From positions 1-61,152 of the forward strand of contig CAIMCI010000401.1 in NCBI GenBank assembly GCA_903839465.1: a DNA stretch of 61,152 bases. The letters run 5' to 3'. Source of the DNA: an uncultured Pseudomonadota bacterium (lineage in GTDB: Bacteria; Pseudomonadota; Gammaproteobacteria; Steroidobacterales; Steroidobacteraceae). Below, piece by piece: positions 1 to 61,152 of the stretch. A program made the translations under genes and the position numbers. The notes under the pieces were generated by a model. The model did not search any database, was not told where the DNA came from, and worked only from the letters and a program-made list of their open reading frames with translations. Within the stretch, counting starts at the first letter, position 1. Each line of letters starts with the position of its first letter.

Positions 1-222
1 CGCGGTGAAGAGCGCGGAGCCGCCGAACGCGAAGATCACCGCATTGGTATGCAGGGGTCGCAGCCGGCCGTAGGACAGCCAGGGAATATCGAAGTTGAGG
101 GCGGGAAAGAGGAGCTGCGAGGCGATCAGGACGCCGACCGTCATTCCCACGATCCCCCAGACCAGCGTCATCAGGGCGAACTGCCGGACGACCCGGTCGC
201 TATAGGTGTCTTGTTGATTCAT
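1..222 (-). CDS. ccoN: cbb3-type cytochrome c oxidase subunit I, N-terminal fragment
   Basis: CcoN is the catalytic haem-copper subunit of the high-affinity cbb3 terminal oxidase in the inner membrane. Only the first 74 codons lie in the window; the gene continues past position 1. The reading frame begins [10 protein letters not shown], runs into a first membrane helix (about residues 15-34) and then has [17 protein letters not shown], which is characteristic of the CcoN N-terminus. The ATG at 222-220 is preceded by GAGGA. I looked in 223-420 for an FNR/Anr box of the form TTGAT-N4-ATCAA and found none. Identity is confident from the motif although the gene is partial. Confidence 0.88.
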
Positions 223-381
223 GCATTCCTCGCCGACAGGGTGGCTACTGGGCGCAGACATGCTAGGAGCGGACCGGCTTAGGCAAAATAAGTAGATACC
301 GCGCCGGACGGCGGATCGGCCGGTTGCGGCAATTGCGGATGGACGGGCGCTGACGGGCGGCGTCGCGTCGCTGTCGTCCGG

Positions 382-387
382 TATAGT
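382..387 (+). promoter_or_regulatory. possible -10 element for proBA
   Basis: TATAGT lies 33 bases ahead of the proB start and matches five of six positions of the sigma-70 -10 consensus. No convincing -35 hexamer is visible at normal spacing, so this is a weak call. Confidence 0.3.
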
Positions 388-420
388 GGCGGCCGTTCAG
401 GGGCGGTACGGCGGCGAGCG

Positions 421-1560
421 ATGTCGACGGCAGACTACAAGACCCGGGCAAAGCGCCTCGTCCAGGCCCACCGCCTGGTCGTCAAGGTCGGTTCGGCCCT
501 GCTGGTCGATGCGAAGTCCGGACGCGTCAACCGGCAGTGGCTGGAATCGCTGGCGGCGGACATCGCCCTGGCCCGCGGCCGTGGCCAGCAGGTGATCGTG
601 GTGTCTTCCGGGGCCATTGCGCTCGGCCGGCGCCAGCTCGGCCTGAAGCCCGGCCGGCTGCGCCTCGAGGAGAGCCAGGCGGCGGCTGCCGTCGGCCAGA
701 TCCGCCTCGCGCACGCCTGGAAGGAGGTCTTCGACGGCCACGAGCTCGCCGTCGCGCAGGTTCTCCTCACGCTCGGTGACACCGAGCAACGCCGGCGCTA
801 CCTCAACGCGAGGCGCACGCTCGACACGCTGCTCGGCCTCGGCGCGATCCCCGTGATCAACGAGAACGACACGGTCGCGACCGCGGAGATCCGCTACGGC
901 GATAACGACCGGCTGGCGGCGCGCGTCGCGCAGATGGCCAGCGCCGAGTGCCTGGTCCTGCTCTCGGACGTGGACGGGCTGTACACGGCCGACCCCGGTC
1001 GCGACCCGACCGCCACCTTCATTCCCGAGGTGACCGAGGTCACCGAATCGATCGAGGAAATGGCCACCGGGCCGACCTCCGGCGTGGGTTCGGGTGGCAT
1101 GGCGACCAAGGTGGCGGCGGGACGCATTGCGACGGCTGCCGGCTGCAACCTGTGCATCGCCACCGGGCGGCGCGCCCATCCGCTGCGGGCGATCGAGAAC
1201 GGGGAGCGCTGCACGTGGTTCCGGCGTACCGGTACGCCGCGCGCGGTGCGCAAGCAGTGGATAGCGGGCACGCTGCGCCCCGGTGGCCGGATGACGGTCG
1301 ACGCGGGCGCCGCGGCGGCTCTGCGCCGCGGCAAGAGCCTGTTGCCGGCCGGCGTGGTCGCGGTGGACGGCAGCTTCGAGCGCGGCGACACGGTTAGCGT
1401 CCTGGACGCCAGCGGCCGCGAAATTGCCCGCGGACTCGCGGCCTACGCCGCCGCGGACGCGAGCCGTCTCCTCGGCCGGAACAGCCGGGACATCGAGACC
1501 CTGCTCGGCTATCGTGGCCGGGAAGAGCTGATTCACCGCGACGATCTGGTGCTGTTGTGA
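421..1560 (+). CDS. proB: Glutamate 5-kinase
   Basis: ProB phosphorylates glutamate to gamma-glutamyl phosphate, the first and feedback-controlled step of proline synthesis in the cytoplasm. At 379 residues it has the full bacterial layout: an amino-acid kinase domain (about 18-265) with VKVGSALL at 21-28, SSGAIALG at 62-69, INEND at 146-150, [11 protein letters not shown] at 160-170 and [13 protein letters not shown] at 180-192, then a C-terminal PUA domain (about 283-370). Its TGA overlaps the GTG start of proA as GTGA, so the two products are probably translationally coupled. In many proteobacteria proB follows obgE; here the upstream neighbour is a divergent cbb3 oxidase gene. Confidence 0.96.
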
Positions 1561-2849
1561 ACGATTCCGGCCACGCTGCCACGACCGAGACGGAATTGCC
1601 CGAAGTGGCCGCACTCGGGCCCCGGGCGCGCAGCGCCGCGCGGGTCCTCGCCGGGGTGCCGACGAGCGCCAAGGACGCCGCGCTGCACGCTGCGGCGGCC
1701 GCGGTGCGGTCAGGGGCGGACGCGATCCTCGCCGCCAATGCCCGGGACCTCGACCGGGCGACGCAGGCCGGTCTCGCGCCGTCGATGCTCGACCGCCTGG
1801 CTCTCAATCCGGCCCGCCTGGAAGCGGTCGCCCGCGGCCTCGAGGAGGTCGCGGCGCTCGCCGATCCCATCGGTACCGCGCTGGCCGAGTGGACCCGGCC
1901 GAACGGGCTTCGGATCACGCGCCGGCGGGTGCCGCTCGGCGTCATCGGCATCATCTATGAGAGCCGCCCGAACGTGACGGCCGATGCCGGCGCGCTGTGC
2001 CTGAAATCCGGCAACGCGGTCATCCTGCGCGGCGGATCGGAGGCGCTGGAGTCGAACCGCGCCCTGCACGAGTGCCTGGTCGAGGGTCTCCTGGCGGCCG
2101 GCCTGCCGGCGGCGGCCATCCAGCTCGTTCCGGTCCGCGACCGCGCGGTCGTCGGTGCGATGCTGGCCGGCCTCGGCGGCTCGATCGACGTGCTCGTCCC
2201 GCGCGGTGGCAAGAGCCTCGTGGCCCGCGTCAAGGCCGAGGCCCGGGTACCGGTCATCGGTCACCTCGAGGGCAATTGCCACGTCTATGTCGACGCCCAG
2301 GCCGATCCGGCCATGGCGGTCGCCATCGTGCTCAATTCCAAGCTGCGCCGCACCGGAATCTGCGGCGCCGCCGAGACGCTGCTGCTCGATGCGGCCGCAC
2401 CGGCCGCGCTGAAGGAGCAGGTCGTGCGCGCCCTGCTCGATGCCGGCTGCGAAGTGCGCGGTGACGCGGCCGTGGCCTTGCTCGATCCGCGGGTCAAGCC
2501 GGCGACCGATGCCGACTGGTCGACGGAATACCTGGCCGCCATCATCAGCGCCGCCGTCGTCGGCGGCGTGGACGGTGCGATGGCCCACATCGCCCGCCAC
2601 GGTTCGTCGCACACCGAATCGATCGTCACCGCCGACGAGGCGGCCGCCGCGCGGTTTCTGGCCGGTGTCGACAGCGCGATCGTCCTTCACAACGCCTCGA
2701 CCCAGTTCGCCGACGGCGGTGAGTTCGGGATGGGGGCCGAGATCGGGATCTCGACCGACCGCTTCCACGCCCGCGGCCCGGTCGGCGTCGAGCAGCTGAC
2801 GAGCTACAAGTACGAAGTCCGCGGCAGCGGCCAGGTGCGCAAGCCCTAG
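1557..2849 (+). CDS. proA: Glutamate-5-semialdehyde dehydrogenase (gamma-glutamyl phosphate reductase)
   Basis: ProA reduces gamma-glutamyl phosphate with NADPH to glutamate 5-semialdehyde, the second step of proline synthesis. The 430-residue protein has the expected length. It shows the family segments [16 protein letters not shown] (126-141), [12 protein letters not shown] (149-160), and the catalytic cysteine in [13 protein letters not shown], which I place at C269. The C-terminus has [18 protein letters not shown], also typical. The start is a GTG that overlaps the proB stop by four bases. The gene ends 19 bases before the convergent molybdenum-cofactor operon, with no clear terminator between them. 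Confidence 0.96.
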
Positions 2850-2868
2850 CCTGAATCCGCTCGCGCCG

Positions 2869-4467
2869 TCAGGCGTCGGAGTCGGCGCCGATCGCGGCGC
2901 CGGCTTCGGCGAGATACGCCTCGAGCCCGCCTTCCAGCGACCAGACCGTCTGCAGTCCGCGGGCGCGCAGCGCCTCGGTCGTGCCGCGGCTGCGGCTGCC
3001 CCTGGCGCACATCAGCACCGTGCGGCCGCGGCCCTCGATGATCTCCGGGTGATCGAGCAGGCGCTGCATGGGCACGTGCACGCTGGCCACGGGCGGCGGC
3101 CGGCCCGCGACCTCGTCGTCGTTGCGGATGTCGACGAGGAGGTAACCGGCCGCGGCGACCTCGTCGAGGGACGCGAATCGCAACTCGACCGACTCGGCAG
3201 GTTGCTGCCCGAGGCGCACGCAGCCCTGGCTGCAGGCGCGGTTCCGCGGTGCCCTGAGGCGCCGCGTCTCGAGGCTCAGGAGGTCGACCAGCAGCACTTC
3301 GTCGGTCAGTGTGCCCGGCAGGTCGAGCAGGAGCTTGAGCGTTTCCATCGCCTGCAGGCTGCCCAGCACGCCGGGCACCGGCCCGAGGACGCCCGCCTCG
3401 GCGCAGTTGCCGACCACGCCGTCGGGTGTGGCGGTTTCCCAGACGCAGCGCAGGCAGCTGCCCGCGCCGCCACCGCGCACGACCTGCAGCTGGCCCTCGT
3501 ACTGGTAGATGCTCGCAAATACCGCCGCGACCCCGGCCTGCCGGGCGGCATCGTGGACCGCGAAGGCAGTCGCGAAATTGTCGCTGCAATCGACGACGAC
3601 ATCGTAGTCGCCGACCAGCGGCGCGAGGCTGGCCGCCGTTGCCCGCTCGACGAACGGCCGCACGTCGACGTCGGGGTTCAGGGCGCGCAGGCGGCGGGTC
3701 GCGAGCAGCGCCTTCGGCTGACCGACGTCACCCAGCGCGTAGAGCGTCTGCCGGTGCAGATTGCTCGGCGAGAGCGTGTCGCCGTCCATGATGCCGAGCA
3801 CGCCGACGCCGGCGCCAGCGAGGTAGCCGAGCACGGGCACGCCGAGGCCACCGGCGCCGACCACGAGAACGCGCGCGCGGCGCAGCCGCTCCTGGCCGGC
3901 CTCACCGATCTCACGCAGCTGCTTCTGGCGTGAATAGTCGCTCGGTGGCAGCACCGCGGCCGGGGCGTGCGGCTGCGCATGCCCGTGGTCGTGACCCTGG
4001 TGATGGGCGTGGTCGTGCTGGCCGCCGGCCGCGGTCGGCTGCGCGCAGCGCTCGCAGTTCACCCAGCCGGAGTCACCGCCCGCGTAGTGCTCCTTCTTCC
4101 AGATCGGGACGCGGTGCTTGACCTCGTCGATCACGTAGCGGCAGGCCGCGAAGGCCTCGGCACGGTGCGGCGCGGACACGCCGACCCACACGGCGAGTTC
4201 GCCGAGCGAGAGCGCCCCGATGCGATGCACGCAGCGGACATGGCGGACGCCGAAGCGGCGCAGGGCCTCGGCGACGATCCGTTCACCCTCGCGCACCGCG
4301 AGGTCGACGTACGCTTCGTAGTCCAGGCCGAGCACGCGCTGGCCTTCGTTTTCGTCGCGCACCCAGCCTTCGAAGCTGACAAATCCGCCGCACGCGGGAT
4401 CGGCGACCCGGCCCGTCTCGGCTGCGGGGTCGACCGGCTTGCTGGCGAAGGAAAACGTCGCGGCCAC
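2869..4467 (-). CDS. MoaE-MoeB-rhodanese triple fusion (molybdopterin synthase large subunit / MoaD-activating E1 / sulfurtransferase)
   Basis: One 532-residue frame carries three normally separate functions. Residues 1-137 are MoaE, the large subunit that makes the molybdopterin dithiolene, with the active-site lysine motif VPIWKKEH (120-127). Residues 177-417 are a MoeB/ThiF-type E1 that adenylates the MoaD C-terminus: GAGGLG at 204-209, DGD at 228-230, NLHRQ at 236-240, K252, and C355 in NCAEAGV. Residues 424-520 are a rhodanese domain with active loop CARGSR starting at C487. A linker at 138-168 has CERC followed by eight histidines. Probable zinc cysteines are C338/C341 and C412/C416; the second pair is CX3C rather than the usual CX2C. 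The GTG start lies three bases after the moaD stop. There is no stop or frameshift between domains. Confidence 0.93.
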   Translation of the reverse strand: MAATFSFASKPVDPAAETGRVADPACGGFVSFEGWVRDENEGQRVLGLDYEAYVDLAVREGERIVAEALRRFGVRHVRCVHRIGALSLGELAVWVGVSAPHRAEAFAACRYVIDEVKHRVPIWKKEHYAGGDSGWVNCERCAQPTAAGGQHDHAHHQGHDHGHAQPHAPAAVLPPSDYSRQKQLREIGEAGQERLRRARVLVVGAGGLGVPVLGYLAGAGVGVLGIMDGDTLSPSNLHRQTLYALGDVGQPKALLATRRLRALNPDVDVRPFVERATAASLAPLVGDYDVVVDCSDNFATAFAVHDAARQAGVAAVFASIYQYEGQLQVVRGGGAGSCLRCVWETATPDGVVGNCAEAGVLGPVPGVLGSLQAMETLKLLLDLPGTLTDEVLLVDLLSLETRRLRAPRNRACSQGCVRLGQQPAESVELRFASLDEVAAAGYLLVDIRNDDEVAGRPPPVASVHVPMQRLLDHPEIIEGRGRTVLMCARGSRSRGTTEALRARGLQTVWSLEGGLEAYLAEAGAAIGADSDA

Positions 4468-4470
4468 GGC

Positions 4471-4713
4471 TCAGCCCCCGGCGACGGGCGGGATGTAGAC
4501 GATCTCGTCGCCGTCGTTCAGGACCGAGGCCCACGGCGCGAACTCGCCGTTGATGGCGACCTTCATCAGGCTCTCGGCCAGCGTGAAACCGTGGCGCGCG
4601 GTCAGTTCGGCATAGAGCGCGGCGGCGGTCTGGGCCCTCGTCGTCACGGTCTCCCGGCTCGCGCGGGCCTGTTCACGCAGGATCGCGTAGTACTGCACGT
4701 GGACGGTCGTCAC
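4471..4713 (-). CDS. moaD: MoaD, molybdopterin synthase small subunit (sulfur carrier)
   Basis: MoaD is a ubiquitin-fold sulfur carrier. Its C-terminal Gly-Gly is adenylated by MoeB, converted to thiocarboxylate, and inserted into the MoaE active site. The 80-residue product starts [16 protein letters not shown] and ends PPVAGG, with the required terminal di-glycine; [10 protein letters not shown] just before it is typical. The GTG start at 4713-4711 overlaps the TGA of the upstream moaC-mobA gene as GTGA. The stop is followed after three bases by the moaE-moeB-rhodanese gene, so the carrier is encoded immediately ahead of both enzymes that use it. Longer in-frame extensions upstream are shadow sequence of the moaC-mobA gene. 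Confidence 0.93.
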
Positions 4714-5777
4714 GGGCCCGGCCTCGAGCCGAGGGCGCGCGCCGCCGCCGCGTACTCGTCCGGCGTGTTGATGTTGTCGAGCGCATCGGCCGCCGCCAGC
4801 GGCACGAGGCGCGTGCGTGCCTGCTTCAGGAACCTGCGCGGGCAGCGCTCGCCGCGGGCGAGCGCTGCCGCGAGGTCGGCCGCGGCCGAGGGCTCCCAGA
4901 TCGCGCAGAGGGGTTCGGCAAGTCCGTCGTGGGCGCTGGCGTAGGCGGTCGCCTGGGCGCCCGCATCGCGGTTGCGCACAAGGTCGCGCAGCGTTGCTTC
5001 GGTCAGGAACGGCAGGTCGACCGCTACTACCAGGAAGGCCCGGTCGGGGTGGGCGGCAAAGGCCGCGGCGATGCCGGCGGCGGGGCCCTGGTCCGCGGCC
5101 TGATCGACGATCTGGCGGTAGTGGCGGCGGGTATCGTCGGCGGTCTGGTCGGGCTGCACGGACACGAAGACCTCGTCGACGACCGACGCCAGCAGCCGGT
5201 GCACGCGCGCGAGCTGGGCTTCGCCCGCGTAGGCAAGCGCCGCCTTGTCGGTTGCCATGCGGCGGCTCTTGCCGCCGGCGAGCACGAGGCCGGCAAGGCG
5301 CGCCGTTTGACTGGCGTAGTCGGACTTGCCGCCGGTCTTGGCAACGAGGCGGGTGTCGGCGATGACGATATCGTGGGAGAGCGCCTTGCACATGTCGTAG
5401 ATCGTCAGGGCGGCGACCGATGCACCGGTCAGTGCCTCCATCTCGACACCCGTCTTGTGCGTCACGCCGACCGTGCAGCGGATGACGAGCTCATCGCCGG
5501 CGGGTTCGATCTCTATCCGGCATTTCTCGAGTCCCAGCGGGTGGCAGAACGGGATCAGTTCGTGGGTGCGCTTGGCGGCCATCGTGCCGGCGATGATCGC
5601 CGTGTGGAAAACCGGCCCCTTGGCCGTCGCGAAGCCGGCGGCGGCGAGCTGCTCGCGCACGGCAGCGGGCAGCCGGACGCGGGCCTCGGCCACCGCCGTG
5701 CGCGCGGTGACCGCCTTGGCGCCGACGTCGACCATGGTCGGGCGGTTCTCGCCGTCTACGTGGGTGAAGGAACTCAT
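4710..5777 (-). CDS. MoaC-MobA fusion (cyclic pyranopterin monophosphate synthase / Mo-cofactor guanylyltransferase)
   Basis: The N-terminal half (about 1-158) is MoaC, which with MoaA turns GTP into cyclic pyranopterin monophosphate. It has MVDVGAK (15-21), CHPL (78-81) and [19 protein letters not shown], where D128 and K131 fall at the numbers of the known catalytic residues of E. coli MoaC. The C-terminal half (about 162-350) is MobA, which attaches GMP to the finished cofactor: [14 protein letters not shown] (166-179), VDLPFL around 253-258 and DNINTPDEY (334-342). The two enzymes act at opposite ends of the pathway, so the fusion does not join consecutive steps. The gene starts 22 bases after moaA and overlaps moaD by four bases. 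Confidence 0.94.
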
Positions 5778-5799
5778 GGCGGCTTCCGTGCGGCGGGGT

Positions 5800-6867
5800 T
5801 CAGCCGCCGATGTGGTACATCTCGACCTTGGGCAGTGTGCCGCGGCGCGAGGCCTCGCGTTCCTCGGAGTAGCGGTCGGTGCGCAGGCGCCAGCGTTCCG
5901 CGATTATCGCCCTCAACGTGTCGTCGTCCGCGCCGCCACGCAGCGCGGCGCGCAGGTCGAGCCCTTCGGTCGCGAAGAGGCACGTGTAGAGCGTGCCGTT
6001 CGATGACAGGCGGGCCCGGCTGCAGTCGCCGCAGAACGGCTGGCTGACCGAGGAAATGAAGCCCACTTCGCCCGCGCCGTCGTCGAAGCGGTAGCGTTCG
6101 GCGACCTCGCCCGGGTAGTTCTGCGGCACGGCCGACAGCGGCCAGCGCGCGTGGATCGCGTCGCGCAGGGCCGCCGAGGCGACCACGGCGGCAGGATCCC
6201 AGGCATTACGGTTGCCGACATCCATGTACTCGATGAAGCGCACGATGACGCCGGTGCCCCGGAAGTGCTCGACCAGGTCGAGCACGGTCTGATCGTTGAT
6301 CCCCGCCTGCACGACGGCATTGACCTTGATCGGCAGAAGGCCGGCGAGCCGTGCCGCCTCGATGCCCTCGAGGACGGCCTCGACGCTGCCGAGGCCGCCG
6401 CTCATGCGCGCGAAGACCGCCGGGTCCAGGCTGTCGAGGCTGATCGTGACGCGCTTGAGGCCGTTGGCGGCCAGTTCCTCGGCGTGGCGCGCGAGCAGCA
6501 CGCCATTGGTCGTCAGTGCCACGTCCTCGACGCCCGGCAAGGTCGTCAGGTCGCCGACCAGTTCGGCGAGATTGGCGCGCAGCAGCGGTTCGCCACCGGT
6601 CAGGCGGAGCTTGACGACCCCGAGCGCGACGAACTGCCGGGCCAGGCGGACGATCTCGGGGAATGACAGCCGCTCGTCGGAACGCAGGAACCGGTAGTTG
6701 TCGTGGAACTCCGCTTTCGGCATGCAGTAGGGGCAGCGGAAGTTGCAGCGGTCCATGACCGAGATGCGCAGGTCGTGCAGCGGCCGCCCGTGGCGGTCGG
6801 CCGGGCCGCGCAGGCGCGCCGGGAGCGAGGCGCCACCGGGGCCCGTCAGCGTGAATTCGCGAGTCAT
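5800..6867 (-). CDS. moaA: GTP 3',8-cyclase
   Basis: MoaA is the radical-SAM enzyme that converts GTP to 3',8-cyclo-dihydro-GTP, the first committed step of molybdenum-cofactor synthesis. The 355-residue protein has the radical-SAM cluster C41-x3-C45-x2-C48 (CNFRCPYC), GGEP at 91-94, the second 4Fe-4S cluster cysteines C279, C282 and C296 in the C-terminal domain, and a C-terminal Gly-Gly (HIGG), which this enzyme needs for activity. I chose the ATG at 6867-6865 because it gives the normal length; the longer open frame upstream is moeA shadow. Its start lies next to the moeA stop, indicating tight co-expression. Confidence 0.95.
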
Positions 6868-6868
6868 G

Positions 6869-8065
6869 TCACCAATGATAGATCGGGACGGGCGTGCCGT
6901 GTTCCGCTGTCTGCCCCGGGCCGACCTCGACGAAGCCCGCCGTCCGGGCGAGCGAGGAGAAGTCGCCGGAGCCGTGCGTCGGGTGCGGCACCGCCCGCGG
7001 CCCGCCGGCTCCGGCAACGAGGTCGACGGGCATGAAGAACGCGAGGCCGGCGGGCGCCTGGATCCGCCCGTCCAGTGCAACGAGCGCGGGTGCCGCCGGG
7101 GCGGCGCCTTCGTAGGCCGCCAGCGCCGGCAGGACGTAACGGACAAGGCAGGTCAGGGTCGAGACCGGGTTGCCGGGCAGCCCGAACACGAGTTGGCCGG
7201 CCGGACCCCGCCCGAACCACAGCGGGCGGCCCGGCCGCTGCGCGACCTTATGGAAGACCTTCACGACCCCGTTGGCCTCGAGCGCGGCCGGCACGTAGTC
7301 GAAGCGGCCGGCAGAAACGCCGCCCGACAGGATCACGACATCGTGGGCGGCCAGCAGTTCGCCGAGACGTGCCGTCAGGAGCGGCAGGTCGTCGGGCAGG
7401 TGCCGGTCCACGGTGTCGTGGTGGCCGCGGGCCGAGAGCGCCGCGAGTATCCCGTAGACGTTCGAGCGGCGAACCTGCCAGGGCAGCGGCACCGTCCCGG
7501 GGTCGACGAGTTCATCGCCGGTCGAGACGACGGCGAGGCGCGGCCGGCGGCCGACCGGTACCCGGGCGAACCCCGCGGCCGCCAGGATCGCCAGTTCCGG
7601 CGCGCGCAGGCGCGTCCCCCGCTGCAGCACGCGGGTGCCGGCCGCCTGGTCGAGGCCGCGCCGGTGGATGTTGAGGCCGGCGCTGACGGCGAGATCCTCG
7701 GCCACGGTCGCGTAGCCCGCCTCCAGCGCGAGGCGCTCGACCGGGATGACCGCATCCGCACCGTCCGGCAGGGCGGCGCCGGTCATGATCTCGATGCAGT
7801 CACCGTCCGCCGCGAGCGGCCTCGGCTCACTTCCTGCCCCTTGCGTATGCGCGACACGGAAGCGGCGCCCGCCCGCCGCGTAGGCGGACGAGCGCAGCGC
7901 GATGCCGTCCATGGCGACGCGATCGAACGGTGGCTGGTCGATGTCGGTGTGCGCATCCTCGGCGAGCACGCGCCCGTGCGCCGAACGCAGGGGCACGTGC
8001 TCGATCCGCGGCGTCGCCCCGAGCTGCGCGAGGACCGCCTGCTCGGCGTCCCGGGGCAGGAACAT
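6869..8065 (-). CDS. moeA: Molybdopterin molybdenumtransferase
   Basis: MoeA inserts molybdenum into molybdopterin, normally from the adenylated intermediate made by MogA. The 398-residue protein carries the family blocks: DQPPFDRVAMDGIA near residue 43, the IMTGAALPDGADAVIPVE block near 94, STGDEL, LSGGVSAGRFDYV, GLPGNPVS and PTHGSGDFSSLA near the C-terminus. The ATG at 8065-8063 overlaps by one base the TGA of the preceding small secreted-protein gene (TGATG), so the two are probably translationally coupled. No mogA/moaB or modABC is seen in the window, so the adenylation step and molybdate uptake must be encoded elsewhere or be met by other proteins. Confidence 0.94.
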   Translation of the reverse strand: MFLPRDAEQAVLAQLGATPRIEHVPLRSAHGRVLAEDAHTDIDQPPFDRVAMDGIALRSSAYAAGGRRFRVAHTQGAGSEPRPLAADGDCIEIMTGAALPDGADAVIPVERLALEAGYATVAEDLAVSAGLNIHRRGLDQAAGTRVLQRGTRLRAPELAILAAAGFARVPVGRRPRLAVVSTGDELVDPGTVPLPWQVRRSNVYGILAALSARGHHDTVDRHLPDDLPLLTARLGELLAAHDVVILSGGVSAGRFDYVPAALEANGVVKVFHKVAQRPGRPLWFGRGPAGQLVFGLPGNPVSTLTCLVRYVLPALAAYEGAAPAAPALVALDGRIQAPAGLAFFMPVDLVAGAGGPRAVPHPTHGSGDFSSLARTAGFVEVGPGQTAEHGTPVPIYHW

Positions 8066-8457
8066 CAGTTCTTCGGTGCCGCCGCTTTCGCCTTGTAGGC
8101 ACGCAGCTGCACGTTGAACCGCTCGGCAACGGCCGCCTTGTCCGCCTCGGCCGCATCGACCTTCTTCTGTGCCGCGGCCTGGACCGCCGCCAGCGTTTCC
8201 TTCTCCTTGTCGGAGTACTGCTTCTTCGGGTCGAACTTCGGCGTCTCGGCCATCACGCAGTCGGTGAACGCATCGGTCTGCGCGATGAACTCCTTGACGC
8301 TCTTCTGTCCGGCGACCATTTCTTCCAGAGACGCGGTCGTGCCATCCGGAAAGGTCCCGGGCGCCGTCGGCGCAAGGCAGGCAGCATTGCTGACGCCGGC
8401 GCCGAGCAGGACTACGAGGCCGCAAAGGGCGGTGAGGGAGCGGGTTCGCGACAGCAT
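8065..8457 (-). CDS. Small secreted protein of unknown function heading the molybdenum-cofactor operon
   Basis: I do not recognise a named family. The 130-residue product starts MLSRTRSLTALC and has a clear Sec signal peptide with likely cleavage after GVSNA (about residue 25). The mature part has two cysteines (C27 and C67), which could form a disulfide, a block PDGTTASLEEM, and a lysine/alanine-rich helical stretch (about 78-125) that may form a coiled coil. It is probably periplasmic. The ATG at 8457-8455 has GGGGA five bases upstream, and its stop overlaps the moeA start. Its job in relation to cofactor synthesis is not evident: MoeA is cytoplasmic, this protein is exported. Confidence 0.75.
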   Translation of the reverse strand: MLSRTRSLTALCGLVVLLGAGVSNAACLAPTAPGTFPDGTTASLEEMVAGQKSVKEFIAQTDAFTDCVMAETPKFDPKKQYSDKEKETLAAVQAAAQKKVDAAEADKAAVAERFNVQLRAYKAKAAAPKN

Positions 8458-8529
8458 GAAAATCCCCGAATGTGAGTAGTGGGCCCGCTCTCGGCGGGTA
8501 CCCCGCCATCTTAAATGCCCGGCCCGCTG

Positions 8530-8551
8530 TTGTGTAATTCGCGACTCACAA
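8530..8551. promoter_or_regulatory. Inverted repeat between the Mo-cofactor operon and the SulP gene
   Basis: TTGTG and CACAA form a 5-base inverted repeat separated by 12 bases in the short divergent intergenic region. On the minus strand ATTACA (8541-8536) and TTTAAG sit about 17 bases apart and could be the operon promoter, so the repeat would overlap its -35. It does not fit a CRP site, whose spacer is six bases. The call is tentative. Confidence 0.3.
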
Positions 8552-8598
8552 TTCCGGCCGGAGAAAGTCCTTTCGTGGTCGGCCGGGCTACCGATACC

Positions 8599-10239
8599 AT
8601 GCGCCGCAGCATGATCGCGTTTCTCGAAGCCCGTCGCGCGGGCCTGCTTGGCCGCGAACATCTCGTATCGAACGTTCTGGCCGGGCTGACGGTGGGCGTG
8701 GTCGCCCTGCCGCTTGCCATGGCCTTCGCGATCGCCTCCGGGGCGCGGCCCGAGCAGGGCATCTACACGGCGATCGTGGCGGGCCTCGCGGCCAGTCTCT
8801 TCGGCGGGTCGCGGGTGCAGATTTCCGGCCCGACCGGCGCCTTCGTCGCGGTGCTGGCCACGATCACCGCCGAGCACGGGCTGAACGGCCTCGCCGTCGC
8901 CACCTTCCTTGCCGGGCTGATGCTGCTGGCGATGGGGCTAGCCCGCATGGGCGCCGTGCTCAAGTACATCCCCGATCCGGTCGTCGTCGGCTTCACCTCC
9001 GGCATCGGCCTGATCATCTTCGTCGGGCAGCTGAAGTATTTTCTCGGCGTGACGGTGACCGGCGCCGGCACCCATTTCCACCAGCAGGTGGGCGCCCTGC
9101 TCGCCGCCGCACCGGGCGCGCACCCGGCAACGGTCGCCATCGGCCTGGGTTCGCTCCTGGTCGTGGTTGCCGGAACCCGGGTCCTGCGCCGGATTCCGGC
9201 GCCGCTCGTCGCCCTCGTGCTCGCGACGGCGGCCGAGCGCGTGTTCCGCTTCGACGGCGTGGCGACGATCGGCACGCTGTTCGGCGGCATACCGCGGCAG
9301 ATGCCGCCGGTCGGGCTGCCGCTGGAGGACTTCACCCAGGTCGTGCGCCTGATCGGTCCGGCGTTCACCATCGCGCTCCTCGGCGCGATCGAGTCGCTGC
9401 TGTCGGCGACCATCGCCGATGGCATGGCCAACACGCGCCACGATTCCAACCAGGAGCTGATCGGCCAGGGCATCGCCAACATCCTCGCGCCGCTGTGCGG
9501 CGGCTTCGCCGCGACCGGCGCGATCGCCCGCACGGCCACCAACATCCGCAACGGCGCGACCAGTCCTCTGGCCGGCATCGTCCACTCGGTCTTTCTGGTG
9601 ATCGTGATCCTGATGCTCGCGCCGCTGGCTGCCGACGTTCCGCTCGCGGCACTGGCCGCCATCCTGTTCGTCGTTGCCTGGAACATGAGCGACGTGGCCC
9701 GTTTCTGGAAGATGGCGCGTACCGCGCCGCGCCCGGACGTGGCGATCCTGCTGATCACCTTCCTCCTGACGGTGTTCACCGATCTCGTGGTGGCGGTCAA
9801 TACCGGCGTGATGCTCGCCTCGCTCGTTTTCATGCGGCGCATGGCCCAGGCGGTCAGTGTCGAGGCGCAGTCCGCCGAATTCCTGTCGGTCGAGGCGGGC
9901 CTCGGCCAGTGGCGCCTGCCGCCCGGGACCCTCGTCTACCAGATCGACGGACCGTTCTTCTTCGCCGCTGCCGAAAAACTCGATGCGACGCTGCGCCACA
10001 GCCAGAGCCGGCCGGCGACGCTCGTGCTGCGCCTCGGCCGCATGCCTTTCATCGACTCCACCGGTGTCGCCGCGCTGGAGAAGATCGTCGCCGACTTTTC
10101 CCGGCACGGAACGCGGGTCGTGCTCTGCGAGGTGACGCCGAACGTCGAGGCCAAGCTCGGCCGGGCGGGGCTTCTCGCCCAGCTCGGCGCGGACGCGACC
10201 TATCCGTCCCTCGCCGACTTCGCCCGCCGGAACGGCTAG
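8599..10239 (+). CDS. SulP family anion transporter with STAS domain
   Basis: SulP proteins move sulfate, bicarbonate or related oxyanions across the inner membrane. This one has a hydrophobic region of some 10-14 helices with VALPLAMAFAIASG near the N-terminus and ISGPTGAFVAVLATI, both SulP signatures, and a C-terminal cytoplasmic STAS domain (about residues 410-540) with FIDSTGVAALEKI. I start it at the ATG at 8599 (546 residues); a frame open from 8515 would add 28 poorly conserved residues, and no strong ribosome site separates the choices. It is divergent from the molybdenum-cofactor operon across about 140 bases. The substrate cannot be read from sequence; sulfate, bicarbonate and molybdate are all possible. 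Confidence 0.88.
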   Translation: MRRSMIAFLEARRAGLLGREHLVSNVLAGLTVGVVALPLAMAFAIASGARPEQGIYTAIVAGLAASLFGGSRVQISGPTGAFVAVLATITAEHGLNGLAVATFLAGLMLLAMGLARMGAVLKYIPDPVVVGFTSGIGLIIFVGQLKYFLGVTVTGAGTHFHQQVGALLAAAPGAHPATVAIGLGSLLVVVAGTRVLRRIPAPLVALVLATAAERVFRFDGVATIGTLFGGIPRQMPPVGLPLEDFTQVVRLIGPAFTIALLGAIESLLSATIADGMANTRHDSNQELIGQGIANILAPLCGGFAATGAIARTATNIRNGATSPLAGIVHSVFLVIVILMLAPLAADVPLAALAAILFVVAWNMSDVARFWKMARTAPRPDVAILLITFLLTVFTDLVVAVNTGVMLASLVFMRRMAQAVSVEAQSAEFLSVEAGLGQWRLPPGTLVYQIDGPFFFAAAEKLDATLRHSQSRPATLVLRLGRMPFIDSTGVAALEKIVADFSRHGTRVVLCEVTPNVEAKLGRAGLLAQLGADATYPSLADFARRNG

Positions 10240-10249
10240 ACTGCCGGCC

Positions 10250-11122
10250 ATGAATCCCATCGCCGACGACGACTTCACGCCAGGCCGGGTCGTGGCCCTG
10301 TCCGCCCTCATCAGCCGGGTGACGGCGCCGAACGCCGGCCGGATGACCGGACCGGGCACCAACACCTACCTCATCGGTCGCGACGGCGGCGGCGACGTGG
10401 CGATACTCGATCCGGGGCCGGCGAGTCCCGACCACATCGATGCCCTGCTGGCCGCGGTCGCCGGGCGACGGGTCGTGGCGCTGGTCGTGACCCACACCCA
10501 CCTCGACCACTCGCCCGCGGCGAAGGCGCTGCACGAGCGCACCGGCGCGCCCCGCGTCGGGCGCACCAGCGGTTTCCCGCAGTTCCAGGACCCGACCTTC
10601 GCGAGCGACCGCGAGGTCGACGACGGCACGACCGTGGGCGGCGACGGCTGGACGCTGCGCGCCGTGCCGACACCGGGTCACGCCTCGAACCACGTCTGCT
10701 GGCTGCTCGAGGAGGAGGCGGCGCTGTTCACCGGCGACCACGTGCTCGGCACGACCTCGCCGGTGATACTCCCGCCCGACGGCAGCATGCGGGCGTATCT
10801 CGATTCGCTCGCCCGGCTGCAGCAGCTGTCGTTGCGCGAGCTGATGCCGGGCCACGGTCCGCGGCTGCTGCGCCCGGCACGGGTGTTCGAGCTCCTGGTC
10901 CGTCATCGCCTCGAGCGCGAGGCCGAGGTGCTCGCCGCGCTCGCCCAGGCGCCGCAGGCGACCGTGCCGGCGCTGGTCGACATCGTCTATCGCGAGATCC
11001 CCGCCGACCTCAAGCGCTGGGCGGCCTTTTCCCTCGAGGCGCACCTGATCAAGCTGGCCGAGGACGGACGCGCGCAGGGCGCGGACGGACGCTGGCAGCT
11101 CGCGGCGGCGGTGGCCGTCTGA
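10250..11122 (+). CDS. MBL-fold metallo-hydrolase (LACTB2/beta-lactamase-like)
   Basis: A cytoplasmic metallo-beta-lactamase-fold hydrolase of 290 residues. The dinuclear zinc motif is THTHLDH (H82, H84, D86, H87), followed by PTPGHASNH, FTGDHVLG and MPGHGP, which supply the remaining metal ligands. After the catalytic domain (to about residue 210) a helical C-terminal region matches the winged-helix extension seen in LACTB2-type proteins. Related enzymes include an RNA endonuclease and thioester hydrolases, so the substrate is open. It begins ten bases after the SulP gene and is followed after nine bases by the thioredoxin-like gene, so the three may be co-transcribed. Confidence 0.88.
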   Translation: MNPIADDDFTPGRVVALSALISRVTAPNAGRMTGPGTNTYLIGRDGGGDVAILDPGPASPDHIDALLAAVAGRRVVALVVTHTHLDHSPAAKALHERTGAPRVGRTSGFPQFQDPTFASDREVDDGTTVGGDGWTLRAVPTPGHASNHVCWLLEEEAALFTGDHVLGTTSPVILPPDGSMRAYLDSLARLQQLSLRELMPGHGPRLLRPARVFELLVRHRLEREAEVLAALAQAPQATVPALVDIVYREIPADLKRWAAFSLEAHLIKLAEDGRAQGADGRWQLAAAVAV

Positions 11123-11131
11123 AGGGCGCGT

Positions 11132-11707
11132 ATGCCTAAGCGCGAATCCAGGATGCCGGCGCTCGGCTCGGTGGCCGCGGATTTCGTCCTCAGCGAAGGT
11201 GCCGGTCGGGTCTTCCGCCTCGCCGATCGCGACCGGGCGCTACCGTTCCTGATCGCCTTCATCTGCAATCACTGTCCGTACGTCGTGCACCTGCTGCCGG
11301 CGTTCGTCGAGTTCGCGCGCGCCTACCGCGCGCGCGGCCTCGACACCGTGGCCATCAGCGCCAACGACCCGCAGCTGTATCCGGCCGATGCGCCGGAGCG
11401 GATGGCGGAGCTTGCCGCCCGGCTCGACTTCCCGTTCCCCTACCTGTTCGATGCCACCCAGTCGGTGGCGCTCGCCTACGGCGCGATCTGCACCCCGGAC
11501 TTTTTCCTCTATGACGCGGCGGGGCGACTCGTCTACCGGGGCCAGTTCGACGACAGCCGGCCCGGCAACCCGCTCGCGGTGACCGGCGCGAGCCTGCGTG
11601 CAGCGGCCGACGCGGCACTCGCCGGCCTGCCGCCCGTGGCTGCGCAGCGCGCCAGCATCGGCTGCAGCATCAAGTGGCGTGCCGACCGCGCCCCGGACTG
11701 GGGCTGA
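11132..11707 (+). CDS. Thioredoxin-like / peroxiredoxin-fold protein
   Basis: A 191-residue protein with an AhpC/TSA-type thioredoxin fold. The redox centre is CNHC (C45-C48) in FICNHCPYV, followed by a typical SANDP segment and GAICTPDFFLYD, which contains the cis-proline. A further cysteine lies in the C-terminal GCSIKW, a segment that recurs in this subfamily. No signal peptide is present, so it is probably cytoplasmic. The family is usually annotated as thioredoxin-family or alkyl-hydroperoxide-reductase-like without a proven role. It starts nine bases after the metallo-hydrolase stop and ends ten bases before the convergent phzF-like gene. Confidence 0.87.
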   Translation: MPKRESRMPALGSVAADFVLSEGAGRVFRLADRDRALPFLIAFICNHCPYVVHLLPAFVEFARAYRARGLDTVAISANDPQLYPADAPERMAELAARLDFPFPYLFDATQSVALAYGAICTPDFFLYDAAGRLVYRGQFDDSRPGNPLAVTGASLRAAADAALAGLPPVAAQRASIGCSIKWRADRAPDWG

Positions 11708-11716
11708 GGCGCCGGC

Positions 11717-12625
11717 CTAGGCCAGCGAGAGTTCGGTCGAGTAGACGATGCGCGCGGTGCCGGAGATCGACACGCGCGTCGCGCGCCCGCCGTCGGTCTG
11801 GACCGATACCTTGACTTCGCCGGGGCGGCGCATCGAGCGGCCCTGGAAGCCGGTGAAATGCGCCTGGCCGTTGTCGACCGGCAAGAGGCCGTGCTGGACG
11901 AGGTAGGCGCCGAGCATGCCGTGCGCATTGCCGCTGACCGGATCCTCCGGGATGCCGATGACCGGGCAGAACATCCGCGACTCGGTGGTGGCCGGGCCGT
12001 GGGCGTTGCGTACGAACAGGAAGTAGCCGTCGGCGCCGACGTGCGGGGTAAGCCGCTTGAGCGCTTCGAAATCCGGTGTCAGGGCCGCGAGCTGGTCGGC
12101 CGAGCGCAGCCCGACTAAAAGCCGCGTGCTCGACTTGCCGATCACCGCCGGCGGGCAATGGCCGTCGAGCGCCCCGGAATCGAGGCCGAGGATGTCGAGC
12201 AGCTTGTGCAGCATCCCCTCCGCGAGCGGCACGGGCTCGGCCGGCGCGGGGAACGCCACCGTCACGCGCGGCGCATCCGCCGGGCCGTCGATCTCGACGG
12301 CGTACACGCCGGACCGGGAGCGCTGGCGCATCGGTCCGGGCTGGCACTCGCCGGCCGCCAGGCGCGCGACATGCGCGGCAACCGAGGCATGGCCGACGAA
12401 GCCGACTTCGCGGGCGGGCGTGAAAAACCGCAGGTGCACGTCGTGATCGGCCGCCGTGGGCGGCAGCACGAACGCCGAATCGGAGTTGTTCAGTTCGCGG
12501 GCGATCGCCTGCATTTCCTCTTCGGCCAGGCGCTCGGCGCCGAGCACCACGCCGGCCGGATTGCCCGCGAACAGGCGGTCCGTGAAGACGTCGACCTGGT
12601 AGATCCTGACAGTACGACTCGGCAT
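11717..12625 (-). CDS. PhzF family isomerase/epimerase-like protein
   Basis: PhzF-family proteins have the diaminopimelate-epimerase fold and catalyse isomerisations; the best-known member acts in phenazine synthesis. This 302-residue protein opens with YQVDVFTDRLFAGNPAGVV, the family hallmark, contains NNSDSAFV with the catalytic-type glutamate region beside it (ARELNNSDSAF), FTPAREVGFVGHAS and EDPVSGNAHGMLG. I start at the ATG at 12625, where AAGGA is found about a dozen bases upstream; the frame is open for 19 more codons but these look non-coding. No phenazine genes are nearby, so the substrate is unknown. Confidence 0.9.
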   Translation of the reverse strand: MPSRTVRIYQVDVFTDRLFAGNPAGVVLGAERLAEEEMQAIARELNNSDSAFVLPPTAADHDVHLRFFTPAREVGFVGHASVAAHVARLAAGECQPGPMRQRSRSGVYAVEIDGPADAPRVTVAFPAPAEPVPLAEGMLHKLLDILGLDSGALDGHCPPAVIGKSSTRLLVGLRSADQLAALTPDFEALKRLTPHVGADGYFLFVRNAHGPATTESRMFCPVIGIPEDPVSGNAHGMLGAYLVQHGLLPVDNGQAHFTGFQGRSMRRPGEVKVSVQTDGGRATRVSISGTARIVYSTELSLA

Positions 12626-12763
12626 GGTGCCCCGTTCCTTTGCGACCGCGCAGTAGCGCTGCGAGCTTAGCAGTCCGCCCATGACAGGGCATGGCCGGCC
12701 CGCGCTTCGGCGAAGGGTACTATTGCGGCATGTCCACGGCTACCCGTACGTTGCCCCCGACCC

Positions 12764-13672
12764 ATGGCCAGAGCTGACAGCGGCGATCCGGCGGTGCTGC
12801 GCGCGGCACTGGCCAGCTTCGGTGCCGGCCGCGCCCAGCTCGCCCGGGCGCCGTCCATCGTCCATCTGCGGGCCGGCGCCAGCAACGACAGCTGGCGGGT
12901 CCGCAGCGCCGCGGCCGACTGGATCGTGCGCATCGGCCGCGGCGCGGACCCCGCGCTCGTCGTGGATCGGGCGCGCGAGGCGGCGCTGGCGCGCCAGGCG
13001 GCGGCTGCCGGCTTTGCGCCGGGGGTCGTGCACGCGGCCCCGGAGCGTGCGCTGTTCGTGACGACCTACATCGAGGGCGGCGCACCGGATCGCGCCTGCG
13101 CGCGCAGCGCGGAGTTCGCCGCGAGTCTCGGCCGGCGACTGGCGCAGCTGCACGCGCTGCCGCGGCTGCTGCCGGCACCAGCGCTCGATCTTGCGGCGCT
13201 GCTCGGTCACTACCTTGCCGTTGACGCGCCGCATCAGGAGATCGTCGGGCGTGCGCTGGTGCGGCGCGTCGCCGACCGCTTGCTTTGTGCGTACCGGCCG
13301 CAGCGGCTTGCCCTGTGTCACCTCGACCTGCACCGCGACAACCTGCTGCTCGGGCCGCCGCTGCGCCTGATCGACTGGGAGTACGCGGCCTACGCGGACC
13401 CGTGGCTCGACCTCGCCGCGTTTGCCAGCTACGAGGAGCTCGAGCCCGAGGCGCTGGCCGCCCTCCTGGCCGGGTACGGTCCGGGCGCGCCGGGCAGCGG
13501 CGCCGAGCTCGAGCCGTTGCGCGCGCTGTTCGATTGCCTGCGGGTGCTTTGGACGGACGCGGCCGACGCCTGGAGCACGGTCCCGGCCGACGCGATCAAC
13601 GGCCTGCGCGTGCGGCTGGCCGCCGCCGATCGGTCGCCGGCTCCTGCTACGCTCCCGCCCGGGGCAGCCTGA
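12764..13672 (+). CDS. Aminoglycoside phosphotransferase/choline-kinase-fold small-molecule kinase
   Basis: A 302-residue protein with the APH/ChoK kinase fold. It has a glycine-poor nucleotide loop with GASNDSWRV (38-46), the catalytic loop CHLDLHRDN (H186, D188, N193) and the metal-binding aspartate in LIDWEYA (D204). The catalytic loop resembles choline, ethanolamine and thiamine kinases as much as antibiotic kinases, so I do not call resistance. It lies upstream of an enoyl-CoA-hydratase-like gene with a 47-base gap and could share its transcript. The substrate is not evident from the neighbours. Confidence 0.85.
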   Translation: MARADSGDPAVLRAALASFGAGRAQLARAPSIVHLRAGASNDSWRVRSAAADWIVRIGRGADPALVVDRAREAALARQAAAAGFAPGVVHAAPERALFVTTYIEGGAPDRACARSAEFAASLGRRLAQLHALPRLLPAPALDLAALLGHYLAVDAPHQEIVGRALVRRVADRLLCAYRPQRLALCHLDLHRDNLLLGPPLRLIDWEYAAYADPWLDLAAFASYEELEPEALAALLAGYGPGAPGSGAELEPLRALFDCLRVLWTDAADAWSTVPADAINGLRVRLAAADRSPAPATLPPGAA

Positions 13673-13719
13673 GGCGTGGCCGTCGGTGCGGAGCCCTGAC
13701 CGGGGATTGCGGGGGCGAG

Positions 13720-14517
13720 ATGTCTATGCAAACGGATTCGGACAGCGGCCTAGAGGTACGCCACAACGGGCCGGTGACCACGCTTTTGATCGACCGGCCG
13801 GCGCGGCGCCATGCGCTCAACGCCGGCGTGGTGCGGGCCCTCATCGCGGCGCTTGACGCGGCCGAGGCCGATCCCGGCTGCCGCGTGCTCGTGCTCGGCA
13901 GCACCGGCGATGGCGTGTTCTCGGCCGGCGCCGATCTGGAGCGCGGGCCGGGTGCCGCGTTCGCGATCGATGCGGCCGATCCGCGCAACTTCATCGGCGG
14001 CCTGCTCGGCCGGCTCGCTTCGACCCGCCTGCCGCTGATCGCCCGCGTGCAGGGCCCGGCCTTCGCCGGCGCGCTCGGCCTGATCGCGACCGCGGATCTC
14101 GTCGTCGCCGCCGATACCGCCCGCTTCGCGCTGCCGGAGGTCAGGGTCGGCACGTTTCCACTGATGATCGCGCCACTGCTGCTGCGGGTGCTGCCGGCGC
14201 GGGTGTTCATGCGCCTGTGCCTGACCGGCGAACCGCTGAGCGCCGCGGAGGCGCTGCGCGTCGATTTCGTCAACGAGGTCGTACCGGCGTCGCAGCTCGA
14301 CGGCCGGGTCGCCGAGCTGGCAGCGACGATCGCCGCCAACTCGCCGACCGCCATTCGTCTGGGCAAGCAGGCGCTCTACCGCCTGCGCGACCTGGACCTC
14401 GAGGCCGCGCTCGCCCATGCCGAGATCATGAGCGTCGTGCTGTCGCGCACCGAGGACGGTGCCGAGGGCCCGCGCGCCTTCCTCGAGAAGCGGCCGCCCG
14501 AGTGGACCGGACGGTGA
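13720..14517 (+). CDS. Enoyl-CoA hydratase/isomerase family protein
   Basis: A crotonase-fold protein of 265 residues, likely acting on a CoA thioester. It has FSAGADLERGP, the first half of the oxyanion-hole region, GPAFAGALGLIATADLVVA and LPEVRVG. The second general-acid/base glutamate of hydratases is present in PEV. The position of the first (in GCELA of classical hydratases) is glycine here, as in LiuC-type and isomerase-type members, so classical hydratase activity should not be assumed. The ATG at 13720 follows a GGGGGCGAG stretch; a second ATG at 13726 is possible. Its stop overlaps the cysQ-like gene as GTGA. Confidence 0.9.
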   Translation: MSMQTDSDSGLEVRHNGPVTTLLIDRPARRHALNAGVVRALIAALDAAEADPGCRVLVLGSTGDGVFSAGADLERGPGAAFAIDAADPRNFIGGLLGRLASTRLPLIARVQGPAFAGALGLIATADLVVAADTARFALPEVRVGTFPLMIAPLLLRVLPARVFMRLCLTGEPLSAAEALRVDFVNEVVPASQLDGRVAELAATIAANSPTAIRLGKQALYRLRDLDLEAALAHAEIMSVVLSRTEDGAEGPRAFLEKRPPEWTGR

Positions 14518-15323
14518 ACGCCGCGGCGCCGCTCGCCCTGGCGGCGGCGGTGGCGCTGCTCGCGCGGCGCGCGGCGGCGGCCATCCTCGGCATCTACGCC
14601 GCACCGGTGACGGCGGTTCTTAAGGCCGACCAATCGCCGCTGACCGAGGCCGACCTTGCCGCGCACCGCCTCATCGTCGCCGGCCTCGGCGCACTGACGC
14701 CGGACCTGCCGGTGCTGTCCGAGGAGTCCGCGCCGGTTCCGGCCGCCGTGCGCAGGCAGTGGTCGACCTACTGGCTGGTCGATCCGCTGGACGGCACGCG
14801 CGAATTCGTCTCGCGCAACGGCGAGTTCACGGTCAACATCGCACTGATCGACCGTGGCCGGCCCGTGCTCGGCGTCGTGCAGATCCCCGTCCAGGATCGC
14901 TGCTATGTCGGCGTGCCCGGCAGCGGCGCGTGGCGTGCCGACGGCGACGGCCCGCGCCAGGCGATCGGCGTGGCGGCGACCCCCGCCGATCCGCCGCGTG
15001 TCCTCGGCAGCCGTTCCCACCGCGGCAGTTCTCTCGACGGTTTTCTCGACGCCCTGGGGCCGCACGAACTGATCAGCGCCGGGAGTTCGCTCAAGTTCTG
15101 CCGCCTGGCCGAAGGCGCTGCCGAGGTCTACCCACGGCTCGGTCCGACGTCGGAGTGGGACACGGCTGCCGGGCAGGCCGTGGTCGAGGCCGCCGGCGGC
15201 CACGTCGTCGAGCTGTCCGGGACGGCGCTCGCCTATAACCAGCGGCCCGAACTCCTGAATCCGCACTTCCTCGCCTGCGCCGGCGACCCCGCGCAGTGGC
15301 TCGCGTTCCTGCCGCAGGGCTAG
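14514..15323 (+). CDS. cysQ: 3'(2'),5'-bisphosphate nucleotidase (CysQ-like)
   Basis: CysQ removes the 3'-phosphate from PAP/PAPS, clearing a by-product of sulfate assimilation; it belongs to the inositol-monophosphatase superfamily. The 269-residue protein has LSEESAP with the metal-binding glutamates, the DPLDGTREFV motif (WLVDPLDGT) and SEWDTAAGQAVVEAAGG near the C-terminus, all characteristic. The start is a GTG overlapping the preceding crotonase stop by four bases, an odd pairing because the two functions are not obviously linked. It could relate to the SulP transporter 4 kb away through sulfate use, but that is conjecture. Confidence 0.92.
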   Translation: MNAAAPLALAAAVALLARRAAAAILGIYAAPVTAVLKADQSPLTEADLAAHRLIVAGLGALTPDLPVLSEESAPVPAAVRRQWSTYWLVDPLDGTREFVSRNGEFTVNIALIDRGRPVLGVVQIPVQDRCYVGVPGSGAWRADGDGPRQAIGVAATPADPPRVLGSRSHRGSSLDGFLDALGPHELISAGSSLKFCRLAEGAAEVYPRLGPTSEWDTAAGQAVVEAAGGHVVELSGTALAYNQRPELLNPHFLACAGDPAQWLAFLPQG

Positions 15324-15409
15324 TGCGCGCGGGAGTTGCGCTTCCCCGTGTTGCCCCGCAATATGCGTCGCCTCGGAGCCCGGCGGTCGGGCGGCCACGA
15401 GGTGAGATG

Positions 15410-15724
15410 ATGGCGGACATGGTGATTGTCGACCGGGACGGCACGGAGCACACGGTCGAAGGCAAGACCGGGGTTTCGGTGATGGAAACCCTGCGCGAGC
15501 TCGACTACGGTATTGCCGCGATCTGTGGCGGCATGTGCTCCTGCGCCACCTGCCACATCTACGTCGACGACGCCTGGGCGGGCAGGCTGCCGGCGGCGCA
15601 GGGTGACGAGAAGGAGCTCCTGCAGGAGCTGAGCGGCCGCAAGCCGAACTCCCGGCTGTCCTGCCAGGTGCCGTTCACGGCCGACCTCGCCGGCCTCAAG
15701 GTCGTCATCGCCCCGGACGACTGA
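15410..15724 (+). CDS. 2Fe-2S ferredoxin (adrenodoxin/Isc-Fdx type)
   Basis: A 104-residue electron carrier with a plant/vertebrate-type 2Fe-2S fold. The cluster ligands are C39, C45, C48 and C85 (CX5CX2C and SRLSC), the adrenodoxin/Isc spacing, with an extra cysteine at C43. Ferredoxins of this class serve Fe-S assembly, cytochrome P450s or Rieske oxygenases. Neither isc genes nor a P450 is nearby, so the partner is unknown. Two adjacent ATGs occur at 15407 and 15410. GAGGTGA ends at 15405, so the second ATG has the better spacing and I chose it. The gene is convergent with gpmA. Confidence 0.92.
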   Translation: MADMVIVDRDGTEHTVEGKTGVSVMETLRELDYGIAAICGGMCSCATCHIYVDDAWAGRLPAAQGDEKELLQELSGRKPNSRLSCQVPFTADLAGLKVVIAPDD

Positions 15725-15742
15725 CCGGCGCCGCACCGCCCG

Positions 15743-16498
15743 TCAGGTCTTCTCGCCCTCGGTCTGGCGGCGGACGGCGTCGGCGGCGGCGGCGACCGCC
15801 GCGGGATCACCCAGAAAACGCCGGCTGCGTGCGTTCAACCGATCGTCGAGGTCATAGACGAGCGGCACCCCGGTCGGGATGTTGAACTCGACGATATCCG
15901 CGTCGCTCATCCCGTCGAGCATCTTGACCATCGCGCGCAGGCTGTTGCCGTGCGCCACCACCAGCACGTTGCGGTCGGCGGCGAGTTCCGGCGCGATCCG
16001 CGTGTGCCAGTAGGGCTCCACGCGGGCCAGCGTGTCCTTCAGCGATTCGGTGGCCGGCAGGTCGGCGGCGGCGATCCGCGCGTAGCGGCGGTCGAGACCG
16101 GCCTGGCGCGGATCCTCCGCCGGCAGCGGCGGTGGCGGAATGTCGTAGCTGCGACGCCAGATCTTGACCTGCTCGGCGCCGTGCCGGGCGACCGTCTCCG
16201 CCTTGTTCAGCCCCTGCAGTGCGCCGTAATGCCGTTCGTTGAGGCGGAACGAGCGCTCGACCGGCAGCCACATGAGGTCCAGCCCGTCGAGCACGATCCA
16301 CAGCGTGCGGATCGCACGCTTCAGCACGCTCGTGAACGCCTGGTCGAACGTCAGGCCCTCGGCCGCCAGCAGCCGCGCGGCTTCGGCGGCCTCCGCGCGG
16401 CCCTGGTCCGTGAGATCCACGTCCGTCCAGCCGGTGAACCGGTTCTCGAGATTCCAGGTGCTCTGTCCGTGCCGCAGAAAGACCAGTTTGCCGCTCAT
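15743..16498 (-). CDS. gpmA: 2,3-bisphosphoglycerate-dependent phosphoglycerate mutase
   Basis: Interconverts 3- and 2-phosphoglycerate in glycolysis and gluconeogenesis. The 251-residue protein has the phosphohistidine motif LRHGQSTWN (H10), [24 protein letters not shown] and the second active-site histidine in [11 protein letters not shown]; the length is typical of the bisphosphoglycerate-dependent class. The chosen ATG at 16498 gives [11 protein letters not shown]; longer in-frame upstream sequence is not conserved. The gene lies 62 bases downstream of the large glutamate dehydrogenase on the same strand and may be read through from it. Confidence 0.96.
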
Positions 16499-16560
16499 CC
16501 GTTCGCTACTCCGCCAGTGTGGCGCGGCCGGACCCCCGGGGTCCTGCCGCGCGGATGCCT

Positions 16561-19500
16561 TCAGCCGCCGACCAGTCGCCGTACCGACTGCAGCGCGACC
16601 GACAGGGTCGCGAAGTCGCTGGCCTTGGTGGACTCCATTTCGCCAACCGTCCGCCGCAGCGACTCGACCTCGCGGGCGCGCGTCGCCAGCCACTGGTCGG
16701 TGGCGCGCACCGAATCCAGGCGCGGCCGGTCGCGCAGCGCAACGTCGGTCAGGGTGCGCTGCATTTCGTACAGGCCCTCGCGCAGCGTGTTGCGCGCTAC
16801 CGCCTGCCAGTGGCCCTGGGCACCGAGGCCTTCGATCTGCAGCCGCAGCCAGTCGAGGTCGAGGCGCTGGCCCAGGTGCAGATAGGCGCGCGCGACCTCG
16901 AAGAGATCGTGCTTGCGGCTCTGCGCGATGTCGACGACGTCCAGGCCCGAGTACAGGAGCTCCAGCGTCGAGATCCGGAACGCGAGGCGCTCCGGCACGC
17001 CCTTGGCCCTGTAGGCCGTGTTCTGCGCGAAGATCCGTTCGGCAAGCCGGCCATCGACCAGCTGGCCGGCGTCGCGCGCCAGGTCGGTGAGCCCCTTGCG
17101 CAGCTCGCCGACGGCTTTTTCGACGTCCAGGTCGCGGCGGTGCGCCAGTACCCAGTAGGTCGCGTGGCGCAGGAACCGGGTCGTCCGGTAGTGCATGTCG
17201 TACTGGATGTCGGCCGGGATGCGGTTGTCGAGCGCCTCGATTTCACCCCAGATCTCGCGCATGGCCGAGCATTCGCGCGCAATCGCGTACGCCCGGGCAA
17301 TGGCGCCGACACCGGCGCCCGTGTCCTCGGCGGCGCGCACCGCGAACACCGGCCCCATGCGGTTGACGAGGCTGTTGGTCGTGGCCGTGGCGATGATCTC
17401 GCGCTTCAGCGGATGCAGCGCCAGCAGGTCGCCGTAGCGGCGCGGCAGCGCGTCGGGGAAGTATCTCTCCAGCTCGTTGGAAAGGTAGCGGTCTTCCGGC
17501 ACGTCGGAGGCGATCAGCTGGTTGTAGAGCCAGATTTTCGAATAGGACAGCACCATCGACAGTTCCGGCCGGGTCAGCCCGCGCCCCTTGGCGATGCGTT
17601 CGGCAAGTGCCTCGTCGCTCGGCAGGTTCTCCAGCTCGCGATCGAGGTCTCCGCTGCGCTCCAGCACCTTGATCACGTAGCCGTGCTCCGAGGCGCGATC
17701 CAGCGCCCGCGACTCGAGCACGCTCAGCGCCTGGCTCTGCAGGTAATTGTTGCGCAGGACGAGAGCGGACACGTTGTCGGTCATCGCCGCGAGCAGCTTG
17801 TCCCGTGCCGGGCGCCGCAGGCCGCGCTTCTGGGCAGCCACGCCGAGGAGGATCTTGATGTTGACCTCGAGGTCCGAGCAGTTGACGCCGCCGGAATTGT
17901 CGATGAAGTCCGTGTTGAGGCGGCCGCCATGGAGCGCGTACTCGACCCGGCCCAGCTGTGAGAAGCCGAGGTTGCCACCCTCGCCAACGACCTTCGCGCG
18001 CAGTGTCCGGCCGTCGACGCGCACGGCATCGTTGGCGCGGTCGCCCACGTCGGCATTCGCCTCGGTCGACGCCTTGACGTAGGTGCCGATGCCGCCGTTC
18101 CACAACAGGTCTACGTCCAGCGTCAGGATGGCCTTCACGATCTCGGTCGGCGTCGCCGACGTGCCCGTCAGGTTGAGCAGGGCCCGCGCCTCGCGTGGCA
18201 GAGGGATCGATTTCTCCTGCCGGGACCAGACGCCGCCGCCGGCCGAGATGGCCTTGCGCGAGTAGTCATCCCAGCTCGAGCGCGGCAGCGCGAACAGCCG
18301 CTGCCGTTCGGCAAAGGACTTGGCCGCATCGGGCGTGGGATCGATGAAGATGTGCTGGTGGTTGAAGGCCGCGACGAGGCGGATCTGCGGGGAGCGCAGC
18401 ATGCCGTTGCCGAACACGTCGCCGGACATGTCGCCGATCGCGGCCACCGAGAACGGCGTGCTCTGCGTATCAAGGCCGATCTCGCGGAAATGGCGCTTGA
18501 CGCACTCCCAGGCGCCGCGGGCGGTGATGGCGATCTTCTTGTGGTCGTAGCCGGCCGAACCGCCGGAGGCGAAGGCATCGCCCAGCCAGAACCCGTGCGC
18601 TTCGGCGATGGCGTTGGCGGTGTCGGAAAACGTCGCCGTGCCCTTGTCGGCGGCAACCACCAGGTAAGGATCGTCAGGGTCGCGGCGTACGGTGAGCGCC
18701 GGTGGCACGACCTTGCCGCCGACGATGTTGTCGGTGACCTCGAGCAGCGCGCGCATGAAGTCGCTGTAGCAGCCGACCACCTCGCGCGCGATGTCGTCGC
18801 GCGCGGTGGGCAGCTTCTTGCAGACGAAGCCGCCCTTGGCGCCGACCGGCACGATCACCGTGTTCTTGACGTTCTGCGCCTTCATGAGGCCGAGCACTTC
18901 GGTGCGGAAGTCCTCGCGCCGGTCGGACCAGCGGATGCCGCCGCGGGCCACCCGGCCCTTGCGCAGGTGCACGGCCTCGACCCGCGGCGAGTAGACCCAG
19001 ATCTCGAACATGGGGCGCGGCTCGGGCAGGCCAGGCACCCTGGCCGGATCGATCTTGAAGGTGATGGTCGGCCGCTGGCTGCCGTCGCTGCCGCGCTGGA
19101 AGAAGTTGGTGCGCAGCGTGGCATCGATGGCGGCGCGAAAGGCGCGCAGGATGCGGTCATCGTCGACCCGCGTGATCTTCTGCAGGTCCTCGTCGAGCGC
19201 CGCGTGCAGCCGCTTCGCTTCCCGTTCGCGCCGGGCCGCGGGCAGCGCCGGATCGAAGCGCGCGAGGAAGAGCTTCGCGAGCCGGTTCGCCGTACGCGCA
19301 TTGGCCGCGAGCACGCTTTCCATGTAGGACTGGCTGAAAGGCATGCCGGTCTGCAGGAGCCAGCGGCAGTAGGCGCGCAACAGCGCCGTCTCGCGCCAGC
19401 TCTGGTTGGCGGCGAGTACGAGCCGGTTGAAGCCATCGTTCTCCGCGATCCCCGCCCACACCGCGCGCACGGTCTCGATCAGGCGCGGACCGTCGGTCGG

Positions 19501-21429
19501 CACGTCGATCGCCAGGCCCTGCGGATGCTCAAGCTCGAAGTCCTGGATCCACATCCCGGCGAGTTCGCCTGCCAGCGCGTACGGCCGTTCGCTGATCAGG
19601 CGCAGGCCGAGGTTCTCGATCGTCGGCATCGCATCCGAGATCGGCAGTGTCGACCCGGCGCGGTAGATCTTCAGCTGCACCTTGGCGGCCGGCATGCCGT
19701 CCAGCCGGTAGAGCCGCAGGCGCGTTTCGCCCGGTGCCGCGCGCAGCGCCTCGAGCTCGGCAATGTCGGCGACCGCGCCCTGCGCCGTCGTATCGGCGTG
19801 ATACGCCACCGGTACGGCCTCGACGTAGCGGCCGCTCAGCTGGCGCGCAGCCGACTCGTCGTGCTCGGCCGCGAGCGCCGCCTCCAGCTCGTCGGCCCAG
19901 GTCCGGGTCGCCGCGGCGAGGCGCGCCTCGATGGCGTTGGCGTCGACACGCGGCTCGCCCTGCCGGTCGTCGTTCGCGCCGGTACGCACGAGCAGGTGGA
20001 CCCGCGCCAGCGCGGAATTAGACAGCTGGACCTGTGAATCGACGGCTGCACCGTGCAGCGCGTCGCGCAGCACGGCCTCCAGGCGCTGGCGTACCGTCGT
20101 GTTGTAGCGGTCGCGTGGCACGTAGACCAGGCAGGAGTAGAAACGGTGGAAGGCGTCGCGGCGCATGAACAGGCGCACCTGCTGGCGCTCATAGAGGTTC
20201 ACGACGCCGCGGGCAAGCCGGATCAGTTCGGCGACGCTCGCCTGGAACAGCTCGTCGCGCGGAAAGTTTTCCAGTACGTGTATCAGCGCCTTGCCGTCGT
20301 GGCTGGTCGGCGAGAGCCCGAAATGCGCGATGATCTTGGCCAGCTTGTTGCGCAGCACGGGGATGTCGCGCGGATTGAGGCTGTAGGCACTGGATGTCCA
20401 CAGGCCGAGGAAGCGGTGCTCGCCGGCGACCTCGCCCTTGGCATCGAAGATCTTGATGCCGACGTAGTCTAGGTATTCGGCACGATGGACGGTCGACAGC
20501 GAGTTCGCCTTCGTGATGACCATGAGCTCGCGTTGCCGCGCCTGCTCGCGCAGGGTGCCCTCGATGATCGTCGGCCGCGGTGCGACGCCGGCGTCTGCCA
20601 CGCGCAGGATGCCGAGACCGGAGTCGGCGGCCGGCTCCAGCCTGTCGCTGCTCCGCCCGCGCCTGAGCTTGTAGCGGCGGTAGCCGAGGAAGGTGAAGTG
20701 GTTGTCGTCCATCCACTCGAGCATGTCGCGCGCTTCGATCACATCGCCGCTCTTGCCGTGCGCGGAGACCTCCAGGTGCGTGGCCACCTCGCGGGCGCGA
20801 CGACGCATCTCCGACCAGTCGGCGACGGAGGCGCGCACGTCGCCGAGCGTCGCCAGCAGGCGCAATTGCAGCGAGGCGATGACCGCGGGGTCGGCCTCCC
20901 GGTCGATCTCATAGAACTGCCAGGACTCGAGCTGGCCGTGCTCGCCGGGTTCCTCGAGGATCTCGGTCAGCCGGCCGCGGCGGTCGCGCAGGACCGACAG
21001 GATCGGGTGGGCGATGTACTGCAGCGACAGCCCGGCCTGATTGAGCACCATGCTGATCGAGTCGACCAGGAAGGGCATGTCGTCGCAGACGACGGCCACG
21101 ACCGTGTGCGGCGAGACGTAGCCCTCCGTGGCGGCGTCCGGGTTGCAGACGTGCACCCACGGCATTCCCGGCTTGCGGTTGAGTCCGGCGTTAAGGTGCC
21201 ACAGCGCGGCGCCGGCCAGGTCGTCGAGGTTGCGGGCGGCCAGGTCTTCCTCGGCCACGCCGCGGTAGTAATGCCGGACGAACTTTGGCAACAGCGGCTT
21301 GAGCGTGCCGGCCGTGGCCGCCCAGTTGCCACCGCGGCGCGCGGTCTGGCCGCGGGTAAGCAGGGCGCCCGCCCTGTCTACCACGCGTTCGATCAGGCGC
21401 AGGCGGCTGGCGGGGATTTTTCCGAGCAT
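16561..21429 (-). CDS. gdhB: NAD-specific glutamate dehydrogenase, large (about 180 kDa) type
   Basis: Oxidatively deaminates glutamate to 2-oxoglutarate with NAD, mainly in amino-acid catabolism. At 1,622 residues it matches the large GDH class known from Pseudomonas. A long N-terminal regulatory region (about 1-700) includes the ACT-like parts, then the catalytic core has [19 protein letters not shown] and [11 protein letters not shown] with the catalytic lysine, followed by the Rossmann segment around [14 protein letters not shown] and [15 protein letters not shown] helical C-terminal tail completes it. I start at the ATG at 21429, with GGAG eleven bases upstream; the frame stays open to 21654 but that part is arginine/proline-rich shadow sequence. 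Confidence 0.96.
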
Positions 21430-21577
21430 CGTTGGCAGTCTCCGTGGCAAGTCGGGCAGGAGCACGTTAAGCGGGCCACGGTCGGCTGGCCGGTAAGGGC
21501 TGCCGGCAGGGGCCGAAACGGGATCGACACACGCCTTCAGGCACCAGTTTAGTGCACGAAGCGTATCAAGGGTGGGT

Positions 21578-22087
21578 CTATGCTGGCGACCGCCGGCTGG
21601 CGCGGGCGGTGGCGCGGCGTGGCGCCTCGGGTGTGGCCGCCGCGGCCGTGGCACCGAGCAGCTTGTCGAGAGCGACGTCCAGCGTGCGTCGCTCGGTCGC
21701 CGACAGCGCCGTCAGCAGGGACCGCTCGTAGCCCTGCGCCCACGGCGCGATCTCGCCATAGACCGTCCAGCCGCGCGCGGTCAGCGCGAGGCTGCTGCTG
21801 CGCCGGTCGCGGGCGACGCTCCGGCGCTGCAGCAAACCGCGCGTTACGAGGCCGGCCACCGCGCGGCTGACGGCGACCTTGTCCATGGCACCCCGGGCCG
21901 TGACCTCGGCGGCGGTCAGGCCCGGACGGCGGGCGAGGACGGCCAGGGTGCGCCATTGTGGAATCGACAGACCGTAGCGGTCCGCGTAGTGCGTCGCGAT
22001 CGCGGCGCTGATCGCGCCGGTCAGGACGGCCAGGCGGTAAGGCAGGAACCGGTCCAGTTCCAGGACCTCAGGGCTGGCTTTCGGCAC
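21578..22087 (-). CDS. MarR family transcriptional regulator
   Basis: A 169-residue winged-helix regulator. Residues about 35-125 form the MarR domain: IPQWRTLAVLARRPGLTAAEV, then the recognition region AMDKVAVSRAVAGLVTRGLL and the wing RDRRSSSLALTARG. The basic tail after residue 145 is alanine/arginine-rich. The likely start is a GTG at 22087 (VPKASPEV). It is divergent from hppD, and a perfect inverted repeat lies between them, so it most likely represses hppD and itself. MarR-type control of tyrosine breakdown genes is known in some gammaproteobacteria; whether the ligand here is an aromatic acid is inference. Confidence 0.88.
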   Translation of the reverse strand: MPKASPEVLELDRFLPYRLAVLTGAISAAIATHYADRYGLSIPQWRTLAVLARRPGLTAAEVTARGAMDKVAVSRAVAGLVTRGLLQRRSVARDRRSSSLALTARGWTVYGEIAPWAQGYERSLLTALSATERRTLDVALDKLLGATAAAATPEAPRRATARASRRSPA

Positions 22088-22101
22088 CGCTGTCTCCGCG
22101 C

Positions 22102-22123
22102 TATACTGGTTTCCAATGAAACC
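22102..22123 (+). promoter_or_regulatory. hppD promoter -10 and MarR operator candidate
   Basis: TATACT at 22102-22107 is a good -10 for hppD. Immediately after it, GGTTTC (22108-22113) and GAAACC (22118-22123) form a perfect six-base inverted repeat with a four-base spacer, placed where it would cover the transcription start. The size and symmetry suit a MarR dimer. The repeat also lies just upstream of marR on the other strand, so one site could control both genes. Confidence 0.55.
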
Positions 22124-22168
22124 ATTTTTTCGCCTGTGGCACCAGCCATCGGGCAGGGACCAGCAGCG

Positions 22169-23242
22169 ATGCCAGCCAGTCACGCACCGGGGCGCGAGCC
22201 CGCTTCCGCCACCAATCCGATGGGCACGCAGGGCTTTGAATTCGTCGAATACGCGGCGCCCGACCCGTCCGGGCTGCGCGACCTCTTCGCAAGGATGGGG
22301 CTTGGTGTCGTGGCCCGGCACCGTTCCAAGGACGTCACCCTGCACCGCCAGGGCGGCATCAACTTCATCATCAACGCCGAGGCGGACAGCTTTGCGCAGG
22401 CCTTCGCCCGCAACCACGGTCCCTGCGCCTGCGCGATGGCCTTCCGGGTCGCCGACGCGGCGAGCGCCTACCAGCGCGCGCTTTCGCTCGGCGCCAAGCC
22501 CGGCCCGTCGACGGCGGGCCCGATGGAGCTGAACATCCCGTCCATCGAGGGCATCGGCGGCAGCCTGATCTACCTCGTCGATCGCTTCGGCGACCGGGAC
22601 ATCTACGACGTCGATTTCGTGCCCGTTGCCGGTGCCGCCAGTCGGCCGACGGCGGGACTGACCACGATCGACCACCTCACGCACAACGTCCGGCGCGGCA
22701 ATATGGATCACTGGGCCGGCTTCTACGAGCGCCTCTTCGGCTTTCGCGAGGCCCGCTACTTCGACATCGAGGGCAAGAAGAGCGGCCTGTTCTCGCGGGC
22801 GATGGTCAGTCCCTGTGGCCTGATCCGGATTCCGATCAACGAGTCGCAGGACGACAAGAGCCAGATCGAGGAATACCTGCACGAGTACCGCGGTGAAGGC
22901 ATCCAGCACATCGCGCTTGCCGCCACCGATATCTACGCTGCGGTCGACTGGCTGCGCGCCGCCGGGGTGGCCTTCCAGGAAACGCCCGCGACCTACTACG
23001 AGGCGGTCGACGGCCGGGTCACCGGTCACGCCGAAGTCGTCGCCGAGCTCGAGCGGCGCGGCATCCTGATCGACGGCAGCGCGGAGTCGGGGATCCTGCT
23101 GCAGATCTTCACCAGCAACGTCATCGGGCCGATCTTCTTCGAGATCATCCAGCGCAAGGGCAACGACGGCTTCGGCGAGGGAAACTTCCGCGCCCTGTTC
23201 GAGTCGATCGAGCAGGACCAGATACGGCGCGGGGTGCTCTGA
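22169..23242 (+). CDS. hppD: 4-hydroxyphenylpyruvate dioxygenase
   Basis: Converts 4-hydroxyphenylpyruvate and oxygen to homogentisate in tyrosine and phenylalanine breakdown (and as the source of pyomelanin). The 357-residue protein matches the bacterial length. The N-terminal NPMGTQGFEFVEY is diagnostic, and the three iron ligands are visible as H169 (DHLTHNV), H247 (QHIALAATD) and E325 (FFEIIQRKG). The C-terminal GNDGFGEGNF gate helix region is intact. I chose the ATG at 22169 because the conserved NPMG block needs an upstream start. No homogentisate dioxygenase gene follows; the gene is convergent with zapE, so the rest of the pathway must be elsewhere. Confidence 0.96.
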   Translation: MPASHAPGREPASATNPMGTQGFEFVEYAAPDPSGLRDLFARMGLGVVARHRSKDVTLHRQGGINFIINAEADSFAQAFARNHGPCACAMAFRVADAASAYQRALSLGAKPGPSTAGPMELNIPSIEGIGGSLIYLVDRFGDRDIYDVDFVPVAGAASRPTAGLTTIDHLTHNVRRGNMDHWAGFYERLFGFREARYFDIEGKKSGLFSRAMVSPCGLIRIPINESQDDKSQIEEYLHEYRGEGIQHIALAATDIYAAVDWLRAAGVAFQETPATYYEAVDGRVTGHAEVVAELERRGILIDGSAESGILLQIFTSNVIGPIFFEIIQRKGNDGFGEGNFRALFESIEQDQIRRGVL

Positions 23243-23250
23243 GGCGGGCG

Positions 23251-23267
23251 CCGGCGCTGCGCGCCGG
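23251..23267. terminator. Bidirectional hairpin between hppD and zapE
   Basis: CCGGCGC and GCGCCGG form a seven-base, all-GC stem with a three-base loop, exactly in the 29 bases between the two convergent stops. There is no U tract on either strand, so it may only assist termination. Confidence 0.42.
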
Positions 23268-23271
23268 TCGT

Positions 23272-24384
23272 CTAGATCGACAGCGTCCAGTCACCGCCGC
23301 GGCGGTGCGGCCGCGCGAGGTAGTCGCGCGACTGCATCTCGACGAGGCGGCTGGCCGTGCGCCTGAACGGAAAGGCGAGGCGGGTCCCGCGGTAGAGCGA
23401 CTCCGGCGAGGCAGCGGCGCTCGCCAGCAGTTTCACGCCGCGGTCATAGAGCTCGTCGATCACGGCGATGAAGCGGCGCGCCGGATCGTCGTTCGTGCCG
23501 TCGAAGACCGGGACCGAGGACAGGGCAACGATGGCGAAGCGTTCGCCGATGGCGATGTAGTCGGGCACGCCGCGCGGGCCCTCGCAGAGCGCCGCGAAGT
23601 CGAACCACACGGCCGCTGCCGCCTGGAGCCGGGTCGGTATGGGCCGGCCGACGACCCGCACCTCGCCCGGTCCCGCGGCAGACTCGCCGGCCAGCATCGC
23701 GAAGCGCTGGGCGAGTTGCCGGTCGGGTTCCGCGCCCGTGCCGACCACCCAGACCGGTTCGCGGACAAGTTCACGCAGCCGGTAGTCGATGCCGGAATCG
23801 AGCTCAAGCACCCGGGTCCGTTCCTCGAGCAGGGCGATCGCCGGCAGGAAACGCACCCGCTGCAGGCCATCGGCGTAGAGCCCCGAGGGCGGCGTGTTGG
23901 ACGTGATCACGAGTGTAACCCCGGCGTCGGTCAGGGCCCTGAACAGACCGCCGAGGATCATGGCGTCGGCGATATCGGTGACCGCGAGTTCGTCGAAGCA
24001 CAGCACCCGGCAGCGGCCGGCGAACTGCGCAGCGACGGCGACGAGCGGATCCTGCTGGTCGTGCAGCGCCGCAAGCCGTTCATGCGTCTCCTGCATGAAA
24101 TGATGAAAGTGGTAGCGCAGCATCGGGACGATCGCGCGCTGGGCGAAGAGGTCGAGCAGGAAGGTCTTGCCGCGGCCCACGCCACCCCAGAGGTAGAGGC
24201 CCGCGACCGGCGCCGGCGGGCGGCCGAGCAGGCGCTCGAGGAAGCCGCCGCCGTTGGCCGCCAGCAGTCGCTCCTCGAGCGCGACGAACTCGCCCGCGGC
24301 GGCCAGCTGCGCGGGATCGGCCTGCCAGCCGCGCGTCCGCAGCGCCCCCCGGTAGAGCTCGGCAAAATCAGCCACGGCGCGCAT
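23272..24384 (-). CDS. zapE: Cell division protein ZapE (AFG1-like ATPase)
   Basis: ZapE is a P-loop ATPase that acts at the division ring and is related to the mitochondrial AFG1/LACE1 ATPases. The 370-residue protein has Walker A in LWGGVGRGKTFLLD (about 65-78), the family block YHFHHFMQETHERL, Walker B in VLCFDELAVTD, and ITSNTPPSGLY, all conserved in the family. The length is typical. It is the most downstream gene of the long minus-strand series starting near 34 kb, separated from the ETF-QO gene by 62 bases. Confidence 0.94.
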   Translation of the reverse strand: MRAVADFAELYRGALRTRGWQADPAQLAAAGEFVALEERLLAANGGGFLERLLGRPPAPVAGLYLWGGVGRGKTFLLDLFAQRAIVPMLRYHFHHFMQETHERLAALHDQQDPLVAVAAQFAGRCRVLCFDELAVTDIADAMILGGLFRALTDAGVTLVITSNTPPSGLYADGLQRVRFLPAIALLEERTRVLELDSGIDYRLRELVREPVWVVGTGAEPDRQLAQRFAMLAGESAAGPGEVRVVGRPIPTRLQAAAAVWFDFAALCEGPRGVPDYIAIGERFAIVALSSVPVFDGTNDDPARRFIAVIDELYDRGVKLLASAAASPESLYRGTRLAFPFRRTASRLVEMQSRDYLARPHRRGGDWTLSI

Positions 24385-24446
24385 CGGTGGCGATGCGGCG
24401 GGCTACCGGCGGCATCCTGGGCGGCACGCTCGGCTGCACCGGCGGC

Positions 24447-26060
24447 TCAGAGATTCTGGTAGCCCGGACCGGAGCCGCCCTCGGGTGTCACCCAGGTGAT
24501 CTGCGCGTAGGGATCCTTGATGTCGCAGGCCTTGCAGTGCACGCAGTTCGACGCATTGATCTGCAGCTTCCTGCCGCCGGCGCCGTCGTCGACCATCTCG
24601 TAGACGTTGGCGGGGCAGAAGTTGGTACACGGATTGCCGAATTCGGTCGCGCAGCGGGTCGCGCACAGGTGGGTATCGGCCACCCGCAGGTGAACGGGCT
24701 GGTTCTCGTCGTGGACCGTGCCGGCGAAAAACACGGCGCTCACCCGGTCGCGCGGCTTCAGTTCGCGCTCGACGCTCCAGTGGCGGTCGGGAGAGGTGTA
24801 CTCGGCGATCTTCTTCAGCTGCTGGTAGTCGGCCTTGTTCTTGAACGTCCACGGCGTGCGGCCGCCCGTCACCGTTTCCAGCGCCGCGTTTGCCAGGCCG
24901 AGCCACAGGCCCTTCTTGAAGCCGGGCTTGAAATTCCGCACCTTCTTCAGCTCCGAGCCACCGGGGGAAGCCCTGAAACGCGCGTCGAAGCCGCGCGGAT
25001 GGCCGGTTTCGGCGATGTGCTCGGCGGCCAGCGCGCCGGAACGGATCGCCTGGTGGACACCCTTGATCTTCGGCACGTTGACCATGCCCGCGGCACAGCC
25101 GATCAGCAGCGCGCCCGGCATTTCCAGCTTCGGCAGCGACTGCCAGCCTCCGGCCGCGATCGTCCGCGCGCCGTAGGCGAGCATCTCGCCACCCTCGAAC
25201 AGCGGCTTGATCTTCGGATGATTCTTGAACTGCTGGAAGGCCTCGAACGGCTTGTAGTTCGGATCCTTGTAGTCCAGGCCCGAGACGTAGCCGACGTACA
25301 CGCGGTTCTGGTCGAGATGGTAAAGGAAGCTGCCCGCGTAGGTGTTGGGGTCGGCCGGCCAGCCGATCGTGTGCTGGATGAAGCCGGGGTCGACCCGGCC
25401 GTCCGGCAGCTGCCAGAGTTCCTTGATGCCGAGTCCGTAGGTCTGCGGCGAGCAGTCGGCGTCGAGCGCGAAGCGCCGGATCAGGGTCTTCGTGACGCTG
25501 CCGCGCGCGCCTTCGGCCAGGATCGTGATCGGCGCGCGGATTTCAGGTCCCGGCGCGTAGTTCGGACCCGGTTCGCCGGACTTCTCGATGCCCATGTCGC
25601 CGATGCGAACGCCGGCCACTTCGCCGCCATCGGAGATGATCGCCTCCGCCCCGGCGAAGCCGGCGAAAACGTCGACGCCGAGGTCTTCGGCGCGCTTGGC
25701 GAGAAGCGGCGTCAGCATGCTGAGCGAGATGATGAAGTTGCCTTCGTTATGCATCTGCGGCGGGGTCGGCAGCTTGAAAGACCCCTTCTCGGTCAGGAGC
25801 AGGAACTCATCGTGCTTGGCCGGGACGCAGATCGCCGGCGGCGTCGCCCGCCAGTCGGGCAGCAGCGCATCGAGAGGACCGGGCTCGAGCACGCAGCCCG
25901 AGAACGAGTGGGCACCGACCGATGCGCCCTTCTCCAGCACGCACACGTTGAGTTCGGGCTTGAGTTGCTTCAGGCGTATGGCGCAGGACAGGCCCGCCGG
26001 GCCGCCGCCGACGATGACCACGTCGTATTCCATCTGATCCCGTTCGACTGCTGCGTTCAT
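24447..26060 (-). CDS. Electron transfer flavoprotein-ubiquinone oxidoreductase
   Basis: ETF-QO takes electrons from reduced ETF, which serves acyl-CoA and other flavin dehydrogenases, and reduces ubiquinone at the inner membrane. The 537-residue protein has an N-terminal FAD motif VVIVGGGPAGLSCAIRL, the family segment GAHSFSGCVLEP, the membrane-contact and quinone region around ETF-QO residues 110-300, and C-terminal cysteines for the 4Fe-4S cluster in NPCTNFCPANVYE and NCVHCKACDIKDP. It ends GGSGPGYQNL, as usual. No etfAB genes are in view. Its presence beside beta-oxidation enzymes fits a role as the electron outlet for acyl-CoA dehydrogenation. A start at the next methionine (26033) is also possible. 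Confidence 0.96.
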   Translation of the reverse strand: MNAAVERDQMEYDVVIVGGGPAGLSCAIRLKQLKPELNVCVLEKGASVGAHSFSGCVLEPGPLDALLPDWRATPPAICVPAKHDEFLLLTEKGSFKLPTPPQMHNEGNFIISLSMLTPLLAKRAEDLGVDVFAGFAGAEAIISDGGEVAGVRIGDMGIEKSGEPGPNYAPGPEIRAPITILAEGARGSVTKTLIRRFALDADCSPQTYGLGIKELWQLPDGRVDPGFIQHTIGWPADPNTYAGSFLYHLDQNRVYVGYVSGLDYKDPNYKPFEAFQQFKNHPKIKPLFEGGEMLAYGARTIAAGGWQSLPKLEMPGALLIGCAAGMVNVPKIKGVHQAIRSGALAAEHIAETGHPRGFDARFRASPGGSELKKVRNFKPGFKKGLWLGLANAALETVTGGRTPWTFKNKADYQQLKKIAEYTSPDRHWSVERELKPRDRVSAVFFAGTVHDENQPVHLRVADTHLCATRCATEFGNPCTNFCPANVYEMVDDGAGGRKLQINASNCVHCKACDIKDPYAQITWVTPEGGSGPGYQNL

Positions 26061-26142
26061 ATCCCGTTTCCGTCTCGTTGGGGCTGCGCGATGGGCCCGA
26101 AATCTAGCACGAACCGGCCCCCCGGACGGGGACCGGGACCGC

Positions 26143-27597
26143 TCAGCGCGGTTTGGTCGGGGGCGGTGCCGCGACGGCGGCGTCGACCCAGGTGGTGGCG
26201 GGCGCGGCCAGGGCCGGCAGCGCCCGCAGGCCGGCCTCGACGACCTTGCGGTCGCCGAGGACGACGATCGTCAGGGCGGCATCGTCGATGCGCCGGGCGA
26301 GCACGGCCGAGGTGTCCGCCGGCCGTACCGCGTAGACCCGTTGCACGTAGCCGGACAGCCAGTCATCGGGAAGACCATGAAGGTCGAGGAAGGCGAGCTG
26401 GCCAAGGAGGCTCATCCGCCCGGCCATGCCGACGGCGAACGAGCCTGCACGCAGGTTCTGGGTCCGCCGGAGTTCCTCCTCGCCCGGGGGTGTCGCCTTC
26501 AGGTCCGCCAGCCCGCGCAGGAGCGCGTCCAGCGCCTCGGCGGTATGCGCCGTGGTGACGTCGGTCGACACCATCCACAGCCCACTGCGGTAGGTTGGTG
26601 CCAGCCGCGCCTGGACGCCATAGGTCCAGCCGCGGGCTTCGCGCAGCTCCTGGTTGTAGCGCGACAGCAGGCCGCCACCGAGCAGCGTCGTGGTCACGGA
26701 CAGGTGGACGTAGTCGGCAACGGTCGGGTCGATGCCCGGCGCGCCGATCAGGATCGTCGACTGCGGTGCGCCCGGCCGGTCGATCAGCACGATGCGCCGC
26801 CCCGGCACGAGGGTCGGCACGTCGATGGTCGGTGAGGGACCGGGCAGCCAGTCGGCGAATGCGCCGCGCACCGCCGCCTCGACGGCTGCGTGGTCGAACC
26901 GGCCGGCGACATAGATGTGCGTGCGGCGCGCGCCGAAGTTGGCGGTCAGGAAGTGGCGGACGTCGTCTAGCGTATAGGCGTTGACGTCACTCTCGGTCGG
27001 CAGGCCCCGGCCGTAGCGATGCGACCCGTAGAGCGCGTGCCTGAGCGCGTCGCCGGCGATCTGCTGCGGTTCGGTACGGGCGATCGCCAGGCCGCGCAGC
27101 GCATTGGCGCGCTGCTTGGTCAATGCCATGGCCGGCAGGTCCGGGCGACGGATGACGTCGGCCAGCAGCGCGATCGCGGCCGGCGCCTTCTCCGACAGTA
27201 CGTCGAGCGCGAACGTCGAGCGATCGGTGCCCATGCTCACGCCGAGCGAGCCGCCCATGTCGGCTGCCGTGGCGGCGAGATCGGTGGCCGAGCGTCCGGC
27301 GGCACCCTCGGTCAGGTAGTCGCCGGCGAAGTCGGCGAGGCCGTTATGGCTGCCCTCGTCGACGCTGCCGGTGCGCACGTCGATCATGATCGTCGCCTTG
27401 GGAACGAGCCCGGTGTCGATCAGTGTCAGACGCAGGCCGTTGTCGAGGACGCTGTCAGCGCGGTTCGGGATCGTCAGCGGCCGGGGCTCGCCGAGCGGCG
27501 GCACCGGCTCACGGCCGGCAACCGGCGTGCTGGCGAGGACGGCAAGACCGAGGAAGGCTGCCGCGCGGCGTGCCGTTTGCGATTGACGGTGTCTCAT
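26143..27597 (-). CDS. M16 family peptidase homologue lacking the zinc motif
   Basis: A 484-residue exported protein of the pitrilysin (M16) family. The first residues form a Sec signal peptide (AAAFLGLAVLASTPVAG). The M16 inverted zinc motif HxxEH is missing: the aligned segment reads HNGLADFAGDYL, so the histidine and glutamate ligands are gone. This is the usual form of the non-catalytic partner in two-gene M16B pairs, where both chains are needed to make the closed chamber. It starts as an ATGA overlap with the upstream, motif-containing M16 gene, which supports a heterodimer. Confidence 0.92.
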   Translation of the reverse strand: MRHRQSQTARRAAAFLGLAVLASTPVAGREPVPPLGEPRPLTIPNRADSVLDNGLRLTLIDTGLVPKATIMIDVRTGSVDEGSHNGLADFAGDYLTEGAAGRSATDLAATAADMGGSLGVSMGTDRSTFALDVLSEKAPAAIALLADVIRRPDLPAMALTKQRANALRGLAIARTEPQQIAGDALRHALYGSHRYGRGLPTESDVNAYTLDDVRHFLTANFGARRTHIYVAGRFDHAAVEAAVRGAFADWLPGPSPTIDVPTLVPGRRIVLIDRPGAPQSTILIGAPGIDPTVADYVHLSVTTTLLGGGLLSRYNQELREARGWTYGVQARLAPTYRSGLWMVSTDVTTAHTAEALDALLRGLADLKATPPGEEELRRTQNLRAGSFAVGMAGRMSLLGQLAFLDLHGLPDDWLSGYVQRVYAVRPADTSAVLARRIDDAALTIVVLGDRKVVEAGLRALPALAAPATTWVDAAVAAPPPTKPR

Positions 27598-29081
27598 CGG
27601 GCAGCCTTCTGGCCGGCGCCGGCCTCCAGGAAGAACAGCGTCCGGTTGCCCGGGCGCAGGTACTCGCGCGCGGTGGTCGCAAGATCCTCCGGTGTCACCT
27701 TGCGGAACTCCGCCTCGAGCCCGTTGAGCCGCTCGGGATCGTCGTCGAACAGGGCGAACGAGCCGAGCAGCGTCGTCAGACCGGTGCGCCGCGGGTCGCC
27801 GGCCACGTCGTAGAGCGAGGAACGGATCTTCGTCAGCGCGCGCTCGAACTCGGCCTTCGTGACCGGGTGGACGTAAAGGTCCGCCAGCACCTCGTCGATG
27901 CTGGCGACGATGGTCTGCGGCGTGGTCGAGGCATCGTGCAGCAGGGTCGCGGTCCACAGCGTCGGGCCGTCGTAGTCGAACTGGCTGCCGCCGAAGTTGA
28001 TGCCGCCGGACAGCGAGTCGGTGTAGCCCTTCTCGGTCACGAGCTGCCGCCACAGTCGGCTGTCCTCGCCGCCGAGCAGGATCACGTTCAGCAGCCCGAA
28101 GGCGTACCACTCGCGGGTGTTGCGCGGCGGTACGTGGTAGGCGAAGGCAAGCCCCGGGCGCGGCGCCAGCCGGTCGGTCGCGTGCGCCACCCGCGGTTCT
28201 GTCTGCCGCGGTTCGGAAACGTCCGGCCGAACCGGTTCCGGCCGGTCGGCGAGCGGGCCGAAGTAGCGTCCGATCCAGTCGCGGACGCGCGCCGGGTCGA
28301 AGTCGCCGGCGACGACGAGGACCGCGTTGCGGGGCACATAGTACGTGTCGTAGAAGGTGCGCGCGTCGGCGAGCGTCGCCGCATCGATGTCGGCGAGCTC
28401 CCCGTAGAAGTTGTGCGCGTTGTGCCAATTGACGTTGGCGTACTGCGGCACGTCGAGCCAGCCGAAGCCGCCATAGGGGCGGTTGAGTACGTTGACCCGG
28501 ACCTCGTTCTTGACCACGTCCTGCTGGTTGCGCAGGCTCGCCTCGGACACGGCGAGGCCCCGCAGGCGCTCGGCCTCCACCCACAGCACCGGCTCGAGCG
28601 CATGGCTCGGCACGACCTCGAAGTAGTTCGTGTAGTCGGTGTGGGTCTGGCCGTTGGCCAGGCCGCCGTTACCCTCGACGATCCGGTCCGCCTCGCCACG
28701 ATCGAGGTTGGTGCTCTCCTGGAACATCAGATGTTCGAACAGGTGGGCGAAGCCCGTGCGGCCCCTGGGCTCCAGCCGCCAGCCGATGCGGTAGTGCACG
28801 GCGACGGTCACGGTCGGCGCACTGCTGTCGCGCGACAGGACGACGCGCAGGCCATTGGCCAGGCGGTAGTACTCGACCGGAATCCGGAACGAGCCGGTGC
28901 TGGCGGCGGGCGGCGGCGTAGGGTCGCGCATCGCGGTCATCGCCACCGCCGCCGGCGGCGAGGGCGGCACGAGCGCCGGTGCGGGCCCAGGCGCGGTCGT
29001 TGCGCAGCCCGCAACGGCCGCAAGGACAGCCAGCGCGCGCAGTACTCGGCCGGCCGGCAGCCGGCGACTGGTGTCGGTCAT
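27594..29081 (-). CDS. M16 family zinc metallopeptidase (catalytic subunit), probable lipoprotein
   Basis: A 495-residue M16 peptidase. It carries the catalytic HxxEH as HLFEH (H113, E116, H117) and a downstream glutamate in KNEVRVN that would complete the zinc site. The N-terminus has a signal with lipobox VAGC (C26), so it is probably anchored in the membrane facing the periplasm; a proline/alanine-rich linker (about 30-62) follows. YGGFGWLDVP and later domain blocks are typical. Overlap by four bases with the non-catalytic partner implies they are made together. Related pairs degrade oligopeptides, but the substrate here is not evident. Confidence 0.94.
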   Translation of the reverse strand: MTDTSRRLPAGRVLRALAVLAAVAGCATTAPGPAPALVPPSPPAAVAMTAMRDPTPPPAASTGSFRIPVEYYRLANGLRVVLSRDSSAPTVTVAVHYRIGWRLEPRGRTGFAHLFEHLMFQESTNLDRGEADRIVEGNGGLANGQTHTDYTNYFEVVPSHALEPVLWVEAERLRGLAVSEASLRNQQDVVKNEVRVNVLNRPYGGFGWLDVPQYANVNWHNAHNFYGELADIDAATLADARTFYDTYYVPRNAVLVVAGDFDPARVRDWIGRYFGPLADRPEPVRPDVSEPRQTEPRVAHATDRLAPRPGLAFAYHVPPRNTREWYAFGLLNVILLGGEDSRLWRQLVTEKGYTDSLSGGINFGGSQFDYDGPTLWTATLLHDASTTPQTIVASIDEVLADLYVHPVTKAEFERALTKIRSSLYDVAGDPRRTGLTTLLGSFALFDDDPERLNGLEAEFRKVTPEDLATTAREYLRPGNRTLFFLEAGAGQKAAR

Positions 29082-29153
29082 GGAAGGTTCCGGGACGGGG
29101 CAGGGACCCCGATTATGGCCTGCTGCCGTCCCGACGCCAAAGCCGTGCCGGCC

Positions 29154-29921
29154 TTACTTGGGCTCGAGGCGAATCGCGCCGTCGAGGCGGATCGTCTCGC
29201 CGTTCAACATGGGATTGGCGTAGATCGCCAGCGCCAGGTGCGCGTACTCCGGCGGGCGACCCAGGCGCGGCGGAAACGGCACCATGGCACCCAGCGAGCG
29301 CTGTGCCTCTTCCGGCAGCGAGCCCATCATCGGCGTCTCGAACAGGCCGGGCGCTATGGTGACGACCCGGACACCGAAACGGGCGAACTCGCGCGCGAGC
29401 GGCAGGGTCATGCCGACGACACCGGCCTTGCTCGCCGCGTACGCAGGCTGCCCGACCTGGCCATCGAAGGCGGCGACCGAGGCCGTCTGGACGATCACGC
29501 CGCGCTCACCGCCGGCATTCGGGGTGTTGTGCTGCATGACCGTGGCGGCTGCCTTGTTGACGAAAAACGTGCCGATCAGGTTGATGGCGATCACGCGGCT
29601 GAACTTGGCGCCGGGCAGCGCTCCGTCGCGACCGACAGCGCGTCCCGGCGCGACGACGCCGGCGCAGTTGATGACGAAGTTGATGCCACCGATCCGCTTG
29701 ACCGCCTCGGCGACCGCCGCGTCGACTTCGGCCTCCTGGGTGACGTCGGCGCGGACGTAGTGGGCATTGGGACCGAGGCGCGCAGCCGCGGCCGCGCCGG
29801 CCTCGTCCTGGACGTCGACCAGTACCACCTTGCCGCCGGCCGCCACGACCGCCTCGGCCGTTGCCAGCCCGAGGCCGGACGCGCCACCCGTAACCACCGC
29901 CAGAGCGTTAACGATATCCAT
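29154..29921 (-). CDS. SDR-type 3-hydroxyacyl-CoA dehydrogenase (HSD17B10/HADH2-like)
   Basis: A 255-residue short-chain dehydrogenase close to type 2 3-hydroxyacyl-CoA dehydrogenase. The NAD motif is TGGASGLG (11-18), and the catalytic triad appears as TASVAAFDGQVG (Ser), AYAASKAG (Tyr, Lys); the block FDGQxGQ and TLPLAREFARFGVRV are typical of the HADH2 group rather than of FabG. It would oxidise 3-hydroxyacyl-CoA to 3-ketoacyl-CoA in fatty acid or branched-chain (isoleucine) breakdown. The next genes upstream on the same strand are another SDR and a thiolase, which fits. Confidence 0.88.
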   Translation of the reverse strand: MDIVNALAVVTGGASGLGLATAEAVVAAGGKVVLVDVQDEAGAAAAARLGPNAHYVRADVTQEAEVDAAVAEAVKRIGGINFVINCAGVVAPGRAVGRDGALPGAKFSRVIAINLIGTFFVNKAAATVMQHNTPNAGGERGVIVQTASVAAFDGQVGQPAYAASKAGVVGMTLPLAREFARFGVRVVTIAPGLFETPMMGSLPEEAQRSLGAMVPFPPRLGRPPEYAHLALAIYANPMLNGETIRLDGAIRLEPK

Positions 29922-29944
29922 GCCGTGAGTTCCTCGTTCCTGAC

Positions 29945-30706
29945 CTAGAGCCGCAGGCCGCCGTCGACGTCGATGCAGCGGCCGCTGAAGAAATCATTTT
30001 CGACGATGTAGGCCGCGGTGTGGGCGATTTCGCTAGGTTGGCCGAGCCGCTTGAGCGGCACCGGCGCGGTCACCTTGGCCAGCGTTTCCGGCGTCATGCC
30101 CGCCAGGATGTCGGTCGCGCAGAAGCCGGGGGCGATCGCCCCGGTGCGGATGCCGTAGCGCGCCAGTTCCTTGGCCCACACGACCGCCATCGACTCGACG
30201 CCCGATTTCGCCGCCGAATAGTTGGTCTGGCCCATGTTGCCATGGCGGGAGATCGACGAGATATTGATGATCACGCCACCCTTGCCGGCCTTGATCATCC
30301 GCACCGCCGCCTCGCGGCCGCAGAGGAAGACGCCGGTCAGGTTGACCGCAATCACCGCGTTCCACTGCTCGATGCCCATCTTGCCGACGACTTCGCCGTC
30401 CTTGACCTTGACGAGCAGGCCGTCCTTGACGATTCCGGCGTTGTTGATCAGCACGTCGAGCGAACCGAAGTCCGCGACGATGGCATCGAAGGCGAGTTCG
30501 ACGGCCGCCTCGGCGGTGACGTTGCAGACGTAGGTGCGTGCCTGCACGCCGAGCGCTGCGCACTGGCGCTGGGTCTCGGCAAGGTCCTCGGCGCCGAGGT
30601 CGAGGGCGGCGATGTGGCCGCCACGGGCGGCGAATTCGAGCGCCATTGCCCGGCCGAGGCCGCGCCCTGCGCCGGTGATAGCGATGGTCTTGCCTTGGAT
30701 CTGCAT
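29945..30706 (-). CDS. SDR family 3-oxoacyl-ACP/CoA reductase (FabG-like)
   Basis: A 253-residue short-chain dehydrogenase with cofactor motif TGAGRGLG (12-19), LINNAGIVKDG, catalytic serine in NISSISRHGNMG and YSAAKSG with the Tyr/Lys pair. PGFCATDILAGM and the C-terminal FFSGRCIDVDGGLRL are also typical of FabG-like reductases. It probably reduces or oxidises a 3-keto/3-hydroxyacyl thioester. It starts 23 bases before the second SDR, so the two are in one transcript. It is distinct from the housekeeping fabG of the fatty-acid synthesis cluster, none of whose other genes is present. Confidence 0.88.
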   Translation of the reverse strand: MQIQGKTIAITGAGRGLGRAMALEFAARGGHIAALDLGAEDLAETQRQCAALGVQARTYVCNVTAEAAVELAFDAIVADFGSLDVLINNAGIVKDGLLVKVKDGEVVGKMGIEQWNAVIAVNLTGVFLCGREAAVRMIKAGKGGVIINISSISRHGNMGQTNYSAAKSGVESMAVVWAKELARYGIRTGAIAPGFCATDILAGMTPETLAKVTAPVPLKRLGQPSEIAHTAAYIVENDFFSGRCIDVDGGLRL

Positions 30707-30856
30707 GGTGGGAGGGTTTCCAGTGGGCCGTTCAGTGGCGGCCGCGCGCGTTAAGGCCGCCCGGTCGGGAGCGGGTTCGCCTCACCGGGCTGGCCGGGGC
30801 AGGGTGCGCGCGGCGCGGCACCTGCTGCACGGCAGCAGTTCGGCGAGGGCGGGCGG

Positions 30857-30883
30857 ATACTAGCGGACCTTGCGCTGCAACAA
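30857..30883 (-). promoter_or_regulatory. possible promoter ahead of the two SDR genes
   Basis: On the minus strand TTGTTG (30883-30878) and TAGTAT (30862-30857) are 15 bases apart, in the 269-base gap upstream of the first SDR gene. The spacing is short and the leader would be about 150 bases, so support is weak. A hairpin (30917-30948) occupies the other end of this gap; nothing else was recognised there. Confidence 0.25.
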
Positions 30884-30916
30884 AAGGTGACTTGCCGCAG
30901 TGCGGACCGACGGCCG

Positions 30917-30948
30917 GGCGCGGCAGCCCCGGTGGGGGCCGCCGCGCC
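30917..30948 (-). terminator. Strong hairpin downstream of the thiolase gene
   Basis: GGCGCGGC/GCCGCGCC plus an inner GCCCC/GGGGC around a four-base loop give 13 paired positions; the one mismatch on the plus strand becomes a G-U pair in the thiolase transcript. No U tract follows, so it may be a terminator or mRNA-stabilising structure separating thiolase from the SDR genes. Confidence 0.38.
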
Positions 30949-30975
30949 GGGCTTTGACGTAATCCGTCGCCGGCC

Positions 30976-32154
30976 TCAGACCTCGATGGCGATGGCCGTC
31001 GCCTCGCCGCCGCCGATGCACAGCGCCGCGACCCCGCGACCGCCGCCGCGGGCCGCAAGCGCCGCGATCAGCGTGGCGACGATCCGTGCGCCGGTTGCGC
31101 CGACCGGGTGGCCGAGCGCACAGGCGCCGCCGTTGACGTTGACCTTGGCCGGGTCGATCGCGCAGTCGTGGATCGCCGCCATGGTCACGGCCGCGAAGGC
31201 CTCGTTGATCTCAAAGAGCTTGACGTCGCCGACCGTCCAGCCGGCCTTGGCGAGTACCTTCTGGATGGCCCCGACCGGCGCGGTCGTGAACCACTCCGGC
31301 TCGTGGGCGTGGCTCGCGTAGGCGACGATGCGCGCGATCGGCTTCAGCCCGTGGCTCGCCGCCGCATCGGCGCGGGCGAGGATGACCGCGGCCGCACCGT
31401 CGGCGATCGACGAGGAGCTGGCGGCGGTGACCGTGCCGTCCTTGCGGAAGGCGGGTTTCAGCGTGGCGATCTTCGCGATATCGCAATTGAACGGCGTCTC
31501 GTCCTTGTCGACGACGACCTCGCCCTTGCGACCCTTGACCGTGACCGGCGTGATTTCGCTGACAAAGGCGCCGGCCGTGATGGCAGCGAGGCTGCGACGC
31601 ACGGACTCGGCCGCGAAGGCGTCCTGCGCCTCGCGCGTAAAGCCGTATTTCTGCGCGGTGTTCTCCGCGAAGCAGCCCATCAGCTGGCCGTCCCAGGGGC
31701 TCTGCAGGCCGTCGTAGAACATGTGGTCGAGGATTTCGCCATGACCCATGCGATAGCCGCCGCGCGCCTTCAGCAGGAGGTACGGCGCATTGGTCATCGA
31801 CTCGAGGCCGCCGGCGACCGAGAACTGAGAATCGCCGCTGCGCAGCCCGTCGGCGGCGAGCATGATCGCCTTCATTCCCGAACCGCACATCTTGTTGACC
31901 GTGGTCGACGGCGCGCCCTGGGGCAGTCCGGCACCGATCGCCGCCTGCCGCGCCGGCGCCTGGCCCTGGCCCGCCGGCAGCACGCAGCCCATGACGACTT
32001 CCTGGACCGCCGTCGCCGGCAGGCCCGAGGCTTCGAGGGCGCCGCGGATGGCGGCCGCGCCGAGCTGCGGCGCCGTGACCGGCGTCAGCACGCCCTGGAA
32101 ACCGCCCATCGGCGTGCGTTTGGCGCCGAGGATGACGATCGAATCCTGACTCAT
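30976..32154 (-). CDS. Acetyl-CoA C-acyltransferase (thiolase)
   Basis: A 392-residue thiolase that condenses two acetyl-CoA or cleaves 3-ketoacyl-CoA. The acyl-accepting cysteine lies in NKMCGSGMKAI (about C90), the catalytic histidine in NGGACALGHPVGATGAR and the second cysteine in ALCIGGGEATAIAIEV at the C-terminus. The length and sequence are those of acetyl-CoA acetyltransferases (AtoB/PhaA-like) rather than the longer FadA-type trifunctional partner. With the two SDR genes downstream it makes a plausible short acyl-CoA degradation set; a role in polyhydroxyalkanoate supply is an alternative, though no phaB/phaC is here. Confidence 0.95.
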   Translation of the reverse strand: MSQDSIVILGAKRTPMGGFQGVLTPVTAPQLGAAAIRGALEASGLPATAVQEVVMGCVLPAGQGQAPARQAAIGAGLPQGAPSTTVNKMCGSGMKAIMLAADGLRSGDSQFSVAGGLESMTNAPYLLLKARGGYRMGHGEILDHMFYDGLQSPWDGQLMGCFAENTAQKYGFTREAQDAFAAESVRRSLAAITAGAFVSEITPVTVKGRKGEVVVDKDETPFNCDIAKIATLKPAFRKDGTVTAASSSSIADGAAAVILARADAAASHGLKPIARIVAYASHAHEPEWFTTAPVGAIQKVLAKAGWTVGDVKLFEINEAFAAVTMAAIHDCAIDPAKVNVNGGACALGHPVGATGARIVATLIAALAARGGGRGVAALCIGGGEATAIAIEV

Positions 32155-32278
32155 GACGGAAACCTCCGGGCAGTGCCCGCTGGGTAGAACGTAAGGAGCG
32201 GTCGGCGCGGCACGGGTCCGGGCGGCCTGTCGGGGCCGGCGCCATCAGCCCGGACCGCTATGCTGCCATGCACAAGGC

Positions 32279-32303
32279 AAAAAGTCGCTGGTGGCCCCTA
32301 GCG
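32279..32303 (-). terminator. Candidate intrinsic terminator of the leucine-dehydrogenase-like gene
   Basis: On the minus strand CGCT-A-GG/CC-AGCG forms a six-base stem with one bulge, overlapping the stop codon, followed two bases later by five Ts (32283-32279). This is the only hairpin in the window with a following T run that I am confident of. Confidence 0.42.
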
Positions 32304-33356
32304 GTGCCGGCCCACCGCCGGAACCGCGGCGTGCAGGGCGGTGATCCGGGCGTGGGCGAGGGCCAGCGCCGCGGCGGCCGGCAGCAGGCGCGCCCGCTCG
32401 GCATGCAGGAAGACCCGCTCCAGGGTCGCGTCGAGGCGGGCGACGGCGGTTTCGATCGCCGCCCGCGAGGCCCCTTCGCGACTGAGGCTGAGCGCGATCA
32501 GGTCACCCGCATTGATGGCGAAGTCGGGCGCGTAGACGATGCCGCGGTCGGCCAGGAGCTCGGCCGAACGCTCGTTCTTGAGCGCGTCGTTGGCGGTACC
32601 GGCGACCACCTTGGCGCCCAGCCGCGGAATGGTGTCCTCGTTCAGCACCCCGCTCATCGCGCAGGGACAGAACACGGTGGCCGGCAGGTCAAAGATCTGC
32701 TGCATCGGCACGGCCTGGGCGCCGGTCGACGCGACCAGCGCCTCCGTGCGTGCATCGTTCAGGTCGGACACCCACACCGTGGCACCGGTCGCGCGCAGCC
32801 GGCGGACGAGCCGCTGGCCGACCTGACCGGCGCCCTGCACGGCATAGCTCGCGCGGCCCACGTCGTCGTGACCGAGCGCCCGGCGCAGGCAGGCCCGCAG
32901 GCCGTGGAAGGCGCCGAGCGCCGTCCATTCGGCGCGTTCCTCCTCGCTCAGCGTCGCGACGTGCGCAGTCTCGCGGGCGAGGAAGGCGAGGGTATCGGCG
33001 TCCGTGCCCGGCTCGTCGGTGACGACCAGGCGTCCGCCGTGTCCCTCGACATGGCGGCCAAGGGCGCGGACCGCGGCCTCGGCGTTGGGTTCCCCCGGGT
33101 TGGCCACGAGCGTTATCGCGCCACCGCCGAGGTCGGTTCCGGCCAGCGCCGCCTTGGCGGTCAGCGCCCGGGCCCGGTGCAGCACGTCGCGGAACGCATC
33201 CGCGTCGGCGGCGTAGGGCCAGACCTTCAGGGGTGCGAGCACGGGGCCGAGGCGCGAGTCGTTCTGTGCGACCAGGGCGCGCAGCCCGCTCGACCGGTCG
33301 GTCAGCACGGTGACCGATTCGTGTCCGTAGTCGGCGAGGGTCGAAAAGAGCTGCAT
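32298..33356 (-). CDS. Glu/Leu/Phe/Val dehydrogenase homologue with altered active site
   Basis: A 352-residue member of the amino-acid dehydrogenase family, closest in layout to leucine dehydrogenase. The NAD domain is intact: VQGAGQVGQRL (173-183), TVFCPCAMSGVLN and YAPDFAINAGD. The catalytic half is not. The substrate lysine K68 is kept (LTAK), but the catalytic lysine expected in GGGK is alanine (GGGA, A80). The conserved substrate loop GGxR reads APLK (41-44), and the position of the catalytic aspartate (D115 in leucine dehydrogenase, by my alignment from memory) is glutamate. There is no frameshift. It may have a different reaction or be a pseudoenzyme. Confidence 0.85.
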   Translation of the reverse strand: MQLFSTLADYGHESVTVLTDRSSGLRALVAQNDSRLGPVLAPLKVWPYAADADAFRDVLHRARALTAKAALAGTDLGGGAITLVANPGEPNAEAAVRALGRHVEGHGGRLVVTDEPGTDADTLAFLARETAHVATLSEEERAEWTALGAFHGLRACLRRALGHDDVGRASYAVQGAGQVGQRLVRRLRATGATVWVSDLNDARTEALVASTGAQAVPMQQIFDLPATVFCPCAMSGVLNEDTIPRLGAKVVAGTANDALKNERSAELLADRGIVYAPDFAINAGDLIALSLSREGASRAAIETAVARLDATLERVFLHAERARLLPAAAALALAHARITALHAAVPAVGRHR

Positions 33357-33422
33357 GGCGCCTCCGCGGTGCGACGGGGAGGAAATTATACGGTCCCGCG
33401 CCCGGTCCTGGCGCCGGTCAGG

Positions 33423-34175
33423 TCAGTGGCGGCCGCGCGGTCCGGTATCCAGGTCGGGTTCGCCGAGCCGGTCCATGATCAGGCGGCGCGCCTCGAGGCG
33501 CAGGTTGACCGCGACGACGCGTTCCTCGGAGGCCGCGACCGGCAGGCGCGCCAGGATCTCGACCTCGATGCGACCGGGCCGCGGCAGGGCCCGGCCGTCC
33601 GGCAGGATCGCCCGGGTGCCGAGGATGACGGCCGGCACGACGTCCAGGCCCGAGCGGGCGGCCGCGACGAACGCCCCGGCGTGAAAGCGGTGGACGCCCG
33701 GGTGGGCGGCGAAGGTGCCCTCGGGGAAACAGGCCAGGGCCTCGCCGCTGGCCGCCCGTTTCAGCACCCGCTTGACGTCGGCGGCGGCCCGGTGCCGGTC
33801 GACGCGATCGACAAATTCCGAACCGACCCGGCGCAGCAGGAATCCCGCCAGCGGCACGGTCACCATCTCCTTCTTGATGATGAACGCGAAACGGACCGGC
33901 AGCACCGCGTGCAGGACAATGCCGTCGAGATAGCTCGCGTGGTTGGCGACCACGACGCAGGCGCCGTCCGGGAGCCACTCCAGGCCGCGGACCCGGAGAC
34001 GAAAGCCGGCGAGGAAGAGGAAGACGCGGGCGGTCGTCCGCGTCACGTGGCGGCGCAGGTGCAGGTCGGGAATTGGCAGGGTCGCCAGCAGGCCGGCCAG
34101 GCCGACCACGAAAAACAGGCCCCAGCAGCCGACACCGTACACTTTGTACAGGCCGCTTCGAGCCAGACTCAGCAC
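33423..34175 (-). CDS. Lysophospholipid acyltransferase (PlsC/1-acylglycerol-3-phosphate acyltransferase family)
   Basis: A 250-residue inner-membrane enzyme that transfers an acyl group to a lysophospholipid or related acceptor. One N-terminal membrane helix (about 15-35) precedes the acyltransferase domain with NHASYLD (the HX4D catalytic motif) and FPEGTF, the glycerophosphate-binding motif. The start is a GTG at 34175. It is the first gene of the minus-strand series and divergent from xerD. Housekeeping PlsC and ornithine-lipid OlsA both fit the motifs, so I leave the symbol empty. Confidence 0.9.
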   Translation of the reverse strand: MLSLARSGLYKVYGVGCWGLFFVVGLAGLLATLPIPDLHLRRHVTRTTARVFLFLAGFRLRVRGLEWLPDGACVVVANHASYLDGIVLHAVLPVRFAFIIKKEMVTVPLAGFLLRRVGSEFVDRVDRHRAAADVKRVLKRAASGEALACFPEGTFAAHPGVHRFHAGAFVAAARSGLDVVPAVILGTRAILPDGRALPRPGRIEVEILARLPVAASEERVVAVNLRLEARRLIMDRLGEPDLDTGPRGRH

Positions 34176-34189
34176 GTCGGAAACGCCGC

Positions 34190-34218
34190 CATATGTGATG
34201 CAGTTCTCTTTATGTCAA
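34190..34218 (-). promoter_or_regulatory. candidate promoter of the acyltransferase gene
   Basis: On the minus strand a perfect TTGACA (34218-34213) is followed after 17 bases by CATATG (34195-34190), a weak -10. The surrounding stretch is more AT-rich than the rest of the window. The transcript would begin only about eight bases before the GTG start, so the mRNA would be nearly leaderless or the true start lies downstream. Confidence 0.33.
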
Positions 34219-34425
34219 TCGTTTCGGCAGTTGTGAGGCCATTCACATCGGCGGGAATCCTGCCCGGCGATACTCGCGACGTAAAGGTTGCGATCGGTGC
34301 CCGCTGGCGACTCGCCGGGGCAGGCCGACCGACCTCGCCGGCGACGCGTCGGGTGGCATTGTGCACGACGCGGGCAGTGCCGGACAGGCAGACAAGGTCG
34401 CTGGCGGGCCACATAGCGGGAGCAC

Positions 34426-35367
34426 ATGGCAACGATGCACGCAAAGGTTACGGGTAACGGACGCGCCGGCTCGGGCGGCGACGCCGACCCATCGATCAAA
34501 CGATTCCTGGACGCCGTCTGGATGGAGCGCGGCCTGTCGCAGAACACGCTCGCGGCCTACCGGGCAGACCTCACCGCGCTGACCCGCTGGCTCGCCGAGC
34601 GCGACATCGCCGTGACCGACACGACGCGCCCGGAACTGCTCGGCTTCATCGGCTCGCGCGTCGAGGCCGGCGCCCGGCCGCGGTCGACCGCCCGGCAGCT
34701 GTCCAGCTTCCGCCGCTTTTTCCGCTTCCTGCTCCGCGAGGGGGTCGTCAAGGACGATCCGACCGCGCAGATCGCGATGCCCAAGATCGGGCGCAGCCTG
34801 CCGAAGTCGCTGACCGAGGAGGAGGTCATCGCCCTGCTCGGCGCGCCGGCCGTGAGCGACCCGCTCGGACATCGCGACCGCACGATGCTCGAGGTCCTCT
34901 ACGCGACCGGGCTGCGCGTCTCCGAACTCGTCAATCTGAAGTACCAGCAGGTGAACCTGAACCAGGGCGTCATCCGCGTGGTCGGCAAAGGCAACCGCGA
35001 GCGGTTGATCCCGCTCGGCGAGGAATCCGTGCGCTGGCTGGCCGAGTTCGTGCGCGGGCCCCGCGTCGAGATCCTGCTCGAGCGGCAGACCGAGTACCTG
35101 TTCCCGACCCGGCGCGGCGACCGGATGACCCGCCAGGCGTTCTGGCACATCATCAAGCGCTACGCCAAGAAGGCCGCGATCCAGAAGGAACTGTCGCCGC
35201 ACACGCTCCGCCACGCGTTCGCGACCCACCTCCTCAATCACGGCGCGGACCTGCGCGTGGTGCAGATGCTGCTCGGTCACAGCGACCTGTCGACCACGCA
35301 GATCTACACGCACGTCGCGCGCGAGCGCATGAAGGAACTGCACTCCCAGCACCATCCCCGGGGCTGA
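34426..35367 (+). CDS. xerD: Tyrosine recombinase XerD
   Basis: XerD with XerC resolves chromosome dimers at dif. The 313-residue protein has an N-terminal SAM-like core-binding domain (about 20-105) and a catalytic domain with all six expected residues: R164 (ATGLRVSEL), K188 (VVGKGN), H259 and R262 (SPHTLRHAF), H285 (LLGHSD) and nucleophile Y294 (TTQIYTH). GGGAG lies just before the ATG at 34426. Linkage to dsbC downstream is the standard gammaproteobacterial order, so this is the housekeeping recombinase rather than a phage integrase. Confidence 0.95.
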   Translation: MATMHAKVTGNGRAGSGGDADPSIKRFLDAVWMERGLSQNTLAAYRADLTALTRWLAERDIAVTDTTRPELLGFIGSRVEAGARPRSTARQLSSFRRFFRFLLREGVVKDDPTAQIAMPKIGRSLPKSLTEEEVIALLGAPAVSDPLGHRDRTMLEVLYATGLRVSELVNLKYQQVNLNQGVIRVVGKGNRERLIPLGEESVRWLAEFVRGPRVEILLERQTEYLFPTRRGDRMTRQAFWHIIKRYAKKAAIQKELSPHTLRHAFATHLLNHGADLRVVQMLLGHSDLSTTQIYTHVARERMKELHSQHHPRG

Positions 35368-35375
35368 AGCGCCCC

Positions 35376-35396
35376 GGCGCGCGGTTCACCCGCGCC
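35376..35396 (+). terminator. Hairpin after xerD
   Basis: GGCGCG-C-GG and CC-CGCGCC pair around a TTCA loop (eight pairs, one bulged base), nine bases past the xerD stop and just before a candidate dsbC promoter. No U tract follows. Confidence 0.35.
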
Positions 35397-35407
35397 CGGC
35401 GTGGCGC

Positions 35408-35416
35408 TGCTAGAAT
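35408..35416 (+). promoter_or_regulatory. extended -10 promoter element for dsbC
   Basis: TGC followed by TAGAAT matches the extended -10 form TGn-TATAAT in five of six hexamer positions, about 80 bases ahead of dsbC and after the xerD hairpin. No good -35 is seen, which extended -10 promoters can tolerate. Confidence 0.42.
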
Positions 35417-35497
35417 CGGCGGCGTCACGCGCCGGGGACGTCCCCGGCACTGCCCGGTCCAACGGGTCGGCCGTCCACGCTGTCGAGGGTCATAGCC

Positions 35498-36355
35498 ATG
35501 TCCAGTACTTCGTCTTCGGCGCGACGGTTCGCAGTGCGGGGCCCGGTCGCGGCGATCGCTCTGGCCGGCGCTCTCGGGACCGCCCACGCTGGACCGCCGG
35601 CCGCCCCGACCGTTGCCGCCGCGCCCGCGGCGCCGGTAGTTCCGAAGACCGATCCCCGCGCGGTCATCGCCAAGAAGCTCGAAGTCCGCCTCGAGGACGT
35701 GCACAGCTCGCCGATCGCGGGCCTCTACGAAGTGGTCAGCGGCTCCGACGTGCTCTATGTCAGCCCGGACGGGCGCTACGTGGTGCAGGGCGAGATGTAC
35801 GACGTCGATCGTTCCGAGAACATCACCGAGCAGCGCCTGACCCAGATGCGCAGTGGTGCCCTCGCGGAGCTGAAAGCCGTGAGCGACGATCAGGTCATCG
35901 CGTTCGGACCGAAGGACGCGCGCTACACGGTGACGGTATTCACCGACGTCGACTGTGCCTACTGCCGCAAGCTGCACAGCCAGATCGGCGAATACAACAA
36001 ACTCGGGATCCGCATCCGCTACGTGTTCTTCCCGCGCAGTGGCCCGAACACCGCCTCCTGGAGCAAGGCGGAGGCCGTCTGGTGCTCGGCCAACCGACAG
36101 GAGGCGCTGACCCGGGCGAAGCTCGGCGAGACCGTGCCCGGCGCCGCCAAGTGCGCAACGCCCGTGGCCCGGACGTACAAGCTCGCCCACGACCTGATGT
36201 TGCGCGGCACGCCGGGCATCTTTACCGACAAGAACGAGTACATTGCCGGCTACCTGGCGCCGGCGGCCCTGCTCGAGAGGCTTAAGGGCCATGCCGAGAA
36301 GCCGGGCGCAGAGCCCGCCGCCCAGGCCGACCGGGCGAACGGCGCATCCGACTGA
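35498..36355 (+). CDS. dsbC: Thiol:disulfide interchange protein DsbC
   Basis: A periplasmic disulfide isomerase that repairs wrongly paired cysteines and is kept reduced by DsbD. The 285-residue precursor has a signal peptide (cleavage near GTAHA, residue 31), an alanine/proline-rich linker to about 48, the DsbC dimerisation domain (about 50-125) and a thioredoxin domain with active site CAYC (C153, C156) and cis-proline in RGTPGIF (P239). C196 and C219 match the second, structural disulfide. A charged C-terminal tail after residue 262 is longer than usual. It follows xerD as in other gammaproteobacteria and is convergent with fdxA. Confidence 0.95.
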   Translation: MSSTSSSARRFAVRGPVAAIALAGALGTAHAGPPAAPTVAAAPAAPVVPKTDPRAVIAKKLEVRLEDVHSSPIAGLYEVVSGSDVLYVSPDGRYVVQGEMYDVDRSENITEQRLTQMRSGALAELKAVSDDQVIAFGPKDARYTVTVFTDVDCAYCRKLHSQIGEYNKLGIRIRYVFFPRSGPNTASWSKAEAVWCSANRQEALTRAKLGETVPGAAKCATPVARTYKLAHDLMLRGTPGIFTDKNEYIAGYLAPAALLERLKGHAEKPGAEPAAQADRANGASD

Positions 36356-36385
36356 GGACCGCCGTCCGACGCGCGCCGTCGCGGC

Positions 36386-36709
36386 TCAGCGCTCCAGCAG
36401 CTGGAGCTTGCCCGGCTTGCCCTTCCAGTCGTCGGCATCGGCCGGTGCCGGCTTCTTCTCGCTGAGCACCGGCCACTTCTTGGCCAGTTCCGCGTTCAGC
36501 GCCTTGAAGGCGTCCTGGCCGGCCGGCAGGTCTTCCTCGGAGAAAATAGCCTCGGCCGGGCATTCCGGCTCGCACAGCGTGCAGTCGATGCATTCGTCCG
36601 GGTCGATGACAAGGAAGTTCGGGCCCTCGTGGAAGCAGTCCACCGGGCAGACTTCCACGCAGTCCATGTACTTGCACTTGATACAGTTTTCGGTCACTAC
36701 AAAGGTCAT
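36386..36709 (-). CDS. fdxA: 7Fe ferredoxin (3Fe-4S/4Fe-4S)
   Basis: A 107-residue low-potential electron carrier of the Azotobacter FdI type. Cysteines at 9, 12, 17, 21, 25, 40, 43, 46 and 50 match the pattern that binds one 3Fe-4S and one 4Fe-4S cluster, with the second cysteine motif broken as in seven-iron ferredoxins. The lysine-rich C-terminal extension (about 65-107) is also typical. AGGGA precedes the ATG at good spacing. Its redox partners are not encoded nearby. Confidence 0.96.
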
Positions 36710-36810
36710 GGTCGGTCCCTGCGCTTAGGGTTCCTGGCGGGCGGGCGAACGTCCCTGCGGACGCGGCGTGACAGCCGTGGGCCGGCATTCTGCCACAGGC
36801 GGCGCAGACC

Positions 36811-37365
36811 TCAACTTGCCGGGCAGTGGGCGGTCGGGCGCTCGAAATGGGTCACGTGCAGGCGCTCCTCGCCCGCGGCGCGGTCCTCGAGGTACCGGCG
36901 CAGCGCGTAGTCGATGCTGCGAAAGGCAATGTCCTGCCACGGGATCTGGTCCGGAGCCAGCAGCGCGACCTCGAGGCTTTCCGCACCCGGCGCGAATTCC
37001 GGCCGCGTCAGGCGGGCGCGGAACATCATGTGTACCTGTTCGGCGTGCACGACCGTGACCACGGCCACCAGTGAGCCGATGTCGACCCGGGCCGTCGCCT
37101 CTTCCCAGCACTCGCGCGCAGCGCCGGCCTCCAGCGATTCGCCGTTTTCCATGAAGCCCGCCGGAAACGTCCAGTAGCCGTGCCGCGGCTCGATCGCCCG
37201 ACGGCAGAGCAGGATCCGGCCGTCGTACTCCGGGATGCAGCCGACGATGACGCGCGGGTTCTGGTAGTGGATCGTCGCGCATGCCGGGCAGACGTACCGC
37301 GGCAGGTTGTCACCATCGGGTATGCGCAGTTCGACCCGCGCGCCGCACTCGCTGCAGTACTTCAT
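36811..37365 (-). CDS. Nudix hydrolase with N-terminal zinc ribbon
   Basis: A 184-residue Nudix pyrophosphohydrolase. The N-terminus is a zinc ribbon with CSEC (C4, C7) and CPAC (C26, C29), and the Nudix box runs from G70 with E76, R84, E85, E88 and E89 in the right spacing. The layout is like NudC but shorter, without the extra NudC N-terminal domain, so NADH specificity is not assured. It lies between fdxA and the tRNA-Leu gene on the same strand; the gap to fdxA is about 100 bases. Confidence 0.92.
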   Translation of the reverse strand: MKYCSECGARVELRIPDGDNLPRYVCPACATIHYQNPRVIVGCIPEYDGRILLCRRAIEPRHGYWTFPAGFMENGESLEAGAARECWEEATARVDIGSLVAVVTVVHAEQVHMMFRARLTRPEFAPGAESLEVALLAPDQIPWQDIAFRSIDYALRRYLEDRAAGEERLHVTHFERPTAHCPAS

Positions 37366-37429
37366 AGTTCTCGCGTTCCGCCGCAGGCCGGACCGCGCAG
37401 CGCAGGCGGACAGGTTGCGGGTCCTCAGG

Positions 37430-37516
37430 TGGTGCCGGGAGCGGGGGTCGAACCCGCACGCCTGTGAGGGCGGTGGATTTTGAGTCCACTGCGTCTGCCA
37501 ATTCCGCCATCCCGGC
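37430..37516 (-). tRNA. tRNA-Leu (anticodon CAA)
   Basis: Reading the minus strand from 37516, the acceptor stem GCCGGGA pairs with TCCCGGC before A and an encoded CCA (37432-37430). The anticodon stem GTGGA/TCCAC encloses the loop CTCAAAA, giving anticodon CAA for UUG codons. The TpsiC arm GCGGGTTCGACCCCCGC and a long variable arm, as required for leucine tRNAs, are visible. The 87-base length is normal. A candidate -10 TACGAT lies at 37531-37526. Confidence 0.95.
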
Positions 37517-37596
37517 TGTCGCTAAATCGTAGCACGCCTTGGCCGATAGACCGGATTGCAGCACACTGGCTGCAGGCGTTAACGAAGGCAGGGTCC

Positions 37597-38064
37597 GTGC
37601 GTTCATCACCGCTTCTTGCGCTGCCGACCGCGTGCGCCTGCGCGCTCATTGCACTGGCCGGCATCGGCGCGGCCCGCGCGGAAGATGCCGGTGAGGTCAC
37701 GCACCTGCACGTCGGCGGCGGACGCGTACCGACTCTCGGTGCCAGCATCACGGCCGATGCCGGCGGCGAGACCATTTCCGTCGGGCGGGTGCGGGCCGAT
37801 TCGCCGGCGGCGCGTGCGGGTCTGAAGACCGGTGACCGGATCGTGACCGTCAATGGCTGCCGGGTACGCGGCAGTGCCGGCTGGGACGCCGCGCTGGCGC
37901 GGGCACTGCCGGGTGCGACGCTCGTGCTCGGCATCCGGCGGGCGTCGGGTACGGCGGGCGAGGACGCGCTCCTGTACGTCGGCGTGCCCAGCGATGGCCG
38001 TGTGCCCGCCGCCCCGACGGCGGTCGCGCCGGTCGCCGCTCCGGACGCGCCCTGCGCGCCATAA
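37597..38064 (+). CDS. Small secreted PDZ-domain protein
   Basis: A 155-residue exported protein with a PDZ-like domain. The likely start is a GTG at 37597, giving a signal peptide that ends near GAARA (about residue 27). The mature part contains a segment typical of PDZ substrate-binding: GRVRADSPAARAGLKTGDRI, followed by VNGCRVRG. No protease or other catalytic domain is attached, so it may act as an adaptor or binding protein in the periplasm. The proline/alanine tail after residue 132 is low complexity. It is just upstream of queA but with its own start signals; function unknown. Confidence 0.75.
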   Translation: MRSSPLLALPTACACALIALAGIGAARAEDAGEVTHLHVGGGRVPTLGASITADAGGETISVGRVRADSPAARAGLKTGDRIVTVNGCRVRGSAGWDAALARALPGATLVLGIRRASGTAGEDALLYVGVPSDGRVPAAPTAVAPVAAPDAPCAP

Positions 38065-38097
38065 CGGGCGCGGGTCGGGTGCTACCATGCGCGCGCC

Positions 38098-40281
<2,184 letters not shown>

Positions 40282-40320
40282 CGCCGGCTAGAAAACAAAA
40301 CCGCGAACGGTGGGCATACG

Positions 40321-40653
40321 ATGGATTTTCTGATTTCGAGCGCGCAGGCACAGGCCGCCGGCGCCGCGGCCGGCCCCGGCGGGCTGTCGCCGATTTTCCT
40401 GATGGTCGGCATGGTCGTCCTGATGTACTTCATGGTGATCCGGCCGCAGTCGAAGAAAGCCAAGGAACACCGCGAGCTGCTGGCGGCGCTTGCCGTCGGC
40501 AATGAGGTCGTCACGGCCGGCGGACTGCTGGGCAAGATCACCGAGGCCGGGGAGACCTACGTGACCCTCGAGGTCGCCAAGGGCGTCGAGCTGAAGGTGC
40601 AGCGCTTCCAGATCACCCAGGTGCTGCCGAACGGCTCCATCAAGAGCGCCTGA
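40321..40653 (+). CDS. yajC: Preprotein translocase accessory subunit YajC
   Basis: YajC is a small inner-membrane partner of SecDF and the Sec translocon. The 110-residue protein has one membrane helix (about 22-42) containing FLMVGMVVLMYFMVIRPQ, with the conserved IRPQ at its cytoplasmic end, and the short cytoplasmic domain with GNEVVTAGGLLGKI. It is between tgt and secD, the standard position. The start gives MDFLISSAQAQA, typical of gammaproteobacteria. Confidence 0.96.
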   Translation: MDFLISSAQAQAAGAAAGPGGLSPIFLMVGMVVLMYFMVIRPQSKKAKEHRELLAALAVGNEVVTAGGLLGKITEAGETYVTLEVAKGVELKVQRFQITQVLPNGSIKSA

Positions 40654-40700
40654 CCCGCAAGGGTCGCGTCCCTTCCGAACTCCGACAAAACGGTCCCCGA

Positions 40701-42557
40701 ATGAACCGCTACCCTCGCTGGAAGTCGCTGCTTTTTGCCGGCGTCATGCTCCTCGCCCTGCTGCTCGGCCTGCCGAACCTCTTCGGTGAGGCGCCGGCCC
40801 TGCAGTTGTCCCGCAAGGACGGCGAGCCCTTCGCCTCGAACGCGAGCGTCACCGAAGTGACGGCGCTGCTCGCGCAGGACAAGGTGCCGGTCGACACGGC
40901 CTACCTTGCCGACGGCCGTGTCACGATCCGGTTCGCCGACGTCGCCACCCAGCTCAAGGCGCGTGATGCGATCGACAAGGCGAAGCCGGATGGCTACGTG
41001 ATGGCCACGACGTTCGCGTCCAAGGCGCCCGCCTGGGCCCGCGCGATCGGCCTGAAGGCAATGAATCTCGGCCTTGACCTGCGCGGCGGCATCTACCTCG
41101 TCTACGAAGTCGACGTGGACGGCGCGGTGAAGCAGAAGCTCTCGCTGCTGGAGAGGGACTTCCGGCTGAAGCTGCGTGACAGCCGGATTCAGTACCAGTC
41201 GGTCGAGGCCCTGCCCGGTGGCGTGCAGGTCGTGCTCAAGGAAGGCAGCAAGGGCGAAGATGCCCTTACGGCGCTCCGTGATGTCGACCGCTCGCTGGTC
41301 TTCACGTCGGGCATCGACGAGGCCGGCCGCGCGACCCTGCGTACCGTTCTCAACGAGCAGCAGATCAAGGAACGGCAGGACTTCGCGATCCAGCAGAACA
41401 TCACGGCGTTGTCGAACCGCGTCAACGCCCTCGGCGTGTCCGAGGCGACCGTCCAGCGCCAGGGCCTGAGCCGCATCGCCGTACAGCTGCCCGGCGTACA
41501 GGATGCGACCCAGGTGATCCGCCTGCTCGGCAAGACCGCGACCCTCGAGTTCCGGCTGGCCGATACGATCAACAATCCGCTCGAGGCGCAGGCCAGCGGA
41601 CGCGTGCCGCTGGGTACGAAACTCTACAAGGACCGGACGGGTCGGCCGGTGCTCCTCAAGCGCGAGGTGATCGTCACGGGCGATCAGCTCACCGATGCGA
41701 GCGCCGGTTTCCAGAACGGCGAGGTGCAGGTAAGCCTCCGGCTCGACGCCCGTGGCGGCGAGGAGATGCTGCGCACGACGCGCGACAACGTCGGCAAGCC
41801 GATGGCCGTTGTCTTCATCGAGCGCGAGCGCCAGCTGAAGGAGCAGAACGGCGAGAAGGTGGCGGTCGACGTCACCAGCGAGCAGGTCATCAACATCGCG
41901 ACGATCCGCGGCGTTTTCTCCAACCAGTTCCAGATCTCGGGCGTGACGATGCGCGAGGGCCAGGAGCTGGCCAAGCTGCTGCGCGCCGGAGCGCTCGCGG
42001 CGCCTGTCTACATTGTCGAGCAGCGCCTGATCGGTCCGAGTCTCGGCCAGGAGAACATCGACAAGGGCGTGCGCGCCCTGCTGTACGGCTCGCTGGCGCT
42101 CTTCATCTTCATGGCGGTCTACTACAGCGCCTTCGGTGTGATCGCCGACATCGTGCTGGTCTGCAACGTCATCCTGCTCGTCGCGGTGCTGACGCTGGTT
42201 GGCGCCGCCCTGACGCTGCCCGGTATCGCCGGTATCGTGCTTACCGTCGGCATGGCGGTCGACGCGAACATTCTTATCTACGAGCGAATCCGGGAGGAGT
42301 TGCGCATGGGCAACTCGCCCCAGGCGGCGATCAAAGCCGGCTTCGAGAAGGCGTTCTCGGCCATCGCCGACGCAAACGTCACAACCCTGATCGCCGGCAT
42401 CGTCCTCTTCCTGTTCGGGACTGGCCCGATCAAGGGTTTTGCCGTGACGCTGTCGCTCGGCATCCTGACGACGCTGTTTACGGCCCTCATCGGTACGCGC
42501 GCGCTGATCAGTCTGATCTGGGGCTCACGTCGTCGCATCGAACGGCTGCCGGTCTAG
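40701..42557 (+). CDS. secD: Protein translocase subunit SecD
   Basis: SecD uses the proton gradient to help pull secreted proteins out of the Sec channel. The 618-residue protein begins with one helix (MNRYPRWKSLLFAGVML), then a large periplasmic P1 domain with LGLDLRGGIYLVYEVD, and five C-terminal helices with TLPGIAGIVLTVGMAVDANILIYER interrupted only by normal loops. The length is that of the gammaproteobacterial form. secF follows nine bases after its stop. Confidence 0.97.
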   Translation: MNRYPRWKSLLFAGVMLLALLLGLPNLFGEAPALQLSRKDGEPFASNASVTEVTALLAQDKVPVDTAYLADGRVTIRFADVATQLKARDAIDKAKPDGYVMATTFASKAPAWARAIGLKAMNLGLDLRGGIYLVYEVDVDGAVKQKLSLLERDFRLKLRDSRIQYQSVEALPGGVQVVLKEGSKGEDALTALRDVDRSLVFTSGIDEAGRATLRTVLNEQQIKERQDFAIQQNITALSNRVNALGVSEATVQRQGLSRIAVQLPGVQDATQVIRLLGKTATLEFRLADTINNPLEAQASGRVPLGTKLYKDRTGRPVLLKREVIVTGDQLTDASAGFQNGEVQVSLRLDARGGEEMLRTTRDNVGKPMAVVFIERERQLKEQNGEKVAVDVTSEQVINIATIRGVFSNQFQISGVTMREGQELAKLLRAGALAAPVYIVEQRLIGPSLGQENIDKGVRALLYGSLALFIFMAVYYSAFGVIADIVLVCNVILLVAVLTLVGAALTLPGIAGIVLTVGMAVDANILIYERIREELRMGNSPQAAIKAGFEKAFSAIADANVTTLIAGIVLFLFGTGPIKGFAVTLSLGILTTLFTALIGTRALISLIWGSRRRIERLPV

Positions 42558-42566
42558 GAGCGCGCC

Positions 42567-43499
42567 ATGGAATTCTTCCACAACGTCCCGCACATCCCGT
42601 TCATGGCGCAGCGCCGGTTCTGCTACGTGCTGTCGGCCATCCTGATCATCGGTTCGATCCTCGCCATTGGCGCCCGCGGCCTAAACCTTGCGGTCGATTT
42701 CACGGGCGGCGTCGTCACCGAAGCCGAGTTCCCGAACGCCGCCAACCTTGAAGGGACGCGCGCGGCGCTGACCCAGGCCGGGTACCAGGACGTGCAGGTG
42801 CAGATCTTCGGTTCGTCACGCAACGTGCTGGTGCGCCTGCCGCCCGACAACTCGTCGTCGGCAACCGACATTTCCGCGAAGATCGAGAAGGTGCTGAAGG
42901 GCGTCGACAGCAATGTCGTCATCAAGCGCACCGAGGTCGTGGGCGCGACGGTCGGCAAGGAGCTCCTGACCAAGGGCATCACGGCGATGCTCATCACGCT
43001 GCTGCTGATCCTCGCCTACATTGCGGTCCGGTTCCGCTGGAAATTCGGCGTCGGCGCGGTGCTCGCAACCCTGCACGACCCGTTCGTGACGATCGGCGTG
43101 TTCGCGCTGTTCCGCCTGCCGTTCGACCTGTCGGTGCTGGCGGCGGTGCTCGCGGTGATCGGCTACTCGATCAACGAGACCGTCGTTGTGTTCGACCGGG
43201 TCCGCGAGCGCTTCCAGACCATGCGCAAGGCGGCGCCGGTCGAGGTGTTCGACATCGCCATCAACGAGACGCTGTCCCGCACCGTGATCACGAAGTTCGC
43301 GACGCTGATCGTGGTCGTGGCGCTGTATCTCTTTGGCGGCGAGGCGCTGCGCGGTTTCGGACTCGCGCTCATCGTCGGCATCCTCGTCGTGACCTATTCA
43401 TCCATGTACGTCGCGAGCGGCGTCGCTCTCGACCTCGGCGCCAACCGGCGCGACCTGATGCCCGCAGAGCGGCGCGGGCCCGTCGACGAAATGCCCTGA
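42567..43499 (+). CDS. secF: Protein translocase subunit SecF
   Basis: SecF forms the membrane complex with SecD. The 310-residue protein has a first helix, the periplasmic region with LNLAVDFTGGVVTE, and five further helices containing GYSINETVVVFDRVRE and the conserved NETLSRTVITK. It is directly downstream of secD and ends the Sec block; a hairpin lies after it, before kup. Confidence 0.97.
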   Translation: MEFFHNVPHIPFMAQRRFCYVLSAILIIGSILAIGARGLNLAVDFTGGVVTEAEFPNAANLEGTRAALTQAGYQDVQVQIFGSSRNVLVRLPPDNSSSATDISAKIEKVLKGVDSNVVIKRTEVVGATVGKELLTKGITAMLITLLLILAYIAVRFRWKFGVGAVLATLHDPFVTIGVFALFRLPFDLSVLAAVLAVIGYSINETVVVFDRVRERFQTMRKAAPVEVFDIAINETLSRTVITKFATLIVVVALYLFGGEALRGFGLALIVGILVVTYSSMYVASGVALDLGANRRDLMPAERRGPVDEMP

Positions 43500-43511
43500 A
43501 CCCACGCCGAT

Positions 43512-43547
43512 TTCCGGTGCCGCGGGCGTTCGCGGCCGCGACCGGAA
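43512..43547 (+). terminator. Hairpin between secF and kup
   Basis: TTCCGGT (43512-43518) pairs with ACCGGAA (43541-43547), and CCGCG with CGGCG-type bases inside (CCGCG 43520-43524, CGCGG 43531-43535) adds a second stem. It starts 12 bases after the secF stop. No U tract follows, so this is a tentative terminator. Confidence 0.38.
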
Positions 43548-43593
43548 GGGCAGGGCAAGCGAAGCCGAGACGATCGGCAAGGCGAGCTTGGTT

Positions 43594-45504
43594 ATGAACG
43601 ATGCCGTCAATCCGAACTGCCAGTCGGGAGCTGTCACTTCCCAGAACCACGGCCCTCTGCACCTCGTGACGCTGGGTGCTCTGGGCGTCGTCTTCGGCGA
43701 CATCGGCACCAGCCCGCTTTACGCCCTCAAGGCCTGCCTGACGGCCGGCGGAAATCCGCTGCCCGGTCCGGCGGACGTGCTTGGCGTCCTGTCGCTGATC
43801 TTCTGGGCGCTGCTCCTGATCATCACCGTCAAGTACGTGGGCTGCGTGCTGCGGGCCGACAACCGCGGCGAGGGTGGTGCGCTCGCGCTGATGGCGCTCG
43901 TCATCGGCGAGGGAAAAATCCAGCGTCCCGCGCTTATCGCGACACTGGCCCTGCTCGGCTGCGCGCTCTTCTACGGTGACGGCTGCATCACGCCGGCGGT
44001 GTCGGTGTTGTCAGCGGTCGAAGGCCTTGAGGTCGCCGAACCCACCCTCGCCAAGGCCGTGGTGCCGCTGGCCGTCATCTGCCTACTCGGCCTGTTCGCC
44101 TTCCAGCGGCACGGCACGGGGGCGATCGGCAATTTCTTCGGCCCGGTGATGCTCCTGTGGTTCCTCGTGCTCGCGCTGCTCGGCGTGCGGAACATCATCC
44201 AGGCGCCGCTCGTGCTGTGGGCCGTCAATCCGTTCTATGCCGTCAAGTTCCTGTATGTCCACAGCGGGGTCGCCCTTGCCGTGCTCGGTGCGGTGTTCCT
44301 GGCGGTGACCGGCGGGGAGGCCCTTTACGCGGATCTCGGGCACTTCGGTCGCGAACCCATCCGGCTCGCGTGGTTTTTCGTCGCCTGGCCGGCGCTGATC
44401 CTCAACTATTTCGGGCAGGGAGCCCTGATCCTGACCCATCCGGCGGCCATCGAAAACCCCTTCTACCTGCTGGCGCCGTCATGGGCGCTGCTGCCGCTGG
44501 TGTTCCTGGCGACCGCGGCGACCATCATCGCGTCCCAGGCGGTCATTTCCGGCGTCTTCTCCATCACTCAGCAGGCGGAGCATCTGGGGTTCCTGCCCCG
44601 CATCCGGGTGCTGCAGACCTCGGATACCTCGATCGGCCAGATCTACGTCCCGTCCGTGAACTGGATCCTGTGCGCGGCGACGGTGGGCCTCGTGCTCGCA
44701 TTCCGCTCATCCGACGCGCTCACCAACGCCTATGGCATCGCGGTCGCCGGCACGATGGTCATTCAGACGACGCTCCTGACGATGCTCCTGATTGGCCGGT
44801 GGCCGCAGCCAAAGGAACGCGTGTTCCTGCTGGTCGCCGTGCCGATGGGGCTGGTGGATCTCCTCTTCTTCACGGCCAACGCCGAGAAGATTCCCAGCGG
44901 CGGCTGGTTCCCGGTGATGTTCGGCTTCATGGTCTTCGTCGTCATGCGCACCTGGATGCGCGGACGGACCGTTGTCAGCGAGCAGATGCGCCGGCAGGAG
45001 CGCTCGACCCAGAGCTTCCTCGCCGAAATTGCCCGCGAGCCACCACAGCGGGTGCCCGGCATTGCCGTCTTCATGAGCGGCAACAACCAGGGGATCCCGC
45101 GGACGCTGGCGCGCAATGCACGTTACAACGGCGTGCTGCACGCGCATACGATCCTGATGTCCGTGACCACCGCGCGTATCCCCCGCGTGTCGCGTGGCGG
45201 CAAGATCAAGATCACGCGCATCGCCGAGGGAATTGATCGCGTCGAAACCCAGGTCGGCTTCATGGAGCGGCCGGACGTGCCGCGCCTGCTGCGCGATGCC
45301 GAGAAGGCAGGCCTTGGCTACCGGACGGACAACGCGGCGTATTTCCTCGGCCGCGACGAAATCGTGATAGCGAGTCCCCGCGGCATGGCCCGCTGGCGCA
45401 AGTATCTGTTCATGTTCCTTGCCCGCAACTCGGAGTTTGCAGGCGCGCACTTCGGCATCCCGCCGGAACGCATCATCGAACTGGGCGGCCAGGTCCAGAT
45501 CTGA
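43594..45504 (+). CDS. kup: Low-affinity potassium transporter Kup
   Basis: Kup imports potassium with protons across the inner membrane. From the ATG at 43594 it is 636 residues: twelve predicted helices to about residue 460 and a hydrophilic C-terminal domain of about 170 residues. The start of the membrane part has GALGVVFGDIGTSPLYALK, the Kup hallmark, followed by ADNRGEGGALALMAL and FYGDGCITPAVSVLSAVEG. A TTG six bases upstream could also serve as start. It is followed by another transporter gene 18 bases later. Confidence 0.96.
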   Translation: MNDAVNPNCQSGAVTSQNHGPLHLVTLGALGVVFGDIGTSPLYALKACLTAGGNPLPGPADVLGVLSLIFWALLLIITVKYVGCVLRADNRGEGGALALMALVIGEGKIQRPALIATLALLGCALFYGDGCITPAVSVLSAVEGLEVAEPTLAKAVVPLAVICLLGLFAFQRHGTGAIGNFFGPVMLLWFLVLALLGVRNIIQAPLVLWAVNPFYAVKFLYVHSGVALAVLGAVFLAVTGGEALYADLGHFGREPIRLAWFFVAWPALILNYFGQGALILTHPAAIENPFYLLAPSWALLPLVFLATAATIIASQAVISGVFSITQQAEHLGFLPRIRVLQTSDTSIGQIYVPSVNWILCAATVGLVLAFRSSDALTNAYGIAVAGTMVIQTTLLTMLLIGRWPQPKERVFLLVAVPMGLVDLLFFTANAEKIPSGGWFPVMFGFMVFVVMRTWMRGRTVVSEQMRRQERSTQSFLAEIAREPPQRVPGIAVFMSGNNQGIPRTLARNARYNGVLHAHTILMSVTTARIPRVSRGGKIKITRIAEGIDRVETQVGFMERPDVPRLLRDAEKAGLGYRTDNAAYFLGRDEIVIASPRGMARWRKYLFMFLARNSEFAGAHFGIPPERIIELGGQVQI

Positions 45505-45522
45505 GACCGGTGGGGGTGGCCG

Positions 45523-46824
45523 ATGGCGACGGGTAGCAAGGCGCTGGCGAACCGTATCCTGCGCGGCCTGTTGATCGGTGCGGTGCTCGGCGTGGTGGTC
45601 CTGTTCGTCGGCGAACGCCAGCCGGCGGTACTCGATGGCGCGCGCCAGCTGGCAGTCTGGGTGCTCGATCCGCTCGGGCAGGTCTTCCTGCGCATGCTGT
45701 TCTTCGTGGTCATTCCGCTCGTGTTCGTTCTGCTATGCGGTGCCGTCCTGAGCCTGGGCGGCTCCGGGCAGCTCGGCCCGATAGCCTTTCGCACCTTCCC
45801 CCTGTTCTTCCTGAACATGGCGATAGCGGTCACGATCGGGCTTGTCATGATGAACGTCGTGCGACCCGGCGAGCGCATGAATGAAGGTACCCGCGCGCGG
45901 CTGATGGCGGACTACGGGTCGACCGTCCATGCCCCCGTGGCTGCGGCTGCCAACACGTTCACACCGGCCGGTGTGGTCGACATGCTCATGCCGCGAAATC
46001 TGTTCGGCGCGTTTGTCGGCAATCGCCGCGATGCGCTCGGCGAGGTGTTGCCGCTGATCGTGTTCGCGATTCTGGTTGGCATCGCGGCGACGCAGCTTGC
46101 CCCGGACAGACGGGAGCGCCTGCGCGAGGGGCTCGCCACCGTCGCGGAACTGATGACCGGTATCGTGCACATGGCGCTGCGCCTCGCGCCGTACGCGGTG
46201 CCGGCGATGATTTTCAGCGTCGTGGTCAAGGCGGGCGTCGATGTCCTGGTCGCCCTCGGGCTCTTCGTCCTCGGCTGCGGTGGTGCCTTGTTGCTGCACC
46301 TGTTCGGGACCATGTCGCTGTGGCTGCGCTTCCTGGCCGATCGTAATCCGGTTGAAACGTTCCGCAGCATGCGCGAGGCGCTCGTTACCGCGTTCTCGAC
46401 GAGTTCGAGTACGGCAACGCTGCCGACCGCGCTGACGGTAGCCCGTGAGCGGCTGGGCATAAGCGAGGCGACCAGCGGCTTCGTGCTGCCGCTCGGTACG
46501 ACGATGAATACCAGTGGTTCTGCGCTCTACGAGGGATGCGTCGTCCTGTTCGTCGCGCAGGTGTTTGGCGTCCATCTCACGATCGGTGCGCAGGTCAGCC
46601 TGCTCCTGATGTCCGTGGTGACGGCGACGGCGGTGGCCGGTATTCCGGGTGGTTCGCTGCCGCTGATCGCGGGTCTGCTGACGACCTTCGGCATTCCGCC
46701 GGAAGGGATCGGCATCGTGCTTGGTGCCGACCGCATTCTCGACATGACGCGGACGATGGTCAGTGTCGGCTCCGACATCGTCACGTGCGCCGTCGTCGAT
46801 CACGGCATGTCCCGCCGTCGTTGA
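45523..46824 (+). CDS. Dicarboxylate/glutamate:cation symporter (DAACS family)
   Basis: A 433-residue inner-membrane symporter of the GltP/DctA family. It has the serine-rich re-entrant loop FSTSSSTATLPTAL, the substrate site region LPLGTTMNTSGSALYEG with the NMDGT-like position changed to MNTSG, and a C-terminal helix with LGADRILDMTRTMVSVGSD. Glutamate, aspartate or C4-dicarboxylates are likely substrates; which one, and whether protons or sodium drive it, cannot be read from sequence. It is 18 bases after kup and probably co-transcribed. Confidence 0.92.
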   Translation: MATGSKALANRILRGLLIGAVLGVVVLFVGERQPAVLDGARQLAVWVLDPLGQVFLRMLFFVVIPLVFVLLCGAVLSLGGSGQLGPIAFRTFPLFFLNMAIAVTIGLVMMNVVRPGERMNEGTRARLMADYGSTVHAPVAAAANTFTPAGVVDMLMPRNLFGAFVGNRRDALGEVLPLIVFAILVGIAATQLAPDRRERLREGLATVAELMTGIVHMALRLAPYAVPAMIFSVVVKAGVDVLVALGLFVLGCGGALLLHLFGTMSLWLRFLADRNPVETFRSMREALVTAFSTSSSTATLPTALTVARERLGISEATSGFVLPLGTTMNTSGSALYEGCVVLFVAQVFGVHLTIGAQVSLLLMSVVTATAVAGIPGGSLPLIAGLLTTFGIPPEGIGIVLGADRILDMTRTMVSVGSDIVTCAVVDHGMSRRR

Positions 46825-46865
46825 CGTCGGCCCGGGCTGCTTTGCACAACTTTTCCCGTCGCCGA

Positions 46866-46886
46866 TGAGCGGCTTGCGTCCGCTCA
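46866..46886. promoter_or_regulatory. Inverted repeat ahead of mdtA
   Basis: TGAGCGG and CCGCTCA form a perfect seven-base inverted repeat with a seven-base spacer between the symporter and mdtA. It could be a terminator hairpin for the upstream gene (no U tract) or an operator for the efflux operon. Confidence 0.33.
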
Positions 46887-46923
46887 GGGCAGACTGGCCG
46901 TCTACCGACTTGCAGGCCGGACA

Positions 46924-48180
46924 ATGATCACTATCGGCAGACAAACGACCGCTCGCGTGGCGTCGCGCTTGCCCCTCCTCGGGCTGGCGGCCAGCGTGCT
47001 GCTGGCGGCGTGTCAGCCGAATGCGCCCGCGACGGCCGATGCGGCCGCCGGGCGTGCCGGGGCGCGCGGCGCCGGCGGCAAGGCCGATCCTGCCGGTCGG
47101 CCGGTACCGGTCGGAGTCGGACAGGTCGTCAGGGCGGACCTGCCCGTGTCCGTGATGGCATTGGGCACCGTCACACCGATCGCCACGGTCACGGTCAAGT
47201 CCCGCGTCGACGGCCAGGTCATGCGCGTCGCCTTTACCGAGGGCCAGACCGTGCGGGCCGGTGACCTGCTGGCGCAGATCGATCCACGGCCGTTTGACGT
47301 CCAGTACGAGCAGGCCGCCGGCCAGCTCAATCGCGACGCGGCACTGCTCGCGACGGCCCGGCTCGACCTCGAGCGCTATCGGCTGCTGTACTCGCAGGAT
47401 TCGATCGCCAAGCAGCTCGTCGACGCTCAGGAGAGTCAGGTCCACCAGTACGAAGGCGTGGTGCGGACGGACGAGGCCAACGTCGCAAACGCGCGCCTGC
47501 AGCAGGGTTACGCGCGGGTGGCGGCGCCGGTCAGCGGCCGGGTCGGCCTGCGGCAGGTCGACGCGGGCAACGTCGTCCACGCCAGTGATTCCACCGGCAT
47601 CGTCGTCATTACCCAGGTCCGGCCGATAACCGTCGTGGGTACCGTACCGCAGGACAGCGTACCGGCGATCCTCAAGCGCCTGCAGGCACACGAACCGATA
47701 CCGGTGGAAGCCTATGATCGGGACAACTCGGCTCGACTGGCGGTCGGCACCCTGCTGACACTCGATAACCAGATCGACGTGACAACCGGTACGGTCAAGC
47801 TCAAGGCGCAGTTCTCCAACGAGGATGACGCCCTGTTCCCCAACCAGTTCGTCAACCTCAAGGTCACCTACGGCGCCCTGAAAGACGCCACGGTCGTACC
47901 GACCGCCGCCGTGCAGCAGGGGCCCGACGGCAATTTCGTCTATGTGGTCCAGGAGGACTCGACGGTACGGCTTCAGCCGGTCAAGGTCGTCAGGGCGGTT
48001 GGCGAGCTGACCGCGATCGATTCGACGCTGGTGCCCGGCGCGCAGCTGGTCATCGACGGCATCGACCGGCTGAAGGATGGCGCCAAGATCAGGGCCGCGG
48101 ACGCGCCCGGCGCGGCGGTGCCCGACCCGAAGAAAAAGGCCAATGGCAAAGGCCGATCGTCCGGCCCGGCAAAGCCCTAG
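46924..48180 (+). CDS. mdtA: RND efflux periplasmic adaptor (MdtA-like)
   Basis: The membrane-fusion protein of a tripartite efflux pump, linking the RND permeases to the outer-membrane channel. The 418-residue protein has a signal sequence with lipobox LAAC (about C29), so it is probably a lipoprotein, then a lipoyl half-motif around VKSRVDGQVMRVAFTEGQTV, an alpha-hairpin (about 125-190), and beta-barrel and membrane-proximal domains (NQIDVTTGTVKLKAQF). The C-terminal lysine-rich tail is not unusual. It is first in the mdtABC-nodT operon. Confidence 0.92.
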   Translation: MITIGRQTTARVASRLPLLGLAASVLLAACQPNAPATADAAAGRAGARGAGGKADPAGRPVPVGVGQVVRADLPVSVMALGTVTPIATVTVKSRVDGQVMRVAFTEGQTVRAGDLLAQIDPRPFDVQYEQAAGQLNRDAALLATARLDLERYRLLYSQDSIAKQLVDAQESQVHQYEGVVRTDEANVANARLQQGYARVAAPVSGRVGLRQVDAGNVVHASDSTGIVVITQVRPITVVGTVPQDSVPAILKRLQAHEPIPVEAYDRDNSARLAVGTLLTLDNQIDVTTGTVKLKAQFSNEDDALFPNQFVNLKVTYGALKDATVVPTAAVQQGPDGNFVYVVQEDSTVRLQPVKVVRAVGELTAIDSTLVPGAQLVIDGIDRLKDGAKIRAADAPGAAVPDPKKKANGKGRSSGPAKP

Positions 48181-48195
48181 CCAGCCCGTGTCCGC

Positions 48196-51100
48196 ATGAA
48201 TCCGTCCGCGACCTTCATCGAGAGACCCGTCGCGACGACGCTACTGATGGTCGCGATCGTGCTGGCCGGAGCCTTCGCGTTCCGCTGGCTGCCGCTCTCG
48301 GCGCTGCCGGAAGTCGACTACCCGACGATCCAGGTCGTCACGCTCTATCCAGGTGCCAGTCCCGAAGTCGCGGCCTCCGCCATAACCGCTCCTCTCGAGC
48401 GTCAGTTCGGGCAGATCCCGGGCCTGAAGCAGATGGCGTCGACCAGCTCGGGCGGCGCTTCGGTCATCACGCTGCAGTTCTCGCTGTCGATGACCCTGGA
48501 CGTGGCAGAACAGGAAGTCCAGGCCGCGATCAACGCTGCTGCCACCCTGCTGCCGACCGATCTGCCGGCGCCACCCATCTACAACAAGGTCAACCCCGCC
48601 GACGCGCCGGTCCTGACGCTGGCCGTTACGTCCGACGCCCTGCCGCTGGCGGCGGTCGAGGACCTGGTGGATACGAGACTCGCCCAGAAGCTGTCGCAGA
48701 TTCCGGGTGTCGGACTTGTCAGTCTGTCGGGTGGGCGCCGACCGGCCATCCGGCTGCAGATCAATCCCACGGCCCTCGCCGCGAAGAATCTTTCCCTTGA
48801 GGACGTGCGGACGGCGGTCGCCGCCGCCAATGTCAACATGCCCAAGGGCAATTTCGATGGCCCGACGCGCTCGCAAACCCTGTCGTCCAATGATCAGCTG
48901 ACCGGCGCGGAGGACTACGACCGCCTCGTGGTCGCCTACAGGAACGGCGCGCCGGTCCGTATTCGGGATATCGGACGCGCCGTCCTCGACGCCGAAAACG
49001 TAAGGATTGGCGCGTGGATGAACACGGCGCCGGCGATCATCGTCAATGTCCAGCGCCAGCCAGGCGCCAATGTCATCGACGTCGTCGACCGCATCAAGGT
49101 CCTGCTGCCGACGCTGACCGGTGGACTGCCGGCCTCGGTGAAAGTCGTCACCCTGACTGACCGGACGACCACCATCCGTGCCTCTGTGCACGATGTGGAG
49201 ATCGAGCTCCTGCTCGCGGTAGTGCTCGTCGTGCTCGTGATGTTCGCCTTCCTGCGTGATCCGTGGGCCACGCTGATTCCGAGCCTCGCGGTGCCCGTGT
49301 CTCTGGTCGGCACGTTCGGCGTTTTGTACCTGCTCGGCTTCAGCATCAACAACCTGACCCTGATGGCGCTGACCATCGCCACCGGTTTTGTCGTTGACGA
49401 TGCGATCGTCATGATCGAGAACGTGGCCCGCTACGTCGAGGCCGGTGACGAGCCGCTGGTCGCCGCGCACAAGGGATCGGCGCAGATCGGTTTTACGATC
49501 ATATCGCTCACCGTGTCCCTGCTCGCGGTACTCATACCGTTGCTTTTCATGGGCGATGTCGTGGGCCGCCTGTTCCGCGAATTCGCGATCACGCTCGCCG
49601 TTTCGATAGTCATTTCGGCGATCGTGTCGCTGACGCTGACGCCGATGCTGTGCGCAAAGCTCCTGCGGCCGGAGGATGGGCGTACGCCCGGGCGGGTGGC
49701 CAGGCTGTGCGCCGCCGGCTTCGACTGGTCGCTCAGCATGTATGCACGTTCTCTGGCCTGGGTTCTCGACCACCAGCCGATCACACTGCTGGTCGCCGTC
49801 GGCACGGTCGTGCTCACGGTGCTGCTGTACATCGCGGTGCCGAAGGGATTCTTCCCGGTGCAGGACACGGGCGTGATTCAGGGCGTCTCGGTCGGCGACC
49901 AGTCGACGTCCTACGCCGCGATGGCCGACCGCCACGCGCGGCTCGCGGAGGTCGTCCTGCGGGATCCCGACGTCGAATCACTCAGTTCCTTCATCGGCGT
50001 GGACGGTGTCAACGCGACGCTCAACAGCGGGCGATTCCTGATCAACCTCAAGGCGCACGCGGCGCGCTCCGCAAGCGCGGCCCAGATCGCCGACCGGATC
50101 GGACTGAAGCTCGCCGCCGAGGTGCCGGGAATCACGCTGTACCTTCAGCCGGTGCAGGATATGACGATCGACGATTCGGTCGGGCGCGGGCAGTACCAGT
50201 TCACGCTGCAGGCGACCGATCCGGCCCAGCTGGAAACCTGGACACCGCGGGTCGTGGAGCGTCTGAGGGGTATCGCCGGCCTGACCGGAGTCACCAGTGA
50301 CTGGCAGACCGGCGGCCTGCAGGTTTACGTCGATATCGATCGGGACACGGCCGCCCGCTTCGGCGTCACGCCGGCGGCGATAGACAACATTCTCTATAGC
50401 GCATACGGCCAGCGCCTCGTCTCGACCATCTTCACGCAGACCAACCAGTACCGGGTGGTTCTGGAGGTAGGCCCGGAATGGCGGGCAAGCCCGGCGGCGC
50501 TGGCCGCGCTCTACGTTCCCTCGACGACGGGAGCCGCCGTACCGCTCGGGGTGGTCGCGAAAATCAGCGAAAGGTCCGGTGCTCTTTCGGTTGGCCACCT
50601 CGGCCAGTTTCCGAGCGCGACGGTATCGTTCAACGTCGCGCCGGGTTCGTCTCTGGGCGCGGCGGTCAAGTCCATCGAGCAGGCGGAAGCGGGGCTCGGC
50701 ATGCCGGCGAGCATGCAGACGACGTTTCAGGGAGCGACGCTCGCCTTTCGGGCCACCGCGCAATCCGAGATCCTGCTGATTCTTGCGGCGATCGTCGTGA
50801 TGTATATCGTTCTTGGCGTGCTCTACGAGAGCTATGTCCATCCGGTGACGATCCTGTCGACACTGCCCTCGGCCGGCGTCGGCGCGCTCCTCGCGCTCAT
50901 GCTGTCGGGCACCGATCTGGGGATCATCGGCATCATCGGCATCATTCTCCTGATCGGTATCGTGAAGAAGAACGCGATCATGATGATCGATTTCGCGCTG
51001 GACGCCGAACGCCGGGAGGGGAAGTCGCCGCTGGAGGCGATCCATCAGGCCTGCCTGCTGCGGTTCCGGCCGATCCTCATGACCACGCTGGCGGCGCTGT

Positions 51101-51312
51101 TCGGCGCGCTGCCGCTGATGCTCGGCACCGGCGTGGGCGCGGAACTGCGCCACCCGCTCGGCATCACGATGGTGGGCGGCCTGATCGCCAGCCAGGCGTT
51201 GACCCTTTTTACGACTCCTGTCGTCTACCTGACCTTCCATCGCTGGGTCGAACGCTTCGATCCCGAGCCTCTGCCGGAGGGTGCCGTCGCCGACGGTGCC
51301 GGCGGTTCATGA
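48196..51312 (+). CDS. mdtB: RND multidrug efflux permease MdtB-like
   Basis: A 1,038-residue inner-membrane proton-driven permease of the HAE1 RND family. It starts [17 protein letters not shown], has the conserved EVDYPTIQV loop, the helix-4 proton-relay segment [15 protein letters not shown] with paired aspartates, and the [15 protein letters not shown] segment in the second half. Twelve helices and two large periplasmic loops are expected. Its stop overlaps the next permease gene as ATGA, the usual MdtB-MdtC arrangement. Those two act as a mixed trimer in E. coli, where bile salts and novobiocin are substrates. Confidence 0.93.
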
Positions 51313-54300
51313 ACCTGTCGACACCGTTCATAAAGCGGCCGGTCGCTACCGCGTTGCTGACCCTCGGCGTGGTCCTGGCAGGGCTCGTGGCCTACGGCCT
51401 GTTGCCGGTCGCTCCGCTCCCCCAGGTCGACTTTCCGACCATCGCGGTTCAGGCGTCGCTGCCCGGCGCTTCTCCGGATACGATTGCGAGCAGCGTGGCC
51501 ACGCCGCTCGAGCGGTCCCTGGGGCGCATCGCCGGGCTCGCCGAGATGACGTCCTCCAGTTCGCTCGGCAGTACGCGGGTGATACTGCAATTCGACCTGA
51601 CGCGCAGCGCCGACGGCGCGGCGCGGGACGTGCAGGCGGCCATCAACGCGGCGCGCGCCCTGTTGCCGACCGGTCTGCCTGGTAACCCGACCTACCGGAA
51701 GGTCAATCCCGCCGACCCGCCGATCCTGATTCTGGCCCTTACCTCGCCCACCCGGTCGCGTGGCCAGTTGTACGACGCGGCCTCGACAGTGCTCGCCCAG
51801 CGCCTTGCCCAGGTCGAAGGGGTAGGGCAGGTCAACGTGGGCGGCAGTTCCCTGCCGGCAGTGCGCGTGGAGCTGAACCCGGAGGCGCTGGCGGCGACGG
51901 GCGTGTCGCTCGAGCAGGTACGGACGGCGCTCGGGGCCGCCAATGCCAACCGACCGAAGGGTGCGCTCGAGGGCGGCGGCAAACGCTGGCAGATCTATGC
52001 CAGCGATCAGGCGAAGGTCGCGGCGGAATTCCGTCCGCTGGTCGTCGCCTTCCGCAACGGCGCGCCGATCCGGCTGTCCGACGTGGCAACGGTCACGGAC
52101 TCCATCCAGGACACCCGCAACGCCGGGCTGGCGAACGGCCGGCCCGCGGTGCTGCTGCTGATCAATCGCCAGCCGGGTGCGAACATCGTCACGACGGTCG
52201 ATCGCATCCGGGCACTGCTGCCGCTGCTCCGGGCCTCGGTGCCGGCGGACATCAGCGTCGATGTCATGATCGATCGCACGCCGACGATCCGCGCCGCCCT
52301 GCGCGACGTGGAACGAACGCTCGCGATCTCGATCCTGCTGGTCGTCCTCGTGGTTTTCCTTTTCCTCCGTTCTCCCCGCGCGACGCTGATCCCGGCCGTG
52401 GCCATTCCCGTGTCGCTGTGCGGCACGTTCTGCGTCATGTGGGCCCTTGGCTACAGCCTCAACAATCTGAGCCTGATGGCGATCACCGTGGCGACGGGCT
52501 TCGTCGTCGACGATGCGATCGTCGTGGTCGAGAACGTCATGCGGCACATCGATCGCGGGCTGAGTCCCGTGCAGGCAGCGCGGCAAGGAGCCAGCGAGGT
52601 CGGCTTCACCGTCGTATCGATCAGCGTGTCGCTGGTCGCGGTATTCATCCCAATTCTGCTCATGGGCGGCATTCTGGGTCGCTTCTTCAAGGAGTTTGCC
52701 GTCACGCTGTCAACTGCCGTCCTCGTCTCGATGGTCGTTTCCCTGACCCTGACGCCGATGATGTGCTCGAGGCTGTTACGCCATTCCATCGACGTCGTGG
52801 ACGACGCACGGCGGCGAACCTTCGTCTCGAGGCTCGCCGGCCACGCGCATTACCTTTTCGATCGGCTGGTCGGCGGCTATTCGCGCAGCCTGCGCTGGGC
52901 GCTTGATCACGCCGGGCTGGTCATGGTCGTCCTGGCCCTGACGATCGTCCTGAACGGCTACCTGTTCGTGATCGTGCCGAAGGGCTTTTTCCCGCAGCAG
53001 GACGTCGGCAGGATGGTCGGTGGCATTCAGGCCGACCAGAGCATCTCGTTCCAGTCCATGCAGACGAAGTTCGCCGAATTCATCCGGATCGTCCGTGCTG
53101 ATCCGGCAGTGGAGAACGTGGTCGGCTTCACCGGCGGTGGACAGGTCAATACGGGCAACATCTTTGTCTCCCTCAAGCCTCTGTCGTCGGGACGCGAACC
53201 GATCGATGCCGTCATGGCGCGGCTCCGGCCGCAGCTCGCTCAGGTGGCCGGCGCGAGCCTGTTCCTGCAGCCGGTCAGCGATCTGCGGATAGGCGGCCGG
53301 CCGAGCAATGCGGTCTACCAGTACACGCTGCAGTCCGACAGCCTCGGGGATCTCGCCGTCTGGGAACCGCGCATACGTGCTGCGATGACGGCGCTTCCGG
53401 AGCTCGTCGACGTGAATACGGACCAGCAGGACCGCGGCATGGAGCTGAAGGTCGTGATGGACCGCGACCTCGCGCGCCGCTACGGCGTGGCCGCCAGGGA
53501 CGTCGACAGCGCGCTGGGTGACAGCTTCAGCCAGGCGCAGGTGTCGGTGATCTACTACCCGCTGAACCAGTATCACGTGGTCATGAATGTCGCGCCTAAG
53601 TATGCCCAGGACGCTTCCGCGCTTGATGCCGTCTACGTGGCGGGAGCGGGGGGCGGTCTCGTACGGCTGAGCGAAGTCGCGAGGGTGGTGCCGGTCAATG
53701 CGAAGCTTGCTGTCAATCACCAGGGCCAGTTCACGGCATCGACGATTTCATTCAATCTCAAGGGCGGGGCATCGCTCGGGGCGGCCGCGAAGGCCATCGA
53801 CTCGGCGCTCGTGAACATAGGCGTGCCGCGCTCGGTGCGTGGCGGATTTCAGGGAGCGGCCCAGGCATTCCAGTCTTCGCTCAGCAGCATGCCGGCCCTC
53901 ATCCTCCTGGCTGTGCTTTCGGTCTACATCGTGCTCGGGATTCTCTACGAGAGTTACCTCCATCCGCTCACGATCCTCTCGACGCTGTTTTCGGCCGGCG
54001 TCGGCGCGCTGCTCGCGCTTCTGCTGCTGAAAAGTGAGTTCAACATCATCTCGGGAATCGGCCTGCTGCTGCTGATCGGGATCGTTAAGAAGAATGCGAT
54101 TATGATGGTTGATTTCGCGCTGGTCGCCGAGCGTGGCGGGCTGGCTCCCAAGGAAGCGATTTACCAGGCGTGCCTGGTGCGCTTCCGGCCGATTCTGATG
54201 ACTACGCTCGCGGCGATGTTCGGGGCGATACCTTTGGCCATCGGCCATGGCGACGGCGCCGAATTGCGCAACCCGCTCGGCATAGCCATCGTGGGTGGGT

Positions 54301-54425
54301 TGCTGGTCAGCCAGGTTCTGACGCTGTACACGACCCCGGTCGTCTACCTCCTGCTCGAGTGCCTGGCGCGACGCGTCCGCGGCCGTGAGCGGACGGTCGC
54401 TCCTGGACGCGAGGTGGCGGCATGA
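51309..54425 (+). CDS. mdtC: RND multidrug efflux permease MdtC-like
   Basis: The second RND permease, also exactly 1,038 residues, starts at an ATG overlapping the mdtB stop. It has [44 protein letters not shown] and [18 protein letters not shown], so both proton-relay aspartates are kept as in its partner. The frame open upstream to 50478 is shadow sequence of mdtB. The near-equal lengths and conserved motifs indicate a tandem duplication that became an obligate pair. The ATGA overlap with the NodT gene completes a four-gene operon. Confidence 0.93.
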
Positions 54426-55894
54426 TCTGCTACGCGAGGGTCCGGGCCATGAAGGTCGTCCAGTCGGGTGCGCTTGTGGCGCTGGGAGCGCTGGCGGGTT
54501 GCGCGGCGGGTCCTGATTACGCGCGGCCCGCGATCGAAGTTCCTGATGCCTACAAGGAGGCGTCCGACTGGCGCACAGCGGAACCGCGGGACGATGAGCG
54601 TCGCGGCGAATGGTGGACGGTGTACGGCGATCCGGAGCTCAATGCGCTGGAGGCTCGCGTCACGAAGGGCAATCAGACGCTGATCGCCGCCGAGGCTTCC
54701 TACCGGTCGGCAGCGGCCATCGCGCGCCAGGCGGAGGCGTCCCTGTGGCCTACCGTAGGCCTGGAGGCCGGCATCACTCGTTCGCAGCAGGCGACGGGCA
54801 TTTCCCGCTCGACGACCGGTTCGCAGACCGTCGTGACCGCCAAAGGCCCGACCACGCTTCGTTCGGCACAGCTGACCGCGAGCTGGGAGCTTGACCTCTG
54901 GGGCGGCTTGCGTCGGGCGGCCGAGGGTGGCCGCGCCTCGGCGGCGGCCAGTCTTGCCGACTACGAGGCTGCCAAGCTGAGCATTGCCGCTGAGCTTGCA
55001 ACCGACTACTTCGATCTGCGCGTCGCCGATGCGACCCGGGCGTTGCTGGATGAGACGGTGGCCGGTTACCAGCGCTCACTGGCTATTACCCAGAACCAGT
55101 ACGCGGCAGGCGTTGCCGGTCGGGTCGATGTCGCCGAGGCCGAGACCCAGCTCAAGGCGACTCAGGCCCAGGCGGTCGACGTCGGCGTGCAACGCGCGCA
55201 GCTCGAACACGCAATCGCGATCCTCGTCGGCGTGGCACCGGCACAGTTTTCGATCGCGCCACAGCCCAACTGGCAGCCGCGGCTACCGGCGGTGCCCGCG
55301 GTGGTCGCCTCCGGGCTGCTGGAGCGGCGACCCGACGTGGCAGCGGCCGAACGCCGTGTCGCCGCTGCGAATGCTCAGATTGGCGTCGCCTCCGCCGCCT
55401 GGTACCCGACGCTGTCGCTCAGTGCGGCAGGCGGGTACGAGTCGCTGGCTGCCAGCCACTGGTTTTCACTGCCGAACCGGTTCTGGTCGGTCGGACCGGC
55501 GCTCGCTGCCACGCTATTCGATGCCGGCCGTCGGCACGCCGTGAGCGACCAGGCGCGGGCCGGCTACGATGAGGCCGTGGCGAACTACCGGCAGACGGCG
55601 CTGCAGGCGTTTCAGGACGTCGAGGATTCACTGGTCGCCCTGCGGCTGCTGCAGGAGGAAGTCGGGCTTCAGCAGCAGGCCGTAGCCGCGGCCCGGGAAA
55701 GTGCGGCGCTGACCCTCAACCAGTACAAGGCCGGCACGGTCAATTTCCTGAGCGTGGTTACGGTCCAGTCGACGGCCCTTGCCAACGAAAGGACGGCGCT
55801 GGCGCTGGTCGGTCGGCAGCTCACGGCCAGTGTCGGCCTCATCCGAGGTCTCGGTGGCGGCTGGCAGCCGGGCCCCTCAGGCCCCGCCGAATGA
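54422..55894 (+). CDS. NodT family RND efflux outer membrane lipoprotein
   Basis: The TolC-like outer-membrane channel of the pump. The 490-residue protein has a signal and lipobox LAGC, two OEP repeats with long coiled helices, and family blocks GPDYARP near the mature N-terminus, [15 protein letters not shown] and [16 protein letters not shown]. Start at 54422 overlaps mdtC (ATGA); an ATG at 54449 with a good GAGGG site would remove nine residues and is equally plausible. Its last 18 bases overlap the end of the convergent TonB-receptor gene. Confidence 0.92.
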
Positions 55895-58369
55895 ATAGCT
55901 GACACCGAGCCACATGCCGCGCGGCGGGCCGACGCTGCGGAACTGCGTCGGTTCGGGCGTGCCGATCGCGACCTCGGTGACGCCGGAGGTTACGCTGCCG
56001 TTCCCCGATGCCGGGGTCGGCGGCGGGGCGCCGCCCGGCGTGGCGCTGACGGGCACCTCGACCGGCGGCACCTTGACGGGTACCGGCGTCACGTACTTGC
56101 CGTTCGCGCCCGCGAAGTAATTCGTTCCAAGCACGCCAAACGTGGAATAGCGCCGGTCGAATATGTTCGACACGCGAAGGAACAGGTTGAGGTGCGGCCG
56201 TGGCGTGTAATGCAGATCGGCATTCACTATCGTGAAGCCGGGTACCGGGCCGCGGCTGTCGCGATTGTTTTCGTCGCCGCGCGCAAACTGTGACGACTGG
56301 CCGATGACCTCGGCGCCGACGGAAAGATCCGTCCGCCAGTCGAAGTCGAGGCGCAGCCGGGCGTTGTGGCGTGCGACGCCGGGCAGGCGGTCGCCCGCGC
56401 GGACGTCGATGGTGTCGGCGTAACGGTCGGGTCCGATCACGCACGGGTTGCCCGTCGCGCAGTTTACCGTCCCAGTGTTCGCCGTCGTATTGGTCGGGCT
56501 GTACAGGCGCAGCTCCGAGCGGAAGGTGGCGTCGGTATAGCCGTAGTGGGCCGAGGCGCTGAATCTGCCTTCGCGTCCCGTCAGGCCGAGCTCGAGTCCC
56601 TGCCGCCGCGTCGAGCCGATATTCTCGAAATAACCGCTGTTGAGCGCACCGATGCCGGTGCCGACGAACTGGATATCGTCGAGGAGGGTGGTGCGGAACA
56701 GCGCGGCATTCCAGCTCCAGGCGCGGCCGAGAGCGCCCTCGAGACCGGCCTCGTAGGACTGCGCGCGCACGGCCCGCAGCGGCGGGTCGGAAACGAAGGC
56801 ATTGGGCAGCTGGCAGGGAGCCGAGGGATCCGCGCAGGTCGACTCGACCGGGCTTGGTACCCGCATCGCCTCTCCGTAGTTTGCGTAGGCGCGCAGCCGC
56901 GGCGTGAGCTTCATCGACAGGCCGGCGGCTGGCAGCCAGCGCGCGTATACATCGTCGCCGTTGTTGGCCGTGCCGATCTTGTCCTCCAGGCGCACGTGGG
57001 CGCGGCTGTAGCGCGTGGCGACGGTCAGAGAAAGACGCTCAGTCAGGCTCAGCGTGTCGTTGACGTAAACTCCGCCCATCTCATTCAGTGCATGCAGGCT
57101 CGCCTGGAGCTTTGGAACTTCGCCTGAAGACGTGTCGCGGGCGAAGCCCGCCGGCTGGCTGCGCTGCATGAAGTCCGTCGAGCCCCGTTCCCACTCGCCG
57201 CCGACAGTCAGCTGGTTGTCGAGCCCGGCCACCGTGCTGTTCTGCGTGAGCTGGGCGCTCGCGCCAGGGCGGTACTGGGCGACATCGTTGAGGGCGTTGC
57301 TGGTCGGTGCATTGGACTGGCTGACGTACAGTCCCGGGTCGAATTCTCCATTGACGTTGCTGTTGACCGAACTGGTCAGGAGCCGGCGGTAATGCAGACT
57401 GCCGGCCGCCGTCCACCGGTCGCTGACCAGTAGTCTGCCCGTCAGGTTGGTCGCGAACAGGTCGTTGACCGTCCGGTCGGGGTACGTGTAGGGCTGCGTG
57501 GGATTGGCGAGAAACTCAAGCGGGATCGTCTGGTTGCCATGCAGGTCGGAATGACCGGCCGTCACGCCCAGCGCCACGTCCGTACGGTCACGGCGCCAGC
57601 CGAGCTGCCCGAAGTAATGCTGCAGTTCGCTGGCGTTCTGCGCGCCCCACCCGTGGTCCCGGTAGCCGTCTGCCGCCGCAAAATAGTCCACGCCGCCGGT
57701 GACCCCGCCGGCCTGGGCACTGCAGGCCCGGCGGCCGAACGAGCCCGCCTCGCATTCGACGGTGGTGCCCTGATGATCGGTGCCACGCTTCGTGCGTACG
57801 GTGATCGCCCCGGCCAGCGTATTCAGGCCGTACACGGGGTTCGAGCCAGGGACTATGCTGACCTCCGCAATCGTGGCCGGTGCGATCAGGTCCCAGCTCA
57901 CGGTATCGCCGAACGCCTCGTTGACCCGGACACCGTCGACGAAGACCGAGATACCCTGTGGTGTGCCGAGGACGGGAGAGGCCGCGAAGCCGCGGAACGT
58001 GACGTCCCGCTGGAACGGATTGCCCTCCGTGTCGTTGACGTTGACGCTGGTCGCGCTCGAATTCAGGACCTCGCCCATGTCATGTTCGTGCTGCCGCCCG
58101 ATCGTGTCGGCGCCGATGCGCTGGATGTGGGTCGGGACGAGGCCGGCGGCCACGCCGATTCCGGGGAAGAGACCGGTCGCGACGACCTCGATCTCCTGAA
58201 GCTGCGGGTTCGGCGCGGCCTCGCTGGCCGGCGCGCCCGCACGGGCGGTCCCGGCGACGAGGACGGTGACCAGCCACAGGCCCGCTACCCTTCGCGCGGC
58301 TGGCGGAATAAGGTAACAGCGGCTCCGTCCGGTGGGTCGCGCGGCAGGCTTTGGCACTGGTATGGACAC
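55877..58369 (-). CDS. TonB-dependent outer membrane receptor
   Basis: An 830-residue receptor for import of a ligand such as a siderophore, haem, vitamin B12 or plant compound; ligand not evident. A signal peptide (to about residue 44, GTARA) is followed by a plug domain (about 58-200) with RDVTFRGFAASPVLGTPQG and GVRVNEAFGDTVSWD, then a 22-strand barrel that ends in the expected aromatic-containing strand [10 protein letters not shown] proline-rich insertion (about 760-790) lies just before the last strands. Start is a GTG at 58369. It is adjacent to a two-component system, which may regulate it. The 3' end overlaps the NodT gene tail-to-tail. Confidence 0.92.
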   Translation of the reverse strand: MSIPVPKPAARPTGRSRCYLIPPAARRVAGLWLVTVLVAGTARAGAPASEAAPNPQLQEIEVVATGLFPGIGVAAGLVPTHIQRIGADTIGRQHEHDMGEVLNSSATSVNVNDTEGNPFQRDVTFRGFAASPVLGTPQGISVFVDGVRVNEAFGDTVSWDLIAPATIAEVSIVPGSNPVYGLNTLAGAITVRTKRGTDHQGTTVECEAGSFGRRACSAQAGGVTGGVDYFAAADGYRDHGWGAQNASELQHYFGQLGWRRDRTDVALGVTAGHSDLHGNQTIPLEFLANPTQPYTYPDRTVNDLFATNLTGRLLVSDRWTAAGSLHYRRLLTSSVNSNVNGEFDPGLYVSQSNAPTSNALNDVAQYRPGASAQLTQNSTVAGLDNQLTVGGEWERGSTDFMQRSQPAGFARDTSSGEVPKLQASLHALNEMGGVYVNDTLSLTERLSLTVATRYSRAHVRLEDKIGTANNGDDVYARWLPAAGLSMKLTPRLRAYANYGEAMRVPSPVESTCADPSAPCQLPNAFVSDPPLRAVRAQSYEAGLEGALGRAWSWNAALFRTTLLDDIQFVGTGIGALNSGYFENIGSTRRQGLELGLTGREGRFSASAHYGYTDATFRSELRLYSPTNTTANTGTVNCATGNPCVIGPDRYADTIDVRAGDRLPGVARHNARLRLDFDWRTDLSVGAEVIGQSSQFARGDENNRDSRGPVPGFTIVNADLHYTPRPHLNLFLRVSNIFDRRYSTFGVLGTNYFAGANGKYVTPVPVKVPPVEVPVSATPGGAPPPTPASGNGSVTSGVTEVAIGTPEPTQFRSVGPPRGMWLGVSYSFGGA

Positions 58370-58490
58370 ACCGGTATTGTTCCATCCGCACTTCGCGGCC
58401 GCGCGCTAACAAGTCCGTTCGAGGCGGGATTTTTTCCCGATCTCGACCGGGTCGATGGCGATGGTCGCCGGCAACGGGATATCTAGGTCC

Positions 58491-59468
58491 ATGGACAGCA
58501 GCTTTTCCCCGACCCCGGCGGACCCGGCGCCTCGTCCGACCCGACCGGCCGGCTCGGCGGGCCGTGACCTCGCGCTCGCCGTGGGTGCCGGCGTGCTGAC
58601 CGTCTTTATCGGCGCGCGGTTCAACCTCGGGGAGCGGCTCCTTCACGGGCTGAGCGGCGCGGAATTCCTGCAGCTCGACGAGTGGCCGCTGGCGATGCTG
58701 GTGACGGTCATCGCGCTGCTCTGGTTCGTCGTCAGGCGCGCACGCATGACCGTCTATGCGCTGGCGGTGGCCGAGGCCGGCGAGCATGCGTTGGCGGCGG
58801 CACTGGCCGACAACCGGCGGCTGGGGCGGGAGTATCTGCGGGTCCAGGAAAACGAGCGGCGGCAGGTCGCCCGCGACCTGCATGACGAGCTCGGCCAGTA
58901 CCTGACGGCAGTCAAGCTCGCTGCCATAGCGCTGCGCACGAGTGCAGAGGGCCGGCCGGCGCGTGAAGCCGACGCGATCGAGTCGATCGTGCGCAATACC
59001 GATCATGTCACGTCGGTCGTGTCGGCGATGATCCGGCGGCTGCGCCCGGTTGCGCTCGATGCGCTGGGCCTCGCGGCGGCTCTCGAGTATTGCCTCGCGG
59101 AATGGCGGGCACGCCTGCCGTCGCTGGAGCTGCAAATGGATTGCGTCGGCGACCTCGAGGGGTTCGACGAGGACCTGAACCTGACAATCTACCGGTTGGT
59201 CCAGGAGTCGCTGACGAACGTCATGAAGCACGCGCGCGCGAGGCGCGTTTCGGTCTCGGTTGCGCGCGACGGCGGGATCGTGCGGGTCCGTGTCCTGAAC
59301 GACGGGGTGACCGCGCCGCCGGTCCCGCTGCCCGCGGGCTTCGGGCTGAACGGCATGCGGGAGCGCGCGGCGACGCTCGGTGGCACATTCCACGCCGGGC
59401 CCGAACCCGAGGGCGGCTACCGGGTCGAGGCCAGCCTGCCGATCAAACCGACACCGGAGACCGTGTGA
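58491..59468 (+). CDS. NarL-type sensor histidine kinase
   Basis: A 325-residue membrane histidine kinase of the HisKA_3 (NarX/UhpB-like) class. Two membrane helices (about 27-43 and 66-81) with only a short loop between leave almost no periplasmic sensor domain. The phosphoacceptor motif ERRQVARDLHDELGQYL contains the histidine at about 131, and the ATPase domain has ESLTNVMKHA (N box) and GFGLNGMRERA (G box). I chose the ATG at 58491 with a weak AGG before it; ATGs at 58455 and 58461 would add up to 12 residues. Its TGA overlaps the response regulator ATG (TGATG). Confidence 0.9.
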   Translation: MDSSFSPTPADPAPRPTRPAGSAGRDLALAVGAGVLTVFIGARFNLGERLLHGLSGAEFLQLDEWPLAMLVTVIALLWFVVRRARMTVYALAVAEAGEHALAAALADNRRLGREYLRVQENERRQVARDLHDELGQYLTAVKLAAIALRTSAEGRPAREADAIESIVRNTDHVTSVVSAMIRRLRPVALDALGLAAALEYCLAEWRARLPSLELQMDCVGDLEGFDEDLNLTIYRLVQESLTNVMKHARARRVSVSVARDGGIVRVRVLNDGVTAPPVPLPAGFGLNGMRERAATLGGTFHAGPEPEGGYRVEASLPIKPTPETV

Positions 59469-60115
59469 TGCCCGAGACGATTACTGTTCTGCTCGTCGAC
59501 GATCATGCGGTCGTCCGCGAGGGTTACCGACGGCTGCTTGAATGGTCGCAGGGCATCAGTGTCGTCGGCGAAGCGGCGAACGGCCCCGAGGCTGTGCGCC
59601 TCAACCAGTCGCTGAAGCCGGACGTGGTGGTCATGGACATGGCGATGCCCGGTGTCAGCGGTCTGGATGCCATGCGGCGGATCCTCGCGCATGCGCCCGC
59701 CAGTCGGGTACTGATCTTCAGCATGCACGAGGAGGCGATTTTCGCCGATCGCGCCCTCGCCGGCGGTGCCCGCGGCTACGTGACGAAGTCGAGCGCCGGC
59801 GAAGTTCTGGTCGAGGCGGTGCGGGCCGTCGCGCGCGGCGAACAGTTCGTCCGCTGCCCGGCGCTGGTGCCACCGAACCCCGAGCAGCAGAACCTCCTCG
59901 GGCAGCTGTCGGCCCGAGAACTCGAGGTCCTGCAGCTGCTGGCGCAGGGCTTTGCGCTGGAGCACATCGGCGAACGGCTGGGGCTTACCGCCAAGACGGT
60001 GGCCAACTACCAGTCCCTGATCCGCCAGAAGCTGAAGGCGGACAACGCCCTGCAGGTGGTTCAGGCCGCCAAGCGGCTCGGTCTGGTGTTCGGCGCGCAG
60101 GAGCCCGAGGTCTAG
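59468..60115 (+). CDS. LuxR/NarL family response regulator
   Basis: A 215-residue two-component regulator. The receiver domain has acidic pair D11/D12, phospho-acceptor D57 (VMDMAMPGVSG), S85 and K107. The C-terminal LuxR helix-turn-helix (about 148-212) reads LSARELEVLQLLAQG and later AKTVANYQSLIRQKL. It is made with the kinase through a TGATG overlap. Its targets are unknown; the adjacent TonB receptor and the downstream permease are the nearest candidates. Confidence 0.93.
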   Translation: MPETITVLLVDDHAVVREGYRRLLEWSQGISVVGEAANGPEAVRLNQSLKPDVVVMDMAMPGVSGLDAMRRILAHAPASRVLIFSMHEEAIFADRALAGGARGYVTKSSAGEVLVEAVRAVARGEQFVRCPALVPPNPEQQNLLGQLSARELEVLQLLAQGFALEHIGERLGLTAKTVANYQSLIRQKLKADNALQVVQAAKRLGLVFGAQEPEV

Positions 60116-60176
60116 CCAGGCGATCGCGCCGACGAGGCGACGAGACAAGTGGCGAGCGTGTCGGCGACCGGTGCGC

Positions 60177-60198
60177 GGACAGGGTCCGTGCCCTGACC
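60177..60198 (+). terminator. Hairpin after the response regulator
   Basis: CAGGG and CCCTG (60180-60184 and 60191-60195), flanked by GG and CC, form a stem with a six-base loop about 60 bases after the regulator stop. There is no U tract. Confidence 0.32.
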
Positions 60199-60228
60199 TT
60201 GATGGCCCTCCCGGGCCGGTCATGGTAA
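60199..60228 (+). promoter_or_regulatory. candidate promoter of the permease gene
   Basis: TTGATG (60199-60204) and TGGTAA (60223-60228) are 18 bases apart, directly after the regulator hairpin and 30 bases ahead of the permease start. The -35 is a fair match, the -10 is weak. Confidence 0.3.
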
Positions 60229-60258
60229 AACCCAAGCTGGATTTTTCAGGGGTTATCC

Positions 60259-61152
60259 ATGAACTGGCGAGTCAAGTCCCTAGACGACATCCTGGCAACG
60301 GCCGAGCGCCGTTCCCTTACCCGGTCCCTCGGTGGCGTGCAGCTGATGCTGCTCGGCGTGGGCGCGATAATCGGCACCGGCATCTTCGTGCTGACCGCCG
60401 AGGCCGCCCAGAAGGCCGGTCCGGGCATGATGCTCTCGTTCGTGATAGCCGGATTCGTCTGTGCCGTTACCGCGCTGTGCTACGCGGAACTCGCCTCGAT
60501 GGTGCCCGTGTCGGGTTCCGCCTACACCTACTCCTACGCCGTTCTCGGCGAGCTGGTGGCCTGGATTGTCGGCTGGGCGCTGATCCTCGAGTATGCGGTG
60601 GCGGCCAGCGCCGTGTCGGTGGGCTGGTCCAATTACTTCGTCGGGGTGCTGCACCGCCTGTTGCACATCGACTTGCCGATCGAGCTGACCAAGGGTCCGT
60701 TCGCCGGCGGCGTCGTCAACCTCCCGGCCATGGTCATCGCGCTGGTGTGCACCTCGTTGCTCGTGCTCGGTACCCGGGAGAGCGCCAAGGTAAACGCCGT
60801 CCTCGTGACCATCAAGATCACGGCGTTGGCCATCTTCGTCTTTCTCGCCGTGCCGGCGATCCAGGCGGACAATTTCACGCCGTTCATGCCGCTCGGCTTC
60901 GACGGGGTCGCCGGGGCCGCCTCGTCGATCTTCTTTGCCTACGTCGGCTTCGACGCCGTCTCGACCGCGGCCGAAGAGACCCGCGATCCTCAGCGCAACG
61001 TGCCGTTCGGGCTGATCGGCAGCCTGGTGCTGTGCACGGCCTTCTATCTGCTGGTGGCCTCGGGCGCGATCGGCACGATCGGCGCCCAGCCCGTCTATGG
61101 CCCGAATCACGAGATCCTGTCGCCGGGCAGCATCGAATGGGCCTCGGCATGC
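60259..61152 (+). CDS. APC superfamily amino acid permease, N-terminal part
   Basis: The last 894 bases hold 298 codons of an inner-membrane amino-acid transporter that runs off the window edge, so no stop is seen. It starts MNWRVKSLDDIL with AGGGG at good spacing. The first helix carries GVGAIIGTGIFVL (33-45), the unwound substrate-binding motif of APC permeases, followed by TALCYAELASMVPVSGSAYTY and about six more helices. FFAYVGFDAVSTAAEETRDPQRNVP is typical of the cationic amino-acid transporter (CAT/YfnA-like) group. Substrate not evident. Confidence 0.9.
   Translation, partial: MNWRVKSLDDILATAERRSLTRSLGGVQLMLLGVGAIIGTGIFVLTAEAAQKAGPGMMLSFVIAGFVCAVTALCYAELASMVPVSGSAYTYSYAVLGELVAWIVGWALILEYAVAASAVSVGWSNYFVGVLHRLLHIDLPIELTKGPFAGGVVNLPAMVIALVCTSLLVLGTRESAKVNAVLVTIKITALAIFVFLAVPAIQADNFTPFMPLGFDGVAGAASSIFFAYVGFDAVSTAAEETRDPQRNVPFGLIGSLVLCTAFYLLVASGAIGTIGAQPVYGPNHEILSPGSIEWASAC

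Follow-up and report, generated by a model that had tools for sequence, protein, structure and literature searches.

Can the large subunit of molybdopterin (MPT) synthase, the enzyme that activates its sulfur carrier and a sulfur donor for that carrier form a single protein, and what would such a chain do for a carrier that has to visit all three? The question is raised by a gene in a 61,152-nucleotide stretch of DNA (the window) from an uncultured bacterium of the family Steroidobacteraceae. According to excerpts of PMC5372717, E. coli MoaD is adenylated in a (MoaD-MoeB)2 complex, sulfurated to MoaD-COSH and then reassociates with MoaE2; each MPT takes two sulfurs, the rhodanese domain of human MOCS3 is the direct donor, and MOCS3 C239 helps to release the URM1 thiocarboxylate. 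For Uba4, an arginine of the second subunit reaches the ATP site, and it has been proposed that the rhodanese comes to the carrier and not the carrier to the rhodanese (excerpts of PMC7527816). The mycobacterial proteins MoeBR and MoeZR have thiosulfate sulfurtransferase activity (excerpts of PMC3227635).

Anatomy of the fusion gene and its cluster

The gene and its neighbours in the molybdenum cofactor (Moco) pathway are as follows.

2869..4467, minus strand: moaE-moeB-rhodanese fusion gene; 532 residues, GTG start, one open frame, three Pfam domains
4057..4467, minus strand: MoaE domain (MPT synthase large subunit), residues 1-137; PF02391 match over residues 9-119
3952..4056, minus strand: linker, residues 138-172, with CERC and a His-rich stretch
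3229..3936, minus strand: E1 (MoeB/ThiF) adenylation domain, residues 178-413; PF00899
2908..3153, minus strand: rhodanese domain, residues 439-520; PF00581; presumed persulfide cysteine C487, codon 3007-3009
4471..4713, minus strand: moaD, the separate sulfur carrier; 80 residues, ending in PPVAGG; PF02597
4710..5777, minus strand: moaC-mobA fusion gene; PF01967 and PF12804
5800..7146, minus strand: moaA; longest frame, profile match from residue 117; TIGR02666, 377 bits against a cut-off of 284
6869..8509, minus strand: moeA; longest frame, profile match from residue 154; MoeA_N, MoCF_biosynth and MoeA_C

The fusion gene closes a minus-strand cluster that runs moeA, moaA, moaC-mobA, moaD, fusion gene. 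It opens with GTG at 4467 and its stop codon ends at 2869, with no internal stop; the preliminary description had correctly placed MoaE, MoeB/E1 and rhodanese in a single frame free of stops and frameshifts at these coordinates, and the strand is minus. The TGA of moaD is in frame with the fusion gene, with one codon (GCC) between it and the GTG start. The moaC-mobA gene has the domain order of NCBIfam PRK14500 (MoaC/MobA), scoring 344 bits, well below the cut-off of 606. Six named Moco enzymes, a rhodanese and the carrier are carried on five chains in this cluster. A SulP-STAS anion transporter (8515-10239, plus strand) adjoins it; elsewhere, the window holds a large NAD-glutamate dehydrogenase of 1697 residues (16561-21654, minus strand) and an efflux cluster made up of a membrane-fusion protein, two tandem RND pumps and an outer-membrane channel (46924-55894, plus strand).

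All three domains score above their curated Pfam cut-offs: MoaE (9-119) with E 2.3e-35 and 121.7 bits against 23.4, ThiF (178-413) with E 4.9e-68 and 229.3 bits, and rhodanese (439-520) with E 9.3e-7 and 29.7 bits against 22.2. These scores, together with 67 aligned homologous frames at 38-65% identity, exclude a chance open frame.

Residues R37, K117 and K124 of the MoaE part align with R39, K119 and K126 of E. coli K-12 MoaE, which we take to be the active-site arginine and two lysines. In the E1 part, R180, N236, R239, K252 and D296 correspond to R14, N70, R73, K86 and D130 of E. coli MoeB, and C338, C341, C355 and C412 to C172, C175, C187 and C244; the roles assigned to the MoeB residues, in the ATP site and the zinc site, are those we assume for the E. 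coli protein. The sole gap among the MoeB positions checked is C247, the fourth zinc cysteine, for which there is no aligned counterpart: the first zinc pair (C338/C341) is present, and the second reads C412-x3-C416 instead of CxxC. The rhodanese loop C487-ARGSRS is also present. VPIWKKE, GAGGLG, C355 and C487, the key features named as intact in the earlier statement, are all there; the second zinc pair is atypical.

The NCBIfam MoeB models stay below their cut-offs on the E1 part (PRK05690, 214.6 against 266 bits; TIGR02355, 169.1 against 376.55), as does the E. coli-type MoaE equivalog on the MoaE part (81.9 against 175). Two CxxC zinc motifs mark MoeB and MoeBR off from MoeZ (excerpts of PMC3227635), and the fused E1, with its C-x3-C pair, departs from that pattern. 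From its aligned residues we propose that the fused E1 works like MoeB, without claiming strict MoeB membership for it.

The predicted structure contains three confident domains (mean pLDDT 90.4, pTM 0.70), and pLDDT falls below 50 at linker residues 144-167, which are predicted to be disordered. The E1 domain of the model resembles MoeB and ThiF, and superimposes on MoeB 1jw9_B with a Z-score of 33.9 and an rmsd of 1.9 over 235 residues. The top Foldseek match is Uba4 (6yub_A), which covers E1 and rhodanese with the domains placed differently (rmsd 17.5). These structural matches (VIA-align, Foldseek) cover mainly the E1; the identity of the first domain as MoaE rests on sequence. A relative with a short linker (L038) gives a similar model, with pTM 0.66 and disorder at residues 137-143. 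The placing of the domains relative to one another is predicted with low confidence.

Relatives, split forms and the linker

A scan of GTDB genomes, of the kind the preliminary description had called for, found the same three-domain order in one frame in 68 of 80 loci, these being the best 80 out of at least 554 relatives. Such a ranking may put split genes low, and they are probably under-sampled. In 67 loci a single alignment in one stop-free frame starts no later than query residue 30 and ends no earlier than residue 440, and the 68th (L078) is split only in the BLAST output. Three of the 67 frames touch contig ends (L005, L029, L066), L029 being cut inside the rhodanese. The remaining 12 loci comprise five with an in-frame stop, two with the genes in different frames, one in which the moaE/E1 junction lies inside a run of N (L077), three cut by contig ends (L071, L076, L081), and L064.

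According to the names that their record titles give, the 67 fused loci of this best-80 set span ten phyla: Pseudomonadota (52), Kiritimatiellota (4), Hydrogenedentota, Melainabacteria and Bdellovibrionota (2 each), and Lentisphaerota, Chlamydiota, Krumholzibacteriota, Armatimonadota and Zixiibacteriota (1 each). The loci outside Pseudomonadota are nearly all from metagenome-assembled genomes (MAGs), so that individual phyla could be binning errors. The MAG tag stands on 49 of the 67 titles and is absent from 18, one of which belongs to a complete genome of Dyella jiangningensis; the fusion is carried by named strains of Dyella, Rhodanobacter and Povalibacter.

Closer to the window, a sample of 117 genomes from its order contains MoaE in 102, with exactly one match each. 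This match lies inside a frame longer than 500 residues in 11 of the 102, window included, and in the other ten, too, a single frame carries all three domains. In four of the 11, there is no ThiF-family match besides the fused E1. Within the window's family, nine of 16 sampled genomes are fused and seven are not; since these seven do without it, the fusion is not essential there. At the level of the class, at least two of 369 genomes have a fusion match, a lower bound set by the strict threshold (E 1e-90). None of 72,556 plasmid records holds 80% of the protein in one place. The arrangement is widespread but patchy, and not peculiar to the window's genome.

Across an alignment of 68 rows (the 67 fused loci and the window), R37, K117, K124, K125, N236, R239, Q240, K252, D296, C338, C341 and C355 are invariant. 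R180 (66/68) and C412 (64/68) are less strict, and the second zinc pair is CxxC, CxxH, CxxxC or longer among the relatives. C487 is found in 67 rows, the exception being L029, truncated at its contig end. A moaD match lies 223-412 nt upstream, measured start-to-start between the matched parts, in 77 of the best 80 of at least 554 relatives, and its C-terminus is GG in all 77. Two of the three loci without it start at a contig edge (L066, L081); the third, L052, lacks a MoaD match, and its matches to moeA, moaA, moaC and mobA lie 4-7 kb downstream. The stop of moaD is in frame with the fusion in eight of the 64 loci where it was located, and the window's arrangement is not the rule. A four-domain chain including MoaD was also considered and rejected, as MoaD lies inside the open frame of MoaE in none of the 77 loci.

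The split forms come close to the fused ones. In five loci (L011, L016, L023, L048, L072) a single in-frame stop (TGA, TGA, TGA, TAG and TAA, respectively) separates moaE from the E1 gene, with an ATG 6-12 nt after the first base of the stop; the contig of L072 ends ahead of any rhodanese. In L074 and L080, moaE and the E1 gene are in different, overlapping frames. L064 (5985-7482), from a Krumholzibacteriota MAG, is open apart from one TAG inside the E1 domain, which replaces a glutamine invariant in 68 aligned fused E1 domains (SNLHR*TLYD); it may be an error, a broken gene or a case of recoding. A separate internal start for the E1 half was sought and rejected: of the 68 fused frames, 35 lack any start codon within the 20 codons ahead of E1, and a start codon occurs there without a Shine-Dalgarno-like site in 31 and with one in two. 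The test for such a site is weak, since only 10 of 68 predicted starts of the genes themselves have one.

An E1 tree, which had likewise been suggested beforehand, groups fused and adjacent E1s together. With 109 rows, fused and adjacent forms are separated from all separate E1s on one branch (SH-aLRT 99), and 88 rows, with the long ones (L146, L167, L169, L170) omitted, give the same split (99). With outgroups that include E. coli MoeB, Rhodococcus MoeZR, Paracoccus and Burkholderia E1-rhodanese proteins and a Halorubrum E1, the clade has support of 96/83; one separate E1 on a very long branch (L169) falls inside it and the bootstrap is unsettled. L077 is labelled adjacent in the 109-row tree and in the MoaE tree, and was dropped from the outgroup and 88-row trees. 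Seven adjacent forms (six loci and G058) make up a clade (100/99) within the larger one that they share with the fused forms in the outgroup tree. The fused rows as a single clade are rejected (p-AU 0.0037), with a minimum of three changes on the 88-row tree. One old fusion and two splits would suffice; repeated fusion might too, given the likely under-sampling of split forms. The MoaE tree, with only 141 columns, is mostly unresolved.

The stretch from W135 to the E1 domain varies from 13 to 73 residues (median 32 over 68 rows; some have only 13-19) and is rich in histidine: 19%, as opposed to 2.7% elsewhere in the proteins, with at least four His in 51 of 68. Many unfused MoaE proteins of the same order have a similar tail (WVNCERC or close to it), in some cases with His, and in the loci with an in-frame stop the MoaE tail ends at that stop, directly ahead of E1. 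The linker is therefore best read as an old MoaE tail, not as a new insert. The CxxC/His-rich tail of fused and unfused MoaE is a possible metal site. Such tails also occur in L086-L088, L126, L128 and L130-L132, followed by a His-rich stretch in some rows, fused or not. In two loci of the window's phylum but another class (L143, 880-2490, minus strand; L145, 1537-2640, plus strand), MoaE shares a frame with a downstream MoCF_biosynth (MoaB/MogA-type) domain. MoaE has a CPGCEAA tail there, and L143 also has a His-rich stretch separating the two domains; by its domains this is another MoaE fusion through a similar tail.

Copy number and the proposed relay

The window's genome (3.86 Mb in 421 contigs, called 100% complete), searched with Pfam profiles, contains one MoaE, one ThiF-family E1 and one ThiS/MoaD-family match, all at the fusion locus, and two PF02738 (molybdenum-binding domain) matches as Moco clients; the same search gave no match to ThiG. 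As no other MoaE, ThiF or ThiS copies were found, the one chain should be both the MPT synthase large subunit and the E1 of the only carrier found, and the single ThiS/MoaD-family match and the lack of a ThiG match leave no other E1 client in these results. In all 16 genomes searched behind fused loci, there is exactly one MoaE match, the fused one (one of them, G867, is probably the same as G003 of the order sample, to judge by the coinciding positions of their matches). The fused E1 is the sole ThiF-family match in four of these 16, and the other 12 have one to four more; it is not always the lone ThiF-family protein. In three fusion-bearing genomes (G863, G864, G866) a separate second E1 is a Rhodanese-MoeB.

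We consider it likely, at roughly 80%, that the chain is the only MPT synthase large subunit found for the window's cell, covalently linked to the E1 and sulfurtransferase by which its carrier is recharged. The anatomy, residues, single copy, conservation and free adjacent MoaD behind this reading are direct observations; the relay chemistry we infer from relatives, and since the fused chain has all the parts of known relays, the same chemistry is the natural reading. Transposed to this protein, a cysteine desulfurase or another sulfur donor would load C487 of the rhodanese with persulfide, and the E1 domain would adenylate the C-terminal Gly80 of free MoaD. Sulfur would then move from C487 to form the MoaD thiocarboxylate, probably aided by C355, and MoaD would leave E1 and insert its tail into the MoaE domain (R37, K117, K124), passing the sulfur to cPMP. 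Spent MoaD would return, as one MPT needs two sulfurs. A dimer of the chain, accompanied by two free MoaD, is probably the working unit: the ATP site of Uba4 uses an arginine of the second subunit, equivalent to R180 here, and there are two large subunits in MPT synthase.

The flexible linker would allow MoaD to meet either site and would keep the stations at 1:1:1. The preliminary description proposed that MoaD could shuttle between domains without release. MoaD is, however, a separate polypeptide that has to leave E1 to enter MoaE, so the fusion can at most shorten its trip and not remove the release step. What it can do is raise the odds of a charged MoaD meeting a nearby MoaE; like the chain dimer, any kinetic gain from tethering is something we infer. 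A stronger form, which we regard as rather unlikely, makes the chain dimer a dedicated relay in which free MoaD would cycle repeatedly between E1 and MoaE of one particle before escaping, with the CxxC/His-rich tether also binding a metal such as zinc. If true, a ubiquitin-like carrier would be channelled in bacteria, in a family with every station fused and the carrier left free.

The most serious competitor, to which we give somewhat less than even odds, is that the genes were joined neutrally, by loss of the stop codon between close neighbours: the chemistry would be the same, the domains would act as if separate and tethering would add nothing. It denies the gain from tethering only, and its odds overlap with those of the joined synthase and recharging enzymes favoured above. 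Adjacent unfused versions one in-frame stop away (five loci) or with overlapping frames (L074, L080) speak for it, as do the nesting of the seven adjacent forms among the fused ones, the rejection of the fused rows as a single clade, the nine-to-seven division within the window's family and a linker that ranges from 13 to 73 residues. Against it, fusions with invariant catalytic residues occur in ten phyla, and one might expect a purely neutral joint to be broken more often.

Cleavage within the linker, after which ordinary MoaE and MoeB-rhodanese would do the work, is improbable in our view. Residues 144-167 are predicted to be disordered, and the mycobacterial MoaD-MoaE fusion MoaX must be cleaved to work (excerpts of PMC4326299); but the cut in MoaX frees the C-terminus of MoaD, whereas no free end is needed at the MoaE-E1 joint, and some linkers have just 13-19 residues. 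That the fused E1 mainly serves some other sulfur carrier or a protein-modification route, with MoaE as a passenger, would fit the rhodanese-bearing E1s elsewhere that, in excerpted sources, serve CysO, Urm1 or siderophore carriers; the single ThiS/MoaD-family match and the absence of a ThiG match in the Pfam search, which a very divergent carrier could escape, and the adjoining moaD in 77 of the best 80 of at least 554 relatives make it a very remote prospect. Finally, the fragmented assembly and the MAG tags on most of the fused relatives' titles could suggest two genes joined by an assembly or sequencing error, a reading of negligible weight that is ruled out for practical purposes by the same frame recurring in 68 loci, the untagged genomes and the complete Dyella jiangningensis genome among them.

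Relation to known fusions

MoeB-rhodanese and MoaD-MoaE fusions, already cited as known in the preliminary description, are in print, together with MoaD-MoeB(R) and MoaC-MoaE fusions (excerpts of PMC1779556, PMC3227635, PMC4326299 and PMC11237513). The window's protein resembles MOCS3, Cnx5, Uba4 and the bacterial MoeBR and MoeZR in having E1 followed by rhodanese, the same ATP-site residues and a catalytic rhodanese cysteine. It differs from them in the added MoaE domain and in its C-x3-C second zinc pair, and in the trees the fused E1 belongs to a different group from the MoeZR, MoeBR, archaeal E1 and E. coli MoeB that were sampled. The Rhodanese-MoeB proteins of the PRK08762 type also combine E1 and rhodanese and give the best NCBIfam match of the E1 part (278.6 bits, against a cut-off of 449), but their rhodanese is N-terminal, before E1 (L148-L150), and they lack MoaE; the order here is E1-rhodanese.

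Fusions of the MoaX type (Mycobacterium, Deinococcus; Paenibacillus L146) also join a part of MPT synthase to a pathway partner. There the carrier is the fused part and must be cut (excerpts of PMC4326299), whereas in the window MoaD has a frame of its own and the carrier is the part left free. In L146, on a plasmid of Paenibacillus cellulosilyticus (3668-4450, plus strand), MoaD and MoaE share one frame, with PPVSGG and then a linker, followed by a separate E1 frame. The MoaD-MoeB and MoaD-MoeBR proteins of Archaea, Rokubacteria and NC10 are likewise fusions of the Moco sulfur relay with MoeB(R), but with the carrier fused and without MoaE (excerpts of PMC11237513). MoaC-MobA (PRK14500), from the same cluster as our protein, is also a fusion of two Moco steps, but of other ones.

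The full-text literature searches, with most subscription papers outside their scope, returned no paper for the names of a MoaE-MoeB fusion; broader ones gave none among the titles listed, and none appears in the excerpts of PMC6147048 (molybdenum comparative genomics), PMC2700814, PMC5720804 and PMC9370521. The literature searched contained no report on the activity of a MoaE-MoeB-rhodanese protein and no characterised fusion of this order, in agreement with the initial impression that it had not been studied. The NCBIfam models matched by most members are named for single parts (MoeB, MoeZ, UbaA, ThiF, MoaE), and among the matches listed for the window's protein there is no model spanning MoaE and E1. 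A 2009 survey of the E1-like superfamily may list the architecture. This is thus an architecture, common enough, for which we could not find a name; its parts are already known.

For the fused MoaE-MoeB-rhodanese family, the loci suggest a rule: the stations fuse and the carrier does not (0 of 77). The family provides a natural single-chain sulfur relay of Moco synthesis alongside natural split versions, some of them one stop codon apart, and with both at hand a clean test is possible of whether joining the E1, the donor and the acceptor speeds the cycle of a ubiquitin-like carrier.
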